Shown here: positions 1 through 64,000 of the stretch, piece after piece | Position numbering within the stretch: the first letter of the stretch is position 1 | Layout of the letters: the number at the start of each line of letters is the position of its first letter | Assembly (NCBI RefSeq): GCF_002007645.1 | Contig: NZ_CP019791.1 | Location: 2,170,001 to 2,234,000, forward strand | Direction: 5' to 3' | DNA from: Anaerohalosphaera lusitana | Lineage (GTDB): Bacteria > Planctomycetota > Phycisphaerae > Sedimentisphaerales > Anaerohalosphaeraceae | Length of the DNA: 64,000 nt | The notes under the pieces: model-generated | Told to the model about the DNA's origin: nothing | Databases searched by the model: none | The model's input: only the letters and a program-made list of their open reading frames with translations | Position numbers and translations under genes: made by a program

Positions 1-1
1 T

Positions 2-670
2 GACAGTATTGCTGAGGCTAAGGTGCTGGCTGAGCATGCGGCCGGGCTGGGTGCGGATGCTGTGGCCGCGGTGCCGCCGACGTACTTTAAATGTCCGTCC
101 GTGGAGAATCTGGTGGATTGTATGGCGGAGATATCTGAGGCGGCTGGGGATGCGCCTTTTTACTATTACCATGTGCCCGCGCTGACGGACGGGGTTTTCA
201 GTATGGTAGACTTTCTTAGGCTGGGCGAGGGTAAGATAAGAAATCTGGAGGGGATCAAATACAGTGCACTGACGGTGTTCGAGTGCCAGGAGTGTTTGAA
301 CTATGCGGAGGGCAAGTATAATATTCTGTTCGGCTGTGACGAGATGCTGCTGAGCGGGCTTGTTGTGGGTGTGCCGGGGGCAGTGGGGAGTACGTTCAAT
401 TTTGCGGCGCCGCTGTATAACAAGATAATGGATGCGTATAAGGCGGGCGATCTGGAGAGGGCGAGGGAGCTGCAGCTTCTTTCGGTGAAGATGGTAAATA
501 CGCTGTTCAAGTATCGCGGTCAGCCCGCGTTTAAGGCGATGATGGGTATACTGGGTGTGGACTGTGGCCCGAACCGTTTGCCGTTAAAGAGTCTGGATTC
601 CGATGAGGTGGCTGCGTTGAAGAAGGACCTGGAAGATATAGGTTTCTTTGACTGGGGACGGACGCGGTAG
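2..670 (+). CDS. nanA: N-acetylneuraminate lyase, 5'-truncated by window edge
   Basis: The open frame runs in from the left edge, so the start lies outside the window; the GTG at 23 is internal. The product belongs to the DHDPS/NAL class I aldolases. It cleaves sialic acid into N-acetylmannosamine and pyruvate through a Schiff base. Visible family landmarks are YYYHVPALT (catalytic Tyr region), EGIKYS (Schiff-base Lys) and the GCDEML/GVPGAVGS stretch of the barrel's C-terminal half. The UroD-like gene and Kelch-symporter fusion follow on the same strand, which fits a sialic-acid uptake and breakdown operon. A related DHDPS-family aldolase with another 2-keto substrate remains possible, but the downstream Kelch/NanM-like domain supports the sialic-acid reading. 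Confidence 0.85.
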   Translation, partial: DSIAEAKVLAEHAAGLGADAVAAVPPTYFKCPSVENLVDCMAEISEAAGDAPFYYYHVPALTDGVFSMVDFLRLGEGKIRNLEGIKYSALTVFECQECLNYAEGKYNILFGCDEMLLSGLVVGVPGAVGSTFNFAAPLYNKIMDAYKAGDLERARELQLLSVKMVNTLFKYRGQPAFKAMMGILGVDCGPNRLPLKSLDSDEVAALKKDLEDIGFFDWGRTR

Positions 671-750
671 CTGAAAATTGGACGGGCGTATTTGCAAATT
701 TGAGGAACCTGGTGATTACTCTCTGGGCGAAAGATTAAAGGCTTAGAATC

Positions 751-1854
751 ATGTTGTCCAAAGAACGTGTATTAGCGGCAATCGAACGGAGGCCGGCGGA
801 CCGGATCCCCATTTACGACTCGTTCTGGCTGGACACAGTTGCGAGGTGGCGGCAAGAGGGTCTGAGCGAGGTAGTTTCCGTGCAGGATTACTTCGGCTTT
901 GATATTCACGTGATGGGTATTGATGCGTCTCCACGGTTCAAGCCTGAGCTGCTCGAGACGGACGGTGAGATGGTGACTATTCGCGACCGGTTCGGTTATG
1001 TCGTCAAAAAGGAAAAAAACAAGTCCAGGACGATGATGTATTTATCGCATCCGGCAGAATCTCAGGAGCAGTGGGAATCGGTCAAGAGAGGTTTCAATAT
1101 CGATCCGGACGGCCCCGCGAGAGTAGCGAAGGATCCGTTTCCATTCAAGCTGGAGATGGGCGATTCGTGGCAGAAAGTGTATGAAGATTATTGTGATTTG
1201 CTTGAGAGCGGCAAATACATCCTCGGTTCTGCTTACGGTCCTCATGAGGCTATTCTAAGGCTGCACGGGTTCGAAAAGACGCTATACAGTCTTTGCGACA
1301 GTCCTGGTATGCTTACTGACATGGCTGAGACGTATTCTAATTTTTTGCTTCAGGTAATCAACGAGAGCCTTGAGAAGGGAGTACGTTTTGATGGTCTGTT
1401 TCTTGTCGAGGACCTTGCCGCTACGAACGGCATGCTGTTTTCGCCGGATCAGTGGCGAAATATATTCAAACCGTCGATGGCGAAAATCGGCGAATTCCTG
1501 GCGTCTAACGATCTGCACTTCTGGATGCACTGCTGCGGTAACGCTGAACCTGTGTTTGGGGATCTAATCGAATGCGGCGTGCAGGTTCTTAACCCTCTGG
1601 AGGCGAAATCCGGTCTGGATGTTTGTTGGCTCAAGGATAAGTACGGTGAAGACTTGACGTTTTTCGGCAACATCGATGCGATAAAGATGTCCGGCACGGA
1701 CGAGGAGATCGAGGAGGAACTGCAAAGAAAGGTTACCGCTGCTAAGCAGGGTGGTGGCTACATCTACCATTCGGATCATTCCGTGCCGCCGGAGGTATCG
1801 TGGGGCAGATATAAGCATATTATGGAAATGGTAAGTAAATACGGTAAATATTAG
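751..1854 (+). CDS. Uroporphyrinogen decarboxylase-family protein (UroD/MtaA-like)
   Basis: This 367-aa protein has the UroD/methyltransferase fold. It starts with the typical ERVLAAIERRPADRIP opening. Near residue 250 it has HFWMHCCGNAEPV, which resembles the His-x-Cys zinc-site region of MtaA-type corrinoid methyltransferases more than true HemE. Members like this are common in planctomycete and Bacteroidetes sugar-degradation loci, where their substrate is unknown. It sits 80 nt after the NanA-like gene and 15 nt before the symporter fusion, so co-transcription is likely. I would not call it HemE, because the context is sugar catabolism rather than haem synthesis. A decayed relative occurs at 62938-63157 at the other end of the window. 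Confidence 0.75.
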   Translation: MLSKERVLAAIERRPADRIPIYDSFWLDTVARWRQEGLSEVVSVQDYFGFDIHVMGIDASPRFKPELLETDGEMVTIRDRFGYVVKKEKNKSRTMMYLSHPAESQEQWESVKRGFNIDPDGPARVAKDPFPFKLEMGDSWQKVYEDYCDLLESGKYILGSAYGPHEAILRLHGFEKTLYSLCDSPGMLTDMAETYSNFLLQVINESLEKGVRFDGLFLVEDLAATNGMLFSPDQWRNIFKPSMAKIGEFLASNDLHFWMHCCGNAEPVFGDLIECGVQVLNPLEAKSGLDVCWLKDKYGEDLTFFGNIDAIKMSGTDEEIEEELQRKVTAAKQGGGYIYHSDHSVPPEVSWGRYKHIMEMVSKYGKY

Positions 1855-1869
1855 TGCGGAGCTTTTTTT

Positions 1870-4542
1870 ATGCTGAGGAAGATTTCATATTTTGTTTTGT
1901 TGGTTGTGCTGGTTTTAGCTGCAACGGCAAGTGCCCAGCAGCAGGTTGACAAGGATTATCTGGACTGGTCTCAGTTGCCGGAGCTGCCTGATGAGCTTGG
2001 CAGGGCGGGGGTATTTGTCGGTGTGCACAATGATGCGATGATCGTGGCGGGCGGTGCGAATTTTCCCAAGCCGGTGTGGAGTTCGGACAAGCAGTGGCAC
2101 GACGAGATTTTCGTGCTGACGAAGGATGCGTCGACGGAGAGCGGATTTAAATGGCACGAGGGCGGTAAGCTGCCACGGCCGCTTGGATATGGAGCCGCGG
2201 TGTCAACCGAGCGGGGCGTTGTGTGCATGGGGGGCAACGATGCGGAGCAAACGTACTCGGATGTGTACCTTTTGAGGTGGGATCCTGAGGCTGAATCAAT
2301 CGAAATTGAGTCTATGCCTTCGCTGCCTTCGAACTGTGCTTATAGTGCGGCTGCGCAGATAGGGAATACGATCTATGTTGCGGGCGGTACTAGCGGTCTG
2401 GGGCTTGAGACGGCCATGAAGAATTTCTGGGCTCTGGACATGAGCACAATGGATGAGCCTGAGGGATTCGAGTGGCAGGTGCTGCGTGCGTGGCCCGGTG
2501 AGTCGAGGGCTTTCAATCTTGTCGCGGCTCAGCATAACGGCCAGGCAGATTGCATTTATGTGATGAGCGGCCGGAGGGTTGGTCAGGACGGTGAGGCCGA
2601 GTTTCTGACGGATGTCTATGAGTTCAATCCCTTGCTTTATGATGCTTCGAAGTATGATGCCCAGACGCAGGATTATGCGGGTGAATCCGAACCGTGGAAG
2701 CAGCAAAAAGACGTTCCGCAGTGCGTGATGGCGGGTACAGCCATTGATGTGGGGCAGAGCCATGTGTTCGTTTTCGGCGGTGCTGACGGCAGTATGTGGG
2801 GCAGGGCGAATGAGCTTAAAGACGAGCACCCGGGCTTTCCGAAAAAGCTGTTTGTTTATCATACGATCACCAATTCATGGGTAGAATCGGACGACCTGCC
2901 GGCCAATCAGGTTACGACGAACGCGGTTCGGTGGGGAGACGATCCGGTCAAGGACCCGGTGATAATCGCCAGCGGTGAGATCAGGCCGAGAGTGCGTTCG
3001 CCTAAAGTATGGGCGGCGACACCTGTACCGAGCAGCAAGAATTTCGGGTGGATAGATTTCAGCGTGATAGGTCTTTACCTGGCGGGGATAACCGGGATCG
3101 GTGTGTTTTTCTCTTTTCGTAATAAGAATTCGGACGACTTTTTCCGAGGCGGTCAGCGTGTGCCGTGGTTCGTTGCGGGTCTTAGTATTTTCGCTACGAT
3201 GCTCAGCTCGATCACGTTCATTGCGATCCCGGCCAAGGCGTTTATGACCGACTGGGTTTATTTCCTGGTCAACATGGGAGCGGTTGCAATGGCGCCTGTT
3301 GTGATAGTATTCTTTCTGCCGTTCTTCCGCAAGATCGATGCGACGAGTGCTTATGAGTACCTGGAGAAACGGTTCAACCGGTTCGTGCGTCTGTTTGCCA
3401 GTGCATCGTTTATCTTCTTCCAGATCGGACGTATGGCGGTGGTAATGTATCTGCCCGCGCTGGCGCTGGCGGCGATCACTCCGCTCAATGAGATACAATG
3501 CATATTGATAATGGGCGTTCTAAGTATAATCTACTGCACGATGGGCGGGCTGGAGGCTGTGGTATGGACGGACACGATACAGACGTTCATTCTGCTGGGC
3601 GGTGCGCTGCTCAGTCTGATCCTGATAGTTTATCGCCTCGAGGGCGGATTTGATACGCTTATAAGCACTGCATCTGCAAACAATAAACTTAATCTGGTCA
3701 ACTGGGACTTCTCCTCGGTGAGTTTTGCAACGACTGCTCTGTGGGTTGTTGTCCTCGGCGCCATCGGCCAGAGCCTGATCCCGTATTCTTCCGATATGGC
3801 GGTCGTGCAGAGGTATATGTCCGTCAACTCTCTCAAGAGTGCCCGACGATCGATATGGACCAACAGCATTGCGGTAATTCCCGCATCGATCCTGTTCTTC
3901 GGCGTGGGTACGGCCCTTTTCGTTTTCTACAAATCCAACCCAGCTCAGCTCGATCCTACGTTCAAGAACGATGCGATCTTTCCTCTGTTTATTGCTCGTG
4001 AGCTGCCTGTCGGTATTGCGGGGCTGGTTGTGGCGGGTGTTTTTGCCGCGGCTCAGTCGACCGTTTCGACGAGCATGAACAGCATAGCGACTGCGACGGT
4101 GACAGATTTCGTTCGGCCGTTCAGTTTGATAAGATCGGAGCGAACCTTCTTGCGGCTTGGCAGGGTCATGACGTTTGTGTTCGGTACGCTGGGGGTGACG
4201 CTGGCGCTGATGTTCGCAACTTCAGATATTAAGTCGCTTTGGGATATGTTCATGAAGATTCTCGGCCTGATGGGCGGATCGATGTGCGGGCTGTTCTGTC
4301 TGGGCATTTTCACCACGCGAACGAACGGCCCGGGTGCTGTTATCGGGGCCATCTGCGGAGCGTTGGGGCTGTATCTTGTGCAGGAATATACTCAAATGCA
4401 TTTGCTGCTATATGCAGTAGTTGGTATCGCTTTGTGTGTGATCAGCGGTTACCTGGCGAGCTTTTTGTTCCCGGCCAGCACAACATTTGTGGAAGGTTTG
4501 ACAATTCACACTTTAGAATCAAAAAAAGCCGATTCAAATTGA
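1870..4542 (+). CDS. Kelch (NanM-like) domain fused to sodium:solute symporter
   Basis: The 890-aa protein begins with a hydrophobic signal peptide ending near ATASAQQ. Residues about 25-390 are Kelch repeats (AGGANFP, CMGGND, VAGGTSG, MSGRRVG, FGGADG), like the cyclically permuted mutarotase/N-acetylneuraminate epimerase NanM. Residues about 395-890 form a multi-pass SSS-family symporter with core signature ISTASANN/QRYMSV and SMNSIATA. In this arrangement an exported epimerase domain would hand the correct sialic-acid anomer to the attached Na+-driven carrier. The gene lies 15 nt after the UroD-like gene and ends before a strong hairpin at 4643-4673. Sugar specificity is inferred from NanA next door; other N-acyl sugars are possible. 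Confidence 0.85.
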   Translation: MLRKISYFVLLVVLVLAATASAQQQVDKDYLDWSQLPELPDELGRAGVFVGVHNDAMIVAGGANFPKPVWSSDKQWHDEIFVLTKDASTESGFKWHEGGKLPRPLGYGAAVSTERGVVCMGGNDAEQTYSDVYLLRWDPEAESIEIESMPSLPSNCAYSAAAQIGNTIYVAGGTSGLGLETAMKNFWALDMSTMDEPEGFEWQVLRAWPGESRAFNLVAAQHNGQADCIYVMSGRRVGQDGEAEFLTDVYEFNPLLYDASKYDAQTQDYAGESEPWKQQKDVPQCVMAGTAIDVGQSHVFVFGGADGSMWGRANELKDEHPGFPKKLFVYHTITNSWVESDDLPANQVTTNAVRWGDDPVKDPVIIASGEIRPRVRSPKVWAATPVPSSKNFGWIDFSVIGLYLAGITGIGVFFSFRNKNSDDFFRGGQRVPWFVAGLSIFATMLSSITFIAIPAKAFMTDWVYFLVNMGAVAMAPVVIVFFLPFFRKIDATSAYEYLEKRFNRFVRLFASASFIFFQIGRMAVVMYLPALALAAITPLNEIQCILIMGVLSIIYCTMGGLEAVVWTDTIQTFILLGGALLSLILIVYRLEGGFDTLISTASANNKLNLVNWDFSSVSFATTALWVVVLGAIGQSLIPYSSDMAVVQRYMSVNSLKSARRSIWTNSIAVIPASILFFGVGTALFVFYKSNPAQLDPTFKNDAIFPLFIARELPVGIAGLVVAGVFAAAQSTVSTSMNSIATATVTDFVRPFSLIRSERTFLRLGRVMTFVFGTLGVTLALMFATSDIKSLWDMFMKILGLMGGSMCGLFCLGIFTTRTNGPGAVIGAICGALGLYLVQEYTQMHLLLYAVVGIALCVISGYLASFLFPASTTFVEGLTIHTLESKKADSN

Positions 4543-4642
4543 GTGTGAGTTTTGAATAGGGAGATAGCTTCTAGGCTTCTGGTGGACGTGTGATGGTTGC
4601 GCGCCGAGAGTCGCCACGATAGAGGCAGTGCGAATGAAACAG

Positions 4643-4673
4643 GGACTGGTCGAAGGTGACCAGTCCTTTTTAT
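4643..4673. terminator. Bidirectional hairpin terminator
   Basis: A 9-bp perfect stem (GGACTGGTC / GACCAGTCC) with a 6-nt loop is followed by TTTTTATTATTT on the plus strand. It separates the symporter gene from the convergent PilZ gene and could serve both. Confidence 0.75.
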
Positions 4674-4693
4674 TATTTAGACGGCAGGTCCTT

Positions 4694-5050
4694 TTACAGG
4701 AACTGTACCGCGAGGCCAATGCGTGCTTCTTCGAGCATTTTTTCGCGGTCGACGCGGACGACCTTGCCGGTCTTGATGCGTGCATAGCTGCCTTTTTGTT
4801 TTGCCAGGGCGGCAGTACGGGGGAAGTTCAGCTCGATCTCATGGCCGGGCCTGACGGGGGTGGTCATTGGAACCTCAAGGTAAGCTCCGCCTTTGCTGAT
4901 GTTGATGCTGCTGCCGTTGAAGAACCTGCTGGCCTCGGGCAGCCAAACACTGATGGGCCAAGCCAGTTGCGAACGTGTGTCCTTACGCTGTTCGATTACT
5001 GTTGCTTCCATTGCTCCGGTCTCCGTAAATTTAAGTAGCTTCATCGTCAT
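4694..5050 (-). CDS. PilZ-domain protein
   Basis: This 118-aa protein is a single PilZ domain, the usual receptor for cyclic-di-GMP. The N-terminal basic element (QRKDTR) and the later NISKGGAYLEV stretch match the RxxxR and (D/N)xSxxG ligand motifs. No extra output domain is visible, so it may act as a stand-alone adaptor in motility or surface-polysaccharide control. It is convergent with the symporter gene and shares the hairpin at 4643-4673. The partner is not identifiable from the neighbourhood, although a two-component signalling cluster starts about 570 bp upstream of it on the other strand. Confidence 0.8.
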   Translation of the reverse strand: MTMKLLKFTETGAMEATVIEQRKDTRSQLAWPISVWLPEASRFFNGSSINISKGGAYLEVPMTTPVRPGHEIELNFPRTAALAKQKGSYARIKTGKVVRVDREKMLEEARIGLAVQFL

Positions 5051-5395
5051 ATTTCTTTATCGGCAGTGTTAAGCTGGGCAATTTAGAAAAAATAGGACAA
5101 AAGCGGCTCCAGTAGTAAAAACACCTCGTAACCGCCGGATATAGGGCATGGCTACATGTATTATCGGGCGTTGGGTGTAAATATTTTTGAGGGAATTCTG
5201 CGACTGCAGCGGCTATGGTGACAAGCTGAAATGCTTTAGCGGTTGCTTCAGCATTTCGTGACGGTGTTTGTGACGTCCTTAGAGTGGGCGTTATGGGACC
5301 GGTAAGAGAAAAAATACGTAATGAATTGCAAGGGTTTGGCTGGTTAACAGAGAATCAGAAATTCGGAGGTCATGCCGAAGTGTGTAAGAGACGAA
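5051..5395. other. Intergenic region, nothing recognised
   Basis: This stretch lies between the divergent PilZ and kinase genes. I see no open frame with a ribosome site, no hairpin of note and no clear promoter pair. It must nevertheless hold the promoters of both flanking units. Confidence 0.4.
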
Positions 5396-5575
5396 TAGTT
5401 ACTAGAAGCTGTTTCAAAACTCAGATTTGTCTTTCGGCGGCCCTTTTTCCGTTCGGCTGCGTTGTGCAAAACCGTCAATAGAATAGCTATGGCCGATTTT
5501 ACACGCCTTGCCGAGACGAAAAAATTGCTCGCCGGCAAGCCAAAAGCAGTTTTGAAACAGCTCCTAACTAGTAAC
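5396..5575. repeat. MITE-like imperfect palindrome, about 180 bp
   Basis: The two halves are inverted copies of each other. AGCTGTTTCAAAACT at 5408-5422 is matched by its exact complement AGTTTTGAAACAGCT at 5549-5563. The outer GTTACTAG at 5398-5405 is mirrored by CTAGTAAC near 5568-5575. Inner blocks (CGGCGGCCCTTTTT / AAAAATTGCTCGCCG; CGGCTGCGTTGTGCAAAA / TTTTACACGCCTTGCCG) also pair with some mismatches. The whole unit could fold into one long cruciform. It has no coding capacity of its own, consistent with a non-autonomous element or large repetitive extragenic palindrome. It lies just 5' of the kinase gene, and long alternative starts of that gene would run through it. Confidence 0.7.
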
Positions 5576-5617
5576 ATTGACGGAGAACTTAACTTGGCGG
5601 ATCAAGGATTTGCAAGA

Positions 5618-6811
5618 ATGGAGCAGTGTGCAGATACGGCCAGCGGTTTGCTGGACAACCTGTGTGCGTGCATATATTCCGCGAAAGTCTCGGATGAGGT
5701 GCAGTTTGAATTCATCTCACGGGGCAGTGAGCGGCTTACCGGGCTTGGTGCGCAGAGTGTGATGAGCTCGGCAGGGGGGTGGTTGAGCGTTGTTCATCCG
5801 GATGACCTCGAAGAGGTTGAGAGTTGTTACCGGCGGTATGCGGAAAATGGTGCAGGTGAAGAGATCGAATACAGGGTGATGCATGCGGATGGCAGCGTGA
5901 GATATGTGAAGGATGTTTCTGCTGTCCGTAACGAAGGCAGGGAGGTTTATGTGGACGGCATAGTTGAAGATATGACAGCTATACGCAGGGCCGAGGCTGA
6001 TCTGGAGCGTACACAGATGCTACAGCGGATCGGCGGGCTGGCGGCAGGTATAGCACATGAGATAAACACGCCCATACAATTTATCGGTGACAATCTGACA
6101 TTTCTTTCCGATTCGTTCGGCAGTATTCTCGATCTCATAGAAAAACAAAAGGAGGTCTGTGATGCTGTGTCTGGGGATATAGACGATGAGAGTGCTGCGG
6201 TGCTGGAGTCACTGGAAGAGGCCGCGGATCTGGATTTCCTCAAGGAGGAATTGCCCCAGGCGATCGACCAGAGCAGGGACGGGGTAAAAAGGGTGAGTAA
6301 GATCGTGGCGGCGATGAGGGATTTCTCTCATCTGGATGAGAGGAGGATGGCCAGGGCGGACATCAATAAAGCGTTGGAAAGTTGTCTGGTGATGGTCAGG
6401 AACGAAGTGAAGTATGTGGCGGATGTGCGGACGGAAATGGACCGTGCGTTGCCTGGGATAGTCTGTTGTATCGATGAATTGAACCAGGTTTTTATGAATC
6501 TCATTATCAACGCGGCTCAGAGTATTGAACAGAAGATCAAGGGGACGCATAACAGGGGCCTGATAACCGTGGGGACCTTGGAAGAACAGGACTCTATTGT
6601 TGTGTTTGTGAGCGATACCGGTGTCGGCGTGTCTGAAGAAGTGAGCGGCAGGATGTTCGAGCCGTTCTTCACGACCAAGCCTCGCGGAAAGGGTACGGGG
6701 CAGGGGCTAGCGATGGCAAAAACAATAGTGGAGCGTAAGCACAAGGGTAAGATAGAATTCGAGACCGAGCCTGGTCAGGGTGCGACGTTCAAGGTTTGCC
6801 TACCGAGATAG
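5618..6811 (+). CDS. PAS-domain sensor histidine kinase
   Basis: The product is a cytoplasmic histidine kinase. A PAS fold with PAC motif occupies residues about 10-135. The dimerisation/H-box follows (GLAAGIAHEINTP, phospho-accepting His). The ATPase domain shows an N box (NLIINAAQS), G1 (VSDTGVGVS), an F region (FEPFFTTK) and G2 (GTGQGLAMA). I chose ATG 5618 because AAGGA lies 9 nt upstream and the PAS domain needs nothing earlier. The same frame is open back to TTG 5462 and ATG 5491, but those codons lie inside the palindromic repeat. No membrane segment is seen, so the signal is probably internal. It leads a five-gene signalling cluster on the same strand. Confidence 0.85.
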   Translation: MEQCADTASGLLDNLCACIYSAKVSDEVQFEFISRGSERLTGLGAQSVMSSAGGWLSVVHPDDLEEVESCYRRYAENGAGEEIEYRVMHADGSVRYVKDVSAVRNEGREVYVDGIVEDMTAIRRAEADLERTQMLQRIGGLAAGIAHEINTPIQFIGDNLTFLSDSFGSILDLIEKQKEVCDAVSGDIDDESAAVLESLEEAADLDFLKEELPQAIDQSRDGVKRVSKIVAAMRDFSHLDERRMARADINKALESCLVMVRNEVKYVADVRTEMDRALPGIVCCIDELNQVFMNLIINAAQSIEQKIKGTHNRGLITVGTLEEQDSIVVFVSDTGVGVSEEVSGRMFEPFFTTKPRGKGTGQGLAMAKTIVERKHKGKIEFETEPGQGATFKVCLPR

Positions 6812-6823
6812 AAAGACATGTGA

Positions 6824-8053
6824 ATGGACGAAGGATCGAAAAAGAGAATACTTTTTGTTGATGACGATAAGCACCTGCTTAACGGTCTGCGGAGAATGCT
6901 GCGCAAGATGAAGGACCGCTGGGATATGGATTTTGCTAACGGCGGTCAGGAGGCGCTGGATGCGTTGAGACTCAACAAATATGACGTGATCGTTTCCGAT
7001 ATGCTGATGCCTGGTATCAGCGGTGTGCGGCTGCTTGAGCATGTTCGCGAGCGTTATCCGGGCACGATCAGGTTTATGCTTACCGGATGCTCAAAGGAGC
7101 CCTTGAACGAGCATGCGATCATGTGTGCGCATCAGATGGTGGCAAAGCCATGTGATACTGATGAGCTTATTAACATGATCGAGCATTCGCTTTCTCTGCA
7201 TGACGGAATCAAGTCTCATAAAGCTGCGCAGGTAATGGCTCAGATGCGTTCGATACCGTCGATGCCGAGGATATATCAGCGAGTGATAAAGACGCTTCGC
7301 AAGCCTCACTGCAGTTTGAGACGCGTAGGAAGGATAATTGCAGAAGACATAGGGATGTCCAGCAAGATGCTGCAGGTGGCCAACAGTGCGTTTTACGGCA
7401 AGAGTGGGCACATTGCCGACCCAACGAGGGCAGTTGTTCATCTCGGTTTGCGGACAGTTGAGGCACTGGTTCTGACTCACGGGGTGTTCTCGACGCTTAC
7501 AGAGGAGCAGATGAAAGACTTCTGGGTAGACGGGATCCATGAGCACTGTGTTCGTGTGGGGCTGCTGACCAAGAAGATATGTAAGCTGGAGGGTATGAGT
7601 GAAGAAGAGCTGGAACTTGCGAGTATGGCAGGGATACTGCATGATGCCGGGCTGATGATCCTGGTGTCGGAATTTCCTGAAGAATACCGCAGAGCGATCG
7701 AATTGTCTCGCAGTGAGCATATCTCGATCTATGAATCTGAATGTGAAGAGATAAAGATGACGCATGCCGAGCTTGGGGGTTGCCTGCTGGATCTTTGGGG
7801 ATTGCCCAATGCGATCATCGAGGCTGCGGCAATGCATCACGATCCTGGTCTAAGTGAGGGACGGGGTTTTTCGATACTCGCGGCGGTATATGCCGCGGAC
7901 GTGATCGACCATGAGCTTTGCAGCAGTCCGGGAGGTGGATGGGTCAAAGGAGCGGATATGGAGTACATAGAAAAAATGGGCCTGAGTGAAAAATTGCAAC
8001 AATGGCGAAAATTACATCTTCCAACCGGTGATAGAGAATTAGAGTATGTCTGA
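6824..8053 (+). CDS. Response regulator with HDOD output domain
   Basis: Residues about 1-125 are a receiver domain (LFVDDDK acidic pocket, VIVSDMLMP phospho-acceptor Asp, MLTGCS Thr region, AKPCD Lys). Residues about 145-350 form an HDOD domain (SIPSMPRIYQRV, IAEDIGMSSKMLQVANS, GILHDAGLM). HDOD is an HD-GYP relative without a known universal enzymatic activity and usually scaffolds signalling proteins. The gene lies 12 nt after the PAS kinase and overlaps the next kinase by 8 nt, so the three are surely co-expressed. The receiver is of the RpfG/CheY type, and the kinase upstream is the natural phosphodonor. Confidence 0.88.
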   Translation: MDEGSKKRILFVDDDKHLLNGLRRMLRKMKDRWDMDFANGGQEALDALRLNKYDVIVSDMLMPGISGVRLLEHVRERYPGTIRFMLTGCSKEPLNEHAIMCAHQMVAKPCDTDELINMIEHSLSLHDGIKSHKAAQVMAQMRSIPSMPRIYQRVIKTLRKPHCSLRRVGRIIAEDIGMSSKMLQVANSAFYGKSGHIADPTRAVVHLGLRTVEALVLTHGVFSTLTEEQMKDFWVDGIHEHCVRVGLLTKKICKLEGMSEEELELASMAGILHDAGLMILVSEFPEEYRRAIELSRSEHISIYESECEEIKMTHAELGGCLLDLWGLPNAIIEAAAMHHDPGLSEGRGFSILAAVYAADVIDHELCSSPGGGWVKGADMEYIEKMGLSEKLQQWRKLHLPTGDRELEYV

Positions 8054-10271
8054 TAAGCATAAGATATTGATAGTTGATGATGAGCAGCGTGTTCTGGCGG
8101 CTATGCGTCGCCGTTATCGCAAAAAATATGATGTTGTTACCGCAGATAGCGGTCGCGAGGCGATCAATAAACTCGAGCGAGAGGGTTCTTTCACGGTAGT
8201 TATCTCGGATCTGCAGATGCCAGGCATGAACGGCCTGGAATTTCTGTCGATGGTGCGGGATATCAGTCCGGACAGCATATGTATTATGCTGACGGGATTC
8301 GCTGAGCTCGATGCCGCGGTTCAGGCGGTGAACCAGGGACATATTTTCAGGTTTTTGACGAAACCATGCGGCAACGATGTCGTGGATGAGGCGATTGATG
8401 AAGCTGTCAAGGAATATCGCAAGCTCACTACGACAAGAAGCTATACTTACAGCATGCATGTGGTTGATGGTGTGCCGGGCAAATGTGAGCGCAGCAGCGG
8501 GTGTGTGGCCTTGACGGGTTACAGCAACCAGGACTTTTATGCCGATGACGAGTTGTGGATAAAGGCGGTCAGACCCGATTTTCGAGATGCTGTGGCTATG
8601 ATGCGCGACGATGTTATAAACCGTCGTGATGTCAAACCTTTGGAGTTTCAGATTGAAAAGAAGGACGGATCGGTCCGCTGGGTGCGTGAGACGATACTGC
8701 CGCATTATGGAGAGGGTGGGGAGGTAGAAGCTCTTGAGGGTTATGTGGAGGACATCACAGAGAAAAAAGATTTGCAGCGCAAGCTGATAGCGAGTGAGGC
8801 ACGTTATCAAAAGCTTGTCGAGAATTCACCCGGTCTTGTTTTTCAGATGGTGATGCGTCAGGGCCAGGCTGTCCGTTTTTCATTTATCGGTGAAAGCTGC
8901 CTTGACCTCTTGGGCCTAGAGCCTGAGGCGGTGATGCAGGACAGCAACGTTTTTCTCGAACGGCTGGAGGTTCAAGACAGAGCGGAGTTTGTGCGGCTTC
9001 TGAAAGAGTCAGCAGTGAGATGCAAGCCTTGGGAATGGTGGGGAAGCGGTGTGTTCAAATCCGAGAAGAGGTCCTTCCAGGGTGTTGCTCGTCCTGAGGT
9101 CGATGACAAGGGAGATGTCTGTTGGGATGGTCTTTTGACGGATATGACGCACCTGCGAGAGGTGGAACTGAAGTTGCGGAGTGTTGCGAAGCTTGCCGCA
9201 GAAAATCCCAACCCTGTTATGCGGATAGACGATGAAAATGTTATCACCTATGCCAACAATGCAAGCGAAGAACTGCTTGGGTTGTGGGGGTGCAGCGAAG
9301 GTGATGAGGTGCCAGGGGATGTTATAGACTGCATGTATAATATCCGGGCTAACAATAAGAATGAGTGTATAGAAAAGGAATGGGGCGGACGTGTCTTCTC
9401 AGTCGTATTTGCGCCTGTTTCGGAAGGTGATTATGTAAATATATATGCACGTGACATAACTGAAGTAAAGATGGCAGAACGTAAACTCATTGAAGCCAAT
9501 GAGAGGCTGCGGGAGTTTGACCGCATAAAGAACGAATTCGTTTCGACGGTTTCGCATGAGTTGAGGACGCCTTTGTGCATTTTTAAGAATATTACGTCCA
9601 ATGCTCTGGCGGGTGTGATGGGACGGATCAGTAAGAAGCTGCGAAAGAATCTGGAGATGGCGGATGAGATCATCGACAGGCTTTCAAGAGTTGTCGGCGA
9701 TTTTCTGGACATATCGAAGATCGAGGCAGGTGCGGTTGAGCTTGACAGGGAAGTGTTCGATCTGGCTGAGCTGGTGCGTCGAGTAACAGATGCGTTTGAA
9801 GCAGTAGCTGAAGACTATGGTGTTAGGCTGGATGTGACGAGTCCCGACCAGAAGTGCCTGGTCCATGCGGACAGTGACAGAGTCTCTCAGGTTATTACTA
9901 ACCTGTTGAGCAACGCTGTCAAGTTCAGCCCGGAGGGCGGAACGATACGAGTGTCTGCGTCTATCAATGACGATGAGGTGGAGATCGCGGTTCAGGACAG
10001 CGGGCCGGGATTGAGCAGGGACGATATGGAGAGAGTTTTCGAACGGTTTGTGCAGGTTGGAGATGACCGCAGCAAGAAAGGGCTCGGCACAGGGTTGGGG
10101 TTGCCCATCTCAAGGGAGCTCGTTGAGATGCACGGCGGTAAATTGTGGGCGGACAGTGTTGTCGGGGAGGGAAGCTGTTTCAGATTTGTGCTGCCTCTAT
10201 ATTTGCAGAAGAGTGAAAATACGAAAGATGAGCCCCAAACGTCCATTCGGCTGCCTGGCAGGGATGTTTAG
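8046..10271 (+). CDS. Hybrid sensor kinase: receiver, PAS repeats, HisKA, HATPase
   Basis: The 741-aa protein starts with a receiver domain (ILIVDDEQ, VVISDLQMPGMNG, MLTGFAE, FLTKPC). PAS/PAC-type segments follow at about 135-245, 255-375 and 380-480. The kinase core has FVSTVSHELRTPL (H box), NLLSNAVKFSPEGG (N box), QDSGPGLS (G1) and GTGLGLPISRELV (G2). An N-terminal receiver means the kinase itself can be regulated by phosphorylation, perhaps from the PAS kinase two genes upstream. There is no transmembrane segment. The start overlaps the end of the HDOD gene by 8 nt, which suggests translational coupling. Confidence 0.88.
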   Translation: MSDKHKILIVDDEQRVLAAMRRRYRKKYDVVTADSGREAINKLEREGSFTVVISDLQMPGMNGLEFLSMVRDISPDSICIMLTGFAELDAAVQAVNQGHIFRFLTKPCGNDVVDEAIDEAVKEYRKLTTTRSYTYSMHVVDGVPGKCERSSGCVALTGYSNQDFYADDELWIKAVRPDFRDAVAMMRDDVINRRDVKPLEFQIEKKDGSVRWVRETILPHYGEGGEVEALEGYVEDITEKKDLQRKLIASEARYQKLVENSPGLVFQMVMRQGQAVRFSFIGESCLDLLGLEPEAVMQDSNVFLERLEVQDRAEFVRLLKESAVRCKPWEWWGSGVFKSEKRSFQGVARPEVDDKGDVCWDGLLTDMTHLREVELKLRSVAKLAAENPNPVMRIDDENVITYANNASEELLGLWGCSEGDEVPGDVIDCMYNIRANNKNECIEKEWGGRVFSVVFAPVSEGDYVNIYARDITEVKMAERKLIEANERLREFDRIKNEFVSTVSHELRTPLCIFKNITSNALAGVMGRISKKLRKNLEMADEIIDRLSRVVGDFLDISKIEAGAVELDREVFDLAELVRRVTDAFEAVAEDYGVRLDVTSPDQKCLVHADSDRVSQVITNLLSNAVKFSPEGGTIRVSASINDDEVEIAVQDSGPGLSRDDMERVFERFVQVGDDRSKKGLGTGLGLPISRELVEMHGGKLWADSVVGEGSCFRFVLPLYLQKSENTKDEPQTSIRLPGRDV

Positions 10272-10300
10272 ATTAAATTGTGTGTGAGGAGAATGTAATA

Positions 10301-10696
10301 GTGCGAGTGAGAATTTTGATCGTTGATGATGAGCGTGATTATCTTGCGCTTATGCAGCTTAACCTTGACATAGAAGGTTATGAGGTGGGAACCGCTTGCA
10401 CGGAAAGTGAGGCTTTGGCGAGCCTTGAGAGCAGGCGGCCGGATCTGATACTGATGGATGTTGACATGGGTGAGGAGTCGGGGCTTGATATTACATCTCG
10501 GCTCAAGAAGAACCCGGAAACCGCGGACATACCATTGATCATGGTCACAGGTGAGGACAGCGAGGAAGACAGGGTGCGTGGTTTTGAGGCGGGTGCGGAT
10601 GATTATGTTACCAAGCCTTTTGAGCTGACTTTTCTGCTTGAAAGGGTGAGGGCGGTGCTCGGTGGAGAACGTATGCAGGCACCGGCCCAGTCATAG
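10301..10696 (+). CDS. Stand-alone response regulator receiver
   Basis: This single CheY-like receiver domain has the conserved acidic pair (IVDDE), phospho-acceptor Asp (LILMDVDMG), Thr (MVTGEDS) and Lys (YVTKPF). I chose GTG 10301 because GAGGAGA at 10286-10292 sits 8 nt upstream. The frame is open from GTG 10280, but that start would put the ribosome site inside the gene. It has no output domain and probably relays phosphate or acts through protein contacts. It follows the hybrid kinase by about 30 nt in the same cluster. Confidence 0.85.
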   Translation: MRVRILIVDDERDYLALMQLNLDIEGYEVGTACTESEALASLESRRPDLILMDVDMGEESGLDITSRLKKNPETADIPLIMVTGEDSEEDRVRGFEAGADDYVTKPFELTFLLERVRAVLGGERMQAPAQS

Positions 10697-10755
10697 ATGT
10701 GTACGAAATATTAAGTATTTGTTAGTTTTGGGCTGGAAGCCGGTGGTTGTGATGG

Positions 10756-10761
10756 TATAAT
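10756..10761 (+). promoter_or_regulatory. Possible -10 box for a leaderless transcript
   Basis: A perfect TATAAT ends 6 nt before the ATG of the OmpR-type regulator. A start site at normal distance would fall on or next to the ATG, giving a leaderless or near-leaderless mRNA; no Shine-Dalgarno is visible. No good -35 box is found (TTGGGC at 10728 is 22 nt away), so this is tentative. Confidence 0.3.
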
Positions 10762-10767
10762 GCCGGC

Positions 10768-11448
10768 ATGGAAAAGATACTTATTATCGATGATGTGCTG
10801 GACCTGCTGGAGACGCTGAGCCTTGCGCTGGAGCAGGAGGGGTATGAGGTGCGAACCGCTGAGACGGGCGGGGAGGCAATGGCGTGTATCAGGACGGACA
10901 CGCCCGATCTGATACTGCTCGACGTGATGCTTGAGGACATCTCAGGGATCGATCTTGCGGCAAGGTTGAAGGGGAATCCTGAGACGGCACATATCCCGAT
11001 CATAATGCTAACTGCGCGGGATACGGAGGCGGATATCATTGTCGGCCTGAAGATGGGGGCAGACGATTACATTACCAAGCCTTTTAGTACTGCGGTTCTG
11101 TTAGCGCGGATAGAGACGATACTAAGGCGTGCTAAGCTGACAAGCGGGGGAATGCGCGAAATCCTGTCGGCTGGGGATGTGAAGGTGCATCTGAATAAAA
11201 GGAGCGTTCGGGCGGGCGGTAAAGAGATCGATCTGACGGAGGGTGAATACAATATTCTCGTTGCGCTTATGGAGGCTGGGGGGGCCGTGCTTTCTCGTGA
11301 GGATTTGAAGGAGTGTCTGGGCGAGCGAGCCAAGGGTGAGAAGGAACGCATTGTCGACGTGCACATAGCGGCTGCGAGAAAGAAGCTTGGTGAACACAAA
11401 GACATAATCAAGACGGTTCACGGGCGGGGTTACCGGATCGTTTTCTGA
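10768..11448 (+). CDS. OmpR/PhoB-family response regulator
   Basis: Residues about 1-120 are a receiver (LIIDDVLD, LILLDVMLE with phospho-acceptor Asp, MLTARD, YITKPF). Residues about 130-226 are a winged-helix DNA-binding domain of the Trans_reg_C type, ending in the typical RKKLGEHKDIIKTVHGRGYRIVF-like tail. It should bind DNA as a dimer when phosphorylated. Note the acidic pocket reads DDV rather than DDE/DDD in the first residues. It is the only classical transcription factor in the signalling cluster and may be transcribed separately (TATAAT just upstream). Its partner kinase may be the hybrid kinase at 8046. Confidence 0.87.
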   Translation: MEKILIIDDVLDLLETLSLALEQEGYEVRTAETGGEAMACIRTDTPDLILLDVMLEDISGIDLAARLKGNPETAHIPIIMLTARDTEADIIVGLKMGADDYITKPFSTAVLLARIETILRRAKLTSGGMREILSAGDVKVHLNKRSVRAGGKEIDLTEGEYNILVALMEAGGAVLSREDLKECLGERAKGEKERIVDVHIAAARKKLGEHKDIIKTVHGRGYRIVF

Positions 11449-11528
11449 TGGATGTTGCGGCAGAAGGGGGGTAATTTAAGATTGCCCACTGCCCAAGGGG
11501 CGCAGGGCAACAATTGCGGATCGCAATG

Positions 11529-11975
11529 TTATTTGGTTGTGTCCGTTCTGTTTTTGAATGTGCTGCCTAGAGCTTCCTGGCGGGCATCGAGGGCGGATTC
11601 TATAAGCAGGTTTCTGTCGGGCACCTGGTAGGGCTCTAGTTCAAATGTCCATTCATATTCGTCAACGATAGTTTCGGGCCATAGTACTCCGTAGAAAAAG
11701 TCGAATGGGAACTTGTCGTGCGTCGGGGCCTCCAGAACGCGGTGAGTGTCGAGAGTTGTATATCCTTCTCGTGCTATGTGGACCTTGTAGTCGCCATACC
11801 AGTTGAAGTCGACCGTTACGGGTGACTTGCCGACCTGTTCGTCATTCAGAGTCACCAGGGCACCCTGGGGTTTGGTATTGATGGTGAGCTTTCGTTCTAT
11901 ACAGCCGGTCAGCAGGGGGGCTGCGGTGACCAACATAGCGAAGAGCGACTTTGTGAATGTATTTCTTGCAGACAT
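11529..11975 (-). CDS. PEGA-domain lipoprotein
   Basis: The 148-aa product has a lipoprotein signal peptide with lipobox LLTGC, so it should be anchored by the Cys to a membrane. The mature part starts with a PEGA domain (INTKPQGALVTLNDEQVGKSPVTV and a YKVHIAREGY strand), a surface-layer-like beta module. The C-terminal third is unique. The same frame is open much further upstream, through the antisense of pheT, but the signal peptide fixes the start at ATG 11975. Its function is unknown; it may bind envelope polymers. Confidence 0.8.
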   Translation of the reverse strand: MSARNTFTKSLFAMLVTAAPLLTGCIERKLTINTKPQGALVTLNDEQVGKSPVTVDFNWYGDYKVHIAREGYTTLDTHRVLEAPTHDKFPFDFFYGVLWPETIVDEYEWTFELEPYQVPDRNLLIESALDARQEALGSTFKNRTDTTK

Positions 11976-12066
11976 TATGTTTTGTTCCTGAGAGTTAACC
12001 AAGATTTGCGGATGCTTTCTTGTGGGACAAAAATACCAGCATTGGTGCGTTAAATCAACTATCCAA

Positions 12067-12095
12067 TTGACATAATGGCGGGTTACTTGTAAGTT
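12067..12095 (+). promoter_or_regulatory. Sigma-70-like promoter upstream of pheT
   Basis: TTGACA at 12067-12072 and TAAGTT at 12090-12095 are separated by 17 nt, pointing toward pheT, which starts 66 nt further on. Confidence 0.45.
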
Positions 12096-12161
12096 ATTTG
12101 GACATTTGGAGTTAAAGAGCCGTGACGGCTGACGAAATAGTTGATGTATATGGTGGTTTAA

Positions 12162-14180
12162 ATGAAGATTTCTCTCGATTGGCTGCAAGAATACGTAGAA
12201 ATTAACGAATCCTGGCAGGAGGTGGGCGACATACTCAGCGATCTGGGCTTTCCGCTGGAAGGTATGGAGCAGTTTGGTGACGATATCGTCCTGGATATCG
12301 AGGTCACCAGTAATCGCGGCGACTGTCTGTCGCATGTTGGTGTTGCCAGGGAATTTGCGGCTGCGACGGGTCGTACACTGAAGCTGCCCGAGCTGAAAGA
12401 GTCCCAGGGTGGTGGTGAGTCGGCGGCGGATATTGTTTCGATAGACATCGAGGCACCCGAGCTCTGTCAGCGTTATACAGGCAGGATCATTAAGGGCATC
12501 AAGATCGGCCCTGCGCCTGACTGGATGGTGAGTCGGCTGGAGGCGGTCGGTGTTCGAAGTGTGAATAATGTGGTGGATGCGACGAACTATGCGATGCTGG
12601 AGACCGGACAGCCGCCGCACGCGTTCGATTTCGATAAGATCGGCGGAGGAAAGATCGTCGTCCGAAAAGCGGTCAAGGGCGAGAGGATCGTCAGTATCGA
12701 TGAGACGAAATGTGACCTGCAGCCCGATATGCTTGTTATTGCTGATGCCGAGCGGCCGGTCGCTATCGCGGGCGTTATGGGCGGGCTTAATACCGAGGTC
12801 AGTGAGAGCACCACAACGGTACTGCTTGAGGATGCACAGTTCGACGCTGTGAGCGTGCGGAACACCGGCAGGCGACTGGGTATATCTTCGGAAGCGGCGT
12901 TCAGGTTCGAACGGCACGTTGACACAGAACGGATCGATTGGGCGTCGAAGCGTACGGCGGATCTGATAGTGGAGGTTGCCGGCGGCCAGGTTATCGAAGG
13001 TGTTGTTGATGAGTATCCGGGCAAGCAGATCGAGCCCGCCCGGGTCAAGCTGCGTTTCGAGAGATTGAACTCCATACTTGGCATAGAGGTTGAATCGGAC
13101 ACAGCCGTTGAGATATTGACGCGACTCGGTTTTGAGCCAGAACGCAAGGGCGACTCGATGGTTATCGCGACGGTACCCTCGTGGCGTCACGATATCTCTC
13201 GTGAGATCGATATAATCGAAGAGGTTGCACGGTGCTACGGATACGATCAGATACCGGTTGACCGCCGGATAAATATTGAGGTCAAGCCGGTCGAACCGCG
13301 AGAGAAGCTGGCGGGAGTGGTTCGCAATTTCATGAACGGCTGCGGTTTTTATGAGACGGTAAATGTGACTTTCGTCAATGAGAAGGTCGAGCAGATTTTT
13401 GCCGAGTCAAAAGAACATCTCGGTGTCAGTGATGAATCACGTAAAGAGGCGAACCTGCTAAGGCAGAGCCTGCTTGGTTCATTGATGGGGGTGCTGCAGA
13501 ATAATCATAATGCAAAGAACAGCCCATGCAAAGTCTTTGAGATGGCGACGACGTTCAAGCCCAAGGCTGGGGCCGATCTTCCCGAGGAGAAAACACGCTT
13601 GAGCCTGGTATGCGATTCGGAGTTTCGTGTGATCAAGGGTGTTGTAGAGGGGCTGATCAGGAAGCTCAGCCGCGATGCACAGATCGAGTTCAAGCCTGCC
13701 GACGCCGGGTGGTGGACCGCTGGTGTTGATGTGTTTGTGGGCGGCAAACTGCTGGGTAAATGCGGCGTTGTTTCGGATAAGGTTCGCAACTCTTTCGGCC
13801 TCAAGGAAGTTAAGGACGTCAGTGCGGCCGAGCTGGATTTTGGGGTGCTTCTCGAAATGTTCGGCGGCGTCTCGGCGGCTAAACCCATACCGAGGTATCC
13901 TGCTGTTACGCGTGACCTTTCTCTTGTTGTTGACGAAGGTGTGCTTTGGCAGGAGATCGAAAAATGTATTCTGCAGAAGGCTCCTGCTGAGCTCGAAAAG
14001 GTTGACTTTGTCGGGATATACAGAGGCAAGCAGATCGATCAGGGCAAAAAAAGCGTGACAGTTTCGCTACGTTTCCGTGATGAGGACGGAACATTGACCC
14101 ATGAACGAGTGGACGAGTTTGAGAAAGTGATTTTCGATTCGCTGCGAGATTCGCTGGATGCGACTTTGCGAACCGCATAG
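12162..14180 (+). CDS. pheT: Phenylalanyl-tRNA synthetase beta subunit, short form
   Basis: The 672-aa protein joins Phe to tRNA-Phe as part of the alpha2-beta2 enzyme. It has the B1 start (MKISLDWLQEYV), the B3/B4 editing region (TSNRGDCLSHVGVAREFA, DATNYAMLETGQPPHAFD), B5 (RLNSILGIEV, LTRLGF), the catalytic-like core (RRLGISSEAAFRFERHVD, DIIEEVARCYGYD) and the C-terminal anticodon-binding-like B8 domain (RYPAVTRDLSLVVD). The usual beta subunit is about 790-800 aa. Here the EMAP-II-like tRNA-binding B2 insert between B1 and B3 is absent, which explains the length. No pheS lies next to it. A clear terminator follows at 14200. Confidence 0.93.
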   Translation: MKISLDWLQEYVEINESWQEVGDILSDLGFPLEGMEQFGDDIVLDIEVTSNRGDCLSHVGVAREFAAATGRTLKLPELKESQGGGESAADIVSIDIEAPELCQRYTGRIIKGIKIGPAPDWMVSRLEAVGVRSVNNVVDATNYAMLETGQPPHAFDFDKIGGGKIVVRKAVKGERIVSIDETKCDLQPDMLVIADAERPVAIAGVMGGLNTEVSESTTTVLLEDAQFDAVSVRNTGRRLGISSEAAFRFERHVDTERIDWASKRTADLIVEVAGGQVIEGVVDEYPGKQIEPARVKLRFERLNSILGIEVESDTAVEILTRLGFEPERKGDSMVIATVPSWRHDISREIDIIEEVARCYGYDQIPVDRRINIEVKPVEPREKLAGVVRNFMNGCGFYETVNVTFVNEKVEQIFAESKEHLGVSDESRKEANLLRQSLLGSLMGVLQNNHNAKNSPCKVFEMATTFKPKAGADLPEEKTRLSLVCDSEFRVIKGVVEGLIRKLSRDAQIEFKPADAGWWTAGVDVFVGGKLLGKCGVVSDKVRNSFGLKEVKDVSAAELDFGVLLEMFGGVSAAKPIPRYPAVTRDLSLVVDEGVLWQEIEKCILQKAPAELEKVDFVGIYRGKQIDQGKKSVTVSLRFRDEDGTLTHERVDEFEKVIFDSLRDSLDATLRTA

Positions 14181-14199
14181 AAAAAGAATGAATGGATTT

Positions 14200-14234
14200 A
14201 AAGCCCGGTGGAAAAATTCTGCCGGGCTTTTTTC
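14200..14234 (+). terminator. Terminator of pheT
   Basis: The stem AAGCCCGG / CCGGGCTT with a 13-nt loop is followed by TTTTTTCTTTT. Confidence 0.85.
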
Positions 14235-14398
14235 TTTTGCAGGAACAAACAAGCACAACTAAAGGTAAGGTCAGTTGGGTGTTTAAGTTATACCTCTTCT
14301 TGACAGCGATGCACTCAGTTGCTCAAATAATCTGCTGAGATGGGTCTATCAGGCCGACTTAATTTATTGCAAACTGTCAGCGAATTTTGCTCAACATC

Positions 14399-14427
14399 TT
14401 GATTTGATTGGCCGAATATGGTATAAG
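14399..14427 (+). promoter_or_regulatory. Promoter of the 6S-like RNA
   Basis: TTGATT at 14399-14404 and TATAAG at 14422-14427 have the ideal 17-nt spacing. The predicted start near 14434 falls exactly at the base of the long RNA stem. Confidence 0.65.
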
Positions 14428-14433
14428 ATGATT

Positions 14434-14660
14434 GTAGGTTAACCCCTGCGGTGTTCGTAGAGACGTAGTATTGAAAGAACCGATGCCACCCTTAGGGGAA
14501 GCCAGACCTGAAGGACTGCACATGCCTGCTTTGACTGGACTTGCAGACTTCAGCAACGGCTGCCCACTTTGTTAATAAGGGTTCCTTTCAACGTCGTTTT
14601 TACGGCACAGGCGGAGGTATCCTGCATATAAAGGTCTGTCCAACAAGGCGGACCTTTTTT
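14434..14660 (+). ncRNA. ssrS: 6S-like regulatory RNA
   Basis: This non-coding unit lies between pheT and lon with its own promoter and terminator. Its ends pair over a long distance: the 5' GTAGG...CCCCTGCGGTG region pairs with the 3' GGCGGAGGTATCCTGCA region. Next, TTGAAAGAACC (from 14472) pairs with GGGTTCCTTTCAACG (14580-14594). The middle (GATGCC...GACTTCAG) is mostly open with small hairpins. A long rod with a central bubble mimicking open promoter DNA is the hallmark of 6S RNA, which binds the housekeeping RNA polymerase in stationary phase. The CCTGCGGTGTTCG segment also resembles 6S consensus sequence. A hairpin and T run (14631-14661) end it. It is not SRP RNA, tmRNA or RNase P RNA by their signature sequences. 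Confidence 0.68.
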
Positions 14661-14661
14661 T
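14631..14661 (+). terminator. Terminator of the 6S-like RNA
   Basis: The hairpin AAGGTCTGTC / GGCGGACCTT is followed by a run of seven T. Confidence 0.75.
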
Positions 14662-14719
14662 GCGCGCAGATAGCGTGAAACGCTAGGGATCAGTTGTGTT
14701 TCTCTGACTCCGACAACTG

Positions 14720-17101
14720 CTAGTTTTTGAAGACCATCTTTACAAGGCTTGTGACTTTGTTTACGAAGACGAAGTCGATTCCCTGCGTTGCTTCTTTGGG
14801 CAGGTCCTTGATATCCTTGCGGTTTCTGGAAGGCAGGATGACTGTCTTAATGCCCGCTCGTTTTGCACCGATGATCTTTTCCTTGAGCCCGCCAACCGGC
14901 AGCACGAGGCCCTTAAGCGTTATCTCACCGGTCATTGCTACGTCCGGTTTTATGGGTCGGCCCTGCAGCAGTGAAAGCAGCGATGTATAGATCGCACAGC
15001 CGGCACTCGGGCCGTCTTTCGGAACCGCGCCGGCGGGAACGTGGACGTGGTAATCGAAATCGGAAAACAGCTTTTCATCGAGGCCGAGCTTGTCTGCGTC
15101 AGCTTTGATGATCGACCATGCGGCCTGGGCGCTTTCCTTCATTACCTCACCTATCTGGCCTGTAAGGTTGAGCTCGCCCTTGCCCGGTGTCTGTGCGGAT
15201 TCAACAAAGAGTATCTCGCCGCCTTCGGGTGTGTAGGCCAGACCTGTCGCGACGCCCGGGGTGGAAGTACGCATTGCAAGTTCTGGTTCGTACTCGCGAG
15301 GCCCGAGTATCTTCGCCAGATTCGATGCGCCGATGGTTGCTTTGCGTGACGTTCCTTTTGCGATCCGTGTTGCGACTGAGCGACAGACCGCCGCGATGGT
15401 GCGTTCAAGATTCCGCACACCTGCTTCGCGGGTGTATTTGTCGATCATCGCATCGATGGCCTCGGGCTTGATGTTGATCTGGTTTTTCTTAAGCCCGTTC
15501 TCTTTTATCTGACGCGGGACCAGGTACTTTGTTGCGATCTTGAGTTTTTCACCCTGGGTATAGCCAGGCAGCTCGATGGTTTCCATGCGGTCCAGCAGCG
15601 GCTCTGGGATCGGCTCGGTGTAGTTTGCCGTGCCGATGAACATTATGTCAGAAAGATCAAAGGGCTGGTCGAGATAATGGTCGGTGAATGTGTCGTTCTG
15701 CTGCGGGTCGAGAACTTCGAGAAGGGCGGACGCGGGGTCTCCGTGGAAGTCCTGGCCGATCTTGTCGAGTTCATCCAGCATGAAGACGGGGTTGCGAGAG
15801 CCGGTCTTGCGCAGTTCCTGGAGGATACGACCAGGCAGTGCACCGATGTAGGTTCTTCTGTGTCCACGAATGTCCGCTTCATCCCGGATGCCGCCTAGAG
15901 AAATGCGGATGAAGTTTCGTCCCATCGCGCGTGCGATAGATTTACCGAGGCTGGTTTTGCCCACACCGGGCGGGCCTACAAAGCACAGGATCGGACTCTT
16001 GCCTTTGGGATTGAGCTTTCGGACCGCGAGGAATTCGATGATTCGTTTCTTTACTTTCTCAAGGCCGTAGTGGTCCTTGTTCAGTACTCGTTCGGCTCGC
16101 TGGATGTCGAGTTTGTCTTCGGTGGAGATTGACCACGGCAGTTCGCACATCCAGTCAAGGTACGACCTGATGACGCCGTATTCCGGCGAAGCGACAGGCA
16201 GGCGTGACATGCGATCGAGTTCTCGGAGGGCCTCGGCCTGGGCCTTTTTGCTCATTTTTGTGGCGAGAATACGCTCCTCGAGCTGGTCCAGTTCCTCAGT
16301 GTGTCGATCAGTTTGGCCAAGCTCGGCCTGGATGGCTTTAAGCTCTTCCTGCAAAAAGTATTCACGCTGACTTTTATCGATGGACTCGCGGACCTGGCCG
16401 TGGATTTTGTTGCTAAGCTCGAGTACTTCGAGCTGGTCGGCGAGTTTGCGATTGATGTTCTCAAGCCGTTTTGTGACGTTCGTCTGTTCGAGGATCTGCT
16501 GTTTTTCGCTAACGCTGAGGTTTAGTGTGGCAGCTATGAAGTCCGCCAGGCTGGATGGGTCCTGTACGTTTTCGAGCAGAACGGATGCCTCCTCGGGCAG
16601 GTTCGGGCTCAATGCGAAAACCCTCTCGGCCGCGTGACGTGCATTGAGTACCAGTGCACGCATCTTTTTGGTCATCCTGGATCGAATTGGCAAAGCTTCA
16701 ACCCGTGCTCGAAGGTAGGGCTCTTTGCCGACAATTTCCAGTATCTTGAACCTGCAAACGCCATGAGCTATCAAGTTGATCGTTCCCTGGGGCATTTTGA
16801 TGACCTTTAGGACTGAGGCAGCCGTTCCAATTCTGTATATGTCCTGACCCGTGGGGGATTCGATATCGGCTGACTTTTGGGCGACCAGGCCCAGTACCGC
16901 CTGAGGCGGGCAATCTTCGACCAGCTTTATGCTGCTCTGACGACCTATTGCCAGGGGCATAACTGTGCCGGGAAAGGCGACCGTGCCCCGAAGCGGCAGC
17001 AGGGGGATCGTATCAGGCAGCTCGAACGTGCCTTCTTCGTCCTCGTCCGGGCTGTCGCCGACGATGTAATTGTCAAGGTTTACTATGTCCACCAGCTTCA
17101 T
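14720..17101 (-). CDS. lon: ATP-dependent protease Lon
   Basis: The product of about 793 aa is a full-length cytoplasmic Lon. The N-terminal LON substrate domain (IPLLPLRGTVAFPGTVMPL) covers about 30-220, then a coiled-coil region. The AAA+ module has Walker A (GPPGVGKTS), Walker B (VFMLDELDKI) and the GGIRDEAEIRGHRRTY-like pore segment (here EADIRG). The protease domain has the catalytic Ser in KDGPSAGCA and the Lys in GLKEKIIGAKRAG. I prefer ATG 17101; the frame is also open from TTG 17110, which has AGGA 9 nt upstream, so that start is possible. Lon degrades misfolded and regulatory proteins. It stands alone, reading toward the 6S-like RNA. Confidence 0.95.
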   Translation of the reverse strand: MKLVDIVNLDNYIVGDSPDEDEEGTFELPDTIPLLPLRGTVAFPGTVMPLAIGRQSSIKLVEDCPPQAVLGLVAQKSADIESPTGQDIYRIGTAASVLKVIKMPQGTINLIAHGVCRFKILEIVGKEPYLRARVEALPIRSRMTKKMRALVLNARHAAERVFALSPNLPEEASVLLENVQDPSSLADFIAATLNLSVSEKQQILEQTNVTKRLENINRKLADQLEVLELSNKIHGQVRESIDKSQREYFLQEELKAIQAELGQTDRHTEELDQLEERILATKMSKKAQAEALRELDRMSRLPVASPEYGVIRSYLDWMCELPWSISTEDKLDIQRAERVLNKDHYGLEKVKKRIIEFLAVRKLNPKGKSPILCFVGPPGVGKTSLGKSIARAMGRNFIRISLGGIRDEADIRGHRRTYIGALPGRILQELRKTGSRNPVFMLDELDKIGQDFHGDPASALLEVLDPQQNDTFTDHYLDQPFDLSDIMFIGTANYTEPIPEPLLDRMETIELPGYTQGEKLKIATKYLVPRQIKENGLKKNQINIKPEAIDAMIDKYTREAGVRNLERTIAAVCRSVATRIAKGTSRKATIGASNLAKILGPREYEPELAMRTSTPGVATGLAYTPEGGEILFVESAQTPGKGELNLTGQIGEVMKESAQAAWSIIKADADKLGLDEKLFSDFDYHVHVPAGAVPKDGPSAGCAIYTSLLSLLQGRPIKPDVAMTGEITLKGLVLPVGGLKEKIIGAKRAGIKTVILPSRNRKDIKDLPKEATQGIDFVFVNKVTSLVKMVFKN

Positions 17102-17110
17102 ATTCTTCAA

Positions 17111-17401
17111 TTGATGCAGTCCTGTTTTGAAAAGTTTTATTTTGCTTAATGATTCTAATTGCAGCTACCCTGGGGAAACCGAAAATGCTGCGGGACCATG
17201 AACTGACAGGCTGTCCTCAGTTAGTTTCCGAGAATGTGCAGATGATACTATAGAGCGGGTCGAACTGCAAACAAGAAAGCCTTTCGGCGGTATTTGGCGT
17301 GTTTTTGGGTGCTTAAGGCGGGGTGGAAGGGGCACGAGCTGGTTGGCTTTATGAAGGCCCAAAAAGAGGAAAAAAGTTTCGCATTTTTCGGATAAAATGT
17401 T
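17111..17401. other. Intergenic region between lon and tRNA-Asp
   Basis: No gene with a ribosome site is visible. It must contain the lon promoter on the minus strand; I cannot single out a convincing pair. No heat-shock CIRCE-type inverted repeat is seen. Confidence 0.4.
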
Positions 17402-17429
17402 TTGACACTTCGCGGGATGTTGTTAATAT
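17402..17429 (+). promoter_or_regulatory. Promoter of tRNA-Asp
   Basis: TTGACA at 17402-17407 and TAATAT at 17424-17429 (16-nt spacer) lie just upstream of the tRNA. Confidence 0.65.
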
Positions 17430-17446
17430 ACCAATCTCGTAACCGA

Positions 17447-17520
17447 GGGGTCGTAGCTCAATTGGTTAGAGCATCGGACTGTCGATCCGAAGGCTGAGGG
17501 TTCGAGTCCCTTCGACCTCG
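17447..17520 (+). tRNA. tRNA-Asp (GTC)
   Basis: The cloverleaf is complete. Acceptor GGGGTCG pairs with CGACCTC (one G-U), the D stem is GCTC/GAGC, the anticodon stem is TCGGA/TCCGA with loop CTGTCGA (anticodon GTC), and the T arm contains GGTTCGAGTCC. The discriminator base is G73, an identity element of tRNA-Asp. CCA is not encoded. An integrase gene reads toward its 3' end, so this tRNA is the probable attachment site of the mobile region that follows. Confidence 0.97.
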
Positions 17521-17528
17521 TTTTCATA

Positions 17529-17571
17529 AGTCTCTGTAAGTCAAGCACTTACAGAGACTTTCTTTTTTTTG
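17529..17571 (+). terminator. Terminator after tRNA-Asp
   Basis: A 13-bp perfect stem (AGTCTCTGTAAGT / ACTTACAGAGACT) with a 5-nt loop is followed by TTTCTTTTTTTT. Confidence 0.85.
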
Positions 17572-17597
17572 CATCCGATGAAAAAATGCCAGTTGCG

Positions 17598-18803
17598 TCA
17601 CTTTTGCGTCAGTCCCGAAAAGCCTTTCTGAAGCATCTTATTCATCAGCTTGCTTGCCGAGGCCAGATTTTCAGGACAAACTGCCAAATAGTATTGTCGA
17701 GTTGTGGTTATATTAGAGTGCCCCGCAAATTGCTGTACGATTTGGATTGGCAGATGTTGTGCCCAGTTAGTTATTGCAGACCTTCTTAAGTCATGTATTG
17801 AGTACTCACAAATCTTCGCTTTCTTACAGAGTGTATTGAATTTTTTTGGAAGATTGTTGATTACTTCACACTTAGAGTTCCAAGTGCCTCTATCTATCCG
17901 CTGTTTGATATGTCTCAATCTTTCTGGCGAGAGGAAAACATAAGGTGCGCATCCCGTTGACTCGAAATGGATATCTGCGAACAGTTGGGCAGTTTTCTCT
18001 GGCATAGGAATTACACGACGTTCGTGATCTTTTGGTTCCCACTCGATAGTGTGTTCCATGTGCTTTTTTGGATTGACATAAATGTATTGGTTTTCGAAAT
18101 CTATGTCATTCCAAGTCAAATTCACCAGTTCGCCTCTTCTTAAGCCGCAACAGTAAGCGGCAGAGATGAACGTCTTCCACCACAAACTGTCAGTGGTGTG
18201 CAGTAATTTACGGTAGTCGTCCATGCTTACATAATTGATTGGTTTGGAAGAAATTCTTCTCTGCTTGATTTTTGCAAAAGGGTTGTCTCCTTCTTTGAGA
18301 TAACCTCTGCGTTCAATTGCGAGATTGAAGATGCTTTTAAGAGTTCGGATGTCTTTGTTTGCTGTTGCTGTACTGATGCCCGAGGCCAGTCTTTTAGCGA
18401 TAAAAGCTTCGGCATCGCGAGCACGTATCTCAGTTAATAGGGTGTTGCCGCCTATGAACTTTTTAAAGAGTTTGAGCTTATGCATTTGCTCAACTAATGT
18501 GGCATCAGCGACCTGTCCTTTAGTAAGGATTTTATGTTCCGCGACAAAATCTTCGAACGCTATCCTCTTTGGTCTGTCCTGCTTACCGCAGTTTACCTGC
18601 TCCTGGAGCTGACGGGCAAAATTGTCAGCCTGCTTTCTCGTCTTGAAGCTTTTTGAATACCTCTTGCGGTCAGTTCCGAACCATCGAACTACCCAGTTGT
18701 GGCGTCTATTTTTGGGCCAGTCGCTTTTGGGTATTTTCCTGCCGTTTTCTGTCGGAGCAGGTTCGAGCCATCTGCGATAAATGCCAATTTTTTCTGTTGC
18801 CAT
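17598..18803 (-). CDS. int: Tyrosine recombinase (phage/ICE-type integrase)
   Basis: The 401-aa protein has an N-terminal arm/core-binding region and a C-terminal catalytic domain. Catalytic residues are visible: Arg in CGLRRGELVNLTW, His-x-x-Arg in IHDLRRSAITNW, and His plus the nucleophilic Tyr in GHSNITTTRQYYL. ATG 18803 is chosen because AAAGGAG lies 7 nt upstream; codons upstream of it are out of place. It ends 77 nt from the 3' end of tRNA-Asp, the classic position of an integrase that recombines at a tRNA gene. It should catalyse integration and, with the small DNA-binding protein next door, excision. Confidence 0.93.
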   Translation of the reverse strand: MATEKIGIYRRWLEPAPTENGRKIPKSDWPKNRRHNWVVRWFGTDRKRYSKSFKTRKQADNFARQLQEQVNCGKQDRPKRIAFEDFVAEHKILTKGQVADATLVEQMHKLKLFKKFIGGNTLLTEIRARDAEAFIAKRLASGISTATANKDIRTLKSIFNLAIERRGYLKEGDNPFAKIKQRRISSKPINYVSMDDYRKLLHTTDSLWWKTFISAAYCCGLRRGELVNLTWNDIDFENQYIYVNPKKHMEHTIEWEPKDHERRVIPMPEKTAQLFADIHFESTGCAPYVFLSPERLRHIKQRIDRGTWNSKCEVINNLPKKFNTLCKKAKICEYSIHDLRRSAITNWAQHLPIQIVQQFAGHSNITTTRQYYLAVCPENLASASKLMNKMLQKGFSGLTQK

Positions 18804-18883
18804 TTGGTAACTCCTTTCTGCAGTTACCACTGGCGACTGACAGAGGGATTGTACCAGATTCGAGGCGTCAGCGCAAGTGCTGT

Positions 18884-19135
18884 CTAGATGTTTTCCGTCT
18901 TGACGGAGAGGAAGGCCTCGAGCTCACTTTTGAGATACCATACTCGTCTGGCGTATTTGGTGGCACAAAGTTCGCCTCTGTCTCGCCAGTAATTGAGTGT
19001 CCTTCTGGCTGACTTTGGTGTGTGGCCTGTCTGGTCGAGCCGCAGGAACATTGCAGCTTCGACCGGAGTCATCAGCTCAGGGAAGACATGCGGCCTTGGG
19101 GGCCAATCGTATTCATTTTGTTCTCTTAGATCCAT
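18884..19135 (-). CDS. Excisionase-like small DNA-binding protein
   Basis: The 83-aa protein has the helix-turn-helix layout of the HTH_17/MerR-like excisionase family (MTPVEAAMFLRLD, then SARRTLNYWRDRG and the wing with RRVWYLKSELEAFL). Such proteins bend attachment-site DNA and direct an integrase toward excision. It lies directly upstream of the integrase on the same strand, and its start overlaps the end of the primase gene by 23 nt, so the three probably share a transcript. Confidence 0.75.
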   Translation of the reverse strand: MDLREQNEYDWPPRPHVFPELMTPVEAAMFLRLDQTGHTPKSARRTLNYWRDRGELCATKYARRVWYLKSELEAFLSVKTENI

Positions 19136-20171
19136 GTTTTCTGCCGGCTTTTATTCTGTAATAGAAACAGCTTTCTTTACTGCAGTATTTTTGCATGACC
19201 GGGTGGGTGCACCCGGCAAAGCCGGGGTGCTGATGTGCCCAGAATGCGATCCTTTTGATAAAGTCGGGGTCATCTATGGGTTGCCTGCTGTCTATGGTGC
19301 GTATTCGTTTGATGATCTGTTCCGGGTGCATGTTTATCCATCTGTAAAACCGTGCCAGAGCAAGATATGTCTGGTGCCGGATTCCGTCTGGCAGGGTGGT
19401 GCTCTGGATGTTTTCAATGCAGGGAGGGATTCGCCAGCCCTGTTTAAAGTCAGAATTGTCCTGCGTAGTGGCCGTGGTTTTGCAAGCTGCTTTTGCAACA
19501 GCCCTGATGGCTTTTCGATACCACAGACCGGCTGTGTTGCTGTATTTGGCGGTTACAAAGCTGTCTTCGGATCTTGGGTGTTCGGCCAGTTTTGCGATCT
19601 GGTCTGCACTGAGATGCAGCAGCTCCTTGTGGAGAAGGGGGATTTTATATAGCCCGCTTTTACTGTTGATGGAGTTTGGGATTCGCCAGAGCCGCCTGTG
19701 GGTGTAGACGGTCCTGTCAATGGTTTCGATGCCGTAGCTGCAGGCTTTAAGGGCCATCTTGTTATAGAGCTCCATGATGTATCTGGAAGGGAAGGCATCG
19801 AACACTTCGGGAGGTATGGTAACGTGAAATCCTTTGCTGCCGCTGAAGTAGATTTCGAGCATGTCGGTGCCGATTTCGAGTCTGTCTGTTGTCAGCTCGC
19901 AGAGCTTGAGAGTGTCGGACCTGGCTTTTTCCAGGTCATCAGGCGAGTCGATATCGAAGAAGACCGGAGCGATGAAAGCAGAGTTAAGATCATCTTTTTC
20001 GAAGAGCTGGACCGTGGTGAATATGTTCGTGTTGCCGTACTTTTTACGCCAGTTGTTGATGGCTTCAAGGTTGTCCCTGCCGGCCAGTACGCCGCGGACC
20101 ATCTTGCCACCGGGCAAAAGGGCGGCAAGTTCGATCCAGCGAAAACATCTTTTTTGAAGGAAGTCATTCAT
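19113..20171 (-). CDS. Archaeo-eukaryotic primase: PriS-like core with PriL-like FeS C-terminus
   Basis: The 352-aa protein has the AEP polymerase motifs: acidic pair FFDIDSP (D73, D75), SGSKGFHVTIP (Lys113, His116) and RRLWRIPNS followed by SGLYKIPLL. The C-terminal part starts with PPC (Cys251), then has Cys321, Cys330 and Cys335 in GFAGC and KYCSKESC. The PPC...R...LA.F...G/N pattern and four Cys resemble the iron-sulphur C-terminal domain of the archaeal/eukaryotic primase large subunit. In those enzymes PriS and PriL are separate or rarely fused. It would make primers for element replication. The downstream overlap with the excisionase-like gene ties it to the integration module. The iron-sulphur assignment is inferred from Cys spacing only. 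Confidence 0.82.
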   Translation of the reverse strand: MNDFLQKRCFRWIELAALLPGGKMVRGVLAGRDNLEAINNWRKKYGNTNIFTTVQLFEKDDLNSAFIAPVFFDIDSPDDLEKARSDTLKLCELTTDRLEIGTDMLEIYFSGSKGFHVTIPPEVFDAFPSRYIMELYNKMALKACSYGIETIDRTVYTHRRLWRIPNSINSKSGLYKIPLLHKELLHLSADQIAKLAEHPRSEDSFVTAKYSNTAGLWYRKAIRAVAKAACKTTATTQDNSDFKQGWRIPPCIENIQSTTLPDGIRHQTYLALARFYRWINMHPEQIIKRIRTIDSRQPIDDPDFIKRIAFWAHQHPGFAGCTHPVMQKYCSKESCFYYRIKAGRKHGSKRTK

Positions 20172-20225
20172 TTGATTTACCTTCTTTTCAGCACGATCGG
20201 CACGTTTTGGACATTAGCTGTTGTC

Positions 20226-20642
20226 TTACCCATAAAGAAGCTTGTCGCCCTCGGCTTCGGGATAGATCTCGATGCCCTTTTCCCTTACAAAAAGGCGGAC
20301 GCAGTCTCCGCTAACGCATGAAATGTGATCCCATATGTAGCTCGGAAGATTTATCCTGGCGTTGCTGCTGACGGACACCGTCTTACCGAATACTTTGTGG
20401 TCTACATGTAAGGAACCGCCTGAGTTGTTGCTAAGATACTCTCTCGTTTCTTCGGCGGCACCGGGCACTGCAAGGAGAATGTGCAGCTTGGGAGAGAATG
20501 CGAGGAAAGCTACGAGCTTCTCGGGGTGAGCCATAATCGCTAAAAGCTCTTTGCTTAAACTTATCCTCGTTGTGTCGATGAATCTCGTTGCTGTATCGCG
20601 TACCGGACCGGCCGGGTGGGTTGGTGTATTGGTTGTACCCAT
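20226..20642 (-). CDS. Hypothetical protein with possible AbrB/MraZ-like motif
   Basis: The 138-aa protein has a good ribosome site (AAAGGAG, 6 nt before ATG). I do not recognise it with certainty. The C-terminal half contains NARINLPSYIWDH and CVRLFVREKGIEIYPEAE, a rhythm like the swapped-hairpin AbrB/MraZ fold (x-R-I-x-L-P followed by strand-turn-strand). If so, it would be a DNA-binding regulator of the primase-xis-int operon that starts 54 nt downstream. An ISL3 element is inserted 29 nt upstream of its start codon. Confidence 0.55.
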   Translation of the reverse strand: MGTTNTPTHPAGPVRDTATRFIDTTRISLSKELLAIMAHPEKLVAFLAFSPKLHILLAVPGAAEETREYLSNNSGGSLHVDHKVFGKTVSVSSNARINLPSYIWDHISCVSGDCVRLFVREKGIEIYPEAEGDKLLYG

Positions 20643-20670
20643 GACTAACTCCTTTCATAAAGAATAGACC

Positions 20671-20678
20671 AAAAAAAA
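20671..20678. repeat. Left 8-bp target-site duplication (A8)
   Basis: Eight A residues directly abut the left inverted repeat of the IS. The same A8 abuts the right end at 21987-21994, matching the 8-bp duplications typical of ISL3 elements. Confidence 0.85.
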
Positions 20679-20710
20679 GGTTCATCACGGAATACCGGGG
20701 AAATAGACAT

Positions 20711-20771
20711 CAACGGCAGTACTTTGTAGCTTTTAGTTACCCGACTATTAGCTCAAAGGAGACTGCCGTTG
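20711..20771 (+). promoter_or_regulatory. Start-sequestering hairpin in the IS leader
   Basis: CAACGGCAGT at 20711-20720 is perfectly complementary to ACTGCCGTTG at 20762-20771, which contains the TTG start codon. Inside it CTTTGTAGCT pairs imperfectly with AGCTCAAAG, which carries the Shine-Dalgarno AAAGGAG. RNA that enters from outside would fold this way and hide the start. Known insertion sequences such as IS10 and IS50 use the same logic against read-through transcription. Confidence 0.6.
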
Positions 20772-21980
20772 ACTGGACAACATCTTATCAAAAAACTCGG
20801 CCAATGGGAAGGATATCGTGTTGGAACTGTTGGGCCTGCTAAGAAAGGCCCTGAATTCTGGGTCGAATTGATACCTGAATATGGCCATGGAATTTGCGAC
20901 GGCTGCGGCCAGGAATGCAGCAGCGTTCACGAGACCGTCCAGCGTTGGATCCGCGATCTGCCGGTCTTCGACAAGACTACCCACCTGCTCGTTCACCGAA
21001 GGCGTCTGCTGTGCCCCAGATGCGGGCCGAAGCTTGAACGAATCTCCTGGCTGGACCGTTACAGCCGCCACACTACCCGGCTGGTCGAATCGGTCGCCAG
21101 GCTGTGTGATGTGATGAGCATAAAGCATGTGGCCGAGTATTTTTCGCTGTCCTGGTCGACCGTCAAGGACATCCACAAGCGGCATCTCAAGAAGAAGCTG
21201 GGCCCTGTCGACCTGTCGAATGTGGAGCTGCTGGCGATGGATGAATTCGCCATTCAAAAGGGCCACAGATATGCAACGGTTATCATCGATCCGACCTGCA
21301 AGAAAGTGCTCTGGGTGGGCCGAGGGCGTTCGAGAGCCTCTATCAGGCCATTCTTCGAAATGCTCGGCGACCGCTGCAAAGACATCAAAGCAGTAGCAAT
21401 GGACATGAACGCCAGCTTCGAGCAGGAGGTTCAGCTGCATTGTCCGCAGGCAGAAATAGTTTATGATCTGTTCCATGTCGTGGCCAAGTACGGCCGTGAA
21501 GTGATCGATCGGGTCAGGGTCGATCAGGCCAATCGACTACGAGACGACAAGCCCGCCCGCAGGGTGATCAAGGGCTCGCGCTGGCTGCTGCTTCGCAATC
21601 GTGAGAACATCGAAAAGCCTGAGGACCTGGTTCGCCTCGATGAGCTGTTGGCCGCCAACGAGTCGCTGATGACGACCTACGTGATGAAGGATGATCTCAA
21701 GCTGCTGTGGAATCTGAGCGATCGCAAGGCCGCCGAATCGTGCTGGGGTCAGTGGCTCGATCGAGCCATGCAAAGCGGGATTGAGCCGCTGATGAAGTTT
21801 GCCAAAAGGCTGAGCAAATACGCCGCCGGAATCATCGCACACAGCAGATGGCCGCTGCATACGTCACTGCTGGAGGGGATCAATAACAAGATCAAAACCA
21901 TCAAGCGACAGGCATACGGCTATCGAGACGATGAATATTTCTTCCTGAGAATAAGAGCAGCATTCCCCGGTATTCCGTGA
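20769..21980 (+). CDS. tnp: ISL3-family transposase
   Basis: The 403-aa DDE transposase has an N-terminal zinc-ribbon (CDGCGQEC, CPRCGPK), a helix-turn-helix (VAEYFSLSWSTVKDIHK) and the catalytic domain with Asp in LLAMDEFAIQKG, Asp in KAVAMDMNASF and Glu in LLEGINNKIKTIKRQAYGYRD. It starts at TTG 20769, preceded by AAAGGAG at 7 nt. Its last codons run into the right inverted repeat, as in many ISL3 elements. It is intact and probably active. Confidence 0.95.
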   Translation: MTGQHLIKKLGQWEGYRVGTVGPAKKGPEFWVELIPEYGHGICDGCGQECSSVHETVQRWIRDLPVFDKTTHLLVHRRRLLCPRCGPKLERISWLDRYSRHTTRLVESVARLCDVMSIKHVAEYFSLSWSTVKDIHKRHLKKKLGPVDLSNVELLAMDEFAIQKGHRYATVIIDPTCKKVLWVGRGRSRASIRPFFEMLGDRCKDIKAVAMDMNASFEQEVQLHCPQAEIVYDLFHVVAKYGREVIDRVRVDQANRLRDDKPARRVIKGSRWLLLRNRENIEKPEDLVRLDELLAANESLMTTYVMKDDLKLLWNLSDRKAAESCWGQWLDRAMQSGIEPLMKFAKRLSKYAAGIIAHSRWPLHTSLLEGINNKIKTIKRQAYGYRDDEYFFLRIRAAFPGIP

Positions 21981-21986
21981 TGAACC

Positions 21987-22025
21987 AAAAAAAAGGGCCG
22001 CAACAGAAGGTCTCTGTTGCGGCCC
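21987..22025 (-). terminator. Intrinsic terminator, minus strand, duplicated at its U tract by the IS
   Basis: A 12-bp GC-rich stem (GGGCCGCAACAG / CTGTTGCGGCCC) is followed on the minus strand by eight U. It ends the 22844-22230 operon. The A8 here is also the right target duplication of the IS, so the terminator remains functional. Confidence 0.85.
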
Positions 22026-22229
22026 TTGGCTTTCACCGTAACCATTAAAACTAGATTTTAAAAATCAATCTAATTTAAAAGTCTAAATTGTATTTTGTCA
22101 TGTGAATTCCAAAAACAAATTTGAACTGAATCATAATTTGCTTTAGACTCCTAATTGAATATATCCATATAAAGTGCCGCTGTCAAGTAAAAATCTCGAT
22201 TGGCAGTTATTTTTTTATAAAGTATTATA

Positions 22230-22844
22230 TTACTTATAAGGCTTTTTGAGTCTCAGGGAAGTGTTCTGGAGATAGAGCGTTGCCTGCCTCCTGGATTCAA
22301 AGACAAAGTAGCTGCCGCAGCGATTACAAAGTGCGGCATGGATACTGGAGCCTCTTGACTTCGACTTGTTCTGCCAGATGATTTTGGTGCCGTTGGGAGT
22401 GTTCAGCTTGATTTTATTGGAGCAGAAATAACAGTTGTTCGGATAGCTACTCGCAGAACGTTCCGGATATATGAACACGCCTGATTCCTGGATGAAGATA
22501 GGTTTTCCGTCGATGCAAGGGTAGCCGTCGGGGATTTCGATCTCGGGGTCGCTGCAAACCAGAACATGCCTGAGATAGGCAATTATATGCCTTTTATGCG
22601 AGAGAGCAGGCATGCCCACGAGTCCGCTGTCACGATTAAACACGTTTACCAGCTCTTTGGAATTTATCAGGCTGGCTGCAGCGCGGTTATTCTTTTTATG
22701 AAAAGGACTGTGAAAGGGTCCGCCGAATTGCACAATAGCCAGGCCAACCGGGTTCGAATCGATTGCCTCCTTAATCTCCCAGTTCGTTCCGTTCTTGGCG
22801 ATCGTATATGCAGAATGAGTCAATTTTGAGGTTCTTGAGATCAT
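22230..22844 (-). CDS. Hypothetical zinc-ribbon protein
   Basis: The 204-aa protein has a good ribosome site (AAGGGAG before ATG 22844) and starts 2 nt after the stop of the HTH-cupin gene, so the two are an operon. The C-terminal third has two Cys pairs (CYFCSNK and CNRCGSYF), the layout of a zinc ribbon. The N-terminal part is not recognised. An AT-rich stretch of about 200 bp without genes separates it from the terminator. No function can be assigned. Confidence 0.6.
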   Translation of the reverse strand: MISRTSKLTHSAYTIAKNGTNWEIKEAIDSNPVGLAIVQFGGPFHSPFHKKNNRAAASLINSKELVNVFNRDSGLVGMPALSHKRHIIAYLRHVLVCSDPEIEIPDGYPCIDGKPIFIQESGVFIYPERSASSYPNNCYFCSNKIKLNTPNGTKIIWQNKSKSRGSSIHAALCNRCGSYFVFESRRQATLYLQNTSLRLKKPYK

Positions 22845-22846
22845 TG

Positions 22847-23755
22847 TTATCTCCCTTCAGGACTTAGATTTCGCTTTTTAGGGCAGAACCTGCCAATCAT
22901 GAGTATTCCCGTCTTGCCGTCAACCAACTCAAGCTGGTGCTTTTCCCTGCCGTCATAGACATAAACATGTTTCATCGGCTCTAGCAGCAATGGGAAAACC
23001 GTATCCTTGTACGTGAGCTTAAACTTGCCTTTCACAGACAAAACAAATTCAACTCCATGTGTGTGATCATGAAAACCTATTCGGCCATTGTGTTTGAAAT
23101 CGTAACGGGTGGCCACGAAGTGGGGGACTCCGAAATAGACAGTCCCGCTGCAGTTGTGCAGTTCTAGATAATCGGCGGCATCCTTAAGTTTTAAGAAATC
23201 AAACAGAAGAACCGGTTCATAGGCTTCGCTGGATTTTCGTTCGAAGATTTCGCGGATATTTTCAAATGGGTAAGATTTATTCATCTCCCGAATAAAGCTC
23301 ATCAACTTGAACGGCTTGGCATTAGCCAATTCTTCGAAGCTGTTGATGCCGTTGTTTTGTGCCACTTCCAGTATCTCGCGTATAGGAATGCCGACACTGG
23401 CACATGCATAGGCCATCCAGGCATGTCCGCCGAAAAGCTCTGCGAGGTACTCCTTTTCAGTGGGACTTGGGCGTAAAGTTCGCTCGTAGACCTCTTTTCG
23501 GTATCCTGAAGAAGTTTCAATCTTCCAGTCCATCAGCAGTCTGGAGGCCTTGACTGTGTCGATTTCAAGGTGCTCAAAGATCTTTAGCAGAGTTCTCTCA
23601 GATCCTATTCCTTTGGAGCACAGTCTGCTGATAACCGAAGGGGTGACGTCAATATCATTCGCCAGTTGGATCTGGCTTATCTTTGCTTCTTTGAGGAGAT
23701 TGCGGAGGGTCCTGGCAAAATCTGGTGCCTGCAGTTTAGTTTTGCTTTCAGCCAT
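22847..23755 (-). CDS. HTH (XRE-like) regulator with C-terminal cupin
   Basis: ATG 23755 is chosen because AGGAGC lies 8 nt upstream; the product is 302 aa. Residues about 15-70 are a Cro/CI-type helix-turn-helix (SQIQLANDIDVTPSVISRLCSKG). The C-terminal 80 residues contain a cupin pattern (GFHDHTHGVEFVLSVKGKFKLTY, then HVYVYDGREKHQLEL). The middle is helical and unassigned. XRE-cupin proteins usually sense a small ligand through the cupin barrel. Here it may be the element's repressor, because it sits at the boundary between the xis-int side and the chaperone operon. It is transcribed with the zinc-ribbon gene downstream. Confidence 0.78.
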   Translation of the reverse strand: MAESKTKLQAPDFARTLRNLLKEAKISQIQLANDIDVTPSVISRLCSKGIGSERTLLKIFEHLEIDTVKASRLLMDWKIETSSGYRKEVYERTLRPSPTEKEYLAELFGGHAWMAYACASVGIPIREILEVAQNNGINSFEELANAKPFKLMSFIREMNKSYPFENIREIFERKSSEAYEPVLLFDFLKLKDAADYLELHNCSGTVYFGVPHFVATRYDFKHNGRIGFHDHTHGVEFVLSVKGKFKLTYKDTVFPLLLEPMKHVYVYDGREKHQLELVDGKTGILMIGRFCPKKRNLSPEGR

Positions 23756-23875
23756 GATATCAGCTCCTGACAAAACCTCTTACTACTTATAGTATACAGC
23801 AATATATCAATTTAAGCAAGCAAAATTACTATAAATGCAATATAATAATTGAATTAAAAAATATCGTAATTGCGG

Positions 23876-23904
23876 TTGACCTTGGTGTGCTAAATTGTTA
23901 TAAT
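23876..23904 (+). promoter_or_regulatory. Near-consensus sigma-70 promoter facing the 3' end of a minus-strand gene
   Basis: TTGACC at 23876-23881 and TATAAT at 23899-23904 have an exact 17-nt spacer. Transcription would start near 23911 and run antisense into the lipoprotein gene ending at 23994. No plus-strand gene of normal size follows. A GGAGGGG at 23919 precedes a possible 33-codon frame starting TTG near 23935 and ending near 24033. It may drive an antisense or small RNA. Confidence 0.55.
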
Positions 23905-23993
23905 GTTTGCTTGATTTGGAGGGGCGGATTTTTTTGGGGAGCTTGTTTAATCTGTTTGCTGCTGAGATGGGGGTGCTGAAATTGCGGCCTGAT

Positions 23994-24530
23994 TTATGGG
24001 TTTACGCTCTGATAGAATTTTTTCACGCTGGGTGAAAGCAGCTCATGTATCCGGCAGTCCTCAAACCTGCAGCTCGAGTCGAAATACATTCTTGCGGCAT
24101 CTGTATCGCCCATCTGATAGTGTATAGCTCCGGCAAGGATCTTGCTGGTACATTTGTCCGAGTGGGACATCTTTGCGGAATGGATCTGTGATGCAGCGAG
24201 CCTGAGGCATTTTTCCCAGTTGAGGTTTTTGTAGGCGGCGATGATTTCTTCGGTCCTGTAATCGTTTTTGTTGGGAGCGGATCGTTTTGTTACAGTCGGC
24301 ACCTTTGCTGTTCTTTTTGCTGTCGATCGACGGATGGGTCTTGAATACTGCTTTGTGTCGCTGGTACTCGCCGATGAACTGCTGCTTGAAGGCTCGTAAG
24401 AATCCAGAAGGGGCTTGGCAATGACAAGGGCCATGTATGCACCTACAATCTCGGATCCTGTACAGCCTGCAAGCGAAGGCAGGATTGAAAGCAGTATGCT
24501 AAAGACCGCTGTTTTGACTTTTGTTGACAT
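23994..24530 (-). CDS. Lipoprotein, hypothetical
   Basis: The 178-aa product has a lipoprotein signal peptide with lipobox LAGC near residue 22. A Ser-rich linker (about residues 47-58) follows and then a basic low-complexity stretch. The last 90 residues contain a helix pair resembling a tetratricopeptide-like unit (EIIAAYKNLNWEKCLRLAASQI, GAIHYQMGDTDAARMYF). It is the last gene of the chaperone-ATPase operon and overlaps the end of the J-like membrane gene by 32 nt. It may act with that membrane protein on the outside face of the inner membrane. Confidence 0.7.
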   Translation of the reverse strand: MSTKVKTAVFSILLSILPSLAGCTGSEIVGAYMALVIAKPLLDSYEPSSSSSSASTSDTKQYSRPIRRSTAKRTAKVPTVTKRSAPNKNDYRTEEIIAAYKNLNWEKCLRLAASQIHSAKMSHSDKCTSKILAGAIHYQMGDTDAARMYFDSSCRFEDCRIHELLSPSVKKFYQSVNP

Positions 24531-25368
24531 TGTTATGTCCCCCTGAAATGGTTACGGTTTCGTTTTGGAAGTTGGCCCTGATGATCGTTTCTGAGTGACG
24601 ACTTAACGTTATATGTTTATCGAGGGTTTGACCGGTGTCGGTGCGAAGTTCAAGAACATGCTCGCCCTCTCTCAGGTAGAAAGGTTCGGCCTGCCCGCTG
24701 ACGCCGAGTTCTTCGCCGTCTACTGAGACATGGCACCAGGGTACGGCCAGGACCCGTACCTGGGCGGTTGGGACTTTCATTGCGAGCATCAAGACAACAG
24801 AACCAACACCGGCAAGCGAGACAGAGATCAGTGATATACAGGCGAGGACATTGCAAACTGCGCTGTATCTTATCGAGTTTGAAATGCCCGCAAAGAGTCT
24901 GGCCAGCTGCTGAGAGATAAAAACGGTCGGGACCCAGATGAATTTGAATAACATGTGCAGTATAAAGCCGGCAGTTTGACAGAAGCTGACAAACTGACCC
25001 CATCCGCTGCTCGGGGTGGACCGGTGAGGGTAGTATGATTGTGTCGGGGTTGGCTGGACATTGCCGGAGGAGAAGGGTTTGGGCTGAGGCGGTGTGGAAT
25101 TAGCGAAGTTTGGCGGCTGCTGAGATGCGCCGGAGGTGCTGTTCTGTGAGGCTGCAGTTTGTCTTATTGTATCGATGGCCCGGGCGATCTGGCTGAGTTT
25201 GTCGATGGTTTCTTCTCTTTGCTCGGGTGTTGTGCCGGGCATGTTGAGCCTGTTTTGCAGTTTCCGGCGTAGTTTTTTATATGCATCTTCGGCGATCAGA
25301 AGATCGTTAGTGTTGATCTCCAGCAGGGATTTTGCCTGTTCGACCGTCATGTGATACGCCGGGTTCAT
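24499..25368 (-). CDS. Membrane protein with degenerate J-like N-terminus and PEGA-like C-terminus
   Basis: The 289-aa protein has three parts. Residues 7-70 form helices spaced like a J-domain (AKSLLEI, then AEDAYKKLRRKL and later KLSQIARAIDTI), but the diagnostic His-Pro-Asp between helices is missing (RLNMPG instead). A Pro/Ser/Gln-rich linker (70-120) leads to two membrane segments (about 131-151 and 171-197). The tail (205-270) looks like a PEGA beta unit (VSVDGEELGVSGQAEPFYLREGEHVLEL). It starts by ATGA overlap with the preceding gene. With DnaK and GrpE-like genes in the same operon, a membrane-bound pseudo-J partner is an attractive reading, but this is inference. Confidence 0.6.
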   Translation of the reverse strand: MNPAYHMTVEQAKSLLEINTNDLLIAEDAYKKLRRKLQNRLNMPGTTPEQREETIDKLSQIARAIDTIRQTAASQNSTSGASQQPPNFANSTPPQPKPFSSGNVQPTPTQSYYPHRSTPSSGWGQFVSFCQTAGFILHMLFKFIWVPTVFISQQLARLFAGISNSIRYSAVCNVLACISLISVSLAGVGSVVLMLAMKVPTAQVRVLAVPWCHVSVDGEELGVSGQAEPFYLREGEHVLELRTDTGQTLDKHITLSRHSETIIRANFQNETVTISGGHNNVNKSQNSGL

Positions 25369-25832
25369 GATATGATCTTAAAATTATCCGGTACCTTTTT
25401 ATTTCGGCACAGGTGCCTGTATATGTTCTTTATGGCTGCCGCCCTGGAGATGTCATCGCCGCGGTTGGGCAGCAGTTGATTGCATACCTCGGCGAATTGA
25501 GCGTATGAGCATTCCACGCCCATCGCCTTGACAATGTGGTAGATTTCGGTATGCCGGTTACTGAGTTCTTTTTTGGCATCCTTGGAATCTTCCGATGTCG
25601 TTGTTTTTTTGTTTTTGTAAAAGACAACGGGCCTTCCTTCTATGTCCACACATGTTTCTTTGATCGCTTGGCACTTTTGCACAAGTTCGTTATCGTAGTA
25701 TGGCCTGTTGTTTGCAGGATCGCGAAAGGGCCTTGGGAATACGCCTTGATCAAGCAATTCGTAAAATCGGGCTCTTGAAAACCCCAGCAGTTTTGCTGTC
25801 TTTGAAACCGAATATTTTTCTTTTTCGCTCAT
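25365..25832 (-). CDS. MerR/HTH_17-like regulatory protein
   Basis: The 155-aa protein starts at ATG 25832 (AGGA just upstream). Residues 1-50 have the HTH_17 pattern: SVSKTAKLLGFSRARFYELLDQGVFP, then a wing with NNRPYYDNELVQ. The C-terminal part is helical (IVKAMGVECSYAQFAEVCNQLL) and not recognised. It overlaps the J-like gene by 4 nt. It could control the operon or the copy number of the element. Confidence 0.7.
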   Translation of the reverse strand: MSEKEKYSVSKTAKLLGFSRARFYELLDQGVFPRPFRDPANNRPYYDNELVQKCQAIKETCVDIEGRPVVFYKNKKTTTSEDSKDAKKELSNRHTEIYHIVKAMGVECSYAQFAEVCNQLLPNRGDDISRAAAIKNIYRHLCRNKKVPDNFKIIS

Positions 25833-25845
25833 TTTGATCCTCACG

Positions 25846-26811
25846 CTAGACGGTATTTTTCAAATGGATGCATCCTTTGTCCGTGATAGAAAGGCGGCCG
25901 TGCGTTTTTTTGATAAGACCTGTTTTCAGCAGGAAAGGCTCGCTCCTTTCGGACAGATCTTCGATATCAAGTCTTGTCGAAGATGCGATTTCGCTGATAG
26001 AGGCACTTTCTTTCAGCTCCAGTATCTTGAGCAGGCTGCGATCGGTTTCATCGAGTCCGAGGCTGTCGATCTTGAGCTCTCTGAGTGTTTGAGCGACATC
26101 AAAAGCAGTGATCAGGTCCCTGTCTTCGGCCCGGACCTTTTCGACGGCAGTATTGGCGATCCGATCTATTGCGATCGAGGCGGAGTTTTTGCTGCGATCG
26201 GCGATTTGCCTGGTAAGTTGGGGATGTTCGAGTTTCAAGCCATTTCTGTGGAAATAGTCATTTATGATTTCTGCAAGCGTGTTTGCCTGGTAATGATCAA
26301 ACTGCAAAGATGTGCAAAGGTTTTGCTTTAGCCTGTCGATGATGTTATGCTCGTCGGTGGCTGTTAGAATCAACGTAAAAGGTTCGACTGAGAGCGAATA
26401 GGATCTGGCGTCTGGGACGTTAGGCGATTGAATAAAAGCCTGCGAAAGGGCGGTTGAAAGCATTAGCTGGAGAGGCTCTTTGAGCTTCTCTGCGTTGTCG
26501 ATGAGAAGCGTTGACCGATCGTGGTGGTCACGGCAGAGCATGAATCTGTACAGGTCACCGGTTTCTATACTATTTGCCGCGGCAAGATAGAGATGATGGT
26601 TGCCGAGGGAGTTGTGATACGCCCTTGCGCAGAACTTTTTGCCGGTTCCACGGGGCCCGCAGATCAGAATGCCCGTGCTCGAAGGTGACCGGCTGTCGGG
26701 GATGGAACTCAACTGCTGCAGTGCAGAGACGGCCCCTGGTCTCCCCGATACATCCGAAAGTGTGGGCCAGGGCTGTTTCTGTTTCTGTTTTGGAGGCTGA
26801 TTAGCTGTCAT
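25846..26811 (-). CDS. RuvB-like AAA+ protein with altered nucleotide-site residues
   Basis: The 321-aa protein matches RuvB in outline. A P-loop (GPRGTGKK), Walker B-like strand (TLLIDNAEKL), sensor region (TLILTATDEHN) and a C-terminal winged-helix with GLDETDRSLLKIL and KTGLIKKTHGRLSITDKG follow the RuvB order. But the P-loop ends GKK instead of GK(S/T), and Walker B has D-N where RuvB has D-E. ATP hydrolysis should therefore be weak or absent. ATG 26811 is chosen (GAGGA 6 nt upstream). It overlaps the vWA gene by 11 nt. RuvB normally drives Holliday-junction branch migration; no RuvA is seen here. Confidence 0.72.
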   Translation of the reverse strand: MTANQPPKQKQKQPWPTLSDVSGRPGAVSALQQLSSIPDSRSPSSTGILICGPRGTGKKFCARAYHNSLGNHHLYLAAANSIETGDLYRFMLCRDHHDRSTLLIDNAEKLKEPLQLMLSTALSQAFIQSPNVPDARSYSLSVEPFTLILTATDEHNIIDRLKQNLCTSLQFDHYQANTLAEIINDYFHRNGLKLEHPQLTRQIADRSKNSASIAIDRIANTAVEKVRAEDRDLITAFDVAQTLRELKIDSLGLDETDRSLLKILELKESASISEIASSTRLDIEDLSERSEPFLLKTGLIKKTHGRLSITDKGCIHLKNTV

Positions 26812-27418
26812 TTTCAATCCTCAGTCCCGCTGCAAGGTTTTCATAATGTCTTATTAGTGTCTCAGAGTCGTCAATGAAACGATAGTGGATGTAACCGTCG
26901 GGATCGGTGGTTGCGATATCTTTAAGGAGCTGTTCATCCACATCACGCGGCTGGCCGCCGATGCCGATGGTGTCGATCACTACGCCGCGAGATTTGAGTG
27001 ACTCGGCGATCTTCATGTGTTTTGAACTCATCGAGATGTGACCGTCGGTCAATATTATCAAACTTACCTTGCATCCGTGCTTGCGATAGTGGTCGGCATA
27101 GTAATTTGCGGCTTCAAGGCCCGCACTGCGTGTGCCGCCGCGAGGACGAAGCGACTTAACCGCACTGCGGATCGCATCGATCCGGCAAACCGGTACGGGT
27201 TCGCAGAAAACACGTTCTTTATTATTGAAGCCAATCCCCACGAACAGATCATCCGGGTTGATGGCAGTACGCGTTTGGCAGAACGCCAGAATGCCGTCCT
27301 GTGCGGATTCCTGGCGTGTGCTGCCATTGCGGTCGAGTGTGCCAGAGCTTCCTGAATTATCAACCGAACCCAAGAACACTTTGGGTCTCGTTGATGGTAA
27401 AACGGTGTGTGATGTCAT
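26801..27418 (-). CDS. von Willebrand factor A domain protein
   Basis: The 205-aa protein is essentially one vWA domain. Its metal-ion-dependent adhesion site is visible: D-x-S-x-S in VDNSGSSG, Thr in RGGTRSAGL and Asp in IILTDGHIS. Ribosome site AGGAG lies 8 nt before ATG. In bacteria intracellular vWA proteins often pair with MoxR/AAA+ ATPases and act as adaptors. Here it sits between DnaK (27 nt upstream) and the RuvB-like ATPase (11-nt overlap), so it may recruit client complexes to one or the other. Confidence 0.82.
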   Translation of the reverse strand: MTSHTVLPSTRPKVFLGSVDNSGSSGTLDRNGSTRQESAQDGILAFCQTRTAINPDDLFVGIGFNNKERVFCEPVPVCRIDAIRSAVKSLRPRGGTRSAGLEAANYYADHYRKHGCKVSLIILTDGHISMSSKHMKIAESLKSRGVVIDTIGIGGQPRDVDEQLLKDIATTDPDGYIHYRFIDDSETLIRHYENLAAGLRIENDS

Positions 27419-27445
27419 CTTTAAATCTCCTAAAATAGTTACAAG

Positions 27446-28984
27446 TTATGATGCTGGCTTAGACAGACTTGAAAAACCATCCCTGGTGCAAGTGCCAAGC
27501 TGCAATTCGATGTCCACGGGCTTATTGAGAAGGGTGTCAACGGCAGTGATTTCAACCAGGCCCTCGTCTGACATACTGACGGTGACGTTTATGCGGTTTG
27601 CGTTCTTCTGCTCGGTTTCGACAGGCTGAACGCTGAGCTGGGCCGACTTCAAAGGCGTGTGATTCTCGCTGAGATCGTTCGCTCCGCCGTCATAGAGCTT
27701 CACATTGACCACTGAAGCACTGCGGTGACTGGGGGTGAACTTAAAGGATTTTGAATACGGCAGTACTGAGCCTGAGGGAATCAATACGGAATTGTATTCA
27801 CGCTGGTCATCGCCCTTCATGGCGGCGATACACAGGTCAGTAGGGCAAATATTGGTTACGGCAAGCTGACTGGGTAAAAGCGTCTTACCGGCAACCTCAA
27901 GAGGTGTATGGTCGTCACCGAATTTCTTTGCCGCATAGATCGCAGCTCCCATGGCAACGACTTTGTCCATCTCGACATCGCGCCGAGGTTCCTGGGCAAA
28001 GATTTTGCGGATGATGTCGGGAACAAAGAAATTGTTGCTAGAGCCGCCTGCGAGAAGCACCATATCGATCTGATCCGGTGAGAGATTTGCCTCATCGAGA
28101 GCCTCGCGACAGTATTTTTCTATCCGCTCGATGATCGGCTTTGCCAGTTCTGTGAGCTTGTCACGGCTGAGACCGACCTTGCAGATCTTTTCGCGGTTGT
28201 CTACTGCAATGTTGGTCTCCTCTGACATTGACAGGGTTTCCTTTGCATCACGGCAGCGATCCTTGAGTTCATAAGCTATCTGAAGGTTGCTTTCAAGGTC
28301 GATGGGGCAGCCCTGCTTTTGTGCCTGGTCAACGGTGTATGACAAGACAGCGTCGTCAATGTCTTCTCCACCGGTGTCCCTGTCGCCTGAAATAGAGAGC
28401 ACACTGAACTTGCCTGTCCCATCGAAATCGATGATCGAGATGTCAAAAGTTCCGCCGCCGAAATCGAACACGGCAGTCTTACAAGGACTGTCACTTTTGG
28501 GATCATGAGCCAGCTTTGCAGCCACCGGTTCCGGGGCAAGCTTAATCCCGGCAAAGCCGGCCCTCTCAGCAGCCCACTTTACGGCCCTTTTTGCTCGTTC
28601 AGGGTACTTGGCCGGTACGGTTATTACAACATCGCTGACGGATTCGCCAAGGTAGTCCTCTGCGCAAGACTTTAAATATTCAAGGATGGCGGCTGCAATC
28701 TGCTCCGGCGTGTAGTCCGAAAGTACAGGCAGGGAATTGCCGTCGGAATCGACTTTGCCCATGTGCCGCTTCGATGAATCAACAAAGTTTTCGGGATCAA
28801 ACTGCCGTTCGTTAAGAGCAGCCCGGCCGACGATCAGTTCATCGCCTTTGAGATAGGCACATGAACGTGTCAAAAAATCGCCAACATTGTTGGGGATGAT
28901 CTTGCTTTTTCCTTTTTCGATAATGGAAACCAGAGAATTCGTGGTGCCAAGATCGATTCCTATGGCTTTTGTTTCTGAGTTCAT
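27446..28984 (-). CDS. dnaK: Hsp70/DnaK chaperone, short form
   Basis: The 512-aa protein has all ATPase landmarks: phosphate-1 (GIDLGTTNSLVSI), phosphate-2 (VFDFGGGTFDISI) and the adenosine motif (VLLAGGSSNNFFVP). The substrate-binding beta domain is present (KSFKFTPSHRSASVVNVKLYDGG). The alpha-helical lid of housekeeping DnaK (about 610-640 aa) is missing. It would bind and release peptides or protein complexes but with faster exchange. It lies 16 nt downstream of the GrpE-like gene. This is probably an element-specific Hsp70 and not the cellular DnaK. Confidence 0.93.
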   Translation of the reverse strand: MNSETKAIGIDLGTTNSLVSIIEKGKSKIIPNNVGDFLTRSCAYLKGDELIVGRAALNERQFDPENFVDSSKRHMGKVDSDGNSLPVLSDYTPEQIAAAILEYLKSCAEDYLGESVSDVVITVPAKYPERAKRAVKWAAERAGFAGIKLAPEPVAAKLAHDPKSDSPCKTAVFDFGGGTFDISIIDFDGTGKFSVLSISGDRDTGGEDIDDAVLSYTVDQAQKQGCPIDLESNLQIAYELKDRCRDAKETLSMSEETNIAVDNREKICKVGLSRDKLTELAKPIIERIEKYCREALDEANLSPDQIDMVLLAGGSSNNFFVPDIIRKIFAQEPRRDVEMDKVVAMGAAIYAAKKFGDDHTPLEVAGKTLLPSQLAVTNICPTDLCIAAMKGDDQREYNSVLIPSGSVLPYSKSFKFTPSHRSASVVNVKLYDGGANDLSENHTPLKSAQLSVQPVETEQKNANRINVTVSMSDEGLVEITAVDTLLNKPVDIELQLGTCTRDGFSSLSKPAS

Positions 28985-29000
28985 TATTTAACCCTTTCTG

Positions 29001-29588
29001 TTAAACATCGCTGGAGTTATAGCGAAAAACTGCGGCCTCCGCCGGCCGAAGTTTTTTGTCCTTGTAGATCAAACCGGCTTTGTAAACCTCTGCGATTTTG
29101 CGGTGAAGATCTTGGCGGTCAGTGTCAACGGCTGCAACTGCAACGTGGAGGTCCTGGTCAAATTCGCTGCCCTGTTCGGGGATGATCAGATCAAGGTGAA
29201 CCCTCTTTTCGAGCTTTTCGAGAAACGTCTCCAGGTAAACCGAGATTCGCCTGGCTGATTCGGCGTCTGTCTCAACAAGGCCCTCGTTTACTTTCAAAAG
29301 ATTCATGGTCAGTGATGCTACCTGCACGAACAAAGGCTTGAGGCTTGACTCAACGATATACTCTTCAATCAATCTGCGAATCTGAGCCATTTCCTGTGCA
29401 AGTACCTTGTCGTTGGCCTCGAGCAGAGACAGCTTGTGGTCAAGCTGAGCCAGTTTGGATTCGATGGGCTTGATTTTCTGTGAAAAATCGTCCCCCTTGT
29501 CTTCACTGTCGAGCCTCACTGCGAGCTTTAGAACATCTTCTTCTGTGGCACTTTCCAGGAACTGCTTTAAAAGCTTGTTAATTCTCAT
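29001..29588 (-). CDS. GrpE-like nucleotide exchange factor
   Basis: The 195-aa protein begins with an amphipathic coiled coil (about 35-75, KLAQLDHKLSLLEANDKVLAQEM) and ends with a GrpE-type beta head: LIIPEQGSEFDQDLHVAVAAV followed by YKDKKLRPAEAAVF. The FD..H.AV and LRPA..V positions are the conserved features of GrpE. It starts after AAGGAG and directly precedes DnaK, matching the usual grpE-dnaK order. It is divergent enough to be a dedicated partner of the short DnaK. Confidence 0.8.
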   Translation of the reverse strand: MRINKLLKQFLESATEEDVLKLAVRLDSEDKGDDFSQKIKPIESKLAQLDHKLSLLEANDKVLAQEMAQIRRLIEEYIVESSLKPLFVQVASLTMNLLKVNEGLVETDAESARRISVYLETFLEKLEKRVHLDLIIPEQGSEFDQDLHVAVAAVDTDRQDLHRKIAEVYKAGLIYKDKKLRPAEAAVFRYNSSDV

Positions 29589-29700
29589 TTCTATCTCCTT
29601 GTAATTAGATATAAGGCTTTTACTATTATTGAAACAGATTCTGGAAGCGATTAAAATGGAACTTGGAGGTGAAAGTAGGTATCGTCTGGGACTTGTGGGA

Positions 29701-31773
29701 TTATCGCTTTATATAGTCTGCAACGAGCGTGCATCTTAGTTTCTGCCTCAGTTTTTTCCATTCGGGCCGCTTTTTAAGCAGGGCCAGGAATTGCCTTCTA
29801 AATCTTGTGTCCCTGCATACGAGGATAAAGCTGGTGTCTGCAGTATTGACAGATGCAAGGTAATCCAGAAAATGCCGCAGTTCGTTCTCGGCACGTGAGA
29901 TGCCGATATTGATAAACACCCTGTGCCGGCTTTGGATGTTGGTTGCTGCGATATCTATCCTGAGAGATTTTGATATCTTGACTTCATAGCCGAGATGCCA
30001 GATAGCCTTATCGAAATCGCAGCCGACCGCGTATGCGGCCATCTCGTGCTCGGGACCGCCGTTGGTCAACGGACGATGCTTGTGGCCGATAAGCTTTTTA
30101 CCCTTTGCGGTGACGATCAGAACGCTGAGCATGCCGCCGGCAAGGCCCGTGGAATATTTAAACTCGCGTGCAAACCCATTGTCTGTCAGGTGCTTTTTGG
30201 TCCTCACTCCCTGTGCAGCATTAAGGCCCGCCTTTCGATATAATGCGGTTACCGAAAGGTTTGGCTGGTTACAGACTGCTTTGAGCATGTCCGTTGCCGG
30301 CTGAGGAATTTGACCGGTGCCGGCAGAGCCGGATGATTGAGTACCGTTGGCCGGGCCGACCGCAGGTTTTATGTGAACATGCTGAAGGAATTTTTGTAAA
30401 GACTTTTTCCGCTGAGTCTCGCTGAGTATGTTTTGACAGTGAAAGGGCGGGTACTTAAAAAGGATTGGAAGGTCAAAATGCCTTGGATTGTACAAAAGCG
30501 CCTCATTTTGAGGCATGGTTCTGAGGTAATCCAGCTGCTCATCGTTGATATTCAAAATGTTTTTAAGCTTATAGGGCGATTCGCCTCTGCTGGCTGTGAC
30601 AGCGATAAAGCCTGCGTTCTGGATGATCGGCTGTGAGGTGTTGTCCAGGCTGTGCGGTATCACGATTGTTCCCTGGCCGGCGGACCGGCTCATGGTCATA
30701 ATGTCGCCGACAGGGCCTATGCCTCCGGCAGCATTCTTATCCGCCTGCATCTGAACGCATGGTGTGGCGTCATCGAGCACGAATAGTGCTGGGATTTGTG
30801 AAAGACTCTTTCGACCGAAAAACTGAACGCAGCTGTACCGCCAGTACATCAGGTAGATTGATAAAAAAGCAAGCACCTGAGGATCGATGCCCTCAAGTTC
30901 GAGGATCGCCAGGCCGGGTGTGCTGAAAAGTATCCTGAGCATATCGGAAGAAGAATAGTTCCACATTTCTGCGCCCAGGTTGTCCTCGATGGCCTTTAAA
31001 GAGGTAAGGCAGCTTTCTCTGAGCTGCTCGCGGCGGTAGTTGTATTTATATTTTTCACCATTCCTCTGTGAAACAAATTCGATGATCTGACTCAGCGTAG
31101 GGTATGCACCCTTGGGCCGGTGGTGCACTATTTGATGGAGCTTTTCGTTGAGAAAATTCTGCGCAGCGAATTTATTGAAACTAAGAGCAATTACTCTGCA
31201 GAGCATGTTGATCATCTGCTTGTGGTATCCATCCTGCCATGGCTGCATTATCGAGACGGCCAGGTCGTCGGCTGTAAACGTCTGGGTCAGAGGTGATATC
31301 TCAGGCACGCATGCCAGGTGGCGAAGCTCTTTTTTGCGAACGATAACGACCACTCTGTAACGGTAAAGCAGATCGGGTTTGGTGAGCAGGTGTTTTAATA
31401 CGGTTGTCTTGCCGCTTCCGGTCGGTCCGCTTATGATGCCGTTTCTGCAAAGCTGATCCAGATCGATTCCGGCGGTTATGTCCGTGGATGTCTTGCCGAG
31501 CTGGATAAAGGATGAAAAGGCCGTGGGCGGGTTGCTGTGCGGATAGTTGCCGATGAACGGATCATGAGAAAGTTTGAGTATGGCGCTTATCTGATCCATG
31601 TTCATTTTATACAGCGCCTGGATGTGTTCATCTGCGGTGTCCGTCAACAGCAGTGAGGCGAGCCGGGCCAGCTGAGGATTGTTTTTGACAATGTTTTTGA
31701 TCTGCTGATTGCTGAGCTGGGCCAGGATCTGCTTTTGGCTGTATCGGTTTTTGCTTTCTTTTTCGCTGGTCAT
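29701..31773 (-). CDS. HerA/FtsK-like ATPase with wHTH and degenerate nuclease-like C-terminus
   Basis: The 690-aa protein has a P-loop (ISGPTGSGKTTVLKHLL) near residue 120 and a Walker B (ALFVLDDATP) near 325-335. The ATPase spans about 80-440. A winged-helix region (VTALYRKAGLNAAQGVRTKKHL) follows, then a C-terminal fold starting at GGPEHEMAAYAV. That fold keeps Asp (RIDIAATN) but has VFINIGIS where an active PD-(D/E)xK enzyme would have ExK. The ATPase at 57441 has the same plan with intact residues. HerA/VirD4-like motors pump DNA or proteins through ring hexamers. ATG 31773 follows AAGG. It is the first large gene of the operon. Confidence 0.78.
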   Translation of the reverse strand: MTSEKESKNRYSQKQILAQLSNQQIKNIVKNNPQLARLASLLLTDTADEHIQALYKMNMDQISAILKLSHDPFIGNYPHSNPPTAFSSFIQLGKTSTDITAGIDLDQLCRNGIISGPTGSGKTTVLKHLLTKPDLLYRYRVVVIVRKKELRHLACVPEISPLTQTFTADDLAVSIMQPWQDGYHKQMINMLCRVIALSFNKFAAQNFLNEKLHQIVHHRPKGAYPTLSQIIEFVSQRNGEKYKYNYRREQLRESCLTSLKAIEDNLGAEMWNYSSSDMLRILFSTPGLAILELEGIDPQVLAFLSIYLMYWRYSCVQFFGRKSLSQIPALFVLDDATPCVQMQADKNAAGGIGPVGDIMTMSRSAGQGTIVIPHSLDNTSQPIIQNAGFIAVTASRGESPYKLKNILNINDEQLDYLRTMPQNEALLYNPRHFDLPILFKYPPFHCQNILSETQRKKSLQKFLQHVHIKPAVGPANGTQSSGSAGTGQIPQPATDMLKAVCNQPNLSVTALYRKAGLNAAQGVRTKKHLTDNGFAREFKYSTGLAGGMLSVLIVTAKGKKLIGHKHRPLTNGGPEHEMAAYAVGCDFDKAIWHLGYEVKISKSLRIDIAATNIQSRHRVFINIGISRAENELRHFLDYLASVNTADTSFILVCRDTRFRRQFLALLKKRPEWKKLRQKLRCTLVADYIKR

Positions 31774-31775
31774 GG

Positions 31776-32177
31776 TCAAGCCTTAAACAAGCTGTTGAAA
31801 AATCGTACGATTGGATTGTTTCTCTTGGCGGCGTGTTCTGGACACAGCGGGATACGCTCCTCGTTTTCTTCTGTCAACGCAGCATCCTGCATGCACAGGA
31901 TTCGGCCGCAATCATGGCAGCTTACCGTCTGGGAAGCAGTGAAAAGGCCCTCGCACTCGGAGCACTCTCGTACATCTTCGGGAGATTCAGGCTGTATGCC
32001 TCCGTCAAGTGGTGGGAAAGTGACCCTGTCTTTGTAGGTCCTGCAAAGGCCCTGTGCGTCAGTGTGAGTGATTTCGTATACGAGGAAGTAGACTTCCTTG
32101 CCCGAAGGCAGAATATGTCGGCTGTAATCAACCAGCTCCTTACCGACTATATTAATGTTGAGAGGATTGTTGCTCAT
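31776..32177 (-). CDS. Hypothetical protein with treble-clef-like zinc motif
   Basis: The 133-aa protein starts at ATG 32177. The N-terminal part is beta-rich and unassigned. Residues about 70-115 have Cys pairs (CSECEGLF, CHDCGRILC) and a later CPEH, the spacing of a small zinc-binding treble clef or FYVE/RING-like finger. The stop lies 2 nt before the HerA-like start, so the genes are coupled. Zinc fingers of this type are also found in the E2-RING protein of the right-hand module. Confidence 0.6.
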   Translation of the reverse strand: MSNNPLNINIVGKELVDYSRHILPSGKEVYFLVYEITHTDAQGLCRTYKDRVTFPPLDGGIQPESPEDVRECSECEGLFTASQTVSCHDCGRILCMQDAALTEENEERIPLCPEHAAKRNNPIVRFFNSLFKA

Positions 32178-32181
32178 GTTA

Positions 32182-32358
32182 TCACCATGGCTGGGACAGG
32201 TAATGGTTATATATCCAGATCGCCGCACGGTAAAACGTCAGGCCTATCAGCCAGCAGATAAGAAGTGACGTAAAGACAGCAGCGACCCATATCGGAAGCT
32301 TGGCAAGCGTCAATACAAACTTGCACAGCTTTGCTGCAAAACTTGTTTCCCTTGGCAT
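32182..32358 (-). CDS. Small single-pass membrane protein (58 aa)
   Basis: This small gene has an excellent ribosome site (GGAAGGA, about 6 nt before ATG 32358) and ends TGG TGA 4 nt before the next start. The product is basic at both ends with a strong hydrophobic helix (about residues 22-48, WVAAVFTSLLICWLIGLTF). Position and coupling suggest it is a membrane anchor or gasket for the HerA-like ATPase complex. It has no recognised family. Confidence 0.6.
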   Translation of the reverse strand: MPRETSFAAKLCKFVLTLAKLPIWVAAVFTSLLICWLIGLTFYRAAIWIYNHYLSQPW

Positions 32359-32576
32359 TTTGATTCCTTCCCATTAAAAGCTTGCATAAAGCATTTTACC
32401 AAGTGAACATTCTGCTTTGGATGGGAAATGCTGGTAAAGCAGGGGGTGGGGAATAATCTGTTCAGGTGCCAGGGTGTTGAATCGCCGGTTCATCAATAGC
32501 AGCGATAAGTGTGATTCTGGCAGTGCTTGCGCATGGAAGGGGCAGGTTTATTCACTTTCGGCGGGGCCTGGATGAT

Positions 32577-33206
32577 CTACTGGGGAGTTGAATTTTTGCG
32601 GAAAAGGAGCCCGTCATAGATGGCTGTGAGGCGGTCAATGTCTGGTACGGACCTCAGAGTTATCGAACCTCTGCATGTTCCGAGGGTGCTGGTGAGCAGG
32701 TTGTTGCCGCCTTGCTGGCTGATAGAGATGATTACGGAATTGAGGCCCATAAGACCAGAGACAAAGCCAGTTCTAATTGAAACCATTTGGATGCCGCTGT
32801 TGGGTATCATATCTATCGTACGGTGAAGTATCCCTTTTGACGCGAAAGTTGTCACTTCAGTTACCATATAAAAGCGGTTACGCCAGCGAAGGAAAATAGC
32901 TGCTGCCAGGGTCAGAAAACCCACAATAAATGCTATGAAAATCACTTTCTGGAGGTCTGCAGGTTGGTGGAACAGCAACATGTTCAGAATTATTGAACCG
33001 AGGACCAAATAATAAAACCCCGCCGCAACCCATCTTAATCCTAAATCTCGCAGTGTAGGTCTGCAAGCGTACAAAATGACCTCGTCGTCACGCAGGAACT
33101 TCTTGAAGCGTTTAGGGATCATCCAGCGGTAGGCCTGCTTGTGCGTGGAGGATATTACATCATTGCTATACTTGTTGGTCTCACTCTTAGAAATGGTTTT
33201 TTGCAT
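32577..33206 (-). CDS. Bacterial PH-domain (bPH2/DUF304) membrane protein
   Basis: The 209-aa protein has two membrane helices (about 57-79 and 87-107), then a bPH2/DUF304 domain typical of YdbT-like proteins (YMVTEVTTFASKGILHRTIDMIPNSGIQMVSI). Ribosome site AGGAGA precedes the ATG. It is the first gene of the left minus-strand operon, separated from the 58-aa gene by 218 nt with no visible gene. Its role is unknown; bPH2 proteins are usually structural membrane components. Confidence 0.78.
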   Translation of the reverse strand: MQKTISKSETNKYSNDVISSTHKQAYRWMIPKRFKKFLRDDEVILYACRPTLRDLGLRWVAAGFYYLVLGSIILNMLLFHQPADLQKVIFIAFIVGFLTLAAAIFLRWRNRFYMVTEVTTFASKGILHRTIDMIPNSGIQMVSIRTGFVSGLMGLNSVIISISQQGGNNLLTSTLGTCRGSITLRSVPDIDRLTAIYDGLLFRKNSTPQ

Positions 33207-33479
33207 GGTTGTCTCCTGATTTGGATCTTTCCATACACGGCGATCCTGGTCAATTGCCTATCAGTATAAGGCAAAGTTCTTAAATTATGAAGATTTTTAT
33301 TGACTTTATTGTTATTGGCCTGTAAACATCGACATAAGTTAAGGGTGGAACCGAGCTCTGATATTCCATCTCCCTCCTAAGCCCTTTTGACTGATTGAAT
33401 ATTAAAATTAGTTGAAAGGTTTCTACATGTCTTCGTCTAAAGTCACTTTTAAGCAAAGCTTGATTGGGGGGTATTTAAG
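33207..33479. other. Divergent intergenic region before cas3
   Basis: This AT-rich stretch lies between the PH-domain gene (minus) and cas3 (plus). It holds the candidate cas promoter below. No further element is seen. Confidence 0.4.
33300..33328 (+). promoter_or_regulatory. Possible promoter of the cas operon
   Basis: TTGACT at 33300-33305 and TAAACA at 33323-33328 (17-nt spacer) point toward cas3, but the -10 box is poor. Confidence 0.3.
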
Positions 33480-38112
<4,633 letters not shown>

Positions 38113-38145
38113 TCAACTGAATATTTCAGAAAGGAAAGAATAAAA

Positions 38146-39027
38146 ATGTCTAATCCAATCGAAAATCGGTATGAATTCGTATATCTCTTCGACGTTGAAA
38201 ACGGCAATCCCAACGGCGACCCGGACGCAGGCAACATGCCCCGGATCGACCCCGAGACCAGCTACGGCATCGTTACGGACGTTTGTCTCAAACGTAAGAT
38301 TCGCAATTTTGTTGAGATCGCACACGACGACAAAGCACCCAATTGCATATACGTGAAAGAGAGGGCTATTCTTGCCAGTCAGCAGGCAAAAGCTTACGAG
38401 GCTCTCAAGCTCAAGAACGATAAGAAAAACGGTGACGGAATTGCTCAAGCACGACGGTGGATGTGTCAGAATTTTTATGATGTTCGTACATTCGGTGCCG
38501 TAATGAGCCTACAAAATTACAACTGCGGTCAGGTTCGAGGCCCTGTGCAGATTAACTTCGGACGGAGCATAGACGCTATCGCCCCAAGGGATCTTTCGAT
38601 AACACGCATGGCTGTCGCCACCGAAAAAGAAGCTAAGTCTCAGGGCGGTGACAACAGGACGATGGGGCGCAAATCCATTGTTCCATATGCTCTCTATCGC
38701 ACTGAGGGATATGTTTCAGCATGCCTGGCGGAAAAGACAGGCTTTGGTGAGGATGATCTGGAGCTGCTCTGGAACTCTCTTGTCAATATGTTCGACCACG
38801 ATAGATCCGCAGCACGGGGCAAGATGTGTCCGCGGAAGCTGATTGTTTTCAAGCACGACAGCAAACTCGGCAACGCCCCCGCACACAAGCTGTTTGAAAC
38901 GGTCGATGTCAAACCGTGCGAAGGCAACCCGCCTCGTGGTTGGGACGATTACGAGGATGGTCTGTCATGTCCGCCTAGCGGCTCGCTGGACGGTTTTAAC
39001 GGCGTCGAAGTTATGCACATACTTTGA
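38146..39027 (+). CDS. cas7c: Cas7c/Csd2 backbone subunit
   Basis: The 293-aa protein carries the Csd2/Csh2 signature ([25 protein letters not shown]) and the thumb/QNY region ([16 protein letters not shown]). Six or seven copies coat the guide RNA in the Cascade complex. The ribosome site AAAGG lies 11 nt upstream. Its end overlaps or abuts cas4. Confidence 0.96.
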
Positions 39028-39029
39028 TC

Positions 39030-39701
39030 ATGTACTCCGAAGACGAGCTTATTTCGATCTCGGCATTGCAGCATTATGCGTTTTGTCCGCGTCAGTGCGG
39101 CCTTATACACATAGAGCAGACCTGGCTGGAAAATATGTTCACTGCTAAGGGACGTGTGCTGCATGAAAAAGTTCACGAAAGTGACAACGAAGTCCGGTCA
39201 GATTTGCGGATCGTACGCGGCCTGCGAATAAGGTCGCTTCGCATTGGTCTTGTCGGTCAGTCGGATGTCGTGGAGTTTCTTCGAAGCGAAACGGGAATTG
39301 TGCTGCCGGGAACAGAAGGTCTCTGGCAGCCTTTTCCGGTTGAATACAAGCGCGGCAAGCCAAAAACTGATTCATCCGACAGCATTCAGCTTTGTGCACA
39401 GGCTATGTGTCTGGAAGAAATGCTGAACGTTAGTATCGAAAAAGCGGCAGTATTTTACGGCAGACCTCGCAAACGGTTTGAAGTCGATGTGACAGACGAG
39501 CTGCGAGAGGAGACGGTGACTGTACTTAAGGCAATTCGTACTATGCTGACGACAGGGCAGACGCCAAAGGCCAAATACAGCCGAAAATGTAAAAGTTGTT
39601 CGCTTTACGCTCGCTGTATGCCCAGAACCACAGGCATTAGTAAACGCATTGGTGCATATATCAGCAAAGCTTATGAGGATCCAGAGGAGGTGCCGGACTG
39701 A
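39030..39701 (+). CDS. cas4: Cas4 (type I-C, FeS exonuclease for spacer processing)
   Basis: The 223-aa protein has the Cas4 start HYAFCPRQCGLIHIEQTW, nuclease motifs (VEYKRGKPK) and a terminal Cys cluster (KCKSCSLYARCMP). The Cys residues hold a 4Fe-4S cluster. It trims prespacers and selects those with a proper PAM. I chose ATG 39030; an in-frame TTG at 39024 overlaps the cas7 stop. It overlaps cas1 by one base. Confidence 0.96.
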   Translation: MYSEDELISISALQHYAFCPRQCGLIHIEQTWLENMFTAKGRVLHEKVHESDNEVRSDLRIVRGLRIRSLRIGLVGQSDVVEFLRSETGIVLPGTEGLWQPFPVEYKRGKPKTDSSDSIQLCAQAMCLEEMLNVSIEKAAVFYGRPRKRFEVDVTDELREETVTVLKAIRTMLTTGQTPKAKYSRKCKSCSLYARCMPRTTGISKRIGAYISKAYEDPEEVPD

Positions 39702-40732
39702 TGAAGCAATTGTTAAATACGCTTTTTGTGACTACGCAGGGGGCATATCTTTCCAAGAAGGGCGATACGGTTGTCGTTAATGTCGAACACAAGCCGGTTC
39801 TGAGAGTGCCCGTTCACAATATCGGATCCATCATATGTTTCGGTAACGTAATGTGCAGTCCCTTCCTGATGGGATTATGCGGGAAACAAAATGTGACACT
39901 TTCATTTCTTACAGAAAACGGTCGTTTCCTTGCTCGTGTACATGGGCCGGTAAATGGGAATGTACTGTTGCGTAAAGAGCAGTTTCGCAGGTCCGACGAC
40001 TTGAATGCCAGTGCCCGTATCGCTCAAACAATGGTAACCGCGAAAATCGCCAACAGCAGAATAGTGCTGCTGCGACACCTTCGTGATAGCTGCAGTATTG
40101 AAGGTGTTAACATTATTCGTAACGCTGTTGAAAATATGATGGAGCATCTGCAGACCTTGCAGGATGAATGCTCTCTGGATACAGTCAGGGGTGTCGAAGG
40201 CATGGCAGCGAATGCATATTTTGACTGCTTTGATCATCTTATGACGGCGAACAAGGATGCGTTTGTCTTTGCGACCCGCAGCCGTCGGCCACCTCTTGAC
40301 AACGTAAATGCTTTGCTCTCATTCGTCTATACTTTGCTGGTGCGTGACGTTGAATCGGCCCTGGAAAGTGCGGGGCTGGACCCTGCAGTGGGCTTTCTTC
40401 ATCGGGACAGACCCGGCCGTCCCAGTCTGGCTTTGGATGTAATGGAGGAATTGCGTGCGTACCTGGCGGATCGCTTTGTTCTTTCGCTGATCAACCGTCA
40501 GCAGGTCAGGCCTTCGGGCTTTACCAGAACCGAATCCGGTGCGGTTATGATGGATGATCAGACTCGTAAGGCACTGCTGGTCGCCTGGCAGAAACGAAAA
40601 CAGGAAGAAATAATGCACCCATTTCTTAAAGAAAAAATCTCGCTGGGATTGCTCCCTCATGCACAGGCAATGTTGCTTGCCCGTTATCTGCGGGGAGAGT
40701 TGGAAGGATATCCGCCGTTTCTTTGGAGATGA
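39701..40732 (+). CDS. cas1c: Cas1 integrase (type I-C)
   Basis: The 343-aa protein shows the Cas1 catalytic positions: Glu in RGVEGMAANAYF, His in VGFLHRDRPGRPSLALDVMEELR, with Asp in the same helix. It integrates new spacers next to the leader with Cas2. It follows cas4 directly. Confidence 0.97.
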   Translation: MKQLLNTLFVTTQGAYLSKKGDTVVVNVEHKPVLRVPVHNIGSIICFGNVMCSPFLMGLCGKQNVTLSFLTENGRFLARVHGPVNGNVLLRKEQFRRSDDLNASARIAQTMVTAKIANSRIVLLRHLRDSCSIEGVNIIRNAVENMMEHLQTLQDECSLDTVRGVEGMAANAYFDCFDHLMTANKDAFVFATRSRRPPLDNVNALLSFVYTLLVRDVESALESAGLDPAVGFLHRDRPGRPSLALDVMEELRAYLADRFVLSLINRQQVRPSGFTRTESGAVMMDDQTRKALLVAWQKRKQEEIMHPFLKEKISLGLLPHAQAMLLARYLRGELEGYPPFLWR

Positions 40733-40748
40733 TTGAAAGGGATATAAG

Positions 40749-41039
40749 ATGATGGTTCTGGTGGCTTATGATGTCAATACTGAGACAAAGGCGGGACGGG
40801 GTCGTTTGAGGCACGTTGCGAAGCTCTGTGAAAATCGTGGTCAGCGTGTGCAGAATTCGGTGTTTGAATGCCTTGTTGATCCCGCTCAATGGGTCGAATT
40901 GCGTCAGGCTCTTGTCGGCGTAATTGCAGAGGATACCGATAGCCTGCGGTTCTATTTTCTTGGCAAGAATTGGAAAAGACGTGTCGAGCATGTCGGGGCC
41001 AAGCCTGGATATGATCCACAGGGGCCAATGATAGTCTGA
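40749..41039 (+). CDS. cas2: Cas2
   Basis: The 96-aa protein starts with the ferredoxin-like strand VLVAYDVNTETKAGRGRLRHVAKLC, which contains the conserved Asp after beta-1. It forms the central dimer of the Cas1-Cas2 integrase. It lies 16 nt after cas1 and directly before the leader. Confidence 0.97.
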   Translation: MMVLVAYDVNTETKAGRGRLRHVAKLCENRGQRVQNSVFECLVDPAQWVELRQALVGVIAEDTDSLRFYFLGKNWKRRVEHVGAKPGYDPQGPMIV

Positions 41040-41225
41040 ATGTGCCATCGCGAACCCCAGTTGCACACGGTTTTGCCGGGAGGTTCGCGATTGATGTAAA
41101 TGCTTTTTGGCAAGTGAATTATGGAAACGAAATATATCTCTGTTCCGGAAATCCCCTTCGACTGCGGAAGGTTCGCGATAAACCCTTGCTAACTTCTGCA
41201 ATGACAGTATTATATAACCCTTACC
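41040..41225 (+). promoter_or_regulatory. CRISPR leader
   Basis: This 186-bp stretch between cas2 and the first repeat has no gene. The 9-mer GGTTCGCGA occurs twice in direct orientation (41082-41090 and 41170-41178) and once inverted (41048-41056). The first pair is a perfect inverted repeat. These may be integration or promoter signals. An AT-rich stretch (TATTATATAACC) lies just before the first repeat. Confidence 0.7.
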
Positions 41226-42446
41226 GTCGCTCCCATCACGGGAGCGTGGATTGAAACATCATCTGCACATGCGGCTCAACATCCACCAACGTCGCTCCCA
41301 TCACGGGAGCGTGGATTGAAACAGCGTCTCGGTCGTACTCTCCGCACTCATCCTCGGTCGCTCCCATCACGGGAGCGTGGATTGAAACAGGGTAGCGAAC
41401 GCCTTACCGAACTTGTTAAGATGTCGCTCCCATCACGGGAGCGTGGATTGAAACCACACTGTCACAGAGATAAAGGAGGTGCTGTAATGGTCGCTCCCAT
41501 CACGGGAGCGTGGATTGAAACGTACTGGTTCGGGTTGGTCAATTCCCGATGCAAGGTCGCTCCCATCACGGGAGCGTGGATTGAAACATGTAGCCACACA
41601 CCTTGTGGCGTGATTCGTAAGGTCGCTCCCATCACGGGAGCGTGGATTGAAACAGCATCGGCGGGTGTATTGACATCAAAGAGCAGTGGTCGCTCCCATC
41701 ACGGGAGCGTGGATTGAAACATCTAGCCAGCTCTTAACACGGTCGATATCCCAAGTCGCTCCCATCACGGGAGCGTGGATTGAAACGGTCGGGCCTTATT
41801 TAACCCTTTACGGAGGTCTGTCGCTCCCATCACGGGAGCGTGGATTGAAACATAAATGTCGCGCCCTCAAATGACTGCGTTACCAGGTCGCTCCCATCAC
41901 GGGAGCGTGGATTGAAACGTCGCCATTATCGTCCTCTTGTATTGGTGCAGATGTCGCTCCCATCACGGGAGCGTGGATTGAAACAACCTTCTTCATCCCC
42001 TCCTTAAATTCCTGATACGTCGCTCCCATCACGGGAGCGTGGATTGAAACTATTTCGGCGAATAGTCTAGACTAAAAGGGGGCCGTCGCTCCCATCACGG
42101 GAGCGTGGATTGAAACGCCGACACTGTCTCACCGCAATACCGGCAAGCAAGTCGCTCCCATCACGGGAGCGTGGATTGAAACGATTTGCAAGTCATTACT
42201 CGTCAAGTCGACGCCGGTCGCTCCCATCACGGGAGCGTGGATTGAAACGCATTGTCCGATCATCCCACCATCCAGGAGATGCGTCGCTCCCATCACGGGA
42301 GCGTGGATTGAAACCATGCTTAATCGTTTATCCGCATTCCGCTGCCATGTCGCTCCCATCACGGGAGCGTGGATTGAAACTATCTTATATCGCACCAAAT
42401 CAAGACCAGACCAAGTCGCTCCCATCACGGGAGCGTGGATTGAAAC
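41226..42446 (+). CRISPR. Type I-C CRISPR array, 19 repeats
   Basis: Nineteen copies of a 32-bp repeat start at 41226, 41291, 41357, 41423, 41490, 41556, 41622, 41689, 41755, 41820, 41887, 41953, 42019, 42085, 42151, 42217, 42283, 42349 and 42415. The repeat begins GTCGCTCCC and ends GTGGATTGAAAC with an inner CTCCC/GGGAG palindrome, typical of I-C. Eighteen spacers of 33-35 bp lie between them. All repeats look identical, which suggests an active array. The array reads with the cas genes. A nineteenth spacer-like segment and a 9-bp piece of repeat (GTCGCTCCC at 42482-42490) follow the last full repeat. Confidence 0.99.
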
Positions 42447-42598
42447 ACTGAGGATTGCTCCTTCCTGCACGCTGGCTGAGCGTCGCTCCCTTATTCTTTT
42501 ACCATCGTCTTACTCCGACAAATTACTCAATACACTGAGTAATTTTACTTTATCTACAAAACAGTGTAAGGCTTTGCCCAACAACGGCTTGTAAATGC

Positions 42599-42634
42599 AA
42601 AAAGCCTGCCGAAAAACCTTCAGCAGGCTTTTTG
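42599..42634. terminator. Bidirectional terminator between array and protease gene
   Basis: The stem AAAAAGCCTGC / GCAGGCTTTTT is symmetric, with T runs on both strands. The rest of 42491-42743 holds no visible gene. Confidence 0.8.
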
Positions 42635-42743
42635 CACTTGTCCGCTTATGAACGAAAGTAGCTATTCAGTCAACTTATCAGTAGTTAAAAAATACCAACA
42701 ACACCACTGATGTCAGCATTGGGTCGGATCAAATCTGTTGGGT

Positions 42744-45700
42744 TTATTGAGCCCAGTCGTTTGCAAGCTGTGTAAAATCTAAGAGATCAATTTTCTGATC
42801 TCCATTTGGAAGTGGAGCTACATCGACAACAGGATTTGTGTTGTAGTTGAGCCAGGCTTCACCCAAAATAAGCAGGTCGGCGATGTCGATCCTGCAGTCT
42901 TTTGTGAAATCGGAATGATAGGGAGTCGTAGCGAGGTCTGCATTAGTTTTCTTTACATCAACAGCTCCTTCATTAACTTTTGCTTCATTCAATTCGACTG
43001 TCACGGGCGTGCAATTGAGCGGCCCCGAGGCAAACTGAATGTCAGCCATCTTGCCGTCATACTGCATCGGCTGAGCGCCTGCCAATGCAAGTTTAATCGT
43101 TCCCGGAACGGCCGTATTTGAAATAAAGCTGAAGTTGTTCAGCCCAACCATTTCGCCCTGAGTTACTATCGGTGTACCAAAAATTGAGTGGTCGTATTGA
43201 ACCGTGAGATCAACAGAATAGATTTCGGTGCCGTCCTCAAATGTAATATGTATAGGCAATGTGCAATTCTCATGAGGTAAATATGTTTTGTCTGTCAGAG
43301 ACACCGCTGTTGAAGGATCGGTATTACTGTTCAAATCACTCATGGTCTGCTGTGCCATAGAATCGCTCCAGTTGCCTGATACGTCACCAACAAGAATGCC
43401 CGTGAAATTCTGTCCTGGCTGATCTGTATTCAAAAGAGGGAACTCTCTTTCTTCCGGCACGAACGTCCAGATTTCTTCACTGCCGGGGAACGGAACCGAT
43501 ATCAAATCGACCGCTTTTTGTAGGATATATGATGCATCCATTGCTGAAACAAGCCCATTCCTGTTTACATCTGCAGCGATTTGCTGGTTCTGTGAAAGGG
43601 TCCGAAGTCCCGCGTCGGCCTGTAAGATGAGTGATGCATCGAAGGCTGTTATCTCTTGGGCATCGTTCGACTTAGCAGGTTTGAGGCGATAGCTGCCAAC
43701 GGGAATGTCTTGCATTGAGTAAGACCCGGTTCCTTCGCTAACAGTATCAATGGGATTGCCCACGCCCGAAAGGGTCAGAGCAGTGCTGGGTATTCCAGCC
43801 AGGTCGTTGAAATAGCTGACTGTGCCGCTGATCCCGAACAGGCCGTTGACGATGACGCTGCCGTTGTCGACCGCATGCGATATCGTCCCATCGTTAAGGA
43901 CCGAACTGTGAATAGTCAACGGCGAAGTTGCCGGAGGTGGTGCAATGATCTCAAATTTTATGACAGCTAAATCTCCAGTGTCGCTTACAGAAGCAGCGCC
44001 TGCTGTAGATATTCGGATTTCTCCAGCCGTAGCAGTGTTTGCTGTAAAGGACCAGTCAGGGATGAGTCCACCTTTGTTTACACTGCTGATGTTCAGTATG
44101 CTGCTATCATATTCAATGGTACAGCTCGCAGCCAGAAGCCCCTGGACATCGGCCAGTGTGAGTGGGACAGTAACAATGGTTCCATAATCACCCACAGCCT
44201 CAGGCAAGGAAATGACGATCTGTTCATCGTGGAATGTAAATGCATTAGTTAAACTGCATGAAGTCATATCAGGGTTGATCAGCTTCACATCCACGAGTGC
44301 AGGGTCGTGGGATGGGGTTTTACAGCGGATTTGTGACGAACTCAAGTATTCGACGTCAACAGCTTGCTCTGTGCCAAACATAACGGTCGCCCCTGTCTGG
44401 AACATGCTGCCGGAAAGCGTTACAAGTGTCCCCCCATCTGCTGAGCCGGTATTTGGACTGACTGAATTAAGTGAAGGGGCATTTTCTACATTTACTGTAT
44501 GCGGCAAAGCAGGCGTTCCGTTATAAACTGTGCTGATGCCGTCGGTTGCTGTGATGTAGTAATCAAGGCCGGGGGGCACTACTGCTGAGCCTGAAATACT
44601 CGCACTCCACATGCCTTCGCTTGTGTTAAGCATTGACAGTGACCGGAAAACTTCTTCACCTATTGCTCTATAATACAGTGTTACGGATTCCACTGTGACA
44701 TTGTCACTTGCAGATGCCGTGATGCGGAGATTGGTGCCCCCAACAGCCTCAAAAACAGGGGTATGCGTAATTTCGGGAACTATAGTATCCAGGGGCGCAG
44801 CTGATGCAACATTCGAATAGTTCGACTCGGTGTAATCTGTTTTTAACACGGTAAATTTGTAGTAGAGCGGCACTGCTGGAACAACGTCTGTATCAGTGAA
44901 GTATTCACGGCCGACCGGAATGATAGTGTCATTGATTTTTTCGTACGTTCCGTCTAAAGTAGTACTCCGATATATGTTGTAACCGGCCAGCATGTCAAAA
45001 TCATCCTGCTGCCAACTTAGTTCGATTCTCCCTTCACGGCCTGTTGCATGCAGCGTCATGGCTAGTATGCCCATTGTTTTAACTTCGAACCGGAATCTAC
45101 CAACATCATGACCAGTGACTAGCCATGGGTCATCTGCGGCAACAGCTCCGGATATGCGTATGCAATGGTAACCGTCTCCGGTCACTGGGACTACCCAGAA
45201 AGAGCCCTCCCAGGTGCGCGCATCGATCCAGCCGGCATTGTCGTTATCTATTGGCTTGACAACGAAATCTGTGTACGGCGAGGTTGGACCGAATGTCACA
45301 AATGGAATATTGTTTGGATCGGTGTTCATGTCTCTGTTGAAAGTGACGCGGAAAGTAGTTGGACCCATGCCAACCTCTGGAATAGATAGGGCGGATTGGC
45401 CGTTAATATACAGGCCATCGACAAAAGGATAAGTGGACTCATATCCACGGGCAGGGGGCTGGCCGTAAACAACTTTTGCCTTGGTGAAATCATCGTAATA
45501 ATCATAGATCAGATAATCGATGAGTGTCGATGAATCTGTTCCCCAGAAATTGTCTTTCATGGTTACAATGTTCTCATTATTCCCTGGTGCTTGTATATGC
45601 ATCCAGTTATTCAGACTTGGATCCCAATACTTGTTCAAAAATGCATTAAATCTAAAATGCCCTGTGTCGGCTTGAGTCACGTAATCCAATGCCTCCTGAG

Positions 45701-48629
45701 ATCGCAATTTAGTAGTCAATTCGTTGGCAGTCCATTCTCCCGGCAGCTTGAGAACAAAGTTATCGCCGATACGGTACCATCCGCTGAACCCTGAAAAGCT
45801 CTTCCAGTCAAATCTTGTACCAAGGTTCATGTCGTAGTATGCGTCTCCAAAATACATATGCGGAAATGCTCCGCCTGGAGTTCCGCCAAAGCCATTGTAA
45901 GTGTATACCAATTCATTACCGTCCAGCCACACCCATTCTCTTGGAAACCCCCTCGTCGTGAGGCCAAAATGAGTTCGCATGTAACGGTTGTTTGCAAGCT
46001 TGGTTTCCATCAACTGCTGCTCATCCTCTGACAAAATTGAAGCTATGTGTCCGCCCATGAATTGTGCAAATCGTTCAACCATATCAAACTCAACACCCGA
46101 TGCGTGTAAACGGGCATACGTCAAATCAGAAGCGGCATCATAGTACGCATAATCAAAAGAATAAGCTGAGGAAAGCACTTCAGGGATCGTTGTAGCCCGG
46201 GGTGTGAAAGTTACAGGCTTGTTATTCTCTATATCCATTAAAAATACATTGTCCACAAATTCGAGAGAGTTCGAATGAGGCCATGTCCATCCGCTATTGA
46301 AAAGGCAACTCTTGTAATATCCGATATTTAGTGTGCCCTGCGGCCTTAGCCGGTGGAAAATACAGTATCCCGCTTCTCTTGCATGGATTACCGGTGTTCC
46401 ATAGTCCTGCTCAAAATAGCAGTGATCAAGTGTTCCCATCCCGCTATGAATTTCCGGGTTGCGGACGGTGGTGTATTTCATGTTAGCGGTTCCCCCGTTA
46501 AATGTTATCTTTGTTGTCTGTCCTGCAACAAGATAGCTTGGAAACATGTTTACGGGTTTGTCTTGAGTGCCCTGAACCTCAAGCTTGCCTTCCACAACGA
46601 AGTAGCCATTCTGCGGACCAGGATTATAAGGATCATCGCTGACTGATCCAAATTGAATCTGACTTCCTTCCGCAATCGTTAGCGTAACTCCCTCTTCGAT
46701 CAGTACTGGTCCGCCGACAATCCAGAATTCATCTGAAGTTAAAGTCATATCCTGTTCAATTACTCGCGGTACGTTTTTGCCTCTCGTCACCACGTAATTC
46801 CAACGGCTTATTCTAGTGAAGCTTTCAGGGTTGTCTGGATCCCAGCCATCGTTAAAGGTTATAGTAAGTTCAAATGGAATCACATGTTCGTTCGGACAGT
46901 TCGGAGCCACTCTAAACACAAGCGGGTCATCGACACCTATGATCACTCCGTCCTGGTCATAAATGAGCCCGTTGTCGTACATACTCCATGGCCCCATTGC
47001 GGATATGCTGGACGTTCCGTCGATTATCTCGACATATGGGTCATCTATCATCGAACCCTGGGCGCGGGCACGTAAGGTCAAATCTATGTTCTCAGCCGCA
47101 CCACTTCGGTTGATCAGCTCGATGCCCATATGAATCGTTTCTCCGGCATCAACCGAACCGTCAGCGTCATTTTCATCGGATATCGCTGGGTCGTCAAAGA
47201 TCCAGTTGTCATACATAGTTACACCTGGGGTCGGCGGAGTCGTAACGGCAACATAAGCGTCACAAACTGTACCACTGCTTACGATGCTTGCCATCAAAAA
47301 CCGATTGGAATAAATGTCCCGCTGCCAGAAGAATGATCGAAGCAAAGCTGCTGTACCTGAAACCACAGGAGCCGCCATGGATGTTCCGCTCCATTCTGCA
47401 TAGCTGTTGTTCGGAAGCGTGCTTAGGATGGATTCGCCAGGAGCCATTATATCTCCTGGGTTTGAAAACCAGCTTTTTTCGCCGTCAGTATTACATGAAG
47501 CAACACCAATCACATAGGGATATTTGGCTGGGTAACAGGGAATTGGTGCGCTGTCGTTTCCGCTGGAGGCTACCAGAACCGCCTGACTCAGTGCGACTTC
47601 TAATGCATCGGTAATTATCTGGCTGTATTGATAACCGCCGAAACTCATGTTTATAACTTCCGCACCATTTTCAGTTGCATATATGATGCCCTCGGAGATG
47701 TCCTGAATAGTTAAAGTTCCCGTGTACTGAGCAGCACGAATTGCCATGATCTTGGTGTTGAATGCTGTCCCGATTATACCTTTGCCATTGAACGCCTGCG
47801 CAGAAATGATCCCTGATACGTGCGTTCCGTGCCCGTGCATATCCATGGGGTCACCGGAATGGCTGCGCGGGTCAGAAACCACGTTGCAGCCGTGAATGTC
47901 ATCGATAAAACCATTGTTGTCGTCATCGATCCCGTTGCCGGGAATCTCAGCGCTATTGACCCACATGCTAGCCTGCAGCTCTTCATGTGTGTAGTCAACA
48001 CCGGAATCGATTACTGCAACGGTCACGTCACTGTTTCCCCCGGCACAAATGCCGTTTGTGTTGATGTAGTTCCAGGTGGCCTGTATTTCTGCTTGAGTCA
48101 AATACCACTGCTCGGGGTACATTGGGTCTGTGGTTCCATCAGGTAGGTTCTCTATGGGTGGATCAAATCCCCAAGCCATCTTCCACTCATAATTCGGTTC
48201 TACGTATTCAATTGATTCATCTTTGGTGAGCTGTTCGATGAGCTGCTGTATGTCCACATTCTCGTCCGTGGAATAGTGATACCAGCGGCGTAGATTCTTC
48301 TTTTTCTGCTCAAGCCCGTTTCGCGAATTCAGTTTTGATATCTGCTGGCTTCCTTGCTTAAAGGCATGCTCAAATACTCCCCGGCCTTTTTGTAAGCCGC
48401 GGCCCTTGAGCTTTTCTTTTACTCTTGGACGGAGCGTTCGTGCTGATCTTTCAGTTTTGCCGGCTGACTTGACTTCAACCAGGGCAGATTCCTTGAATTT
48501 GATCAGAATCTCTCGCGGTTGGTAAGAGTCTTTGTACTGGGCTGAACCGCGTTCGGTGAGCTTGCCGGCTTTAGTTTGAGCGCAGATGGCGAACAAAACC
48601 AGCGACGCAATTAAGAATTGCTTAAACAT
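42744..48629 (-). CDS. Giant secreted subtilisin-like (S8) protease with dockerin-like tail
   Basis: The 1961-aa protein has a signal peptide (first about 21 residues), a prodomain (35-150) and an S8 catalytic domain with Asp208 (VIDSGVDYTH), His267 (HGHGTHVSG), Asn358 and Ser417 (SGTSMAAP). Then follow beta-helix-like and C-type-lectin-like regions (about 660-950), Ig/fibronectin-like repeats, an IPT/TIG domain (SVSPNTGSADGGTLVTLSGS), two cohesin-like beta modules and two dockerin-like Ca2+ repeats (DVNRNGLVSAMDASYILQ; DCRIDIADLLILGEAW). The last repeat ends in LLDFTQLANDW, a planctomycete-style C-terminus. It is probably exported to digest host or environmental protein. Its presence between CRISPR and the Ubl module is unexplained. 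Confidence 0.9.
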   Translation of the reverse strand: MFKQFLIASLVLFAICAQTKAGKLTERGSAQYKDSYQPREILIKFKESALVEVKSAGKTERSARTLRPRVKEKLKGRGLQKGRGVFEHAFKQGSQQISKLNSRNGLEQKKKNLRRWYHYSTDENVDIQQLIEQLTKDESIEYVEPNYEWKMAWGFDPPIENLPDGTTDPMYPEQWYLTQAEIQATWNYINTNGICAGGNSDVTVAVIDSGVDYTHEELQASMWVNSAEIPGNGIDDDNNGFIDDIHGCNVVSDPRSHSGDPMDMHGHGTHVSGIISAQAFNGKGIIGTAFNTKIMAIRAAQYTGTLTIQDISEGIIYATENGAEVINMSFGGYQYSQIITDALEVALSQAVLVASSGNDSAPIPCYPAKYPYVIGVASCNTDGEKSWFSNPGDIMAPGESILSTLPNNSYAEWSGTSMAAPVVSGTAALLRSFFWQRDIYSNRFLMASIVSSGTVCDAYVAVTTPPTPGVTMYDNWIFDDPAISDENDADGSVDAGETIHMGIELINRSGAAENIDLTLRARAQGSMIDDPYVEIIDGTSSISAMGPWSMYDNGLIYDQDGVIIGVDDPLVFRVAPNCPNEHVIPFELTITFNDGWDPDNPESFTRISRWNYVVTRGKNVPRVIEQDMTLTSDEFWIVGGPVLIEEGVTLTIAEGSQIQFGSVSDDPYNPGPQNGYFVVEGKLEVQGTQDKPVNMFPSYLVAGQTTKITFNGGTANMKYTTVRNPEIHSGMGTLDHCYFEQDYGTPVIHAREAGYCIFHRLRPQGTLNIGYYKSCLFNSGWTWPHSNSLEFVDNVFLMDIENNKPVTFTPRATTIPEVLSSAYSFDYAYYDAASDLTYARLHASGVEFDMVERFAQFMGGHIASILSEDEQQLMETKLANNRYMRTHFGLTTRGFPREWVWLDGNELVYTYNGFGGTPGGAFPHMYFGDAYYDMNLGTRFDWKSFSGFSGWYRIGDNFVLKLPGEWTANELTTKLRSQEALDYVTQADTGHFRFNAFLNKYWDPSLNNWMHIQAPGNNENIVTMKDNFWGTDSSTLIDYLIYDYYDDFTKAKVVYGQPPARGYESTYPFVDGLYINGQSALSIPEVGMGPTTFRVTFNRDMNTDPNNIPFVTFGPTSPYTDFVVKPIDNDNAGWIDARTWEGSFWVVPVTGDGYHCIRISGAVAADDPWLVTGHDVGRFRFEVKTMGILAMTLHATGREGRIELSWQQDDFDMLAGYNIYRSTTLDGTYEKINDTIIPVGREYFTDTDVVPAVPLYYKFTVLKTDYTESNYSNVASAAPLDTIVPEITHTPVFEAVGGTNLRITASASDNVTVESVTLYYRAIGEEVFRSLSMLNTSEGMWSASISGSAVVPPGLDYYITATDGISTVYNGTPALPHTVNVENAPSLNSVSPNTGSADGGTLVTLSGSMFQTGATVMFGTEQAVDVEYLSSSQIRCKTPSHDPALVDVKLINPDMTSCSLTNAFTFHDEQIVISLPEAVGDYGTIVTVPLTLADVQGLLAASCTIEYDSSILNISSVNKGGLIPDWSFTANTATAGEIRISTAGAASVSDTGDLAVIKFEIIAPPPATSPLTIHSSVLNDGTISHAVDNGSVIVNGLFGISGTVSYFNDLAGIPSTALTLSGVGNPIDTVSEGTGSYSMQDIPVGSYRLKPAKSNDAQEITAFDASLILQADAGLRTLSQNQQIAADVNRNGLVSAMDASYILQKAVDLISVPFPGSEEIWTFVPEEREFPLLNTDQPGQNFTGILVGDVSGNWSDSMAQQTMSDLNSNTDPSTAVSLTDKTYLPHENCTLPIHITFEDGTEIYSVDLTVQYDHSIFGTPIVTQGEMVGLNNFSFISNTAVPGTIKLALAGAQPMQYDGKMADIQFASGPLNCTPVTVELNEAKVNEGAVDVKKTNADLATTPYHSDFTKDCRIDIADLLILGEAWLNYNTNPVVDVAPLPNGDQKIDLLDFTQLANDWAQ

Positions 48630-48730
48630 TTTTTGCCTCCTGGATCAACGTACTTACATTTGCAAAGAGCGGGATATGTAGCAGATCCAGGAGTTCTCTC
48701 AACCTACCTCTCTGTTTAAGATACAGAGAT

Positions 48731-48758
48731 ATAGTAGCATTTGACCATAAATTGGCAA
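48731..48758 (-). promoter_or_regulatory. Promoter of the protease gene
   Basis: On the minus strand TTGCCA (48758-48753) and TACTAT (48736-48731) are 16 nt apart. The rest of 48630-48960 shows no gene. Confidence 0.45.
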
Positions 48759-48960
48759 GAGAAATCCTATTCCAAATTATAAGCCATGCTTTTGATATAG
48801 ATCCCCCCGCAGATCTGAACCATTCATGAATTCCATTTGTTTGCAGGCAGCTCAATCCAGCCTGCTGAGCTTGTCCCCAAAACTGGGTAGTAGTTTGAGA
48901 TGAAATTGTTTTCGGGTATACTGAGTTTGTGACTTAATTAAAGAACTGTAAACAATGGCA

Positions 48961-49173
48961 TGAGAAAGATGGTGATTTGCGGCGGAATTCAAGGCCCGCG
49001 TTGTGCGGGCGGCTCTTCGTGAGGACAAGACGCTGGTCCAGTTGGCAAGTGAATTTGATGTGCACCCCAACCAGATCACCAAGTGGAAGCGACAGGTACT
49101 GGATACTTTGCCGGAAGTCATAATCTTGCAGACAGCTATCGAACAAAACAATAACATCTGTCAGATGGAATAG
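48961..49173 (+). pseudogene. Remnant of IS3-family OrfA
   Basis: The frame encodes [18 protein letters not shown] and the recognition helix [14 protein letters not shown], the usual OrfA helix-turn-helix. A TGA at 48973 breaks the frame before the first conserved residues, and the rest of OrfA and all of OrfB are missing. It is a decayed insertion sequence next to the Ubl module. Confidence 0.75.
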
Positions 49174-49183
49174 TGGCTAGCAT

Positions 49184-49387
49184 TCACGTTTGGGGATCCT
49201 CAAGATGCATCCCACTGTGATCCAGTGTCAGGCCGCAGTGGTAACATATAAAAGCTTCGTATCCCAGGGCGCCGTCGTACCATTTCAGTTTTCGGCCGCA
49301 GAAGGGGCAGCGGCATTTTCTAATGATTTCTGTAAATTCTTTGAGCTGTCGACTTCGATTTGGCTGTGTGTTCTCGTGTTTTGTCAT
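49184..49387 (-). CDS. Small zinc-ribbon protein (67 aa)
   Basis: ATG 49387 is preceded by AGGTG at 6 nt. The product has two Cys pairs (CPFCGRK and CYHCGLT), a zinc ribbon. It lies downstream of a terminator at 49474-49499, so it may have its own promoter or read-through expression. Function unknown. Confidence 0.6.
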   Translation of the reverse strand: MTKHENTQPNRSRQLKEFTEIIRKCRCPFCGRKLKWYDGALGYEAFICYHCGLTLDHSGMHLEDPQT

Positions 49388-49473
49388 GGTATTCACCTGT
49401 TATGCTTTTTGCGGTGTCGGCCCGTTTCACCGCAAAAAGCGACAAAACGATAGAGCTGACGCTGGGAGGCATG

Positions 49474-49499
49474 AAAAAAGCAGCCAAAACCGGCTGCTC
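49474..49499 (-). terminator. Terminator of the Ubl operon
   Basis: On the minus strand AGCAGCC / GGCTGCT forms a hairpin followed by TTTTTTC. Confidence 0.7.
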
Positions 49500-49538
49500 A
49501 AGAATGTAAGAGAAAAGATAAGCGATTTATTTGCTGAC

Positions 49539-49808
49539 TCAGGCTTTTGAGGGGTCGATTTTTTCGATGTTGTTTTGTTTTGGATTACCGCTGATTATCC
49601 AGTCACCGTAATAGCATCCTGCGTAGTAGATCATATCTTCGATGATACGCAGCATGTCACAGTTTCCGTTTTCATCGATGAGTTTTATATAGCTGGTGTA
49701 AGTGACGTGGATGTTTTGGTAGGGTCCCAGCACGGGCCCGTCAAGACCCCAGTCATCCATTTGCTGTGCGGGATCTTTTCTGCCGTGAAACATTTTAATA
49801 AAGACCAT
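49539..49808 (-). CDS. Hypothetical protein, last gene of the Ubl cassette
   Basis: The 89-aa protein has a ribosome-like GAGG just before ATG 49808 and no recognised fold. It is rich in Tyr, Asp and Ile. It follows the E1-like gene after a strong intercistronic hairpin (49837-49876) and is closed by a terminator. It could be a substrate or adaptor of the tagging system, but nothing in the sequence proves this. Confidence 0.5.
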   Translation of the reverse strand: MVFIKMFHGRKDPAQQMDDWGLDGPVLGPYQNIHVTYTSYIKLIDENGNCDMLRIIEDMIYYAGCYYGDWIISGNPKQNNIEKIDPSKA

Positions 49809-49836
49809 ATTAGTGCCTCTTGTTTGTGAGCAAGTA

Positions 49837-49876
49837 AAGCTTAGCGATAGCCGTTTTTCTGGCGTACCGCTAAGCT
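49837..49876 (-). promoter_or_regulatory. Intercistronic hairpin after the E1-like gene
   Basis: AGCTTAGCG...TAGCC pairs with GGCGTACCGCTAAGCT. It has no T run, so it is more likely an RNA-processing or stability element than a terminator. Confidence 0.5.
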
Positions 49877-49883
49877 GGTAGTA

Positions 49884-50534
49884 TTACTCGGTTACACTGA
49901 TTTCCGCGGCAAGCAGATTCAACTGGATATCAGCTTCTGCGGGCATCTGCCGCAGGAATTTTGTAAATTGTGCAAGCATAAACCCGGCCGCTATGTTGGC
50001 ACAGTAGATGGTAGTCTTTGCGGTGCAGGCGCCCGCATACGCCCTCTGAGGCGTAAAAAGGGTCCGGGGGTAATGCAGGCGTGATGATTCGTCGGCAGCT
50101 GTTATTACCCTGAGACTCTCAGCGGTCATCCTGCCGTCGACAAAGAACGTGGATCTGTCTTTGACCGCCTGCCATATCAGCCTTCGTGTATGGATAGAGT
50201 CTACCGCACAAAACACACAGTTGCCGATCTCTCCGCTGCGTTTGAACCTTTGTTCGACCGATACTACCTCTAACTTGCTATTGATCTGCCTGCACAGTCC
50301 TGCGGTGGCCCTTACTTTGGGCTTGCCCAGATCGGCTTCAAAATATCCCTGGCTGGCAATGTTAGTTACTTCGATTAGGTCGTGATCGATCAATTGAAGC
50401 CACGGGATGCCCATAGCTGCAAGCTGTAAAGCTACCTGCCTGCCTATGGCTCCAACACCGATAACCGTTGCTCTGCAGGACGCAATCCGTTCTGCCGGAA
50501 CAATGTCCTGTTGTCTAGAATATCTCGGGTTCAT
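49884..50534 (-). CDS. E1-like (ThiF/MoeB-family) ubiquitin-activating enzyme
   Basis: The 216-aa protein starts at MNPRYSRQ, with the RYSRQ motif of E1/ThiF proteins. The adenylation domain has GVGAIGRQVALQLA (nucleotide binding, 26-39), acidic LIDHDLIEVTNIASQGYF (49-66) with the catalytic Asn/Arg region GKPKVRATAGL, and Cys-Thr-Ala-Lys (170-173) and Cys178 in the later part. E1 enzymes adenylate the Ubl C-terminus and often form a thioester. It lacks the large ubiquitin-fold domain of eukaryotic E1. Its ATG overlaps the JAMM gene's stop (ATGA), so they are translationally coupled. Confidence 0.85.
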   Translation of the reverse strand: MNPRYSRQQDIVPAERIASCRATVIGVGAIGRQVALQLAAMGIPWLQLIDHDLIEVTNIASQGYFEADLGKPKVRATAGLCRQINSKLEVVSVEQRFKRSGEIGNCVFCAVDSIHTRRLIWQAVKDRSTFFVDGRMTAESLRVITAADESSRLHYPRTLFTPQRAYAGACTAKTTIYCANIAAGFMLAQFTKFLRQMPAEADIQLNLLAAEISVTE

Positions 50535-51316
50535 ATGAACACCTCGCTTTCGTCGTCCCATAGATCAGGTCTTTGTGCCAGCTCATCCATAACCGAGCGG
50601 CGTGTTGCCGGATCGAGCGCCTCTAGCTGGTCGATCATATCATTTGAAACCACCAGATCATCCCAGAACTCATCATGTTCGGAGCCGGCAAGGTTCAGCG
50701 CATCGGCAGATGTTGACGCCCAGGGGATCTCGATGACGTTTTGTTCGTATTCAGCGTCCCAGCTGTCATGATCGGTTGGACCGAACTGACAGCCGTAGTC
50801 AACACGAACGGGAATGAGCATGTCAGCGCCTGGCCCCACATTAAAACGCAGCTTTGCAAAAGTGTTGTCGTCCTCTGCCAGTATGAACATGACCGCCCAC
50901 TGACAGGATCCAAAGACCCTTGCAAACGTCTCGTTGTCGGTGGCACTCGGTGTGGGTGAGTCGGATGGATGTGTATGCAGCCAGACGCGGGCGAACTGCT
51001 CGGGTCTTTTGCCAGCATCGACCTGCCTGTCAAAATAGTCCGCCACGGCTTCGTCATGGAAGCTGACAGTTACCGATGTTACCTGCTGAGTGATGGTGAC
51101 AAACTCTCTTACGTACAGCAGGTCATCGGTATCGGTGACCGCAAAGCCCGCCACCTCATTATCGCTTTTGTCGCGAAAATACAAAAGCTTTGCCCATGCG
51201 GTGGGGCTGAATCGAAGAATGGGGTTGAAATTTTTACTGCGTTTTTTCTTTTGATTTGATTTAACTGTTTTCGATTGTGATCTGGTCCTGGCTGTCGTTT
51301 TGTTTTTCTTGGCCAT
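50531..51316 (-). CDS. JAMM/MPN (JAB) metalloprotease, predicted deubiquitinase-like
   Basis: The 261-aa protein starts at ATG 51316 (AGGAG 8 nt upstream). After a basic tail the JAB domain shows Glu54 (DNEVAGFAV) and HTHP-x6-SxxD at 114-127 (HTHPSDSPTPSATD), the full zinc-ligand set of JAMM proteases. Such enzymes remove ubiquitin-like tags or process Ubl tails. The C-terminal 90 residues are acidic and unassigned. The start is embedded in the last 56 nt of the E2-RING gene. Confidence 0.88.
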   Translation of the reverse strand: MAKKNKTTARTRSQSKTVKSNQKKKRSKNFNPILRFSPTAWAKLLYFRDKSDNEVAGFAVTDTDDLLYVREFVTITQQVTSVTVSFHDEAVADYFDRQVDAGKRPEQFARVWLHTHPSDSPTPSATDNETFARVFGSCQWAVMFILAEDDNTFAKLRFNVGPGADMLIPVRVDYGCQFGPTDHDSWDAEYEQNVIEIPWASTSADALNLAGSEHDEFWDDLVVSNDMIDQLEALDPATRRSVMDELAQRPDLWDDESEVFI

Positions 51317-52280
51317 TTTCATTGCTCCTTTCTGCCAGGCAGTCCCGGCAAATATCTTCTCCAATACACTTGACGCAAAAGTTGTCGCCGCATTCCGAGC
51401 AGGTTCGTGTGCAGTCGGGGCATATGGTATCTCCACAGTCGATACATTCGTCCTGACACGATATACAGGCGGTGATCTGACGGCAGCACTGACAAAACAT
51501 TACGCAGCCCTGGCAAAAGTCGTAGCCGCAGAACTCGCAGTATAAGGTGTGATCGGGATCTGTGATAAAGCCGCATTCGTAGCAGGATATACCCTCCCAG
51601 TCCTCTATCGGTATGTACGGACTCTCAGGGTTGTAGACCTTGAGAATGCTTTCGACCATGCTGAAAAAATCAGCAAACCTTCCCTGCTCAAGTGCCTTTC
51701 GGATGGGGACGGTTCCATCGCCTTCGCAGACCAGCTCATTGCTGATATGCGGATGGGTTACGGCCGATTCCGAGGCGGCAGGATGCGGATCCAGGGCGGT
51801 GACATAGTATTTGCTGCGGTTGTCACTGCTCGTGAGCCCTTCGATGTACAGCGATATCTCAAAGGGCCCCAGATAAACCCCTTCAAGCGTGATCGGTGCG
51901 GTGGTCACAGAGAGAGTGTCCCTTGGCGGATCAAATCTAAAGCCGCCGCAGTCGGCTTCGATCTGATCGAGCTCTTCGATGAGCTGTCTGATAGTCGGTG
52001 TTTTTGTCCTGGGCGGTGCAAGCGTCTCTTTGTTTGCACTTATCCAGTAGTTAATCTCCAGGCAGAGCCTGTCGATTCTGCTAAGACATTTTTTTGCGGC
52101 CCCGTGCCAGCCCCTTACGGCGGCCAGCTCGAGCTTGTGCGAGTTTTTCATGATGTGTGCCGCCATATCCGCAAACCTCTGGGTCCTGTGCGATGTCTCG
52201 ATGAGCCTGTTGCAGCGGCCGGTGATAAGGGCCTGCTGGAGCCTGGCTGCGATTTTGAGTTTTTCTTTTGTTGGGTTCAT
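51261..52280 (-). CDS. E2-like domain fused to RING/treble-clef zinc fingers
   Basis: The 339-aa protein starts at ATG 52280 (AAGGA at 7 nt). Residues about 100-225 look like a ubiquitin-conjugating (E2) fold: strands ending YYVTALDPHP, then THPHIS, and Cys185 (NELVC), followed by helices ADFFSMVESILKVYNPESPY. In eukaryotic E2 enzymes HPNxxxxGxxC has the same order, with His at about -10 from the catalytic Cys; here H176 to C185. Residues 230-315 contain ten Cys pairs (CYEC, CEFC, CQGC, CPDC, CSEC, CVKC, CRDC) as in RING-like and treble-clef fingers. It would combine conjugating (E2) and target-choice (E3-like) roles. The homology is by motif and has not been searched. Confidence 0.75.
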   Translation of the reverse strand: MNPTKEKLKIAARLQQALITGRCNRLIETSHRTQRFADMAAHIMKNSHKLELAAVRGWHGAAKKCLSRIDRLCLEINYWISANKETLAPPRTKTPTIRQLIEELDQIEADCGGFRFDPPRDTLSVTTAPITLEGVYLGPFEISLYIEGLTSSDNRSKYYVTALDPHPAASESAVTHPHISNELVCEGDGTVPIRKALEQGRFADFFSMVESILKVYNPESPYIPIEDWEGISCYECGFITDPDHTLYCEFCGYDFCQGCVMFCQCCRQITACISCQDECIDCGDTICPDCTRTCSECGDNFCVKCIGEDICRDCLAERSNENGQEKQNDSQDQITIENS

Positions 52281-52303
52281 AGGTCTGTCCTTTCGAAAAA
52301 GAA

Positions 52304-52333
52304 GGGCACCTGCCCGCTGGTGAGCAGATGCCC
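52304..52333 (-). promoter_or_regulatory. Terminator-like hairpin between Ubl and E2-RING genes
   Basis: On the minus strand GGGCATCTGC pairs with GCAGGTGCCC around a 10-nt loop, followed by TTCTTTTTC and then the E2-RING ribosome site. It may lower transcription of the downstream genes relative to the Ubl. Confidence 0.65.
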
Positions 52334-52351
52334 CTGGTGAAGTTGACATTG

Positions 52352-52579
52352 TTACTTTGGTCGCGCGCCCTGGACCTTTGTCGGTGTAATCGTAATCCTG
52401 TCGTTTGGCTGGAGGATATAATCACGCGGTACCGGCTGACGGTTGACCCGGATCAGATAATCTTCGGGGCTGTCGGCCGGCATCTTCTTGTTGAAAAACT
52501 GCTCGACAGTCGTGTTTTCGCTGATGTCGATATAGTCGGCAAAGCCGCCTCCTGAGTTGTTTACATAGAGAATACGCAT
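52352..52579 (-). CDS. Ubiquitin-like (ThiS/MoaD-type beta-grasp) protein
   Basis: The 75-aa protein has the compact beta-grasp outline: an N-terminal strand (MRILYVNNSGGG), a helix (TTVEQFFNKK), and VNRQPVPRDYILQPNDRITITPTKV, which matches the RVNGE.VPRDT.L.DGD.V...P pattern of ThiS/MoaD. The C-terminus is VQGARPK, not GG. Conjugation would need trimming after Gly71, perhaps by the JAMM protease. Ribosome site AAGGG lies 7 nt upstream. The next genes are the E2-RING, JAMM and E1. Confidence 0.78.
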   Translation of the reverse strand: MRILYVNNSGGGFADYIDISENTTVEQFFNKKMPADSPEDYLIRVNRQPVPRDYILQPNDRITITPTKVQGARPK

Positions 52580-52729
52580 TGTTTGTCCCTTTCATTTTTG
52601 GTTCTTCAATTATTAGTAAATGTCCTTTTTGCTCCCGTAACTTTGTCGGTCTGCTGTCGGCGGACCGCGCGCAGTGGCAGCTGTGTGTGTCATAATTTGA
52701 TTGTTCCTTGACTTAACGAGATTTGACGG

Positions 52730-53590
52730 TTATCCGTTTTGGGATGATTTGAACATCTCAGGCGCGATCTGATCGAGCGTTGTGGGCCTAAAGTACAGAT
52801 CCCGCTCGACCGGCAGTCCCAGAGGACCGCGAAGTTCTTCGAGCTCTTGGAGGCTTATATAGCCCAGCTCCTTGCAGTGACCCTCTACCAGGCCGAACAT
52901 CTGGTAGTCGATGACGTTGCCTGCCCTGTCCTTTACCGGCTCGGCTTCGAGTATCCACCAGGTAAAAGATGAGTCGGGTGTAAAGAGCTTGCAGTGTGCC
53001 AGGGCCTTGCCGCCTTTGCCGTCCTGGCTGCCTAAAGGAGGCAGTTTTTCACGAAGATCCTCTGTCAAAAGCTCCATGCCCCGGATCCTGTTGTTGGCCT
53101 GTGCCCTGGTCGATGTCTTCTCGGTTGCTGTGAGTATCTCGGCTGTGCTGCTGACAAACTCCGTGAGGTTTTGGTTCTGCTCCTTGCGATCGATCGGATC
53201 GGATTCACAGGCAGGTATAGGTCTTGTCAGAAGCTCGACCTGGTCGGGATTGAGTTCTATGACCACCCGGCCGTTGTCCTGGGAATACCACTCAAAGTAC
53301 GGGTACTCGACATAGTCGGCCGGCTGCAGCCCTGCGGTCATGTCTCCCGCCTTGCCTTTCTGGGTCATAGAAAAGCCCTGCATTCTGCTCGTTGCTTTGC
53401 CGCGATCGCATGCTTCTCCGTCACCGCGAAGCAGTACCTTTGAGCCCCTGATATCCCTGTGGAAATTGCCGTCCAAATCAAAGGTTACTTTTTCCTCGAT
53501 ACCGGCAAACTTCATCCAGCCGGTGATCTTGCCCTGTCGTGTGTTGTCCAGTACGCCTTCAATAAATTGTTCATTTGGTCTCCATGCCAT
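52730..53590 (-). CDS. DUF2958-domain protein with unassigned N-terminal domain
   Basis: The C-terminal 115 residues match the plasmid/ICE family DUF2958 (GMELLTEDLREKLPPLGSQ, CKLFTPDSSFTWWILEAEP, FGLVEGHCKELGYISLQELEEL, GLPVERDLYFRP). The N-terminal 170 residues are beta-rich and unrecognised. Start ATG 53590 after AAGG. It leads the Ubl operon, 150 nt upstream of the Ubl gene. The role of DUF2958 is unknown; it is a marker of conjugative or mobilisable plasmids. Confidence 0.8.
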   Translation of the reverse strand: MAWRPNEQFIEGVLDNTRQGKITGWMKFAGIEEKVTFDLDGNFHRDIRGSKVLLRGDGEACDRGKATSRMQGFSMTQKGKAGDMTAGLQPADYVEYPYFEWYSQDNGRVVIELNPDQVELLTRPIPACESDPIDRKEQNQNLTEFVSSTAEILTATEKTSTRAQANNRIRGMELLTEDLREKLPPLGSQDGKGGKALAHCKLFTPDSSFTWWILEAEPVKDRAGNVIDYQMFGLVEGHCKELGYISLQELEELRGPLGLPVERDLYFRPTTLDQIAPEMFKSSQNG

Positions 53591-53669
53591 TTGTATCACC
53601 TTACCTTTCTTTTTGCGTTTTAGTTTTTCGTTTTCGTTTCAGTTCTGCTTTGCTTCTTGCTAAATAACA

Positions 53670-53703
53670 AAGGCACATCTGCCGCTTTGAACAGATGTGC
53701 CTT
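53670..53703. promoter_or_regulatory. Long perfect hairpin upstream of DUF2958
   Basis: AAGGCACATCTG and CAGATGTGCCTT form a 12-bp perfect stem around a 10-nt loop. The loop flank (TCAAAGCGG on the minus strand) and stem are similar to the hairpin at 52304-52333 (TCACCAGCGG), so it may be one repeated RNA or protein-binding motif. Confidence 0.55.
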
Positions 53704-54086
53704 ACGAGCTGATCTTTGAGAATAGATCCTGCGTTTACTGCATAAGTTTCCTTTCGAATAAGACTGTTTGACGGAACAAAGAAACGACTATGTAAATCCG
53801 GGACGGTTGACGTTAGCCCGGTCTGGACGCGGCTTTTGCGCAATGGCCGGCATTTGATCGTGATGGCTCTTGACCCTGGCAGGCCCGCTCTTTCACGCGG
53901 CGGCTCTTGCTAAAAAGTGTGATCAATGAAATGAACTGTGTGGTGTAAAGACGGCGATCTTTATAAGGTTTTCGGTTCTGCTTTTTGGGCAAAGCTGACA
54001 GAACCGGGATCCGGAAAAAATTACAAAAAGCACTTGCGCTCTTGCCTGCTTTGCGCTAGGGTGGGGCATGAAAGGAGGTGATAACA
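53704..54086. other. Intergenic region with no convincing gene
   Basis: Short open frames occur here but none has a ribosome site. The region probably contains the promoters of the DUF2958 operon (minus) and of the small membrane zinc-ribbon gene (plus; TTGCGC about 54029 and TAGGGT about 54058 are a weak candidate). Confidence 0.4.
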
Positions 54087-54377
54087 GTGAATCTTACCCT
54101 TAGAAAATTTTTAGTAGTCCTGTTGATCGCGGCCGTGTTGGTGCTGGGCAACATCGTGGTCATAGCCCACTGGCTGGACGAGGTCGGTGTTTCGCCGCTG
54201 GCCGAAAGGATCAGTGACGATTTTTTGACGCCTACCGCGGTTACCATAATATCAGCCCTGTTGATACTGCTAGTTGGTCCGTCTCGCCACGCAGGCTCGA
54301 CCATGTCCTGCCCGGTATGCCGAAGCCGTGTGAGAAGGGCTGATAAGTACTGCCCGGAGTGCGGGAGCAGGATTTAG
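54087..54377 (+). CDS. Membrane protein with C-terminal zinc ribbon
   Basis: GTG 54087 is preceded by a perfect AAAGGAGGTGAT ribosome site. The 96-aa product has two hydrophobic helices (about 8-28 and 48-64) and a zinc ribbon (CPVCRSR, CPECGSR). It is a lone plus-strand gene among minus-strand operons. Function unknown. Confidence 0.75.
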   Translation: MNLTLRKFLVVLLIAAVLVLGNIVVIAHWLDEVGVSPLAERISDDFLTPTAVTIISALLILLVGPSRHAGSTMSCPVCRSRVRRADKYCPECGSRI

Positions 54378-54502
54378 AGAAAAATTAAAAGGGGCAACCC
54401 TGCTAATAGCAATATAGCCCGAACAGATGCAATGAGCGGACCGGAAAATCAGTATGATTTTCTAAATAAAATATTTTGCACATGCCCCGAATGAAAAAAG
54501 GA

Positions 54503-54919
54503 TTAGAGTTTGCCGGATCTGTTCAGCGAGTAGTAGTGGCTTTTGTTGAAGATAACATGATCGCAGAACCTGATCTTTAATAGATCCGCCGCCTCGCGTA
54601 TAGCTCTTGTGGCCTGGAGGTCCTCATCAGAAGGATCCAGGTGGCCGGAGGGGTGGTTGTGTGCCACCAGAAAGCCCGCAGCGTTATCGAGAAGTGCTTT
54701 TTTGAAGATTATCCTCGGATCCATGATAACGGTGTCGATGCCGCCTTTGAACAGCACCTCTGCCGAGATCACCTGCTGTCTGGCGGTGAAGGTCAAGATC
54801 AAAAAGTTTTCCTGGTCAAAATCGATGTCGATCGATGAGACCCTCTCAAAGACCATCGCGGGGCTTGTTATGGCCCCGGCAGGTTCTTTTAGATGGACTA
54901 TCTGCTTCACGCCGACCAC
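54503..54919 (-). CDS. RadC-like JAB/MPN protein
   Basis: The 138-aa protein is the catalytic part of RadC without the usual N-terminal helix-hairpin-helix. It has Glu54 (AEVLFKGG) and HNHP-x6-SxxD (HNHPSGHLDPSDED, 87-100). RadC is common on plasmids and genomic islands, but its substrate is unknown and it is not a proven repair nuclease. It is the last gene of a four-gene minus operon. Confidence 0.88.
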   Translation of the reverse strand: MVGVKQIVHLKEPAGAITSPAMVFERVSSIDIDFDQENFLILTFTARQQVISAEVLFKGGIDTVIMDPRIIFKKALLDNAAGFLVAHNHPSGHLDPSDEDLQATRAIREAADLLKIRFCDHVIFNKSHYYSLNRSGKL

Positions 54920-55116
54920 CCCGAAGGTGTTTCTCTCAGCTCGTCAGGACGCAGTGTTTCCTGGAGATTCCGGATGTTCCGAAGTTTTCCGGTTCGGCCG
55001 TCATATACAAAATCCTCTCCGTCGACGGTGACGATCTCGCCGTCGAGAAGGCGTCTGTTGGGTACTATGATCCTTTGTATCGGATACGAGTTTACGATCT
55101 GTTCGAGTCTACTCAT
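54907..55116 (-). CDS. Hypothetical protein (69 aa)
   Basis: It has a very strong ribosome site (AAAGGAGGTGA, 6 nt before ATG) and overlaps its neighbours by 8 and 13 nt. The protein is basic with a DGE.V.VDGEDFVYDGRTG hairpin. No family recognised. Confidence 0.6.
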   Translation of the reverse strand: MSRLEQIVNSYPIQRIIVPNRRLLDGEIVTVDGEDFVYDGRTGKLRNIRNLQETLRPDELRETPSGWSA

Positions 55117-55420
55117 AGCGTCTCACCTCCTTTTGTCCGGCAAAGCCGTTGGGCACCATGTAGTCAAAGGCTTTTTGCATGCAGTGTATGGCCAGTGGCA
55201 GATCGTTTCGTGAAAAAGTACTGGAGGATTTCCACTGACCGTCCTTTGCCTTGAATCGCCGCTCGATCGAGGCCCTCAGTGCCCTGGTCGGTTTGCCGTT
55301 GAACTCAAACTCGTTTTCCCAGACCGCAACCGTCACAGAGCCGGCCTGGAACCTTGCCTTTGGTCTGTTCATTTTACCATTGATCTGTCCATTCATCCGT
55401 TCATTCATTTGTGTATTCAT
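55109..55420 (-). CDS. Hypothetical plasmid-type protein with tandem N-terminal repeats
   Basis: The 103-aa protein starts after GAGGTGA. Its first 20 residues are a tandem of MN-x-x units (12-bp periods: MNTQ MNER MNGQ INGK MN), suggesting slippage. The rest (SVTVAVWENEF.....TRALRASIERRF....) looks like a small mobile-element protein of unknown function. It overlaps the next gene by 8 nt. Confidence 0.6.
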   Translation of the reverse strand: MNTQMNERMNGQINGKMNRPKARFQAGSVTVAVWENEFEFNGKPTRALRASIERRFKAKDGQWKSSSTFSRNDLPLAIHCMQKAFDYMVPNGFAGQKEVRRYE

Positions 55421-55436
55421 ACTATCACCTCGTTTT

Positions 55437-55970
55437 CTATCGGCATCTTGGTGTCTGGTTCAAGATGCCGGTTGAACGAAACCGCTGTATGCGATTTCGA
55501 AGCTGCAGACTGCGCCTGTATTCGCTTGCGAACATCCGTGTGTCGGGATCTGCGATCTCACTGATATCCGCTGCCCCGCGGGCGGCTGATATTCCCCGAG
55601 CCCGCTGGGGCCTGGTAAGTTTTTCCTTCAGGATGGCCAGCAGATTGAGCCTGTCGCTTAGCTTGCTCTTGAGCCAGTTTAGAGTTCGAATCCTGTATGC
55701 GTATTCACGCATGCCTGGAAACATCCTCTCAAAGTCCCAGCTGTCAAACGCTCCGCCTGCAATATCGGGCATAAACGGCCGGTCCTTTTCCGGATGCGGT
55801 AACGTCAAAACCGGTTCGAAGAAGCGAAGATATGCCATCCTCTCAAGCTCTGCCGGGTCGGCAAGCTCATAACTATCCAGTCCTTCTACTGTCCCGTAAC
55901 GCTCGGCCCTGACCGGCTGCACCGTCGCTCTTAGTGGAACCTGCTGGTAAACAACTTGTTGTGTCTTCAT
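55437..55970 (-). CDS. Hypothetical helical protein, first of the RadC operon
   Basis: ATG 55970 is preceded by GGAGA at 9 nt. The 177-aa protein is mainly helical with a conserved-looking ESWDFERMFPGMREYAYRI-type segment and a basic C-terminus. No family recognised. It stands 16 nt before the next gene. Confidence 0.55.
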   Translation of the reverse strand: MKTQQVVYQQVPLRATVQPVRAERYGTVEGLDSYELADPAELERMAYLRFFEPVLTLPHPEKDRPFMPDIAGGAFDSWDFERMFPGMREYAYRIRTLNWLKSKLSDRLNLLAILKEKLTRPQRARGISAARGAADISEIADPDTRMFASEYRRSLQLRNRIQRFRSTGILNQTPRCR

Positions 55971-56045
55971 AGTAATCACTCTCCGGCTCGCCGCTCTTAA
56001 TGGCGGTTCGCCCACCCGGTAGCGAACCGTCCATGGCCCGGCCAA

Positions 56046-56790
56046 AATAGGGGCCGGCGGCTCGTGAGCGGACCTTTCGATAAAGGTTTGACCCGAAGGG
56101 CAAAGCTTTACGATAGAAGGTCTGCGTGAGCAAACCGGACAAGCTCTTTGAGAGTTTGAAATGAAAAAGGAATTGAAATTGAAAATGAAAATGAAAAAGC
56201 GAAATGTTTATAAACATGCAATAAAATGTATACAAATAGAAAAATGCAAACCCGATGCAACCCCGCAAAGGCATTTTTGTTCCGACATCTCGATGAGGAT
56301 GCAAAAGATGAGATTGATAAATCTCTCAGATCAAGATCATTTCCCGAAACAAACGAGGAAATGCTAACGCTAACATCTAATTCTGACCGAAAGCTCAACA
56401 GGCTGCTGGCAAATACCAGCAAAGAAAACCTAAAAAGGTTCGAGCCCTCAGCAGCTAACAACGAAAATCAGCAATACTGAATATGCTGACAACGACCACA
56501 GGATCCAACTGATTCTAAACTGCAAATATGCAGAAAAACAAACAGATGAAAAAAGCAAAGCAAAACAAAGCAAAAAAGACCCAACGCATAAACTCCGCTG
56601 TGCGGACGAAACCAGACAGTGAAACGATAACACAAAAACAGACAGTCCAACCTCTAACAAAACCAGACACCGACAAAAACCAGACACCAAATACAACACT
56701 AAAATCAAAAACCACCCCACCCCCACATTCAATTAAAATGGTCGAAAGTGATTCGTAAGTCCTTGTCTTTAAAGGATTAAACTGATTAAA
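56046..56790. other. Low-complexity, A- and C-rich strand-biased region
   Basis: The region between the divergent operons is unusual. From about 56520 to 56740 the plus strand is rich in A and C with few T, and carries three copies of AACCAGACA (56610, 56661, 56678) and other short runs such as AAAGCAAAAC. Near 56160 there is a purine-rich GAAATTGAAAATGAAAATG repeat. Short open frames here have no ribosome site. It may be an origin-like or leader region. Confidence 0.4.
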
Positions 56791-56889
56791 GTGATTCGGG
56801 CCAAAATCGGACACTGTTACTTCCGGACAGTGCTCAAAAAAACGAAAGATTTAAATAAATGCAGTGTCTACTTTCAAGTAGCAGCAAAA

Positions 56890-57414
56890 ATGCAGGTGAT
56901 AAGAATCGACTATGCCAACCCGAACTACATGTCCCCAAACTATGTCCCGGAGTATCTGCACCAGGCAGTGCCGGTGTATCAGCAGGGCTGTTATAACAGT
57001 GCCTGGTCGGTCGATGATATCGTCAGTTCTCCGACGACAAGACCGTCTGAAAATAGTGAGGAAAACATCTTTGCCGACAAGCAGAAAACCTCTTATCTGG
57101 CCCTTGAAAATATCGTGGCTCAGATCCGAAAAAGGTACGAGATTTACGACTCTAACATCCGTGTTCTCGAGTACAGCAAGATCAAGCTCAAGGAGCATTT
57201 TTACCAGTGGCCCCAGCAGCTTGGTCTCTGGCCGCCGGGTCATAAGGAGATGCTTTCAGAGCAGATGAACCAGCTCTATCAAAAGCAACTCGATGAGAAG
57301 GTCAGCCTCTGGAAGGACGTTTCGAAACTAAAGCTGATGCTGCCCCAGTCGCTCAACGACTATCTGAGCATCAAGCGAAAATCGGACATATATAGTGGGG
57401 GTGTTCCGGACTGA
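56890..57414 (+). CDS. Hypothetical helical protein upstream of the HerA-like ATPase
   Basis: I prefer the internal ATG 56890; an open frame also begins at GTG 56791. The 174-aa product has a long helical segment (IRKRYEIYDSNIRVLEYSKIKLKEHF) and no recognised domain. It lies 26 nt before the HerA-like gene and is probably co-transcribed. It may be an adaptor of the ATPase. Confidence 0.55.
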   Translation: MQVIRIDYANPNYMSPNYVPEYLHQAVPVYQQGCYNSAWSVDDIVSSPTTRPSENSEENIFADKQKTSYLALENIVAQIRKRYEIYDSNIRVLEYSKIKLKEHFYQWPQQLGLWPPGHKEMLSEQMNQLYQKQLDEKVSLWKDVSKLKLMLPQSLNDYLSIKRKSDIYSGGVPD

Positions 57415-57440
57415 GAGACGACGGTGTAGCGAGGTTATGT

Positions 57441-59525
57441 ATGCGGCTAAAGCCGATACTGGGTAAAAAGATAGACTCGCTCTGGAAGGCCTACCTGCTC
57501 TCGGAGGGCAGGGACGAGAAGGCGGATATACTGCAGACTCTTGAAATCCTCGCCGAAAAACACCTCGGCTCATCGATCGACAACTCATCGGATCCTTTCC
57601 CGCCGCCTGATAAGGGTTCGGTTGCCGCCGGTGATATAGAGCTTGGGACAATCCGGTATGCCGGCCGCGATATATCACCTTTGAAACTCAAATCAGACAG
57701 ACTCAAAGAGCACCTTCTTGTCGCCGGCAGAAGCGGGTCGGGAAAGACCAACCTGACGTTCGTTCTTGTCGACAGTGTCATTCGAAGCGGTATAAAGGTA
57801 CTCGCACTTGACTGGAAGAGGGGATATCGCGATCTAAAGCAGGTGCATCCGGATTTAAAGGTCTATACGGTCGGGCGTGATATTTCTCCTTTCAGGTTCA
57901 ATCCGCTGATACCGCCGCCGGGCTGTGAGCCCAATATATGGATCAAGCTTATCGTGGATGTGATCGCGGATGCATACCTGGGCGGTGAGGGAGTGATAAG
58001 TCTTCTTGTCAGCGGACTTGAGCATCTTTACAATGAGTTCGGAGTCTATGAAGGGATCGGTCCTAGGTGGCCCACGATAAAGGATCTGCTCGGCTGGCTC
58101 AAAAATGCAAAACTCAAGGGAAGGGCAGCTCAGTGGCAGGCGTCCGCTCAGCGTATCCTGATGGCGATGACCTATGGTGAGTTCGGCAGGGTAGTCGAGA
58201 CCCAGGACAACAGCGATATTTTAAAACTGCTCGATGAAAACTGTGTGCTGGAGATGGACGGGCTCTCTGCCAATACCGATAAGGTGATGTTCTCAGAGGC
58301 CCTGGCGCTCTATGTTTATCGCCACAGACTCGCCCAGGGTCCAAGGGATAAGCTGACCAATCTCCTGGTCATAGAGGAGGCACACAACCTCCTGCACGCC
58401 AAACAGGCAGGATCCAGAGAGTCGGTCCTGGAAAACTCAATCAGGATGGTGCGCCAATACGGACTTGGATATGTGTTCGTCGATCAGTCGGCGTCGCTTT
58501 TGAGCAAGGTGGCGTTTGCAAACTCTTATGCAACGATTGCACTGAGCCAGAAACTGAGATCAGACATCACCTCACTGACCAGCGCAATGAATCTCGACGA
58601 CGATCAAAAATCTGCCCTTTCCCAGCTTGAAAGGGGCGAAGCGATAGTAAAGATCGCAGACTGCTCACCCAGGCCGTTCAGGGTCAAGCTGCCTCTTTTC
58701 GAAATAACGGAAGGTGAGATTACCGATGCGATGCTCAGATCCGACCGCGACGGCGATTCCGCCCGGTCCGGTCAAACCGGGGGCAATTCTGCCGGGTCCG
58801 GGGCTGTTTCGGACGGTCCGGAAAAGGAAAAGGAAGTTGATAAAATATTGAAGATACTCGACGAGATAACAGCTTCCCACCCACCCGCGGACCAGGAAAA
58901 AGATAAACAGTCGCATTCAACGGAACAATCCCACCCACCCTCCATGATAATGACAAGAGAGATGATAAGGTTTCTGGACGATATAGTGCAAAGGCCGTTG
59001 AGCTCGACTGTAAAACGATATAATCGCCTGAGGTTTTCAAGGCGCAGGGGAAACGCCATCAAAAAAGAGCTTACAGCAGCCGGGATCATAGACGCCGTCT
59101 CCGTTCCCACCCGCACCGGTCAGGTGGTCCTTTTACAGATATCCGACAACGCCCGGGGCCTGTGCATCCGGGAGGGGATATTCCCGCCTCGCAGGCGAGA
59201 GAGCATCGAACATCTTTTCTGGAAGGAAAAAGCAAAAGAGTATTTTGCCGACCTTGGCTATGACGTCTCGCTCGAACACTCGGTCACAGACAACGGAGTC
59301 GTCGACCTTGTCGCCAAAAATCACCGCGAAAAAATAGCAGTCGAGGTCGAGACCGGCAAATCCGACATAGCCGCCAACATCAAAAAGCTCAGTGATACTG
59401 ATTTTGATAGACTGGTGCTCGTAGCGACGAATGCGTCGGCGGTCGATAAGATTGACAGGGCGATTGCCGGCTGTGATAACCCGCGGGTGCCGATTGAACG
59501 TCTTTGCTGGCTCGATATTTCATGA
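57441..59525 (+). CDS. HerA-like ATPase fused to a PD-(D/E)xK nuclease-like domain
   Basis: The 694-aa protein has Walker A (GRSGSGKTNLTFV, 96-108), a large ATPase core up to about 420 with Walker B (LLVIEEAHNLL near 305-315), a Ser/Gly/Glu linker, a winged-helix and a C-terminal fold (about 585-690) with RESIEHLFWKEKAKEYFADLGYDV, NGVVDLVAKN and VEVETGKSD. The Asp and E-V-E-T-G-K fit a PD-(D/E)xK-type nuclease site. The paralogue at 29701 lacks these residues. DNA-pumping ATPase plus nuclease is typical of conjugative or defence machines. It overlaps the convergent gene at 59389 by 137 nt. Confidence 0.82.
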   Translation: MRLKPILGKKIDSLWKAYLLSEGRDEKADILQTLEILAEKHLGSSIDNSSDPFPPPDKGSVAAGDIELGTIRYAGRDISPLKLKSDRLKEHLLVAGRSGSGKTNLTFVLVDSVIRSGIKVLALDWKRGYRDLKQVHPDLKVYTVGRDISPFRFNPLIPPPGCEPNIWIKLIVDVIADAYLGGEGVISLLVSGLEHLYNEFGVYEGIGPRWPTIKDLLGWLKNAKLKGRAAQWQASAQRILMAMTYGEFGRVVETQDNSDILKLLDENCVLEMDGLSANTDKVMFSEALALYVYRHRLAQGPRDKLTNLLVIEEAHNLLHAKQAGSRESVLENSIRMVRQYGLGYVFVDQSASLLSKVAFANSYATIALSQKLRSDITSLTSAMNLDDDQKSALSQLERGEAIVKIADCSPRPFRVKLPLFEITEGEITDAMLRSDRDGDSARSGQTGGNSAGSGAVSDGPEKEKEVDKILKILDEITASHPPADQEKDKQSHSTEQSHPPSMIMTREMIRFLDDIVQRPLSSTVKRYNRLRFSRRRGNAIKKELTAAGIIDAVSVPTRTGQVVLLQISDNARGLCIREGIFPPRRRESIEHLFWKEKAKEYFADLGYDVSLEHSVTDNGVVDLVAKNHREKIAVEVETGKSDIAANIKKLSDTDFDRLVLVATNASAVDKIDRAIAGCDNPRVPIERLCWLDIS

Positions 59526-59868
59526 GCTTATCTCCCAGGTTGGACCGCCAGTTCTTGCGGTAAATATCTTCGGGGTAGACGAACAGGGCCTCGAGTCCGT
59601 TGGCCCTGTAGAGTTTTTTCTTCTTGGCTATGCCCCTGTCGTAATCGGGATCGTTTTTGATGCCTGCGTATTCCAGGATCAGGCCGTTTTTACCGCCCAG
59701 CCGAAAATCCGGGTACCATACCCTGAGCTTGCAGTTTAAGTCGTAGACCATTGTCGGCGGTTCATATTGAAATCTGATCCGCTGAGAGCTCAGATAATCG
59801 GCGATTCTCTGCTCCCCTTTGGATCTGTAGCTGTTCTTTTGTTCGTTGGCTGTCTTGTATCGAATCAT
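59389..59868 (-). CDS. PD-(D/E)xK-type nuclease-like protein
   Basis: The 159-aa protein has SKGEQRIADYLSSQRIRFQYEPP, WYPDFRL (Asp54) and LILEYAGI (Glu66), the spacing of small endonuclease-like domains related to Vsr/DUF559 families. The final 40 residues are polar and unstructured and lie antisense to the 3' end of the HerA-like gene. It follows the coiled-coil membrane gene with overlapping ends. Confidence 0.65.
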   Translation of the reverse strand: MIRYKTANEQKNSYRSKGEQRIADYLSSQRIRFQYEPPTMVYDLNCKLRVWYPDFRLGGKNGLILEYAGIKNDPDYDRGIAKKKKLYRANGLEALFVYPEDIYRKNWRSNLGDKLMKYRASKDVQSAPAGYHSRQSPCQSYRPPTHSSLRAPVYQNQYH

Positions 59869-60941
59869 CGGTTATCACCTTTTATTTCCTGTTTTGTGTA
59901 ATTTCTGCTCTGGCTCTGTTCAAACTGATCGTATTGTCCGATCAGCTTTTCTTTACTGCGCTCGATCACGGTTTCGAGCTTCTGGTTGTGCCGCTGGAGT
60001 CGCCTGGCCCTATCGAGCATCCTGATAAGACCTGCAGTGTCTCCGGCATTTAAAAGCTGGATGGATCTGTTGAGACAGTCCCTGACCCTTTTCTCCGTCT
60101 CGGCGACCGCGTAGTCGAGTCTTTCAATGCGGTCATCGAACTTAAGCTCTTTGTAGGCCTTTTTCATGTTTGCTGCGACTGCGGCTCTTTGCTCGGGCGG
60201 CGTACGCATCAGGCGCATGCGGAGTTTTTTTATACGCTGCAGCTGGCCGTTCTTTACGAAGGCCGCTTGCTTCCTTAACCGGGCCATCTGATCGGTCAGT
60301 GCAGAGGTTTTGGGCAAAATATCCTCGATCTGCCTCTGCAGTTGGCCAATATTCTGGGGATCGTTTTCCAGGCGGGTTGAATTTTGCTCCGCCTGGCAGA
60401 TTTGCTTTTCTATGGATGCGCTGAGCTGTGCTGGTTGTCGCTGTTTGTCTGGACTGCTTTGAGGCGGTGTTGACTGAGGATAAATCCTGGGCTGGCCGTG
60501 ATTTGTCAGGACCATGTATAACGCTGCAGCGACTATTAAAAAGGCCACCAGTGCGATCAGGTCATGGCTGATGGGCGGATTAAGGCCCGGTGACAGGGCC
60601 GTCACCAGGCAGACCCCAAACGATAACATGGCCGCCGGTAAGCTTCCGACCACCTGCCTGAAAACACCGAAGATCACAACGGCGATGACAACAGCAGCGA
60701 AACTGACCGCCAGAGGACCGAGATCTGCAAGACTGAAGTTGTTTGCGCTTTGCCAGAAGGTAAGCGATAGAGAAAGTGCCAGGCCGATTGCAGTGCTTGC
60801 CGCGGCAGCCGGACGGTGGTGATTGAGTCTGCGGCTCAGTACCGCATAACAAACAGATGTAAACAGAGTAAACGATATCACAAAGTCCGTCCATAGACTG
60901 TCGGCAAGCAGCCAGAAATCATCCGGCAGATACAAAGGCAT
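59865..60941 (-). CDS. Membrane protein with long coiled coil
   Basis: The 358-aa protein has about five membrane helices in the first 150 residues (18-36, 49-63, 74-93, 101-117, 126-145) and a long helical coiled coil (about 170-345, rich in Gln, Arg and Lys). No family recognised. It is divergent from the Orc1-like gene and overlaps the nuclease-like gene by 4 nt. It may anchor or organise the DNA machinery at the membrane. Confidence 0.65.
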   Translation of the reverse strand: MPLYLPDDFWLLADSLWTDFVISFTLFTSVCYAVLSRRLNHHRPAAAASTAIGLALSLSLTFWQSANNFSLADLGPLAVSFAAVVIAVVIFGVFRQVVGSLPAAMLSFGVCLVTALSPGLNPPISHDLIALVAFLIVAAALYMVLTNHGQPRIYPQSTPPQSSPDKQRQPAQLSASIEKQICQAEQNSTRLENDPQNIGQLQRQIEDILPKTSALTDQMARLRKQAAFVKNGQLQRIKKLRMRLMRTPPEQRAAVAANMKKAYKELKFDDRIERLDYAVAETEKRVRDCLNRSIQLLNAGDTAGLIRMLDRARRLQRHNQKLETVIERSKEKLIGQYDQFEQSQSRNYTKQEIKGDNR

Positions 60942-61018
60942 AAACGCTAGGGGGACGGGGCTGGTTTAAATAGTTTTTGGTGTTGCTACTTTCCCGATAC
61001 ACGAAAACATTAAAAAAG

Positions 61019-61051
61019 CCGCGGTTTACACGTACCCCGGAGTTGATGCGT
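61019..61051. repeat. Repeated boxes A and B before the orc gene
   Basis: Box A CCGCGGTTTACACGT (61019-61033) and box B ACCCCGGAGTTGATGCGT (61034-61051) are adjacent and end 2 nt before the ATG. Copies occur beyond the 3' end: box B' at 62151-62168 (one mismatch) and inverted box A' at 62260-62274 (one mismatch). Confidence 0.65.
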
Positions 61052-61053
61052 AC

Positions 61054-62163
61054 ATGGATTTAACCGAGTATGTGCAAAGACAAAAACACGTCGTCGCTCA
61101 ACAGAGCAGGGCGGTCAGGGACTTTACGGTCTTTGACTACAACTACATCCCGGAAAAACCGTTTATCAGAAGCGAATCAAAGCAGATCATCGATGCTATG
61201 CTGCGGTTTGACGTTTCCGGCATTGCGACTAATTTTGCGGTCATAGGCTCTAGAGGTTCCGGAAAGACGCTTACCATGAAATACCTGGCCAGGGTCGTTC
61301 CGGCCCAGACCGATCTTAGCATGCGGTATGTCAACTGCCGGCATCACAATACCAGCTTCAAGATACTCGCAAGGCTGCTCAACAAGAGGTGTACTGGCCT
61401 AAGTCTCGACAAGCTCTTTGAGATGTTCAGTGAATCGATCACCGGCAAAACGGTCTTCGTGCTGGATGAGGTCGATCTTATGAGCGCAAAGGACAAAAAC
61501 CGCGACATCCTCTACCTGCTCAGCAGAAGCGAAAAGCCTGTTATGGTGATAATGCTCTCAAACAATCCGCATCTTTTAAGGGAGCTCGATGCGGCTTCTA
61601 AAAGCTCGCTTCAACTGGTGCAGATGCATTTTGCCAATTACAACGCTGAGCAGATAAACGCTATCCTGCTGGAGAGGGCACAGAAGGGTCTTGTCAGTTA
61701 CGACTATACAGAAGTCTCTGAAATCGCGGCAATGACCACCAAAAAGACCAACTCCGATACTCGGGTTGCGATAAAGACGCTTTACTATAACGTCACCGAA
61801 CCGCAAAAGTCGGTCGAGTCGTGCTTTGAGAATGCCCGCAAGGACATCGTCATCGATGTAATAAACGATCTGTCCGATCAGAACCTGTTAATCCTCACTG
61901 CCGCCGCACAGAATAAATCCGATCTCACCAAGAACATTTATGACCTGTACTGCAGGTTGTGCCGCAGTCAGTGTGAAAAGCCCTTCAGCTATGTTTACTA
62001 TTATTCCAATCTTGGCTACCTGCAGTCGATTGGGCTGATTGCGCTGGTCTCGACGAAATTCGGCAGGACGTATACCAATCGCGTGGTCCTAACCTTCAAC
62101 CACAGCATCCTCTTCGACACCTGTCGGCTGAGGTTTTCAAGAGTACCCGCACCCCGGAGTTAA
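61054..62163 (+). CDS. Orc1/Cdc6-like AAA+ replication initiator
   Basis: The 369-aa protein has the archaeal Cdc6/Orc1 layout. P-loop GSRGSGKT (65-72), Walker B VFVLDEVD (134-141), sensor 1 (LSNN, 168-171), a sensor-2-like SDTRVAIKTL (234-243) and a C-terminal winged helix (270-365). In archaea it binds origin boxes and loads the helicase. Bacterial elements rarely carry such a protein. The gene is bracketed by boxes A and B, and its stop codon lies within box B'. Box positions suggest autoregulation or origin function. Alternative: a DnaC/other initiator-associated AAA+; the motif order favours Cdc6. Confidence 0.8.
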   Translation: MDLTEYVQRQKHVVAQQSRAVRDFTVFDYNYIPEKPFIRSESKQIIDAMLRFDVSGIATNFAVIGSRGSGKTLTMKYLARVVPAQTDLSMRYVNCRHHNTSFKILARLLNKRCTGLSLDKLFEMFSESITGKTVFVLDEVDLMSAKDKNRDILYLLSRSEKPVMVIMLSNNPHLLRELDAASKSSLQLVQMHFANYNAEQINAILLERAQKGLVSYDYTEVSEIAAMTTKKTNSDTRVAIKTLYYNVTEPQKSVESCFENARKDIVIDVINDLSDQNLLILTAAAQNKSDLTKNIYDLYCRLCRSQCEKPFSYVYYYSNLGYLQSIGLIALVSTKFGRTYTNRVVLTFNHSILFDTCRLRFSRVPAPRS

Positions 62164-62168
62164 TGCGT
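62151..62168. repeat. Box B' overlapping the orc stop codon
   Basis: ACCCCGGAGTTAATGCGT differs from box B (61034-61051) at one base. It is flanked by CCGCAC / GTGCGG, a 6-bp inverted repeat. Confidence 0.6.
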
Positions 62169-62339
62169 GCGGTGATATTAACATAGCGTTGATACATTAA
62201 ATTGATGCAGCATAGAATGATTTAAATCAGCAGATACACACAGCCATAAGTAAAAGCTGACGTGTAAACTGCGGGGCGGGTCCTAACCTCTAGCTTTGAT
62301 GTTGAAGAATATTCATAGGGCTTCACTGGGAGCAGTTTG
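62164..62339. other. Candidate origin flank, AT-rich
   Basis: The region from the orc stop to the decayed acyltransferase gene is AT-rich, especially about 62175-62250, and contains box A' (62260-62274, inverted relative to box A). It has no gene. It may be the element's unwinding region. Confidence 0.4.
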
Positions 62340-62783
62340 ATTGCATCTTGTTCTGCCATCAGGCATCATCTGATCCGCTCGGTGATATCTGCGATGAACC
62401 TGCGAACTTGGCTGTATGCTTTTGGGCCTGCTCTGGAACATCGTATTTCCCATCAACAAGGAAATGTGGACCAGTTCGTTTACCGTCTTCACTGCTGGTC
62501 TGAGCTTTCTGCTGCTCGCAGTCTTCTACAGCATTATCGACGTGATAGGTTTTAGCCGATGGGCTTTCCCCTTTGTTCTCATCGGCCTCAATGCCATTAC
62601 CATTTATCTTGGTGCCCATCATGCAATCAACTTCGGCTACACGACCAATTTCTTTTTCGCAGGTCTAGTAAACAAGGTCGGTGGGGCAACTGGGGCCATT
62701 TCATTTGGGCTTTCGGTTTCATCCTTATTGAACTAACGTTCTTGTACGTGCTCTATAAAAAGAAGCTATTTTTGAAGGTCTAG
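62340..62783 (+). pseudogene. 3' remnant of an acyltransferase-like (DUF5009/HGSNAT-type) membrane protein gene
   Basis: The frame encodes LLGLLWNIVFPINKEMWTSSF and IGLNAITIYLGAHHAINFGYT, the C-terminal membrane part of the DUF5009/heparan-alpha-glucosaminide acetyltransferase-like family. A frameshift near 62690 moves the true C-terminus (FGFILIELTFLYVLYKKK) into another frame. The N-terminal half is absent. A gene for the same family begins at 63328 and is apparently intact. Confidence 0.7.
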
Positions 62784-62937
62784 GGCACGAAGGTGTGTAT
62801 TTCCTGGGAAGTTTCTTGTCGGATGATTGACAGCTCTGAGTAATAGCCATTGGTGAAGCCCAGGGAGGGAAATGTTAGAAATATTTTTACAGGATAGTGA
62901 ACGACAGGAGTTTTTTGAAGGTGTAAACTGCAGGTAT

Positions 62938-63157
62938 GGACGATATTACACTTTCAAGACGTGATAACATTGTGCGGGCGATCCGCTTTGACGGGACCGA
63001 GTATATACCGATGACGTTCCATATCAATGAGGCCTGCTGGGAGCATTATCAGGCGGAATTCCGGAAGAGCTTATGGTGGAGCATCCGTTTATGTTCCTCG
63101 AGGCATGGAGAAAGCAGTCTCGGCCGTAATTGGGACAGCAGATGCCTGAGTAGATAG
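62938..63157 (+). pseudogene. Remnant of a UroD-like gene
   Basis: The first 40 codons resemble a UroD-family start (SRRDNIVRAIRFDGTEYIPMTFHINEACWEHYQ), but a frameshift follows; the continuing sense (EELMVEHPFMFLEAWRKQ) lies in another frame. The rest is missing. A full-length relative is at 751-1854. Confidence 0.6.
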
Positions 63158-63327
63158 ACAGGTCTCATGTAGATCCGCTTGGCTGCAAGTGGGAGACGGC
63201 GGTCCTATGACTCTTCTTGTTTTCAGAGTTGGTTCCAGTCGGGGATTGAAAGCATCTGCTCGGACTTTTTACCGTGGTAACCTAAATAACCAGGACACAA
63301 ATAAAACCAACTGGAGTTCAAAGATAA

Positions 63328-64000
63328 ATGAGCCAAACGCAAGAGGCACAAACAATAAATGTCAAGTCCAAGCGTCTCGTATCACTTGATGCACTTCGCG
63401 GTTTCGATATGTTCTGGATCGTCGGCGGTGATCGGCTTCTCAAAGCTCTGCTGTTGGTTATGGGCCTGGAAAGCGCGCATGCCGCAGTCAGCAAGCAGTT
63501 CATACACGCCCCTTGGCACGGCTTCACCGCTTATGATCTCATATTCCCGCTTTTTCTGTTCATTTCTGGTGTTACGATGCCTTTCTCCCTCGGCAAGCAG
63601 ATCCAGACCGGTACCCCGCGAAGCAAAATTTATCTCAAGATATTCAAACGCGGCCTTCTGCTTGTGCTGCTTGGCTGCATCTATAACGGCATGCTCAGTC
63701 TGGATTTTGCTAACCTGCGATACCCCAGCGTTTTGGGCTTTATCGGGCTATCCTGGATGTTTGCTGCTCTTATCTTTGTAAACACCACCTGGAAATCTCA
63801 GCTCGGCTGGACTGCCGGTCTGCTCCTTGTTTATTGGGGCGCAATGACATTCGTTCCCGTTCCCGGCCATGGGGCAGGCGATCTTTCCATGGAAGGCAAT
63901 CTTGTCGGCTACATCGACCGCCTGATCTTGCCAGGCAAACTCTACCGCGGTGTTTTCGATCCGCAGGGCACCTTTTCGCTTGTCACGGGTACAGGTACCG
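63328..64000 (+). CDS. DUF5009/HGSNAT-like acyltransferase, 3' end beyond window
   Basis: The frame from ATG 63328 to the window edge has no stop. The start (KRLVSLDALRGFDMFWIVGGD) and multiple membrane segments (TAYDLIFPLFLFISGV, LGFIGLSWMFAALIF) match membrane acyltransferases of the DUF5009 family, relatives of the human lysosomal HGSNAT. They transfer acetyl groups across membranes to amino sugars. Its family fits the sugar-degradation genes at the start of the window. Confidence 0.75.
   Translation, partial: MSQTQEAQTINVKSKRLVSLDALRGFDMFWIVGGDRLLKALLLVMGLESAHAAVSKQFIHAPWHGFTAYDLIFPLFLFISGVTMPFSLGKQIQTGTPRSKIYLKIFKRGLLLVLLGCIYNGMLSLDFANLRYPSVLGFIGLSWMFAALIFVNTTWKSQLGWTAGLLLVYWGAMTFVPVPGHGAGDLSMEGNLVGYIDRLILPGKLYRGVFDPQGTFSLVTGTGT

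Follow-up and report, generated by a model that had tools for sequence, protein, structure and literature searches.

Sequence profiles and structure prediction support the reading of the gene at 19113..20171 (minus strand) of the window, the whole 64,000-nucleotide stretch of the Anaerohalosphaera lusitana genome analyzed here, as encoding a single-chain AEP primase in which a PriS-like catalytic domain is predicted to be joined to a PriL-CTD/PriCT-like domain with four cysteines. We consider it probable (roughly 70%) that the product is the DNA primase, perhaps primase-polymerase, of the integrative element that carries it, that it would lay down primers when the excised circle replicates, and that its four cysteines most likely hold a 4Fe-4S cluster. 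The protein is a very compact bacterial version of a PriS + PriL-CTD primase (352 aa) with all four cluster cysteines, and the debated role of the primase Fe-S cluster would become open to test in a simple monomeric enzyme that can be compared with relatives naturally missing one or two cysteines.

The reading frame, for which the initial annotation had given coordinates without a strand, is an intact minus-strand frame of 352 aa with codon-position GC bias. The integrase and excisionase named there as its neighbors lie immediately downstream: a putative excisionase-like HTH_17 protein (xis; 18884..19135, minus strand) follows the primase directly, the primase stop and the xis start sharing 23 nt in overlapping frames, and a tyrosine integrase (int; 17598..18830, minus strand) comes next. 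Upstream is a gene for a small protein with a weak AbrB-like match (20226..20642, minus strand; E 0.002, below cut-off). The integration target is the tRNA-Asp(gtc) gene at 17447..17520 (plus strand), whose 3' end supplies a 50-bp att core at 17476..17525 (plus strand). Exact copies of this repeat are found at 2299362-2299411 and 2331326-2331375 (G000:C1) of the 4.25-Mb genome, and after the second att copy come a related int (47%) and a related xis (78%). Two islands in tandem are therefore likely, the first (2187476-2299411) about 112 kb long and carrying the primase, the second about 32 kb.

The catalytic domain spans residues ~12-200 (19572..20138, minus strand), with D73, D75, H116, D152, R160 and R163 as its marked residues, and is assigned from its fold match and residue conservation. 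Against the window protein, the Pfam PriS model stays below threshold (E 3.8e-4), and a ten-sequence profile leads to PriS structures, with 1zt2 at 3.2e-7. The predicted model of the full-length protein (pLDDT 89.8) superimposes on S. solfataricus PriS (1zt2_C) with Z 15.3 and an rmsd of 2.4 over 175 aligned residues and on human PriS with Z about 15. The motifs DID (D73/D75), SGSKGFH (H116) and RRLWRIPNS sit at the residues originally reported for them, and the marks of the AEP superfamily (DxD motif I, SxH-type motif II, hD motif III) are all present, D73, D75, H116 and D152 being kept in 55-57 of 57 relatives. The predicted primase would be expected to synthesize primers.

The C-terminal domain (residues 241-343; 19143..19451, minus strand) is assigned from profiles and predicted fold as a PriL-CTD/PriX/PriCT-like helical bundle. 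It contains Cys251 within a PPC motif (19419..19421, minus strand) and Cys321, Cys330 and Cys335 in a C-x8-C-x4-C arrangement (19167..19211, minus strand), exactly the four residues that had been listed from the sequence. The unbiased counts come from a profile built from relatives not selected by their cysteines, with which 57 relatives align over the C-terminus. Identities of relatives range over 23-48%. Cys251 is retained in 49/57, Cys321 in 56/57, Cys330 in 53/57 and Cys335 in 47/57; all four occur together in 43 relatives, and at least one is missing in the other 14. In the same 57 sequences, the remaining cysteines of the window protein (C9, C91, C144 and C230) show no conservation. The proposed PriL-like C-terminus with its PPC motif is supported, its cysteines following the order of PriL and being conserved beyond chance in unselected relatives. 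In alignments A3 and A4 the rows were chosen by the cysteine motif, and invariance there is partly circular.

Profile searches connect this tail to PriL. A 24-sequence tail profile searched against the PDB finds S. solfataricus PriL as its top match (E=1.7e-4) with the PPC motif and the three later cysteines aligned, a score to which the cysteines contribute in part, since the 24 sequences were selected for the motif and four conserved cysteines are expected in them. With Pfam, 12 of the 24 family members match PriL (PF04104; best 1.5e-6) and 16 match PriCT-1 (PF08708; best 5e-13); one small family with significant matches to both models links PriCT-1 from mobile elements with the Fe-S domain that archaeal and eukaryotic primases carry. 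On its own, the window tail scores 15.1 bits against PF04104 (E 0.015), below the curated cut-off of 22.4, and the window protein has no PriCT-1 match at E<=1. A smaller tail profile (A5) places human and yeast PriL on top at a supportive but nonsignificant E of 0.13-0.3. No match was returned by phmmer with the tail alone against the PDB or by a PF04104 search over the whole own genome, and a single-sequence search with the window protein found no relatives in viral and genome contigs, where the alignment-based search succeeded. The PriL C-terminal HMM search suggested at the outset is thus positive at the level of the family profile and sub-threshold for the window tail.

Because the structural match list (VIA-align) of the full-length model covers residues 4-216 only, the tail was modeled separately. 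It is predicted as a helical bundle (pLDDT 91.9, pTM 0.84) that matches PriX with Z 9.2 (86 aligned), NrS-1 PrimPol with Z 6.2, Xenopus PriL with Z 5.2 (101 aligned) and RepB' with Z 5.0. Each of the nine top-ranked structural matches is a primase protein with the PriL-CTD/PriX/PriCT module; the first non-primase entry stands at Z 3.7, and unrelated entries score 3.7 and below. Foldseek on the isolated tail also places PriX first, at E=1.0, with no match below 0.001. Structure prediction, which had been proposed as a check, thus returns a PriL-like helical fold. The description of the protein as a PriS-PriL chimera holds for the C-terminal domain of PriL and fails for its N-terminal helical domain, which docks on PriS and is absent from the 352-aa model; the two domains are separated by no more than a single helix (212-231) and a linker modeled with low confidence.

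Whether the four cysteines would instead form a structural zinc site closing a PriCT-like bundle has to be weighed here. Cysteine-only sites with a C-x8-C-x4-C stretch are able to bind zinc, some relatives hold three of the four residues, and computation cannot tell zinc from Fe-S. Against this, the distant first cysteine in PPC and the clustered last three have the same order as, and a spacing similar to, those of archaeal PriL, and PolpTN2 of the Thermococcus nautili plasmid pTN2, which has the same four cysteines, was brown on purification (PMC3973330). We therefore regard zinc as unlikely, while giving it some weight, and favor the 4Fe-4S assignment.

The primase belongs to a known kind, PriS-PriL fusions in mobile elements having been described before: a four-Cys fusion is known in PolpTN2, fusions have been reported for Nanoarchaeum equitans and the Bacillus provirus phBC6A51, and PriCT was linked to the PriL Fe-S domain in 2018. 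PolpTN2 resembles the window primase in combining a PriS-like and a PriL-like domain with four Fe-S cysteines on a mobile element, and differs in being archaeal and about 920 aa long, with the PriL N-terminal part, PriCT-1 and a winged helix (PMC3973330); its catalytic His is not conserved, whereas that of the window primase (H116) is. The N. equitans primase, according to its mentions in PMC11009956 and PMC3973330, is likewise a single chain of PriS and PriL-CTD, but is a cellular archaeal enzyme. In phBC6A51 (BcMCM), which lies outside our alignments, fusion of both primase subunits has been reported (PMC3973330). The PrimPol-PV1 supergroup similarly combines a mobile-element AEP with a PriCT domain related to the PriL Fe-S domain, and the published PriCT-2/PriL comparison aligned two of the four cysteines (PMC5862659, 2018), whereas all four align in the present family; unlike PrimPol-PV1, the window AEP fold is nearer to PriS (Z 15) than to RepB' (Z 11.6).

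In a phylogenetic tree, the window protein falls in a clade of six (support 100/99), five from planctomycetes (the window protein included) and one from a contig labeled as Bacteroidales; the clade is nested in a larger set made up mostly of viral contigs. Small phage or phage-plasmid homologues with all four cysteines include those of P23-45, KLEB27-3, MTATph1 and Bacillus/Paenibacillus plasmids. Thermus P23-45 gp40, KLEB27-3 gp67 and the protein of Moorella phage MTATph1 (315-372 aa) share the two domains and four cysteines of the window primase at 23-29% identity, but have a DnaB-like helicase adjacent or nearby and belong to phages or phage-plasmids, not to integrative elements with Hsp70. 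A DnaB-like helicase gene directly follows the primase in several small phage homologues, and the closest phage homologues are located in replication gene blocks; no dedicated replicative helicase was recognized next to the window primase. Larger relatives carry a fused MCM-like part. Phage and plasmid AEP-MCM proteins of ~1030 aa have an AEP domain 29-30% identical to that of the window primase, with a fused MCM helicase and a different cysteine spacing in the tail.

Bacterial AEPs are nearly always in the service of integrated mobile elements (PMC5862659). The window primase would be made at excision of the element, because its frame runs into that of xis, the gene ahead of int, and may then prime the excised circle independently of the host DnaG. 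The primase helix bundle binds the initiating NTP (PMC5700102, PMC11009956), whose phosphates are held in PriX at the start of the central helix (PMC5700102). In the predicted model this position is occupied by R265 (19377..19379, minus strand), which is present in 57/57 relatives and falls, in a weak alignment, on the Arg of the human PriL segment HHLRHGGR; together with the literature (PMC5700102), these observations point to R265 as a candidate contact of the initiating NTP. The C-terminal domain would accordingly bind the nucleotide, and a 4Fe-4S cluster on the four cysteines would probably act as scaffold, tying the bundle to the C-terminal helix. Such a cluster need not be essential, since 14 of the 57 relatives lack at least one of the cysteines and PriX itself is able to prime with no cluster.

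Upstream of the primase, on the same strand, lies a run of chaperone-related genes (all minus strand in the window). It comprises a putative lipoprotein (23994..24530), whose counterpart in the related locus L038 is directly upstream of the primase; a membrane/PEGA-like protein with a J-like N-terminus recognized by eye from sequence (24499..25368), with a homologue in L038; a weakly matched HTH protein (25365..25844); a RuvB-like AAA+ ATPase (25846..26817; NCBIfam 5e-31, below the equivalog cut-off); a vWA-domain protein (26801..27418; PF00092 3.5e-8); a short Hsp70 (27446..28984), 32% identical to the host DnaK; a GrpE-like protein (29001..29588; PF01025 4e-10); a HerA/FtsK-like P-loop ATPase with a C-terminal nuclease-like part, the latter by eye (29701..31779); and a small Cys-rich, FYVE-like protein (31776..32228), whose L038 counterpart immediately precedes the HerA-like gene. 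In L038 (3462-12498) the small protein, HerA-like ATPase, GrpE, Hsp70, vWA, J-like protein (by eye), lipoprotein, primase, xis and int follow one another on one strand, with a tRNA-Arg at the end. The window has the same order, interrupted by the RuvB-like AAA+ and HTH genes, some other small genes and a transposase that by eye is ISL3-like.

Hsp70, vWA, primase and int also occur together in L039 (tRNA-Asp), L040 (tRNA-Ser) and L041 (tRNA-Ser; integrase identified from its ORF only). A tblastn survey of 80 genome loci found Hsp70 and vWA near the primase in 4/5 clade members outside the window and 0/75 others, a distribution with a chance of ~3e-6 under random placement by our own arithmetic, some of the 75 loci having short flanks; GrpE and the HerA-like ATPase are usually also present. 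The exception, L037, has a JAB-domain gene upstream, and its contig ends at the primase. In the nearest clade, every contig long enough to show it has int at a tRNA gene or next to one. The element Hsp70s, about 500 aa long, fall into two groups and share 27-32% identity with host DnaK. Among 343 sampled planctomycete genomes, the HerA-like ATPase was found in the own genome only, so the gene cluster is rare, and we found no description in the open-licence literature of a compact four-Cys primase heading xis-int together with such a run in planctomycete elements. The run suggests a little-described kind of integrative element. We tentatively propose, as a possibility short of an even chance, that the planctomycete elements form a distinct integrative class in which a PriS-PriL-type Fe-S primase is coupled with a private Hsp70 set (Hsp70, GrpE, vWA and possibly a J-like protein) and a HerA-like ATPase. 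If so, the element would need no host chaperones to assemble or remodel its complex for replication or transfer.

The same neighborhood admits other functions. That the primase and the Hsp70/GrpE/vWA/HerA genes form a defense or conflict system, and not a replication module, is suggested by the use of vWA, Hsp70 and GrpE as building blocks in described conflict systems (PMC7159879), by the match of the HerA-like ATPases to PADLOC mad8/HerA models, and by the CRISPR-Cas and further accessory genes of the same island. We judge this improbable, because the primase overlaps xis and precedes int, in L038 as well, because PADLOC has no match for the primase, Hsp70 or vWA, and because the closest phage homologues stand among replication genes. 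A role in conjugative transfer, with the primase priming the transferred strand in the recipient and the HerA-like ATPase as DNA pump, would suit L038 and L041, where a HerA/FtsK-like gene precedes the primase on its strand; we hold it quite improbable, no relaxase or conjugation apparatus having been recognized among the proteins scanned, which cover part of the island. Finally, the IS-like transposase and other genes that separate the int-xis-primase block from the chaperone block in the window might indicate a decaying remnant in a fossil island, but the intact, GC-biased frame, the retention of all catalytic residues and cysteines and the clean gene run in L038 make this very improbable. 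An element-encoded replicative primase remains our preferred reading.

Several further features of these loci were observed. The island holds a CRISPR-Cas locus (33480-42500) with cas3, cas8c-like, cas7, cas4 and cas1 genes (by sequence) and a repeat array; identity of the primase as a CRISPR-associated Prim-Pol (CAPP) was ruled out, the cas genes being on the opposite strand and beginning some 13 kb off, and the primase being linked to xis/int. Adjoining ThiF (E1-like) and Prok-JAB genes (49884-51436, minus strand) resemble PRTRC or ubiquitin-like systems, and a Prok-JAB gene is near the four-Cys primase in L037 too. The gene at 22847-23773 (minus strand) encodes an HTH protein whose C-terminus looks cupin-like by eye, and that at 57441-59525 (plus strand) a second HerA/CedD/TraC-like ATPase, which may have a nuclease part at its C-terminus. 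In L040, the same locus as L015, the stretch between primase and int (L015:4114-6094) encodes a second vWA and, by eye, an HTH-protein kinase-FHA protein. The same island of this bacterial genome also encodes an Orc1/Cdc6-like AAA+ protein (61054-62163, plus strand; TIGR02928 1.2e-38, below its cut-off).

Follow-up and report, generated by a model that had tools for sequence, protein, structure and literature searches.

The window analyzed here is a 64,000-nt stretch of the genome of Anaerohalosphaera lusitana (Planctomycetota). The gene cluster under study sits on a 111.9-kb insertion that is bounded by 50-bp tRNA-Asp repeats and encodes its own integrase; a 32-kb second insertion comes next. 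The left repeat, attL, is the 3′ half of tRNA-Asp (17476..17525, plus strand; tRNA search, pattern search and repeat extent), and a pattern search found this 50-bp stretch repeated exactly at positions 2299362-2299411 and 2331326-2331375 of the same genome. The tyrosine integrase gene adjoins the tRNA (17598..18830, minus strand; Phage_integrase, 5.7e-22). Beside it lie a gene for an excisionase-like HTH_17 protein (18884..19135, minus strand; HTH_17, 8.7e-5), which is kept next to the integrase gene in relatives, and a gene for an archaeo-eukaryotic-type primase (AEP; 19113..20171, minus strand) with DxD and SGSKGFH motifs and a DNA_primase_S match below the cut-off (3.8e-4). An integrase and att repeats at a tRNA gene mark an integrative element, and the original prediction that the cluster is element-borne was confirmed by the tRNA-Asp att repeats, the integrase and the excisionase-like gene. 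The same element carries a second HerA-type ATPase gene without a chaperone set of its own (57441..59525, plus strand; scan and ATPase tree) and a CRISPR-Cas I-C system, whose 18 spacers gave only 13-14-nt matches in the DNA gathered for the analysis. Neither a VirD4-type coupling protein (PF02534; 5 of 14 controls positive) nor a PF03432 relaxase (1 of 14 controls positive) was found in the host genome, and the search for the PF13814 relaxase was silent in all controls.

The cluster consists of ten minus-strand ORFs between 33206 and 23994, as predicted. The ORF coordinates also agree with the description of most genes as overlapping or within 30 nt, which holds for seven of the nine junctions; the longer ones separate the bPH and zinc-finger genes (348 nt) and the HerA and GrpE genes (112 nt). 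Three of the ten have no place in the gene set that recurs elsewhere. The bPH_2 membrane protein (32577..33206, minus strand; Pfam bPH_2, 3.1e-5) is not kept in relatives, and the RuvB-like AAA+ protein (25846..26817, minus strand; RuvB_C, 1.7e-12; RuvB_N, 1.4e-5) and its partner, a MerR/AlpA-like HTH protein (25365..25844, minus strand), are insertions special to this locus. With local HMMs, none of the 49 other loci scanned had a bPH or RuvB-like protein, and one (L143) had a MerR-like protein. The RuvB-like protein reads GKK and DN and has no arginine-finger-like R, whereas its three relatives have GKT or GKS, DE and R; judged by its Walker A, Walker B and arginine-finger positions, it is catalytically degenerate. 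A working RuvB-like motor was not borne out, and these motifs rule out a branch-migration motor.

The conserved genes begin with a FYVE-like zinc-finger protein (31776..32228, minus strand; Pfam, 1.6e-4, below the cut-off), which belongs to the core of the HerA subgroup and lies upstream of HerA in relatives. The HerA/FtsK-superfamily ATPase (29701..31779, minus strand) was recognized by its GPTGSGKT and LDDAT motifs, a DUF87 match just below the cut-off (1.1e-4), an alignment and a structural model, in which it is of the HerA-type fold, a predicted hexameric class. The model resembled DndH-C, VirB4 and HerA in Foldseek; DndH-C ranked first and VirB4 fifth, so the fold cannot separate conjugation from defense. 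According to the model and a C-terminal alignment, the protein ends in a winged helix and a PD-(D/E)XK-like fold without E-x-K; aligned stand-alone versions of this REase-like domain elsewhere read D..ExE. A GrpE-like nucleotide exchange factor (29001..29588, minus strand; GrpE, 4e-10; alignment) and a lidless Hsp70 (27446..28984, minus strand; HSP70, 2.2e-90; alignments) follow. The ATPase residues were intact in all 36 element Hsp70s, the window's included (34 of 34 for D8, two rows being gapped there), and at most 18 residues followed SBD-beta in all 36, compared with 140 in the host DnaK. The linker of the element Hsp70s is altered, the position aligned to DnaK L392 being mostly Q, R or H. 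The last core gene encodes a TerY-like vWA protein (26801..27418, minus strand; VWA, 3.5e-8) with intact MIDAS residues (D20, S22, S24, T96 and D125); the D-S-S..T..D pattern was invariant in the 11 vWA proteins aligned.

Run against 397 genomes of the same class, a vWA profile detected 47 places, which lie in 33 of the genomes; the profile was built from the vWA proteins of already known loci and favors such loci. We analyzed 45 of the places, leaving out two short fragments (G461:C84 and G443:C33), and 43 had upstream sequence (all except L155 and L177). Hsp70 was present upstream of vWA in 38 of these 43 places and was accompanied by GrpE in 33 of the 38; the other five were at a contig edge (L147, L148 and L154) or had broken or short Hsp70 ORFs (L167 and L169). 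Neither Hsp70 nor kinase was seen in L171 and the decayed fragment L111. Among the 30 GrpE-positive loci whose upstream sequence was long enough, 23 had a HerA-type gene before GrpE; L163 and L165 had GrpE, Hsp70 and vWA, and no motor was found there. The gene order recurred in 30 of the 397 class genomes; G075, a genome from another family in the phylum, also has it. The locus-special or nearly special RuvB-like, MerR-like and bPH genes would fit a mobile element that had gathered unrelated genes by chance, but the conserved order rules this out for the core genes and leaves the idea barely conceivable. The neighborhood search thus upheld the set as real, the core order being conserved; of the DnaK-GrpE-vWA-RuvB order that had been put forward, the GrpE-Hsp70-vWA part recurs and the RuvB-like part does not. 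Beyond Planctomycetota, the search consisted of one motif scan of genome contigs with the HerA alignment, which gave five loci, four in records titled Phycisphaerae/Phycisphaerales and the fifth in one titled Candidatus Kuenenia. No syntenic locus was recognized in viral contigs and phages, nor among plasmids, where the vWA search gave no match, the HerA search gave one weak Streptomyces match (49% coverage), and the matches to Hsp70 and the RuvB-like protein were annotated as DnaK or RuvB or were unannotated.

The neighbors of the module were largely those of mobile elements. In 31 of the 43 loci, a tyrosine recombinase gene follows vWA at a distance of no more than 6 kb, and three more loci have a serine recombinase, identified by eye; the window's own tyrosine recombinase is 8.6 kb from vWA. 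The recombinase type varies while the module persists. Six of the 43 loci had no recombinase in reach (L162, L166, L171, L172, L174 and L175), which counts against a role in element propagation. The AEP primase adjoins the module in L034, L069, L108 and L148 and is a few genes off in the window. In its stead, one subgroup (L166, L172, L174 and L175) encodes a membrane protein of ~800 aa, whose L175 version is weakly similar to TraG-D_C (E 0.0031); L172 (4.9e-4) and L166 (9.3e-3) also encode Replic_Relax-like proteins. We counted the primase, the TraG-D_C-like and Replic_Relax-like neighbors and the recombinase linkage in favor of a backbone function in propagation.

In three loci, a TerY-P-like set of PP2C, FHA and kinase genes stands in place of GrpE-Hsp70 (identified by Pfam in L071 and by local profiles in L159 and L170); Pfam found neither a PP2C phosphatase nor a Ser/Thr kinase among the ten window proteins. 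The kinase-type loci require two changes on the ATPase tree, also forced by well-supported branches, and the vWA tree groups them on one side. The ATPase tree suggests that the swap between GrpE-Hsp70 and the kinase set occurred at least twice.

The cluster ends with a membrane-anchored J-like protein (24499..25368, minus strand; alignment and model), whose C-terminal beta domain is PEGA-like by appearance, and a lipoprotein with a LAGC lipobox (23994..24530, minus strand). Pfam gave no convincing match for these two ORFs or for the MerR-like one. HPD was absent from all seven J-like proteins aligned (the window and six relatives). The window protein had no match to Pfam DnaJ at E 0.1, three of the six relatives scanned had weak PF00226 matches (3.6e-4 to 5.8e-3, none of which reaches the curated cut-off), and the sole PF00226 match in the host genome was one DnaJ elsewhere. 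No J-domain entry was among the 50 Foldseek matches listed for the model; the protein is called J-like from its sequence, not from its predicted fold. The J-like and lipoprotein genes adjoin vWA in L037, L069 and L157 and lie two genes further in the window; the J-like gene adjoins it alone, without the lipoprotein, in L167-L169. The complete small Hsp70 team that had been proposed was thus not found: the J-like protein lacks HPD and occurs in few loci, and the 36 Hsp70s are lidless with an altered linker. Together, these features argue against a classical chaperone cycle and rule out a classical DnaK-J-E machine. The association with vWA, which is trailed by small TM proteins in many loci, would also fit a second reading, in which Hsp70, GrpE, vWA, the J-like protein and the lipoprotein service a membrane assembly as an envelope or protein-quality-control system and the neighboring HerA has a separate task. 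We consider this improbable, since most loci have HerA and no J-like protein or lipoprotein, and the kinase set occupies the same slot beside HerA.

Defense against phages or plasmids is the main rival, a possible if slightly less likely function: Hsp70/GrpE or, elsewhere, the TerY-P kinase set would keep inactive a HerA translocase that bears a nuclease-like domain, and invasion would be sensed through vWA. Defense systems with HerA, TerY-P or vWA are known, and CRISPR-Cas I-C is on the same element, so the module could be cargo. The predicted HerA fold is near DndH-C, SIR2-HerA and DUF4297-HerA in Foldseek, and PADLOC gave weak mad8 matches (7.3e-7 in the window, 2e-11 in L069). Passages of PMC11090510 describe TerY-P-like modules that act in stand-alone defense or accompany restriction systems, and passages of PMC7159879 place Hsp70, GrpE and J in GAP1-N2 conflict systems. 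However, the C-terminal domain of the window HerA is without the E-x-K residues, GrpE, Hsp70 and vWA had no convincing match to any PADLOC family, and the constant place beside recombinase and primase resembles a backbone and not shuffled cargo.

We tentatively favor, at somewhat less than an even chance, a backbone module of integrative elements in which Hsp70/GrpE and vWA act as the gate of a HerA DNA translocase while the element propagates. The analysis showed how the genes are ordered and conserved, that the HerA fold is predicted, that the ATPase and MIDAS residues are intact, and that the module is linked to recombinases and has its chaperone pair replaced by kinase sets; physical interaction, the direction of control, the DNA substrate and propagation over defense are inferred. 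The hexameric ATPase would be the motor and would translocate element DNA once it is excised or in replication, segregation or transfer, and the vWA protein would be a metal-dependent adaptor. The lidless Hsp70 and GrpE would together act as a conformational switch powered by ATP, by which the motor complex is loaded, released or taken apart; in some elements, the PP2C/FHA/kinase set may do this job through vWA. A membrane tether could be provided by the J-like/beta-domain protein and the lipoprotein in the window and by small TM proteins elsewhere. That PF02534 and PF03432 were not found in the host genome counts against this reading, as does the departure of the Hsp70 and the J-like protein from a classical chaperone cycle. 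Compared with the original interpretation, this reading retains the element-borne, conserved set but not the complete Hsp70 team or a working RuvB-like motor; of the roles named there, membrane DNA transfer, segregation and defense all stay possible.

The chaperones known to remodel complexes that replicate or transpose mobile DNA are borrowed from the host. In this case, a lineage of elements seems to have a dedicated Hsp70/GrpE pair of its own, linked to a DNA motor, and this pair seems to be evolutionarily exchangeable with a kinase/phosphatase pair that acts next to a similar vWA adaptor. The role of the TerY-like vWA thereby becomes testable: it would take a conformational or phosphorylation signal and relay it to the ATPase. 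It is conceivable, although we think it rather unlikely, that these loci belong to integrative elements of an undescribed class, with a HerA pump that is gated by interchangeable Hsp70/GrpE/vWA or kinase/phosphatase/vWA cassettes and that drives their spread, no classical type IV secretion system being involved. The module would account for the spread of Planctomycetota elements without the tested conjugation genes, or else may reveal a new defense class.

Full-text literature searches found no published description of this gene set. Like DnaK-DnaJ-GrpE, the window has a GrpE and an Hsp70 whose ATPase residues are intact, but it differs in the absent lid, the linker changed at DnaK L392 and the J-like protein without HPD. 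The tRNA-site integrase, excisionase-like gene, primase and VirB4-like ATPase fold are shared with integrative and conjugative elements, whereas the PF02534 coupling protein and PF03432 relaxase were not found in the host genome. The predicted HerA fold is that of SIR2-HerA, DUF4297-HerA and HerA-NurA complexes, but no SIR2, DUF4297 or NurA partner was seen, and the REase-like domain of the window subgroup is without E-x-K. Membership in MADS, which comprises a mad1-mad8 set with a methyltransferase, was ruled out for the ten proteins, which had only weak mad8, mad3 and mad1 matches in PADLOC. A MoxR-vWA ternary system, which joins a MoxR AAA+ to vWA and to VMAP or another third component, was ruled out because the only AAA+ of the operon is the degenerate RuvB-like protein, absent from relatives. 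GAP1-N2 GTPase-centric conflict systems, as described in passages of PMC7159879, have Hsp70, GrpE, a J-domain protein and PEGA domains near the membrane, with a sister theme of kinase, PP2C and vWA. The window resembles the second theme of these systems in its Hsp70 and GrpE but has a HerA-like ATPase partner and is borne by integrative elements; membership was ruled out for the ten proteins, among which Pfam found no GTPase or GAP1. The closest parallels were in passages of PMC11090510, where the TerY-P triad comprises a TerY-like vWA, a PP2C and a Ser/Thr kinase, and TerY vWA genes flank the HerA/FtsK-type ATPases of Type III-A CoCoNuTs. As in these systems, the window's MIDAS-bearing TerY-like vWA adjoins a HerA/FtsK-superfamily ATPase, and three relatives have PP2C-FHA-kinase-vWA. 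No CoCoNuT genes were seen with the module, and, unlike in TerY-P, the kinase/phosphatase slot is taken by a lidless Hsp70 at 38 places, the window's included, and the module is recombinase-linked.

The ten minus-strand ORFs predicted at 33206-23994 were present as described, and their claimed tight spacing was confirmed by the ORF coordinates, with 7 of 9 junctions overlapping or ≤30 nt. Pfam supported the bPH (a bPH_2 membrane protein), GrpE, HSP70, VWA and RuvB domains, and gave weaker support to HerA/DUF87 and the FYVE-like zinc finger; PADLOC returned no convincing match for any of the ten proteins. The original prediction would have taken a lack of conservation for chance assembly, and the order was found to recur in many loci of Phycisphaerae, the class of the host. 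The HerA protein matched 8 of 198 class genomes (E 1e-6), and the best matches in several contigs lay within zinc finger-HerA-GrpE-Hsp70-vWA, beside excisionase-like and tyrosine integrase genes. One locus (L069) had the full order integrase-excisionase-primase-lipoprotein-J-like-vWA-Hsp70-GrpE-HerA-zinc finger. A vWA profile located 47 places in 33 of 397 class genomes (E 1e-28); in a phylum sample, 39 of 392 genomes matched at E 1e-20, mostly weakly, and one locus from another family (L108) showed GrpE-Hsp70-vWA-primase-kinase-vWA.

Sequence upstream of vWA was available at 43 of the 47 class places. Hsp70 was found there in 38 (30 genomes), PP2C-FHA-kinase genes in 3 and neither in 2. GrpE preceded Hsp70 in 33 of the 38 places; 3 of these stop at a contig edge, and a HerA-type gene preceded GrpE in 23 of the remaining 30. 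The HerA-type gene was downstream of vWA in L109, a membrane protein of ~800 aa followed vWA in L166, L172, L174 and L175, and no motor gene was found in the GrpE-positive loci L163 and L165. L163 also has ABC-3C/Cap4-like and DUF3732 genes (11351-14873) adjoining GrpE-Hsp70-vWA, a defence-like neighbourhood. A tyrosine recombinase lay ≤6 kb after vWA in 31 of 43 loci (7 lie on the opposite strand, and some score low against the profile). Among the other 12, serine recombinases were recognised by eye in three (L145, L167 and L109) and two stop at a contig edge; no recombinase was found in 6 of the 43. The window's own locus is the remaining one of the 12, with its integrase 8.6 kb from vWA.

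The predicted element-borne location was borne out by repeats of a tRNA-Asp (17447-17520), which is adjoined by the tyrosine integrase and excisionase-like gene. The tRNA-end pattern occurred three times in the 4.25-Mb genome, as an exact 50-bp repeat at window positions 17476-17525 and genome positions 2299362-2299411 and 2331326-2331375, the first two copies having 62 bp in common. These repeats bound a first insertion of 111.9 kb and a second, tandem insertion of 32 kb (2299362-2331375, L182-L184), whose own integrase adjoins the middle repeat. An ISL3-family transposase on the opposite strand (20769-21980) splits integrase and primase from the module relative to L069. The element further carries an archaeo-eukaryotic-type (AEP) primase, RadC and complete type I-C CRISPR-Cas genes (33480-42465; judged on Cas3, Cas5c, Cas8c, Cas7, Cas4 and Cas1 by NCBIfam). 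Its array has 19 repeats, and the 18 complete spacers showed no match >14 nt to any sequence retrieved in the analysis. The stretch at 49884-52349 (also L072) encodes ThiF, JAB and a zinc-rich protein of 362 aa; genome G601 has homologues of ThiF (68% identity) and of the zinc-rich protein (38%) beside a second HerA-type ATPase. At 57441-62163 (also L072 and L073) the same element encodes another HerA-type ATPase, its second, along with a Cdc6/Orc-like AAA+ protein; together with the AEP primase at the opposite element end, these are replication genes of archaeal appearance on a bacterial element. The Cdc6/Orc-like protein is 50% identical to one in G387, which is placed in the host's order, yet its contig (L036) is titled Candidatus Kuenenia; G387 is probably a mislabelled MAG.

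In the element Hsp70s, K70, E171, D194 and T199 (E. coli numbering) were kept in 36 of 36 sequences and D8 in all 34 filled rows. The tail after SBD-beta was ≤18 residues (n = 36) vs. 140 in the host DnaK, and the position of the last linker leucine mostly held Q, R or H. Another lidless short Hsp70 (516 aa, L003) lies at genome position 4007144 beside a membrane coiled-coil gene. The vWA MIDAS residues were invariant (11/11), and GrpE was weakly conserved (2 invariant columns among 10 sequences). HPD was absent from all seven J-like sequences; three relatives matched PF00226 weakly, and Foldseek gave no J domain among the matches listed for the structure model. HerA kept Walker A and [DE]DAT motifs in the first five aligned sequences, and its C-terminal REase-like domain lacked E-x-K. 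The predicted HerA structure (pLDDT 78.6, pTM 0.63) had DndH-C, HerA complexes and VirB4 as top Foldseek matches. In two draft genomes the HerA gene is split between frames that overlap (L037, 9806-12072; L071, 1196-3584), which may reflect sequencing error, decay or a programmed frameshift. The RuvB-like protein was degenerate in the window and intact in three relatives, two of them in the same genome outside the element. An intact RuvB-like AAA+/MerR-like HTH pair recurs outside the module (L008, L009/L010, L006/L012-L013), followed by a tyrosine recombinase in L009/L010 and L006/L013, and may represent a distinct system for recombination or gene cassettes.

Two features lead us to favour a role in propagation over defence: the module has a fixed position next to recombinase and primase genes, and Replic_Relax-like proteins and a membrane protein weakly matching TraG-D_C occur in one subgroup. 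A profile search of the host genome found no PF02534 or PF03432 protein, which counts against propagation. No publication on this gene set was found in the full-text collection searched, and a 2012 Ter-systems paper cited by PMC11090510 and outside that coverage could mention it. A DNA motor, a MIDAS adaptor and a nearby recombinase are constant, and are accompanied by either a chaperone or a kinase pair. An Hsp70 that lacks the lid, keeps its ATPase residues and comes with an exchange factor but no HPD-type J protein would suit a switch that briefly binds a folded partner, and kinase plus phosphatase is the other usual means of building a switch; thus, Hsp70/GrpE or kinase/PP2C may set the state of vWA. 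That state, we infer, would permit or block HerA assembly on DNA.

PP2C, FHA and kinase genes, a TerY-P-like set, occupied the GrpE-Hsp70 slot in L071, L159 and L170, and all three kinases kept the HRD motif. In the vWA tree these loci shared one side with two further non-Hsp70 rows, at a support of 87/89 that is not strong. In the ATPase tree, where L071 covers 38% of columns and long branches were flagged, L071 fell inside the HerA group of the window and L159 and L170 beside L176; the kinase-set loci required two changes, likewise forced by well-supported branches. We read the Hsp70/GrpE and kinase sets as two interchangeable control cassettes on one kind of motor.

What the first reader, a model, noticed from the sequence alone, without database searches (positions are those of the whole stretch)
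49884..52579. Compact ubiquitin-like conjugation cassette: Ubl, E2-RING fusion, JAMM protease, E1
Four adjacent, overlapping or tightly spaced minus-strand genes encode the four functions of a ubiquitin-type cycle: a beta-grasp Ubl (52352), a conjugating-type domain joined to RING-like zinc fingers (51261), a JAMM protease (50531) and an E1 (49884). The E1 and JAMM genes are coupled by ATGA, and JAMM starts inside the E2-RING gene. Bacterial systems of this type are known from computational surveys and some act against phages, but an E2-RING fusion in a mobile element with archaeal-type replication genes is unusual. Whether it acts in defence, host take-over or element biology is unknown.
Basis: partly seen in the sequence, partly recalled or inferred. 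Interest (0 to 1): 0.92.

Follow-up and report, generated by a model that had tools for sequence, protein, structure and literature searches.

The report
Mobile ubiquitin-like tagging cassette in bacteria
Four neighbouring genes on a mobile island of a planctomycete bacterium encode what looks like a complete ubiquitin-type protein-tagging system (tag, activating enzyme, conjugating enzyme fused to zinc fingers, and tag-removing protease), and the same four-gene block turns up in dozens of related bacteria and in tailed phages, often beside DNA-replication genes, so it may show how phages and mobile elements use ubiquitin-like tagging.

Summary
Four intact, co-directional minus-strand genes encode a beta-grasp Ubl, an E2-like protein with a C-terminal Cys-rich zinc array, a JAMM protease and a minimal E1. 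The order Ubl-E2/Zn-JAMM-E1 is kept in 21 loci from genome searches and 67 from contig scans, mostly Planctomycetota, with up to six copies per genome, and on phage contigs bearing terminase genes. Catalytic residues are invariant or nearly so. AlphaFold models are confident: the Ubl's best PDB match is Caldiarchaeum ubiquitin, the E2 part's best matches are UBC enzymes, and the JAMM profile's best are Rpn11-type deubiquitinases. The zinc array is RING/FYVE/B-box-like (all-Cys), not a canonical RING; ligase activity is unproven. The Ubl ends in GA, not GG. The window copy lies in a 112-kb tRNA-Asp island with 50-bp direct repeats. On phages the block sits among replication and recombination genes; the host has no proteasome. 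I read it as a complete reversible Ubl-conjugation cascade carried by mobile elements, perhaps acting on DNA-replication/recombination proteins, with phage defence the main rival. It is a new variant of a known kind: planctomycete ubiquitin-type operons were reported in 2011.

The parts
52352..52579 (-). Ubl, 75 aa, beta-grasp, ends ..TPTKVQGARPK; family tail ..TPxKIxG-A plus variable extension
   Evidence: ORF; AF2 pLDDT 91.1; best Foldseek PDB hit Caldiarchaeum ubiquitin 6fj7 E=8.5e-4; tail statistics
51261..52280 (-). E2-like/zinc-array fusion, 339 aa from ATG at 52280: N-terminal helical hairpin (res 1-90), UBC-like domain (res 95-228; H176-P-H178 and catalytic C185), CxxC array (res 233-314; ten pairs)
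   Evidence: AF2 pLDDT 92.6; Foldseek top hits E2 enzymes; invariant residues
50531..51316 (-). JAMM protease, about 261 aa; E, HxH, S, D active-site residues
   Evidence: Prok-JAB 4.2e-6; profile hits Caldiarchaeum and eukaryotic Rpn11; invariants; start inferred from AAGGAG-N8-ATG
49884..50534 (-). Minimal E1 (ThiF/MoeB-type adenylation domain, 216 aa) with invariant C170
   Evidence: ThiF 3.7e-24; A7 invariants; PDB profile hits UBA7, ThiF, MoeB, UBA5
52730..53599 (-). DUF2958 gene upstream of the Ubl; family found at 22 of 92 loci
   Evidence: Pfam 3.9e-12; neighbourhood clustering
49539..49808 (-). Small conserved protein downstream of E1 (8 loci)
57441..59525 (+). HerA-like DNA translocase ATPase, linked at 8 loci
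   Evidence: DUF87/HerA 4.6e-10
61054..62163 (+). Cdc6/Orc1-like AAA protein, linked at 4 loci
   Evidence: AAA_22 3.2e-8, Cdc6_C 0.002
17476..17525 (+). att direct repeat (3' end of tRNA-Asp), left end of the island; further copies at genome 2299362-2299411 and 2331326-2331375
17598..18830 (-). Tyrosine integrase next to tRNA-Asp
   Evidence: Phage_integrase 5.7e-22

Best explanation
A complete, self-contained and reversible Ubl-conjugation cascade carried by mobile elements. Proposed cycle: (1) JAMM trims the pro-Ubl at or just before the conserved Ala after the invariant Gly; (2) the minimal E1 adenylates the Ubl C-terminus and probably forms a thioester on C170; (3) the Ubl passes to C185 of the UBC-like domain; (4) the fused treble-clef zinc array acts in cis as E3-like substrate- or E2~Ubl-positioning module; (5) JAMM removes the Ubl. 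Shown here: the genes, folds (predicted), conserved active sites, fixed gene order and mobile or phage location. Inferred: every catalytic step. Likely role (about 0.4 on its own): control of DNA-replication/recombination proteins of the carrying element, or of its host or rivals, by Ubl modification rather than proteasomal degradation.
For: Gene order kept in 21 and 67 loci. E2 H176, P177, C185 and JAMM HxH, S, D invariant, E1 N58, K73, D112, C170 invariant even in crAss- and Flavobacterium-phage homologues. Ubl and UBC folds. JAMM profile closest to Rpn11 deubiquitinases. Pro-Ubl tails vary from 0 to about 30 aa after a fixed G-A (78 of 84 have A), and L135/L136 encode a three-domain poly-Ubl, its last unit ending exactly ..LKVQGA in L135; both suggest a processing protease. 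Replication linkage: phage G331 has PolA, the cassette, then exonuclease VIII and DUF669, with terminase and portal on the same contig; L135/L136 have an SbcC/Rad50-type ATPase and a metallophosphatase beside it; L050 has TOPRIM/AAA and SNF2 proteins; crAss phage cr128_1 has primase, UDG and resolvase; the window island has HerA and Cdc6. No proteasome or HslV in the host.
Against: No biochemistry. The UBC region has no detectable sequence similarity to any solved E2 and the Foldseek E-value is only 0.023. The E1 lacks the Arg of the usual N-x-x-R-Q motif (S/T/P/G instead). The C-terminal GA is atypical. Linkage to replication genes could reflect mobile-element gene content in general; Pirellulales loci instead carry an AAA+ ATPase and other genes of unknown role.
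Confidence: 0.75

Rival explanations
1. Anti-phage or anti-plasmid defence: the element carries the cascade to tag proteins of incoming phages, as Bil systems do, and phage copies are counter-defence or inter-phage weapons.
For: Carried by islands, serine/tyrosine recombinase elements and Tn7-like (TniB/TniQ) elements, up to six copies per genome. Type I-C CRISPR-Cas genes lie within about 10 kb in the window, Cas genes lie near four other loci, and one flanking gene matches Gabija GajA. Known relatives Bil and type II CBASS are antiviral.
Against: PADLOC hits to the E1 and JAMM are weak and partial, and it has none for the E2/zinc protein or Ubl. No toxin or effector is fixed in the neighbourhood. 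Complete phage-borne versions sit inside the phages' own replication modules, and most viral E1s branch outside the bacterial clade (long branches).
Confidence: 0.35
2. The zinc array is not an E3 at all: it is a DNA- or protein-binding scaffold that tethers an E2 to its site of action, and transfer is E3-independent.
For: Ten all-Cys CxxC pairs in tandem; best profile matches are B-box, FYVE and TFIIH p44 domains rather than catalytic RINGs; array length varies (longer in phage L049, shorter in L111 and L079); no Pfam RING hit in 20 members.
Against: Fusion to the E2 recurs throughout the family; p44-type C4C4 spacing (CX2C-X11-CX2C-X4-CX2C) looks shared, and B-box and RING domains are cross-brace relatives (general knowledge).
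Confidence: 0.4
3. A sulfur-carrier system of ThiS/MoaD-ThiF type used in a biosynthetic pathway or tRNA thiolation.
For: ThiS is the only Pfam family near the Ubl (6e-4); the E1 is ThiF/MoeB-sized; JAMM proteins also occur in sulfur operons (PMC1779556).
Against: An E2-like protein with conserved catalytic Cys and zinc array accompanies it in all complete loci; no rhodanese, sulfurtransferase or cofactor gene was seen among the conserved neighbours that were identified; the tail is GA rather than GG.
Confidence: 0.05

Closest known systems
Caldiarchaeum subterraneum Ub/E1/E2/small-RING/Rpn11 operon (PMC5654768)
   Same: Five functions in one cluster; pro-Ubl with C-terminal extension removed by JAMM; the Ubl model's best PDB hit and the JAMM profile's best hits are the Caldiarchaeum proteins.
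   Different: Here E2 and zinc domain are one protein, the E1 is a 216-aa adenylation domain only, the tail is GA not GG, and the E2 has no sequence-level match to solved UBC enzymes.
Bacterial RING-containing ubiquitin-like operons in Actinobacteria, Planctomycetes and Acidobacteria (Burroughs et al. 2011, cited in PMC4197634; full text not held)
   Same: Planctomycete operons related to the Caldiarchaeum cluster.
   Different: Could not be compared gene by gene. Pfam, NCBIfam and PADLOC do not recognise this E2/zinc family; whether the 2011 survey included it is unknown.
BilABCD (as summarised in PMC11354881)
   Same: Ubl, E2, JAMM and E1 in a four-gene operon; Ubl matured by JAMM.
   Different: BilD has an inactive plus an active adenylation domain and a Cys domain; only a weak partial BilD hit in PADLOC; no zinc array described for BilB.
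Bub operons and type II CBASS Cap2/Cap3 (PMC13373217, PMC10097602)
   Same: E1, E2 and peptidase functions; Bub operons have Ubls.
   Different: The solved BubCD chain (458 aa) matches the E1 profile over one segment only, and Cap2-type proteins fuse E2 and E1; here the E1 stands alone.
PRTRC cassettes / Iyer 2006 operon type 6d (PMC1779556)
   Same: Ubl, E2, JAB and E1 together; PRTRC is typical of plasmids and integrative elements (general knowledge).
   Different: PRTRC_ThiF score 26.9 bits against a cut-off of 144.75; type 6d E2s lack the conserved His, which is present here; no zinc array described there. That PRTRC and 6d are the same is my assumption.
crAss-like phage cr128_1 and Flavobacterium phage FpV4 blocks (L144, L145)
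   Same: Homologous minimal E1 (profile E=4e-28 and 7e-27) directly after a JAMM gene, in a replication-gene region.
   Different: Their putative E2 and Ubl genes do not match this family's profiles and have no zinc array.

Membership tests
E2/UBC superfamily | UBC fold | tested here: met
   Model pLDDT 92.6; best Foldseek PDB hits 3we5 (E 0.023, prob 0.96) and 2z5d (0.070, 0.89), both E2 enzymes. Moderate strength.
E2/UBC superfamily | HPN-like motif about 10 residues before a catalytic Cys | tested here: met
   H176-P177-(H178) and C185 invariant or nearly so in 39 sequences; Asn is replaced by His.
E2/UBC superfamily | Detectable by Pfam E2 models or by profile search of solved E2s | tested here: not met
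   No E2 Pfam hit in 20 members; UBC-region profile finds no E2 in PDB.
RING finger E3 | Canonical C3HC4 or C3H2C3 ligand pattern | tested here: not met
   All ligands Cys, CX2C-X11-CX2C-X4-CX2C-X3-CX2C in the window protein; best profile hits B-box, FYVE, p44.
RING finger E3 | Promotes Ubl discharge from E2 | not testable with these tools
   Needs biochemistry.
JAMM deubiquitinase | E, HxH, S, D metalloprotease motif and DUB-type relationship | tested here: met
   H112, H114, S122, D125 invariant, E52 at least 90%; profile hits Caldiarchaeum Rpn11 1.4e-6, then eukaryotic Rpn11 and AMSH.
Ubiquitin-like modifier | beta-grasp fold | tested here: met
   AF2 pLDDT 91; 6fj7 E=8.5e-4; VIA Z 8-9.6 to MoaD, ThiS, SAMP1, ubiquitin.
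Ubiquitin-like modifier | C-terminal Gly-Gly | tested here: not met
   Invariant G followed by A in 78 of 84, G in 3.
E1 (ThiF/MoeB/UBA superfamily) | Adenylation signature and conserved Cys | tested here: met
   G26, G28, D50, D52, N58, K73, D112, C170 invariant.
E1 (ThiF/MoeB/UBA superfamily) | Arg of the N-x-x-R-Q motif | tested here: not met
   S/T/C/P/N/G-type residues at that position, no Arg in the 37 aligned sequences; the motif's role is from general knowledge.
BilABCD | BilD two-lobed E1 with Cys domain; PADLOC Bil models | tested here: not met
   E1 is 216 aa; only a weak partial BilD hit, 3e-6.
Type II CBASS (Cap2/Cap3) | E2-E1 fusion protein | tested here: not met
   E2 and E1 are separate genes in the complete loci.
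PRTRC | PRTRC_ThiF above curated cut-off | tested here: not met
   26.9 bits against 144.75; 26 bits in the genome search.
Integrative element at tRNA | Integrase at tRNA 3' end and direct-repeat att sites | tested here: met
   50-bp repeats at 2187.5, 2299.4 and 2331.3 kb, only the first part of a whole tRNA; excision not tested.

The most novel reading that the evidence does not exclude
Tailed phages and integrative elements carry their own full Ubl-E1-E2/zinc-JAMM cascade as a built-in part of their DNA replication and recombination machinery, a prokaryotic parallel to ubiquitin/SUMO control of eukaryotic replication and recombination proteins, and bacteria acquired theirs from such elements.
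Probability: 0.3. Interest if true: 0.92.

Novelty: new variant of a known kind. Interest (0 to 1): 0.7.

Why it matters
Only a few bacterial ubiquitin-like cascades have been studied, and most are read as defence. This family fuses the conjugating enzyme to its putative E3, uses a minimal E1 and a GA-tailed modifier, has an E2 missed by current Pfam, NCBIfam and PADLOC models, and occurs on phages beside replication genes; the window's host has no proteasome. It makes two questions testable: what non-degradative Ubl tagging does in prokaryotes, and whether phages use it themselves. A compact four-protein set is also a convenient minimal model of the ubiquitin cycle.

Tried and rejected
Single-protein scan of genome contigs with the E2/zinc protein found no relative: its short patterns were too specific; an alignment-based Ubl scan worked. 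No plasmid hit for the E2/zinc protein and no annotated-phage hit for two phage E2 relatives. An apparent conserved C-terminal tail VQPxxxGE of the E2/zinc proteins was considered a motif and rejected: I read it as the other frame of the overlapping JAMM start LRFSPTAWAKL. The VIA search with the E2 model was swamped by long-helix matches, so absence of UBC rows there says nothing. Plasmid E1 hits examined (L142, L143) are YcaO/TfuA-type and other ThiF operons without E2 or JAMM annotation. Portal PF04860 and capsid PF05065 gave no hit on viral contigs; PHROGs then found a portal on one. The BFVD fold search gave only weak, mostly zinc- or helix-driven matches. Burroughs 2011, Gong 2025 and Ye 2026 full texts are not held. 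Rfam found nothing in the region.
Full report
What is in the window. On the minus strand lie a Ubl (52352-52579), an E2-like/zinc protein (51261 to 52280, or 52349 if the longer start is used), a JAMM protease (50531-51316) and a minimal E1 (49884-50534). The JAMM stop and E1 start share ATGA; JAMM starts inside the E2 gene with AAGGAG eight bases before its ATG. Pfam recognises ThiF and Prok-JAB, nearly recognises ThiS, and sees nothing in the E2/zinc protein, nor anything significant in 19 relatives.

Family and gene order. Searching whole genomes found the E2/zinc protein in 9 of 294 genomes of the phylum sample and 7 of 39 of the window's own family (each count includes the window genome), with six copies in one 8.3-Mb genome. 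In the 21 of 22 loci not cut by a contig end the four genes stand in the order Ubl, E2/Zn, JAMM, E1. A contig scan with the Ubl alignment gave 128 relatives, 80 kept, nearly all labelled Planctomycetota; a few carry other phylum labels in MAGs, which may be binning errors. Together with viral contigs, 67 loci hold all four genes.

Residues. E1: G26, G28, D50, D52, N58, K73, D112 and C170 are invariant in 37 sequences including two annotated phages, but the Arg of N-x-x-R-Q is replaced. E2: H176, P177, C185 invariant, H178 nearly so. JAMM: HxH, S, D invariant. Ubl: an invariant Gly is followed by Ala in 78 of 84 sequences, then by 0 to about 30 variable residues; 11 end directly after that residue. 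Two viral contigs encode a three-domain poly-Ubl, the last unit in L135 ending ..LKVQGA. So the modifier is probably made as a precursor and cut at the G-A site; which side of the Ala is cut is unknown.

Structure. The E2/zinc model (39 sequences, pLDDT 92.6) has a long helical hairpin, a UBC-like alpha/beta domain and a zinc region of short hairpins. The best two Foldseek PDB matches are UBC enzymes, E 0.023 and 0.070. The UBC region alone has no sequence match in the PDB. The zinc region has ten CxxC pairs; its profile matches Midline-1 B-box (1e-4), FYVE and TFIIH p44 domains. I therefore call it a RING-like treble-clef array, not a RING. The Ubl model (pLDDT 91) matches Caldiarchaeum ubiquitin best (E 8.5e-4). 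The JAMM profile matches Caldiarchaeum Rpn11 (1.4e-6), eukaryotic Rpn11 and AMSH.

Carrier. The cassette lies in an island at tRNA-Asp. A 50-bp core covering the tRNA 3' end (17476-17525) recurs at genome 2299362 and 2331326; the later copies are not whole tRNAs, and a second 410-aa integrase-like ORF sits beside the middle one, so two elements seem to lie in tandem. The first is 111.9 kb; its right part looks like chromosomal cargo (secreted and carbohydrate-type proteins by appearance only), so whether it moves as one unit is open. HerA-like and Cdc6-like genes are linked to the cassette here and in relatives. Pirellulales loci have another conserved setting: an AAA+ ATPase (32 loci; PF00004 8.5e-27), a 320-aa protein of unknown kind (29 loci), other small genes, serine or tyrosine recombinases, and in four loci Tn7-like TniB/TniQ.

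Phages. Viral contigs of 179.5, 59.9 and 52.8 kb carry the complete block plus a terminase. The 59.9-kb contig also has a portal, and the block lies between DNA polymerase A and exonuclease VIII/DUF669. In L135 and L136 the block follows an SbcC/Rad50-type ATPase and a second E2-JAMM-E1 set, with a metallophosphatase upstream (no terminase hit in these two). L050, a terminase-bearing contig, has a zinc-less E2-JAMM-E1 set, with a Ubl-like ORF upstream, before TOPRIM/AAA and SNF2 genes; its E2 aligns with the family profile through the HPH..C motif. crAss-like phage cr128_1 and Flavobacterium phage FpV4 have a homologous E1 after a JAMM gene, beside primase, UDG and resolvase genes in the first and UDG in the second. 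In an E1 tree, all bacterial sequences plus one viral one form a supported group and the other viral ones fall outside it, though long branches make this tentative.

Mechanism. The simplest reading is a full cycle: maturation by JAMM, activation by E1, transfer to E2, positioning by the fused zinc array, removal by JAMM. The host has no proteasome or HslV hit (the same search rings in 10 of 14 control genomes), so tagging is probably not a proteasomal degradation signal there. The repeated placement among replication and recombination genes points to proteins of that machinery as targets; this is inference. Defence is the main rival because the block is mobile cargo, sits near CRISPR-Cas genes in five loci, and the studied relatives are antiviral.

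Known or new. Bacterial Ubl-E1-E2-JAB operons were predicted in 2006 (PMC1779556), and planctomycete operons related to the Caldiarchaeum cluster are credited to Burroughs et al. 2011 (PMC4197634), which I could not read. Bil, Bub and CBASS systems differ in architecture (PMC11354881, PMC13373217). I file it as a new variant of a known kind; the phage and replication-module setting is the part for which I found no report in the library searched.

Noticed in passing
window 33480-42465: Type I-C CRISPR-Cas locus (Cas3, Csd1/Cas8c, Cas7, Cas4, Cas1) with a 19-repeat array at 41226-42465, inside the same tRNA-Asp island; Cas genes also lie near the cassette in L022, L048, L077 and L103.
   Followed up: partly
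genome G000:C1 2187476-2331375 (window from 17476): Two apparently tandem integrative elements at tRNA-Asp (112 kb and 32 kb) share a 50-bp att core and each has an integrase next to its left att.
   Followed up: partly
L144 2662-6714 and L145 610-4621: crAss-like phage cr128_1 and Flavobacterium phage FpV4 have blocks of a beta-grasp-looking protein, an H..C-containing protein, a JAMM and a minimal E1, annotated as hypothetical or thiamine biosynthesis; likely divergent phage Ubl systems.
   Followed up: partly
L135 3020-6220 and L136 3288-6230: A second E2-JAMM-E1 set (no zinc array) lies just upstream of the Rad50-like gene and the poly-Ubl cassette on the same viral contig.
   Followed up: partly
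L049 10225-10890 (-): An HNH-looking gene on the opposite strand sits between JAMM and E1 in the 179.5-kb phage contig, possibly a homing endonuclease insertion.
   Followed up: no
L050 5523-6425; L049 9061-9984: Phage JAMM proteins carry a WW-like segment C-terminal to the protease domain (WW E=2.6e-4 in L050; by eye in L049).
   Followed up: no
L090, L107, L118, L128 flanks: TniB/TniQ-type (Tn7-like) transposition genes beside the cassette.
   Followed up: partly
L018-L029, L089-L125 (c11 family, about 231 aa): A protein with TOPRIM-looking motifs (EGxxD, PFGGG, DRE) precedes the AAA+ ATPase in many Pirellulales loci.
   Followed up: no
window 42744-48629: A 1,961-aa secreted protein, subtilisin-like and with dockerin-like repeats by eye, lies between the CRISPR locus and the cassette.
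   Followed up: no

Follow-up and report, generated by a model that had tools for sequence, protein, structure and literature searches.

A predicted E2 protein with a fused ten-CxxC tail in a four-gene ubiquitin-like cassette of Anaerohalosphaera lusitana

The 64,000-nucleotide stretch of the Anaerohalosphaera lusitana genome analysed here (the window) encodes a protein that is probably the E2 enzyme of a complete bacterial ubiquitin-like (Ubl) conjugation cassette, in which a predicted zinc module is fused to the E2 (Table 1). We favour Ubl conjugation because the JAMM motif of a JAB protease, one Cys of an E1 and a Gly of the Ubl are conserved within a cassette of fixed gene order. A more specific picture is tentative: a four-gene Planctomycetota Ubl pathway in which the E2 and a multi-zinc ligase would form one chain, the oxyanion site would carry HPH, the mature Ubl would end in Gly-Ala instead of Gly-Gly, and relatives of the cassette would reside on viral contigs.

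Table 1. Coordinates of the E2 gene, its predicted parts and the neighbouring cassette genes in the window
Feature	Position	Strand	Basis or remark
E2 (UBC-like) protein: N-terminal helical hairpin, UBC core (HPH...Cys185) and ten-CxxC tail	51261..52280	-	339 aa from the preferred start; ORF reaches 52349
UBC core as modelled, 142 residues	51594..52019	-	AlphaFold pLDDT 89, pTM 0.84; best 50 Foldseek and VIA rows all E2s
Active-site segment HPHISNELVCE with HPH and the invariant Cys	51723..51755	-	Conservation and profile alignment
Predicted zinc tail, ten CxxC pairs	51339..51584	-	20/20 Cys unchanged across 28 sequences
Ubiquitin-like protein, 75 aa, ThiS-like beta-grasp	52352..52579	-	PF02597 ThiS E 6e-4, narrowly missing the curated cut-off
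JAB/JAMM protease of about 261 aa with the full HxH-x7-S-x2-D motif	50531..51316	-	Prok-JAB PF14464 E 4e-6, over the cut-off; start read from sequence
ThiF/MoeB-type E1, about 216 aa, without a separate Cys domain	49884..50534	-	PF00899 E 3.7e-24
Small protein, recurrent downstream of E1	49539..49808	-	11 matches among loci of the order
Protein with C-terminal DUF2958, recurrent upstream of Ubl	52730..53599	-	PF11171 E 3.9e-12; 24 loci

Fold and active site of the E2 core

The gene lies on the minus strand in an ORF of 362 aa running from 52349 to 51261, and no open frame was found on the plus strand of 51261-52280. The start at 52280, used in an earlier sequence-only reading of this DNA, is M24 of that ORF and is likely the real one, since this Met is kept in at least 90% of relatives and is preceded by AAAGGA, a ribosome-binding-like site. 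In M24 numbering, HPH occupies residues 176-178 and the Cys is residue 185, exactly as the sequence-only reading had it, and its estimate of about ten Cys pairs between residues 233 and 314 proved to be exactly ten CxxC pairs, from 233/236 to 311/314. Among 28 full-length sequences from the same order, 33-40% identical to the window protein, both His residues and the Pro of HPH, Cys185 and all 20 tail Cys are invariant; HPH and the Cys are also invariant in 59 core sequences. The dN/dS values of 0.11-0.27 between fairly close pairs of relatives indicate that the frame is under purifying selection. In the model, the protein begins with a helical hairpin (residues 26-110 of the 362-aa ORF).

That the core adopts an E2 (UBC) fold with a Cys in the catalytic position is supported by the combination of the modelled fold, a profile-profile alignment and the operon context. 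Comparison of the full-length model with the PDB was dominated by helical and coiled-coil matches, with weak E2 rows, and was replaced by a comparison of the core alone. With the AlphaFold core model, built from 59 sequences, the 50 top rows were E2s throughout, both in Foldseek against the PDB (best E 0.014, probability 0.99) and in VIA-align 2, where the best row aligned 120 residues at 3.7 A. The VIA Z scores of up to 7.1 are moderate, and as values below 8 could by themselves reflect a common arrangement, the fold comparison is insufficient alone to establish E2 identity. Still, the model is confident and contains a UBC core, the lack of which had been named in advance as the outcome that would speak against an E2.

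At the sequence level the relationship is distant. The proposed search with UBC HMMs returned no direct match to the Pfam UQ_con or Prok-E2 models (E up to 1) for any of the 28 full-length or 59 core members, and a sequence search of the core against the PDB gave no direct UBC match. A profile-profile comparison by hhalign, with nine planctomycete E2s above the Pfam UQ_con cut-off as the template, aligned the core with E 1.9e-6 and a score of 43.5, pairing HPH with HPN, the Cys with the catalytic Cys, and YNPESPY with YNxKSPL. The score of column-shuffled templates did not exceed 21.0 (0/200 shuffles reached the true score), and reversed or unrelated templates scored 10-13. The E2-like domain with an HPH...C motif postulated earlier is thus supported by fold, profile alignment and the adjoining Ubl, JAB and E1 genes. 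The replacement of the classical HPN Asn by His is equally real, with HPH in 59/59 core sequences. Departures from the classical active-site residues have precedents among bacterial E2 families (PMC1779556).

The cassette and its distribution

The order Ubl, E2, JAB, E1 is fixed in nearly all loci with enough sequence. In the window, the JAB and E2 genes share a 56-base overlap, and the E1 and JAB genes overlap by ATGA. The JAMM motif is present in 60/61 JAB matches, and the E1 retains GxGxxG, the Asp/Asn/Lys set and a single invariant Cys (57/57; Cys179 when counted along the 225-aa ORF 49884-50561). The Ubl has a conserved end, ...TPxK[IV]xGA, beyond which lies a short, variable extension (...VQGARPK in the window); G71 is kept in 54/54 sequences and A72 in 98%. 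The Ubl of one locus (L044) and that of a viral-contig cassette (L096) stop exactly at GA.

From these features we propose a mechanism in which the JAB protease would trim a short Ubl precursor at the conserved Gly-Ala, after which the ThiF-type E1 would adenylate the Ubl C-terminus and probably hold it on its one invariant Cys. The Ubl would then be handed to the UBC core, onto Cys185 next to HPH, and the zinc tail of the same chain may bind the target, the charged E2 or both and promote transfer, as a RING-type module does in trans. The JAB protease could finally remove the tag. The single-chain "minimal two-step tagging enzyme" of the sequence-only reading is possible within such a scheme, although the protein belongs to a set of four genes that also supplies a Ubl, an E1 and a JAB, a context absent from that reading.

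Two readings would change the chemistry. The cassette might serve a sulphur-carrier or cofactor pathway of the ThiS/ThiF kind, with a catalytically reduced E2-like fold and no protein conjugation, as the nearest relatives of the Ubl (ThiS) and the E1 (ThiF/MoeB) would allow. Sulphur carriers end in GG, whereas the cassette Ubls end in GA, mostly with an extension; together with a UBC fold bearing invariant HPH and Cys and a JAMM protease that is nearly always adjacent, this makes such a pathway very unlikely. Alternatively, conjugation may take place with a lipid, another small molecule or a Ser, Thr or Cys side chain as the final acceptor, to which HPH and the zinc tail would be suited. In classical E2s the Asn of HPN supports attack by lysine; it is absent from all 59 sequences, and UBE2Q, an E2 family that likewise lacks HPN, modifies acceptors other than lysine (PMC11354881). 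However, His may stand in for Asn functionally and no positive evidence points to these other acceptors, so that we regard a non-lysine acceptor as unlikely. Conjugation of the Ubl by the E2 core remains our preferred reading.

Variability is found in the genes accompanying the cassette. At Phycisphaerae loci, additional genes are often those for the DUF2958 protein (24 loci) and for a GHKL-type ATPase (13 loci). In a second group of loci, an AAA ATPase (PF00004; 16 loci) and a 320-aa protein (17 loci) are encoded upstream of the Ubl, as in L120 (6357-8821) and L125 (6270-8733); one or the other is a possible partner for tagged proteins. In the window, genes for a HerA/DUF87-like helicase (57441-59525, plus strand) and an AAA_22-type ATPase (61054-62163) lie near the cassette, and inspection by eye suggests a secreted subtilase-like protein of 1961 aa whose C-terminal part has dockerin-like repeats (42744-48629, minus strand) as well as cas genes among the ORFs at 36382-40732. 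A CRISPR array with 19 repeat copies at 65-67 base spacing (41226-42465) lies about 7 kb from the cassette.

A match is present in 22/161 genomes of the same order. In a draw of 392 genomes across the phylum, full-length copies were found mainly in one other family, with up to five per genome, and the named contigs carrying relatives belong mostly to Phycisphaerae and other Planctomycetota. The predicted pathway is conserved across the phylum. The full E2 protein had no relative in plasmid or phage records, and single-protein scans of genome and viral contigs gave no match, whereas alignment queries did. Two UViG contigs, L096 (9153-12343) and L097, show the order Ubl-E2-JAB-E1, in which the HPH E2 has no tail and the Ubl ends exactly in ...VKGA. 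The occurrence of a tail-less relative in this cassette on viral contigs (L096) suggests that the core can do its chemistry alone and that the tail brings in an extra function. A role of the cassette in defence or in mobile elements would fit the nearby CRISPR array and the cassette relatives on contigs classed as viral.

Leads also come from two phage loci. In the crAss-like phage PhiCrAssBcn1 (L154, 318-4672), three genes precede a ThiF E1: one with a JAMM motif, one of 445 aa with HSHV...C, and one in which an N-terminal part that looks Ubl-like contains KSGA; the last gave no score with the Ubl profile. Possibly these genes are a divergent version of the cassette. The Xanthomonas phage PhiXhv-12 (L155, 1319-4693) has an 893-aa gene with HPHM...C and a Cys-rich C-terminal tail beside a ThiF gene. 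Both the 445-aa and the 893-aa gene were suspected E2s, but the core profile score was not significant for either, and they are kept as leads only.

The predicted zinc tail

The tail follows the spacing C-x2-C-x11-C-x2-C-x4-C-x2-C-x3-C-x2-C. This is not the order and spacing of a canonical C3HC4 or C3H2C3 RING: all ligands are Cys in CxxC pairs, with x4 between pairs 2 and 3, and a canonical RING identity was rejected on spacing. An RBR- or HECT-type catalytic Cys in the tail was likewise rejected, as all 20 conserved Cys sit in CxxC pairs. In searches with the tail profile against the PDB, the best match of the first module was the C4C4 RING of TFIIH p44 (E 3.6e-4), a match that may be helped by the Cys-rich composition. 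Next came the WDFY3 FYVE domain (E 0.0066) and the MID1 B-box (E 0.014); matches to the RNF4 RING further along the tail were not significant. On these profile matches, the tail resembles a set of binuclear treble-clef zinc modules, closest to the p44 C4C4 RING, FYVE and B-box. The RING-like tail claimed in the sequence-only reading is partly supported: the first module resembles binuclear treble clefs, and the spacing departs from that of a canonical RING. The segment joining core and tail (residues 242-251 of the 362-aa ORF) was modelled at low confidence, in a model built without metal, and both zinc binding and a ligase role are predicted functions of the tail.

The zinc tail is modular, since some relatives carry more or fewer pairs. 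The longest tail, in L093 (44-1075), has extra CxxC pairs, as if grown by repeats, and pairs are lost in L094, L137 and L138. This variable length, the non-RING spacing and the closeness of the FYVE and B-box matches to the p44 match would all agree with an E2 core that conjugates the Ubl while its tail acts as a substrate- or complex-binding module of the B-box, FYVE or PHD kind, directing where the tag is placed without being a ligase. We consider such a division of labour plausible but less likely than not: the first four pairs are kept in 28/28 close relatives, and the presence of a similar tail on the E2 of a second family suggests a function tied to the E2.

In this second family (L144, L146, L148-L150), a PF00179 E2 is joined to a long CxxC tail in one chain, the same arrangement of core and tail as in the window protein; the genes include L144:1009-1920 (minus strand), L146:1327-2244 (plus strand) and L149:1300-2265 (plus strand). 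The A1 profile picked up the second-family tail in three genomes. Unlike the window protein, these E2s have a canonical HPN and match UQ_con above the cut-off, and where inspected they adjoin an S1-type protease gene (identified by eye), away from Ubl, JAB and E1 genes. The occurrence of E2-zinc-tail fusions in two planctomycete E2 families suggests that joining the two parts is a recurring solution outside eukaryotes.

If an E2 and a ligase part are indeed joined in the window protein, the cassette would offer a compact setting for three questions: whether the two can act in cis, how an E2 functions when His replaces the HPN Asn, and whether a Ubl ending in Gly-Ala can be activated by an E1. 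The cassette genes are small and suited to reconstitution.

Comparison with known systems

The window carries the gene set of PRTRC or type 6d clusters, with Ubl, E2, JAB and ThiF E1 as separate genes in one cluster, and type 6d operons are linked to the PRTRC cassette. Prok-E2_D (PF14460) had no match in the A. lusitana genome or in the members scanned, and PRTRC membership was rejected for want of such an E2. Bacterial operons of Ubl, E2, JAB and E1 genes were predicted in 2006 by Iyer et al. (PMC1779556). Those of type 6d share with the cassette separate genes for a small Ubl with a conserved C-terminal Gly, E2, JAB and E1, as well as a location on accessory DNA. They differ in having an E2 without a His before the Cys and with a later His (PMC1779556), whereas HPH is invariant in the E2 described here, which is fused to a zinc tail and lacks the Prok-E2_D match.

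The Caldiarchaeum-type operon of E1, E2, RING and Rpn11 (PMC5654768, PMC6043591) is likewise a compact cluster covering all steps of a ubiquitin-like cascade with an Rpn11/JAMM enzyme, but its small RING is a separate protein, while the tail in the window shares one chain with the E2 and departs from a canonical RING. Bil systems (BilABCD), described as tagging pathways (PMC11354881), also encode Ubl, E2, JAB and E1 within a single operon. BilA carries a pair of Ubl domains, and BilB the active-site motif CEHH (PMC11354881), in contrast to the one-domain Ubl of the window. Bil models matched neither the Ubl nor the E2 nor the JAB, and BilD matched the E1 weakly; Bil membership was rejected on the single-domain Ubl and the failure of Bil models for Ubl, E2 and JAB.

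Related operons are the ubiquitin-like ones of Burroughs et al. (2011), which, as covered in PMC4197634, include RING-type zinc fingers and have Planctomycetes among their hosts. Within the literature compared, where these operons are represented via PMC4197634, the E2-zinc-tail fusion and the GA end of the Ubl are provisionally unmatched. The cassette is a variant of the bacterial Ubl operons of Iyer, Burroughs and Aravind.

Follow-up and report, generated by a model that had tools for sequence, protein, structure and literature searches.

An Orc1/Cdc6-like gene and a putative archaeal-type origin in the chromosome of a planctomycete

The window analysed here is a stretch of 64,000 nucleotides from the chromosome of the planctomycete Anaerohalosphaera lusitana. 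Towards its 3′ end lies an Orc1/Cdc6-like gene (orc, encoding the protein P0001) accompanied by four copies of a sequence box, two of which converge upon an AT-rich stretch. This is probably the replicator–initiator module of an archaeal-type replicon, now located in a Phycisphaerae chromosome; binding of the boxes, melting and origin activity are all inferred. The results below establish the homology of the protein, how the boxes are conserved and arranged, the AT richness of the stretch that they enclose, and the linked module with its patchy spread. The original prediction, of an Orc1/Cdc6-type gene beside an ORB-like origin, stands as the best reading. Bacteria normally start replication with DnaA, and origin recognition is among the sharpest divides between bacteria (DnaA) and the archaea and eukaryotes (Orc1/Cdc6). 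No paper on Orc1/Cdc6 origins in Planctomycetota was found in the open-access literature searched; subscription papers and preprints were outside the scope of the search. The features of the locus, in window coordinates, are as follows.

49884–53599 (−): ThiF (E1-like), JAB, cysteine-rich and DUF2958 genes, common to other orc contigs
56890–57414 (+): module gene F4, with a BRE/TATA-like element at 56842–56858; the start is our choice (the ORF call starts at 56791)
57441–59525 (+): HerA/DUF87-type ATPase gene (Pfam DUF87; family F2, present in eight loci)
59389–59868 (−): nuclease-like gene, weakly similar to phage endonuclease I/Holliday junction resolvase
59865–60941 (−): conserved membrane protein gene, divergent from orc, with no Pfam family
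60963–60983 (−): BRE/TATA-like promoter serving the membrane gene, its TATA centred 27 nt ahead of the ATG
61002–61018 (+): BRE/TATA-like element of orc, CGAAAACATTAAAAAAG, its position kept in homologues
61019–61033 (+): box A (upstream box 1), CCGCGGTTTACACGT, 15 bp, centred 18 bp before box 2
61034–61051 (+): box B (upstream box 2), ACCCCGGAGTTGATGCGT, 18 bp, ending 2 bp before the orc ATG
61054–62163 (+): Orc1/Cdc6-like initiator gene, 369 aa, AAA+ ATPase with a putative C-terminal winged-helix region
62151–62168 (+): box B′, 17 of the 18 bases of B, left arm of the convergent pair
62169–62259 (no strand): AT-rich stretch between B′ and A′, candidate duplex-unwinding element, AT 0.68 against 0.50
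62260–62274 (−): box A′, inverted, 14 of the 15 bases of A, right arm of the convergent pair

P0001 carries the motifs GSRGSGKT (65–72), VLDEVD (136–141) and N-S-D-x-R (233–237). Its Walker A, Walker B and sensor-2 arginine are invariant in a five-row alignment, and have been aligned to 2qby. The best PDB match of a five-row profile of the protein is Sulfolobus Orc1-1 (2qby_A, E = 1.1e-29), with an alignment that reaches position 353. The NCBIfam model TIGR02928 matches with E = 1.2e-38 and 132.9 bits; because this falls under the curated cut-off of 181.3 the protein is termed Orc1/Cdc6-like. Pfam Cdc6_C is also below its cut-off (E = 0.002, 18.5 bits; cut-off 25.1). The AlphaFold model is weak, with a mean pLDDT of 59.5 and values of 28–42 at 321–350 in the putative winged-helix region. 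Foldseek with this model ranked 2qby first, a result that thus merely agrees with the sequence match. The closest plasmid match is the Cdc6-type protein of Picrophilus oshimae pPO1 (29% identity over 93% of the query); archaeal chromosomes were outside the search, so a closer archaeal relative is not excluded.

The host is bacterial, its class (Phycisphaerae) being judged by its relatives. A profile search of its genome (labelled G000), in which orc is single copy, gave two matches to the DnaA C-terminal domain. The orc island is ∼105 kb from the point opposite dnaA, and the sampled GC skew was too noisy to add more. TBP was sought in G000 alone, where none was found; no TFIIB was found across 17 host genomes, nor any MCM of replicative type among the 17. 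The matches to PF00493 are generic AAA background, the best being partial and scoring 40 bits, and the same family matches 14 controls including E. coli; a real MCM in the hosts was therefore rejected. Three side observations concern the genome at large. The second DnaA C-terminal domain match is at G000:C1:471401-471607, besides that at 1096. The sequence CCCCGGACTTGATCCG is repeated at G000:C1:1121757-1122291 as four copies ∼150–195 bp apart, with scattered copies at other sites. Window positions 42744–48629 (−) encode a 1961-aa subtilisin-like protease with TIG, cohesin and dockerin domains.

Archaeal contamination or mis-binning of contigs might be suspected, since most relatives of the locus are MAG contigs, several of them short, and one is labelled Actinomycetes. 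This explanation is very unlikely. The window is part of a single 4.25-Mb contig that bears DnaA (99.96% complete, 0.7% contamination), and none of the 17 genomes has TFIIB. Moreover the GC3 of orc tracks that of each host over the range 0.39–0.94 (r = 0.93, Spearman 0.83, n = 16; host values are from short samples of 2–89 ORFs). The module has been long resident in bacterial hosts.

A single motif, (G)GAGTTWAYRCGT, underlies both box A and box B, which are variants of it. All four boxes had been predicted from sequence alone, and their positions and mismatches held fully. Box B′ overlaps the TAA stop codon of orc at 62161–62163, and A′ starts 97 bp past it. The pattern of box B (≤3 mismatches) matches three times in the window against 0.04 expected, a number reached in 0 of 100 shuffles, and the exact 16-mer core of B is found in the whole 4.25-Mb genome only at the B and B′ sites. 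Taken by itself, box A does not reach significance there: the window has 5 matches with ≤2 mismatches where 6.9 are expected, and box A owes its significance to the homologues. The prediction would have been refuted by absence of the boxes beside close homologues; this was checked and the boxes are present. Two further features need correction. The CCGCAC/GTGCGG flanks at B′ are real but are not kept in homologues, and were rejected as part of the box. The 11-bp piece of box A at 62921–62931 is a real match, but it is not part of the origin. A partial duplication (∼795 bp, 90% identical) contains it, in the intergenic leader of a URO-D-like gene, and the other copy of the duplication also carries such a piece just outside the window (genome 2234603); as the leader of a duplicated host gene it was rejected as an origin box.

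The duplication itself comprises window positions 62408–63201 and genome positions 2234094–2234886, directly after the origin, and spans the end of an acyltransferase-like gene and the start of the URO-D-like gene. Elsewhere in the window, the highest motif score (22.6) belongs to an extra box, CGGAGTTTATGCGT, at 56584–56597 (−). It adjoins an A-rich stretch at ∼56150–56580, 4.4 kb upstream of orc, and has no clear partner. Conceivably it is half of another origin.

Twenty loci were reoriented for comparison, a near-duplicate (G349b) being dropped from enrichment counts. The exact core GTTWAYRCGT occurs 25 times in 7,501 bp of orc flanks, compared with 7 times in the other 240,300 bp of these 19 loci. 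Using a matrix built from 56 sites and a score threshold of ≥12, a box is found just before the orc start in all 18 loci of this lineage (lineage 1) that have upstream sequence; G364 and G275 lack the 5′ end and are not included. Wherever both upstream boxes are recognised in homologues they are 18 bp apart, and runs of G or C often abut the boxes. Box and promoter motifs were first spotted by eye in the very loci that gave the enrichment counts; the independent tests are the held-out loci and the host DNA background. The held-out set is six close homologues (L104–L108 and L110) found after the matrix was fixed. Five have a box scoring ≥12 before the start, while the sixth (L106) has the exact core at a lower score. 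Host DNA contains 14 matches of this strength in 387,670 bp. Neither an upstream box nor a convergent pair was found for the distant homologues L109 and L050.

The repeated boxes adjoining the initiator gene, including an inverted pair, satisfy the criterion for an ORB-type origin. In 13 of 18 non-redundant lineage-1 loci with the gene end present there is a convergent pair, the first box pointing right and the second left. Eleven of these are just past the stop codon, that of G325 is 664–783 bp past it and that of G158 ∼1 kb upstream. No pair was seen in the available DNA of the remaining five (Zod827, G214, G055, G027 and G263); on the contigs of G214 and G055 just ∼300 bp remain. Three of the six held-out loci have the pair. 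The predicted AT-rich stretch between B′ and A′ also held: it is 68% AT compared with 50% in its 20-kb locus, and only 0.7% of locus windows of equal length are as AT-rich. The bracketed stretch exceeds the locus mean in 12 of the 13 pairs and is within the top 5% of the locus in 11, the exceptions being G141 (8%) and G158 (48%, no enrichment). A TATTGAAA/TATGGAAA-type motif lies within the bracketed stretch in 11 of the 13 pairs; the TATTGAAA-type motif is absent from the window's own stretch and from that of G158. Identification of this internal motif as the Sulfolobus ucm was rejected, as the oligonucleotide given in PMC12141716 does not match.

A mechanism can be proposed by inference. P0001 would bind the repeated box (G)GAGTTWAYRCGT as Orc1 binds ORBs. 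From the convergent B′/A′ pair it would be loaded onto the AT-rich DNA between them and melt it, so starting replication. The two phased boxes, which follow the TATA-like element and precede the ATG, would let it repress its own gene. Since no real MCM was seen, the recruited helicase would be the bacterial DnaB or an unknown one.

The inverted A and A′ bracket 1.25 kb, and could in principle be the terminal inverted repeats of a small transposon carrying orc. This is very improbable, and was rejected: there is no transposase, and in homologues the layout is not kept, the boxes varying in number, orientation and distance while the neighbours are conserved on both sides. A second alternative is that P0001 is a site-specific regulator derived from an Orc1 initiator, with the boxes serving as operators and no start of replication. 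In favour of this, two boxes with a fixed 18-bp phasing separate the TATA-like element from the ATG, and Sulfolobus offers a precedent in Orc1-2, an Orc1 that serves as a regulator and not as an initiator (PMC9738581). However, convergent boxes around an AT-rich stretch with a common internal motif are the layout of an origin rather than of an operator, and the pair remains convergent hundreds of base pairs from orc (+664/+783 in G325). No regulon is visible, because the exact B cores of the genome all flank orc. We regard the regulator as unlikely, and retain the replicator–initiator reading.

By the criteria applied the locus probably works like an archaeal replicator (its origin activity being inferred), yet is not a canonical ORB origin. 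In 19 of 20 lineage-1 loci the 700 bp to either side of orc contain no site of the canonical form TTCCASTGGAA, and the lineage-1 boxes fail the canonical ORB criterion (CTTCCAGTGGAAACGAAAGGGGT; PMC4153887 Table 2). The archaeal layout invoked in the original prediction held, but in a bacterium and with boxes that are not the canonical palindrome.

Promoter-like elements accompany the boxes. In 16 of 17 loci the BRE/TATA-like 17-mer of orc precedes the start by 52–59 nt, and in G358, where the start is uncertain, by 39 nt; leave-one-out scores exceed 10 in 15 of the 17, and are ∼5 in the other two. Ahead of the membrane gene the TATA centre is at −27 from the ATG in eight loci, −26 in one and −28 in one (10/10), and no Shine–Dalgarno-like motif is present in the last 20 nt before the gene in any of the ten, that of the window included. 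Strong promoter matches not belonging to orc (score ≥15) number 19 in 227.8 kb of orc loci, compared with 3 in 240 kb of host DNA (background from G000 alone). Counted from the start site, the Pyrococcus BRE occupies −36 to −32 and the TATA box −30 to −23 (PMC6640164), and by this spacing the membrane gene fits a leaderless archaeal promoter. The fit to an archaeal-type BRE/TATA promoter depends on the gene being leaderless, which is a possibility inferred from the sequence with the start site unmapped. A bacterial sigma factor might read the same AT-rich site as a −10 box, and this is not excluded.

The gene families that recur around orc are F8, F4, F2, the nuclease, the membrane protein, orc itself, F3 and F5. 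The nuclease-like gene scores 26.1 bits in Pfam, under the cut-off, and matches PHROG 945 with E = 7.7e-8; the best NCBIfam match of the HerA/DUF87-type gene is the archaeal DNA translocase CedD, far under the cut-off. PADLOC and PHROGs gave no useful lead on the function of the module genes. The ThiF/JAB/DUF2958 cluster is present in four contigs, and a tyrosine recombinase also in G372. Together with a RadC-like gene the ThiF, JAB and DUF2958 genes span window positions 49884–54919, a set that we take to recall PRTRC-type plasmid genes; relatives of DUF2958 are found on Nostoc and planctomycete plasmids. In L028 (6725) and L029 (7450) the origin is followed by a small zinc-ribbon gene whose leader, CGTCYCGTGAGGTGAT, is conserved and might fold into a short hairpin.

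orc sits in a patchy, island-like module with the appearance of a mobile element. Of 397 genomes of the class, 18 have lineage-1 orc (E ≤ 1e-20; the distant homologue G030 and some fragments are included). Among 392 genomes of the phylum it was found in six more, not counting the window's own (E ≤ 1e-15; G482 is distant). The membrane gene is found in 21 of the 397, 12 of them among the 18 orc genomes (Fisher p = 1.8e-13). No phage record carried orc, none of 23 candidate viral contigs was confirmed as carrying it, and 0 of 16 contigs tested were circular. The named relatives of orc are Phycisphaerae, Sedimentisphaerales and Planctomycetes MAGs, plus one labelled Actinomycetes. A genome search placed the last (L027, JAUXAG010000006.1) in the class of the window, and its label is probably an error. 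Between the two orc copies of G349, 61 of 363 codons differ synonymously and 16 non-synonymously, and the relatives are under purifying selection.

The window's genome lacks F3 and F5, which most relatives have downstream of the origin, and host genes begin within ∼150 bp of A′; the module may therefore be a resident island here rather than a free plasmid. It could even be a decayed relic, a former replicon whose copy here no longer fires. The origin is at the edge of the island, with F3 and F5 gone and a host-gene duplication next to it, and the AT-rich stretch lacks the usual motif. Against this, the orc reading frame is intact (369 aa), the four boxes are all well preserved, and the relatives are under purifying selection; the match to host GC3 cannot distinguish live from dead orc copies. 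On balance we lean against a relic, without being able to dismiss it, and continue to favour a replicator–initiator module.

A second Orc1 lineage shares this setting. In G307 and G272, which have the membrane gene and no lineage-1 orc, the divergent neighbour is another Orc1/Cdc6. This lineage 2 accounts for six of the nine genomes with the membrane gene and no lineage-1 orc. It is found in 16 of the 397 genomes, seven of which also have lineage 1, so that 27 of 397 have one or both. Lineage-2 loci (L136 and L151–L162, from other Phycisphaerae) resemble those of lineage 1 in the divergent membrane gene and BRE/TATA-like sites. They differ in having canonical ORB palindromes in place of the GAGTTWAYRCGT box. 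Their Orc1/Cdc6 is above the cut-off (for L136, 211.1 bits against 181.3 for TIGR02928). The palindromes in front of lineage-2 Orc1 are TTCCACTGGAA, canonical archaeal TTCCASTGGAA boxes corresponding to the archaeal ORB core (PMC4153887 Table 2). Sites with ≤1 mismatch are upstream in 7 of 11 loci, compared with 6 strand-counts in 387,670 bp of host DNA. Palindromic sites were counted on both strands, L156 was left out and the start of L152 is wrongly set; sites at −5 overlap the start codon.

The two pairings of Orc1 and box beside one common gene are natural swaps for the specificity of initiator for box. If an initiator–box–DUE unit is kept by selection beside DnaA, the recruitment of a bacterial helicase by an Orc1-type protein becomes testable, and archaeal-looking promoters in bacteria make their reading by bacterial RNA polymerase testable too. 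A bolder reading is of a trans-domain replicon family long resident in Planctomycetota, with archaeal replication signals (Orc1 together with ORBs or ORB-like boxes) and archaeal-type BRE/TATA promoters, some of them leaderless. We offer this only tentatively, as less likely than not. The hosts have no MCM, no TFB and (in this genome) no TBP; if the reading is true, either archaeal-looking signals drive a bacterial helicase and RNA polymerase or archaeal and bacterial hosts alternate.

Amongst known systems, P. oshimae pPO1 (NC_016049) likewise has AT-rich DNA enclosed by two inverted boxes at its origin, and a similar piece occurs where its orc starts, at the ATG. The likeness of the boxes is weak; the top motif match in the plasmid is an origin arm, but 25 of 100 simulated sequences equal it. 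At Sulfolobus oriC1 (Orc1-1, with ORBs around the DUE; PMC12141716) the initiator gene also adjoins the origin, and opposed boxes surround an AT-rich stretch with a short common motif between them. There the motif is ucm, which is needed in vivo (PMC12141716). The planctomycete locus differs in its bacterial host with DnaA, its box sequence, the lack of MCM and an internal motif that is not ucm. The haloarchaeal origins adjacent to orc/cdc6 genes (PMC3528665) belong to another domain, and have a long G-string that the planctomycete loci lack. They are alike in that each orc family has its own box family, and in that the boxes may stand on either side of orc or on both. Haloarchaeal origins have spread with extrachromosomal elements (PMC4010727), a further likeness to the planctomycete module.
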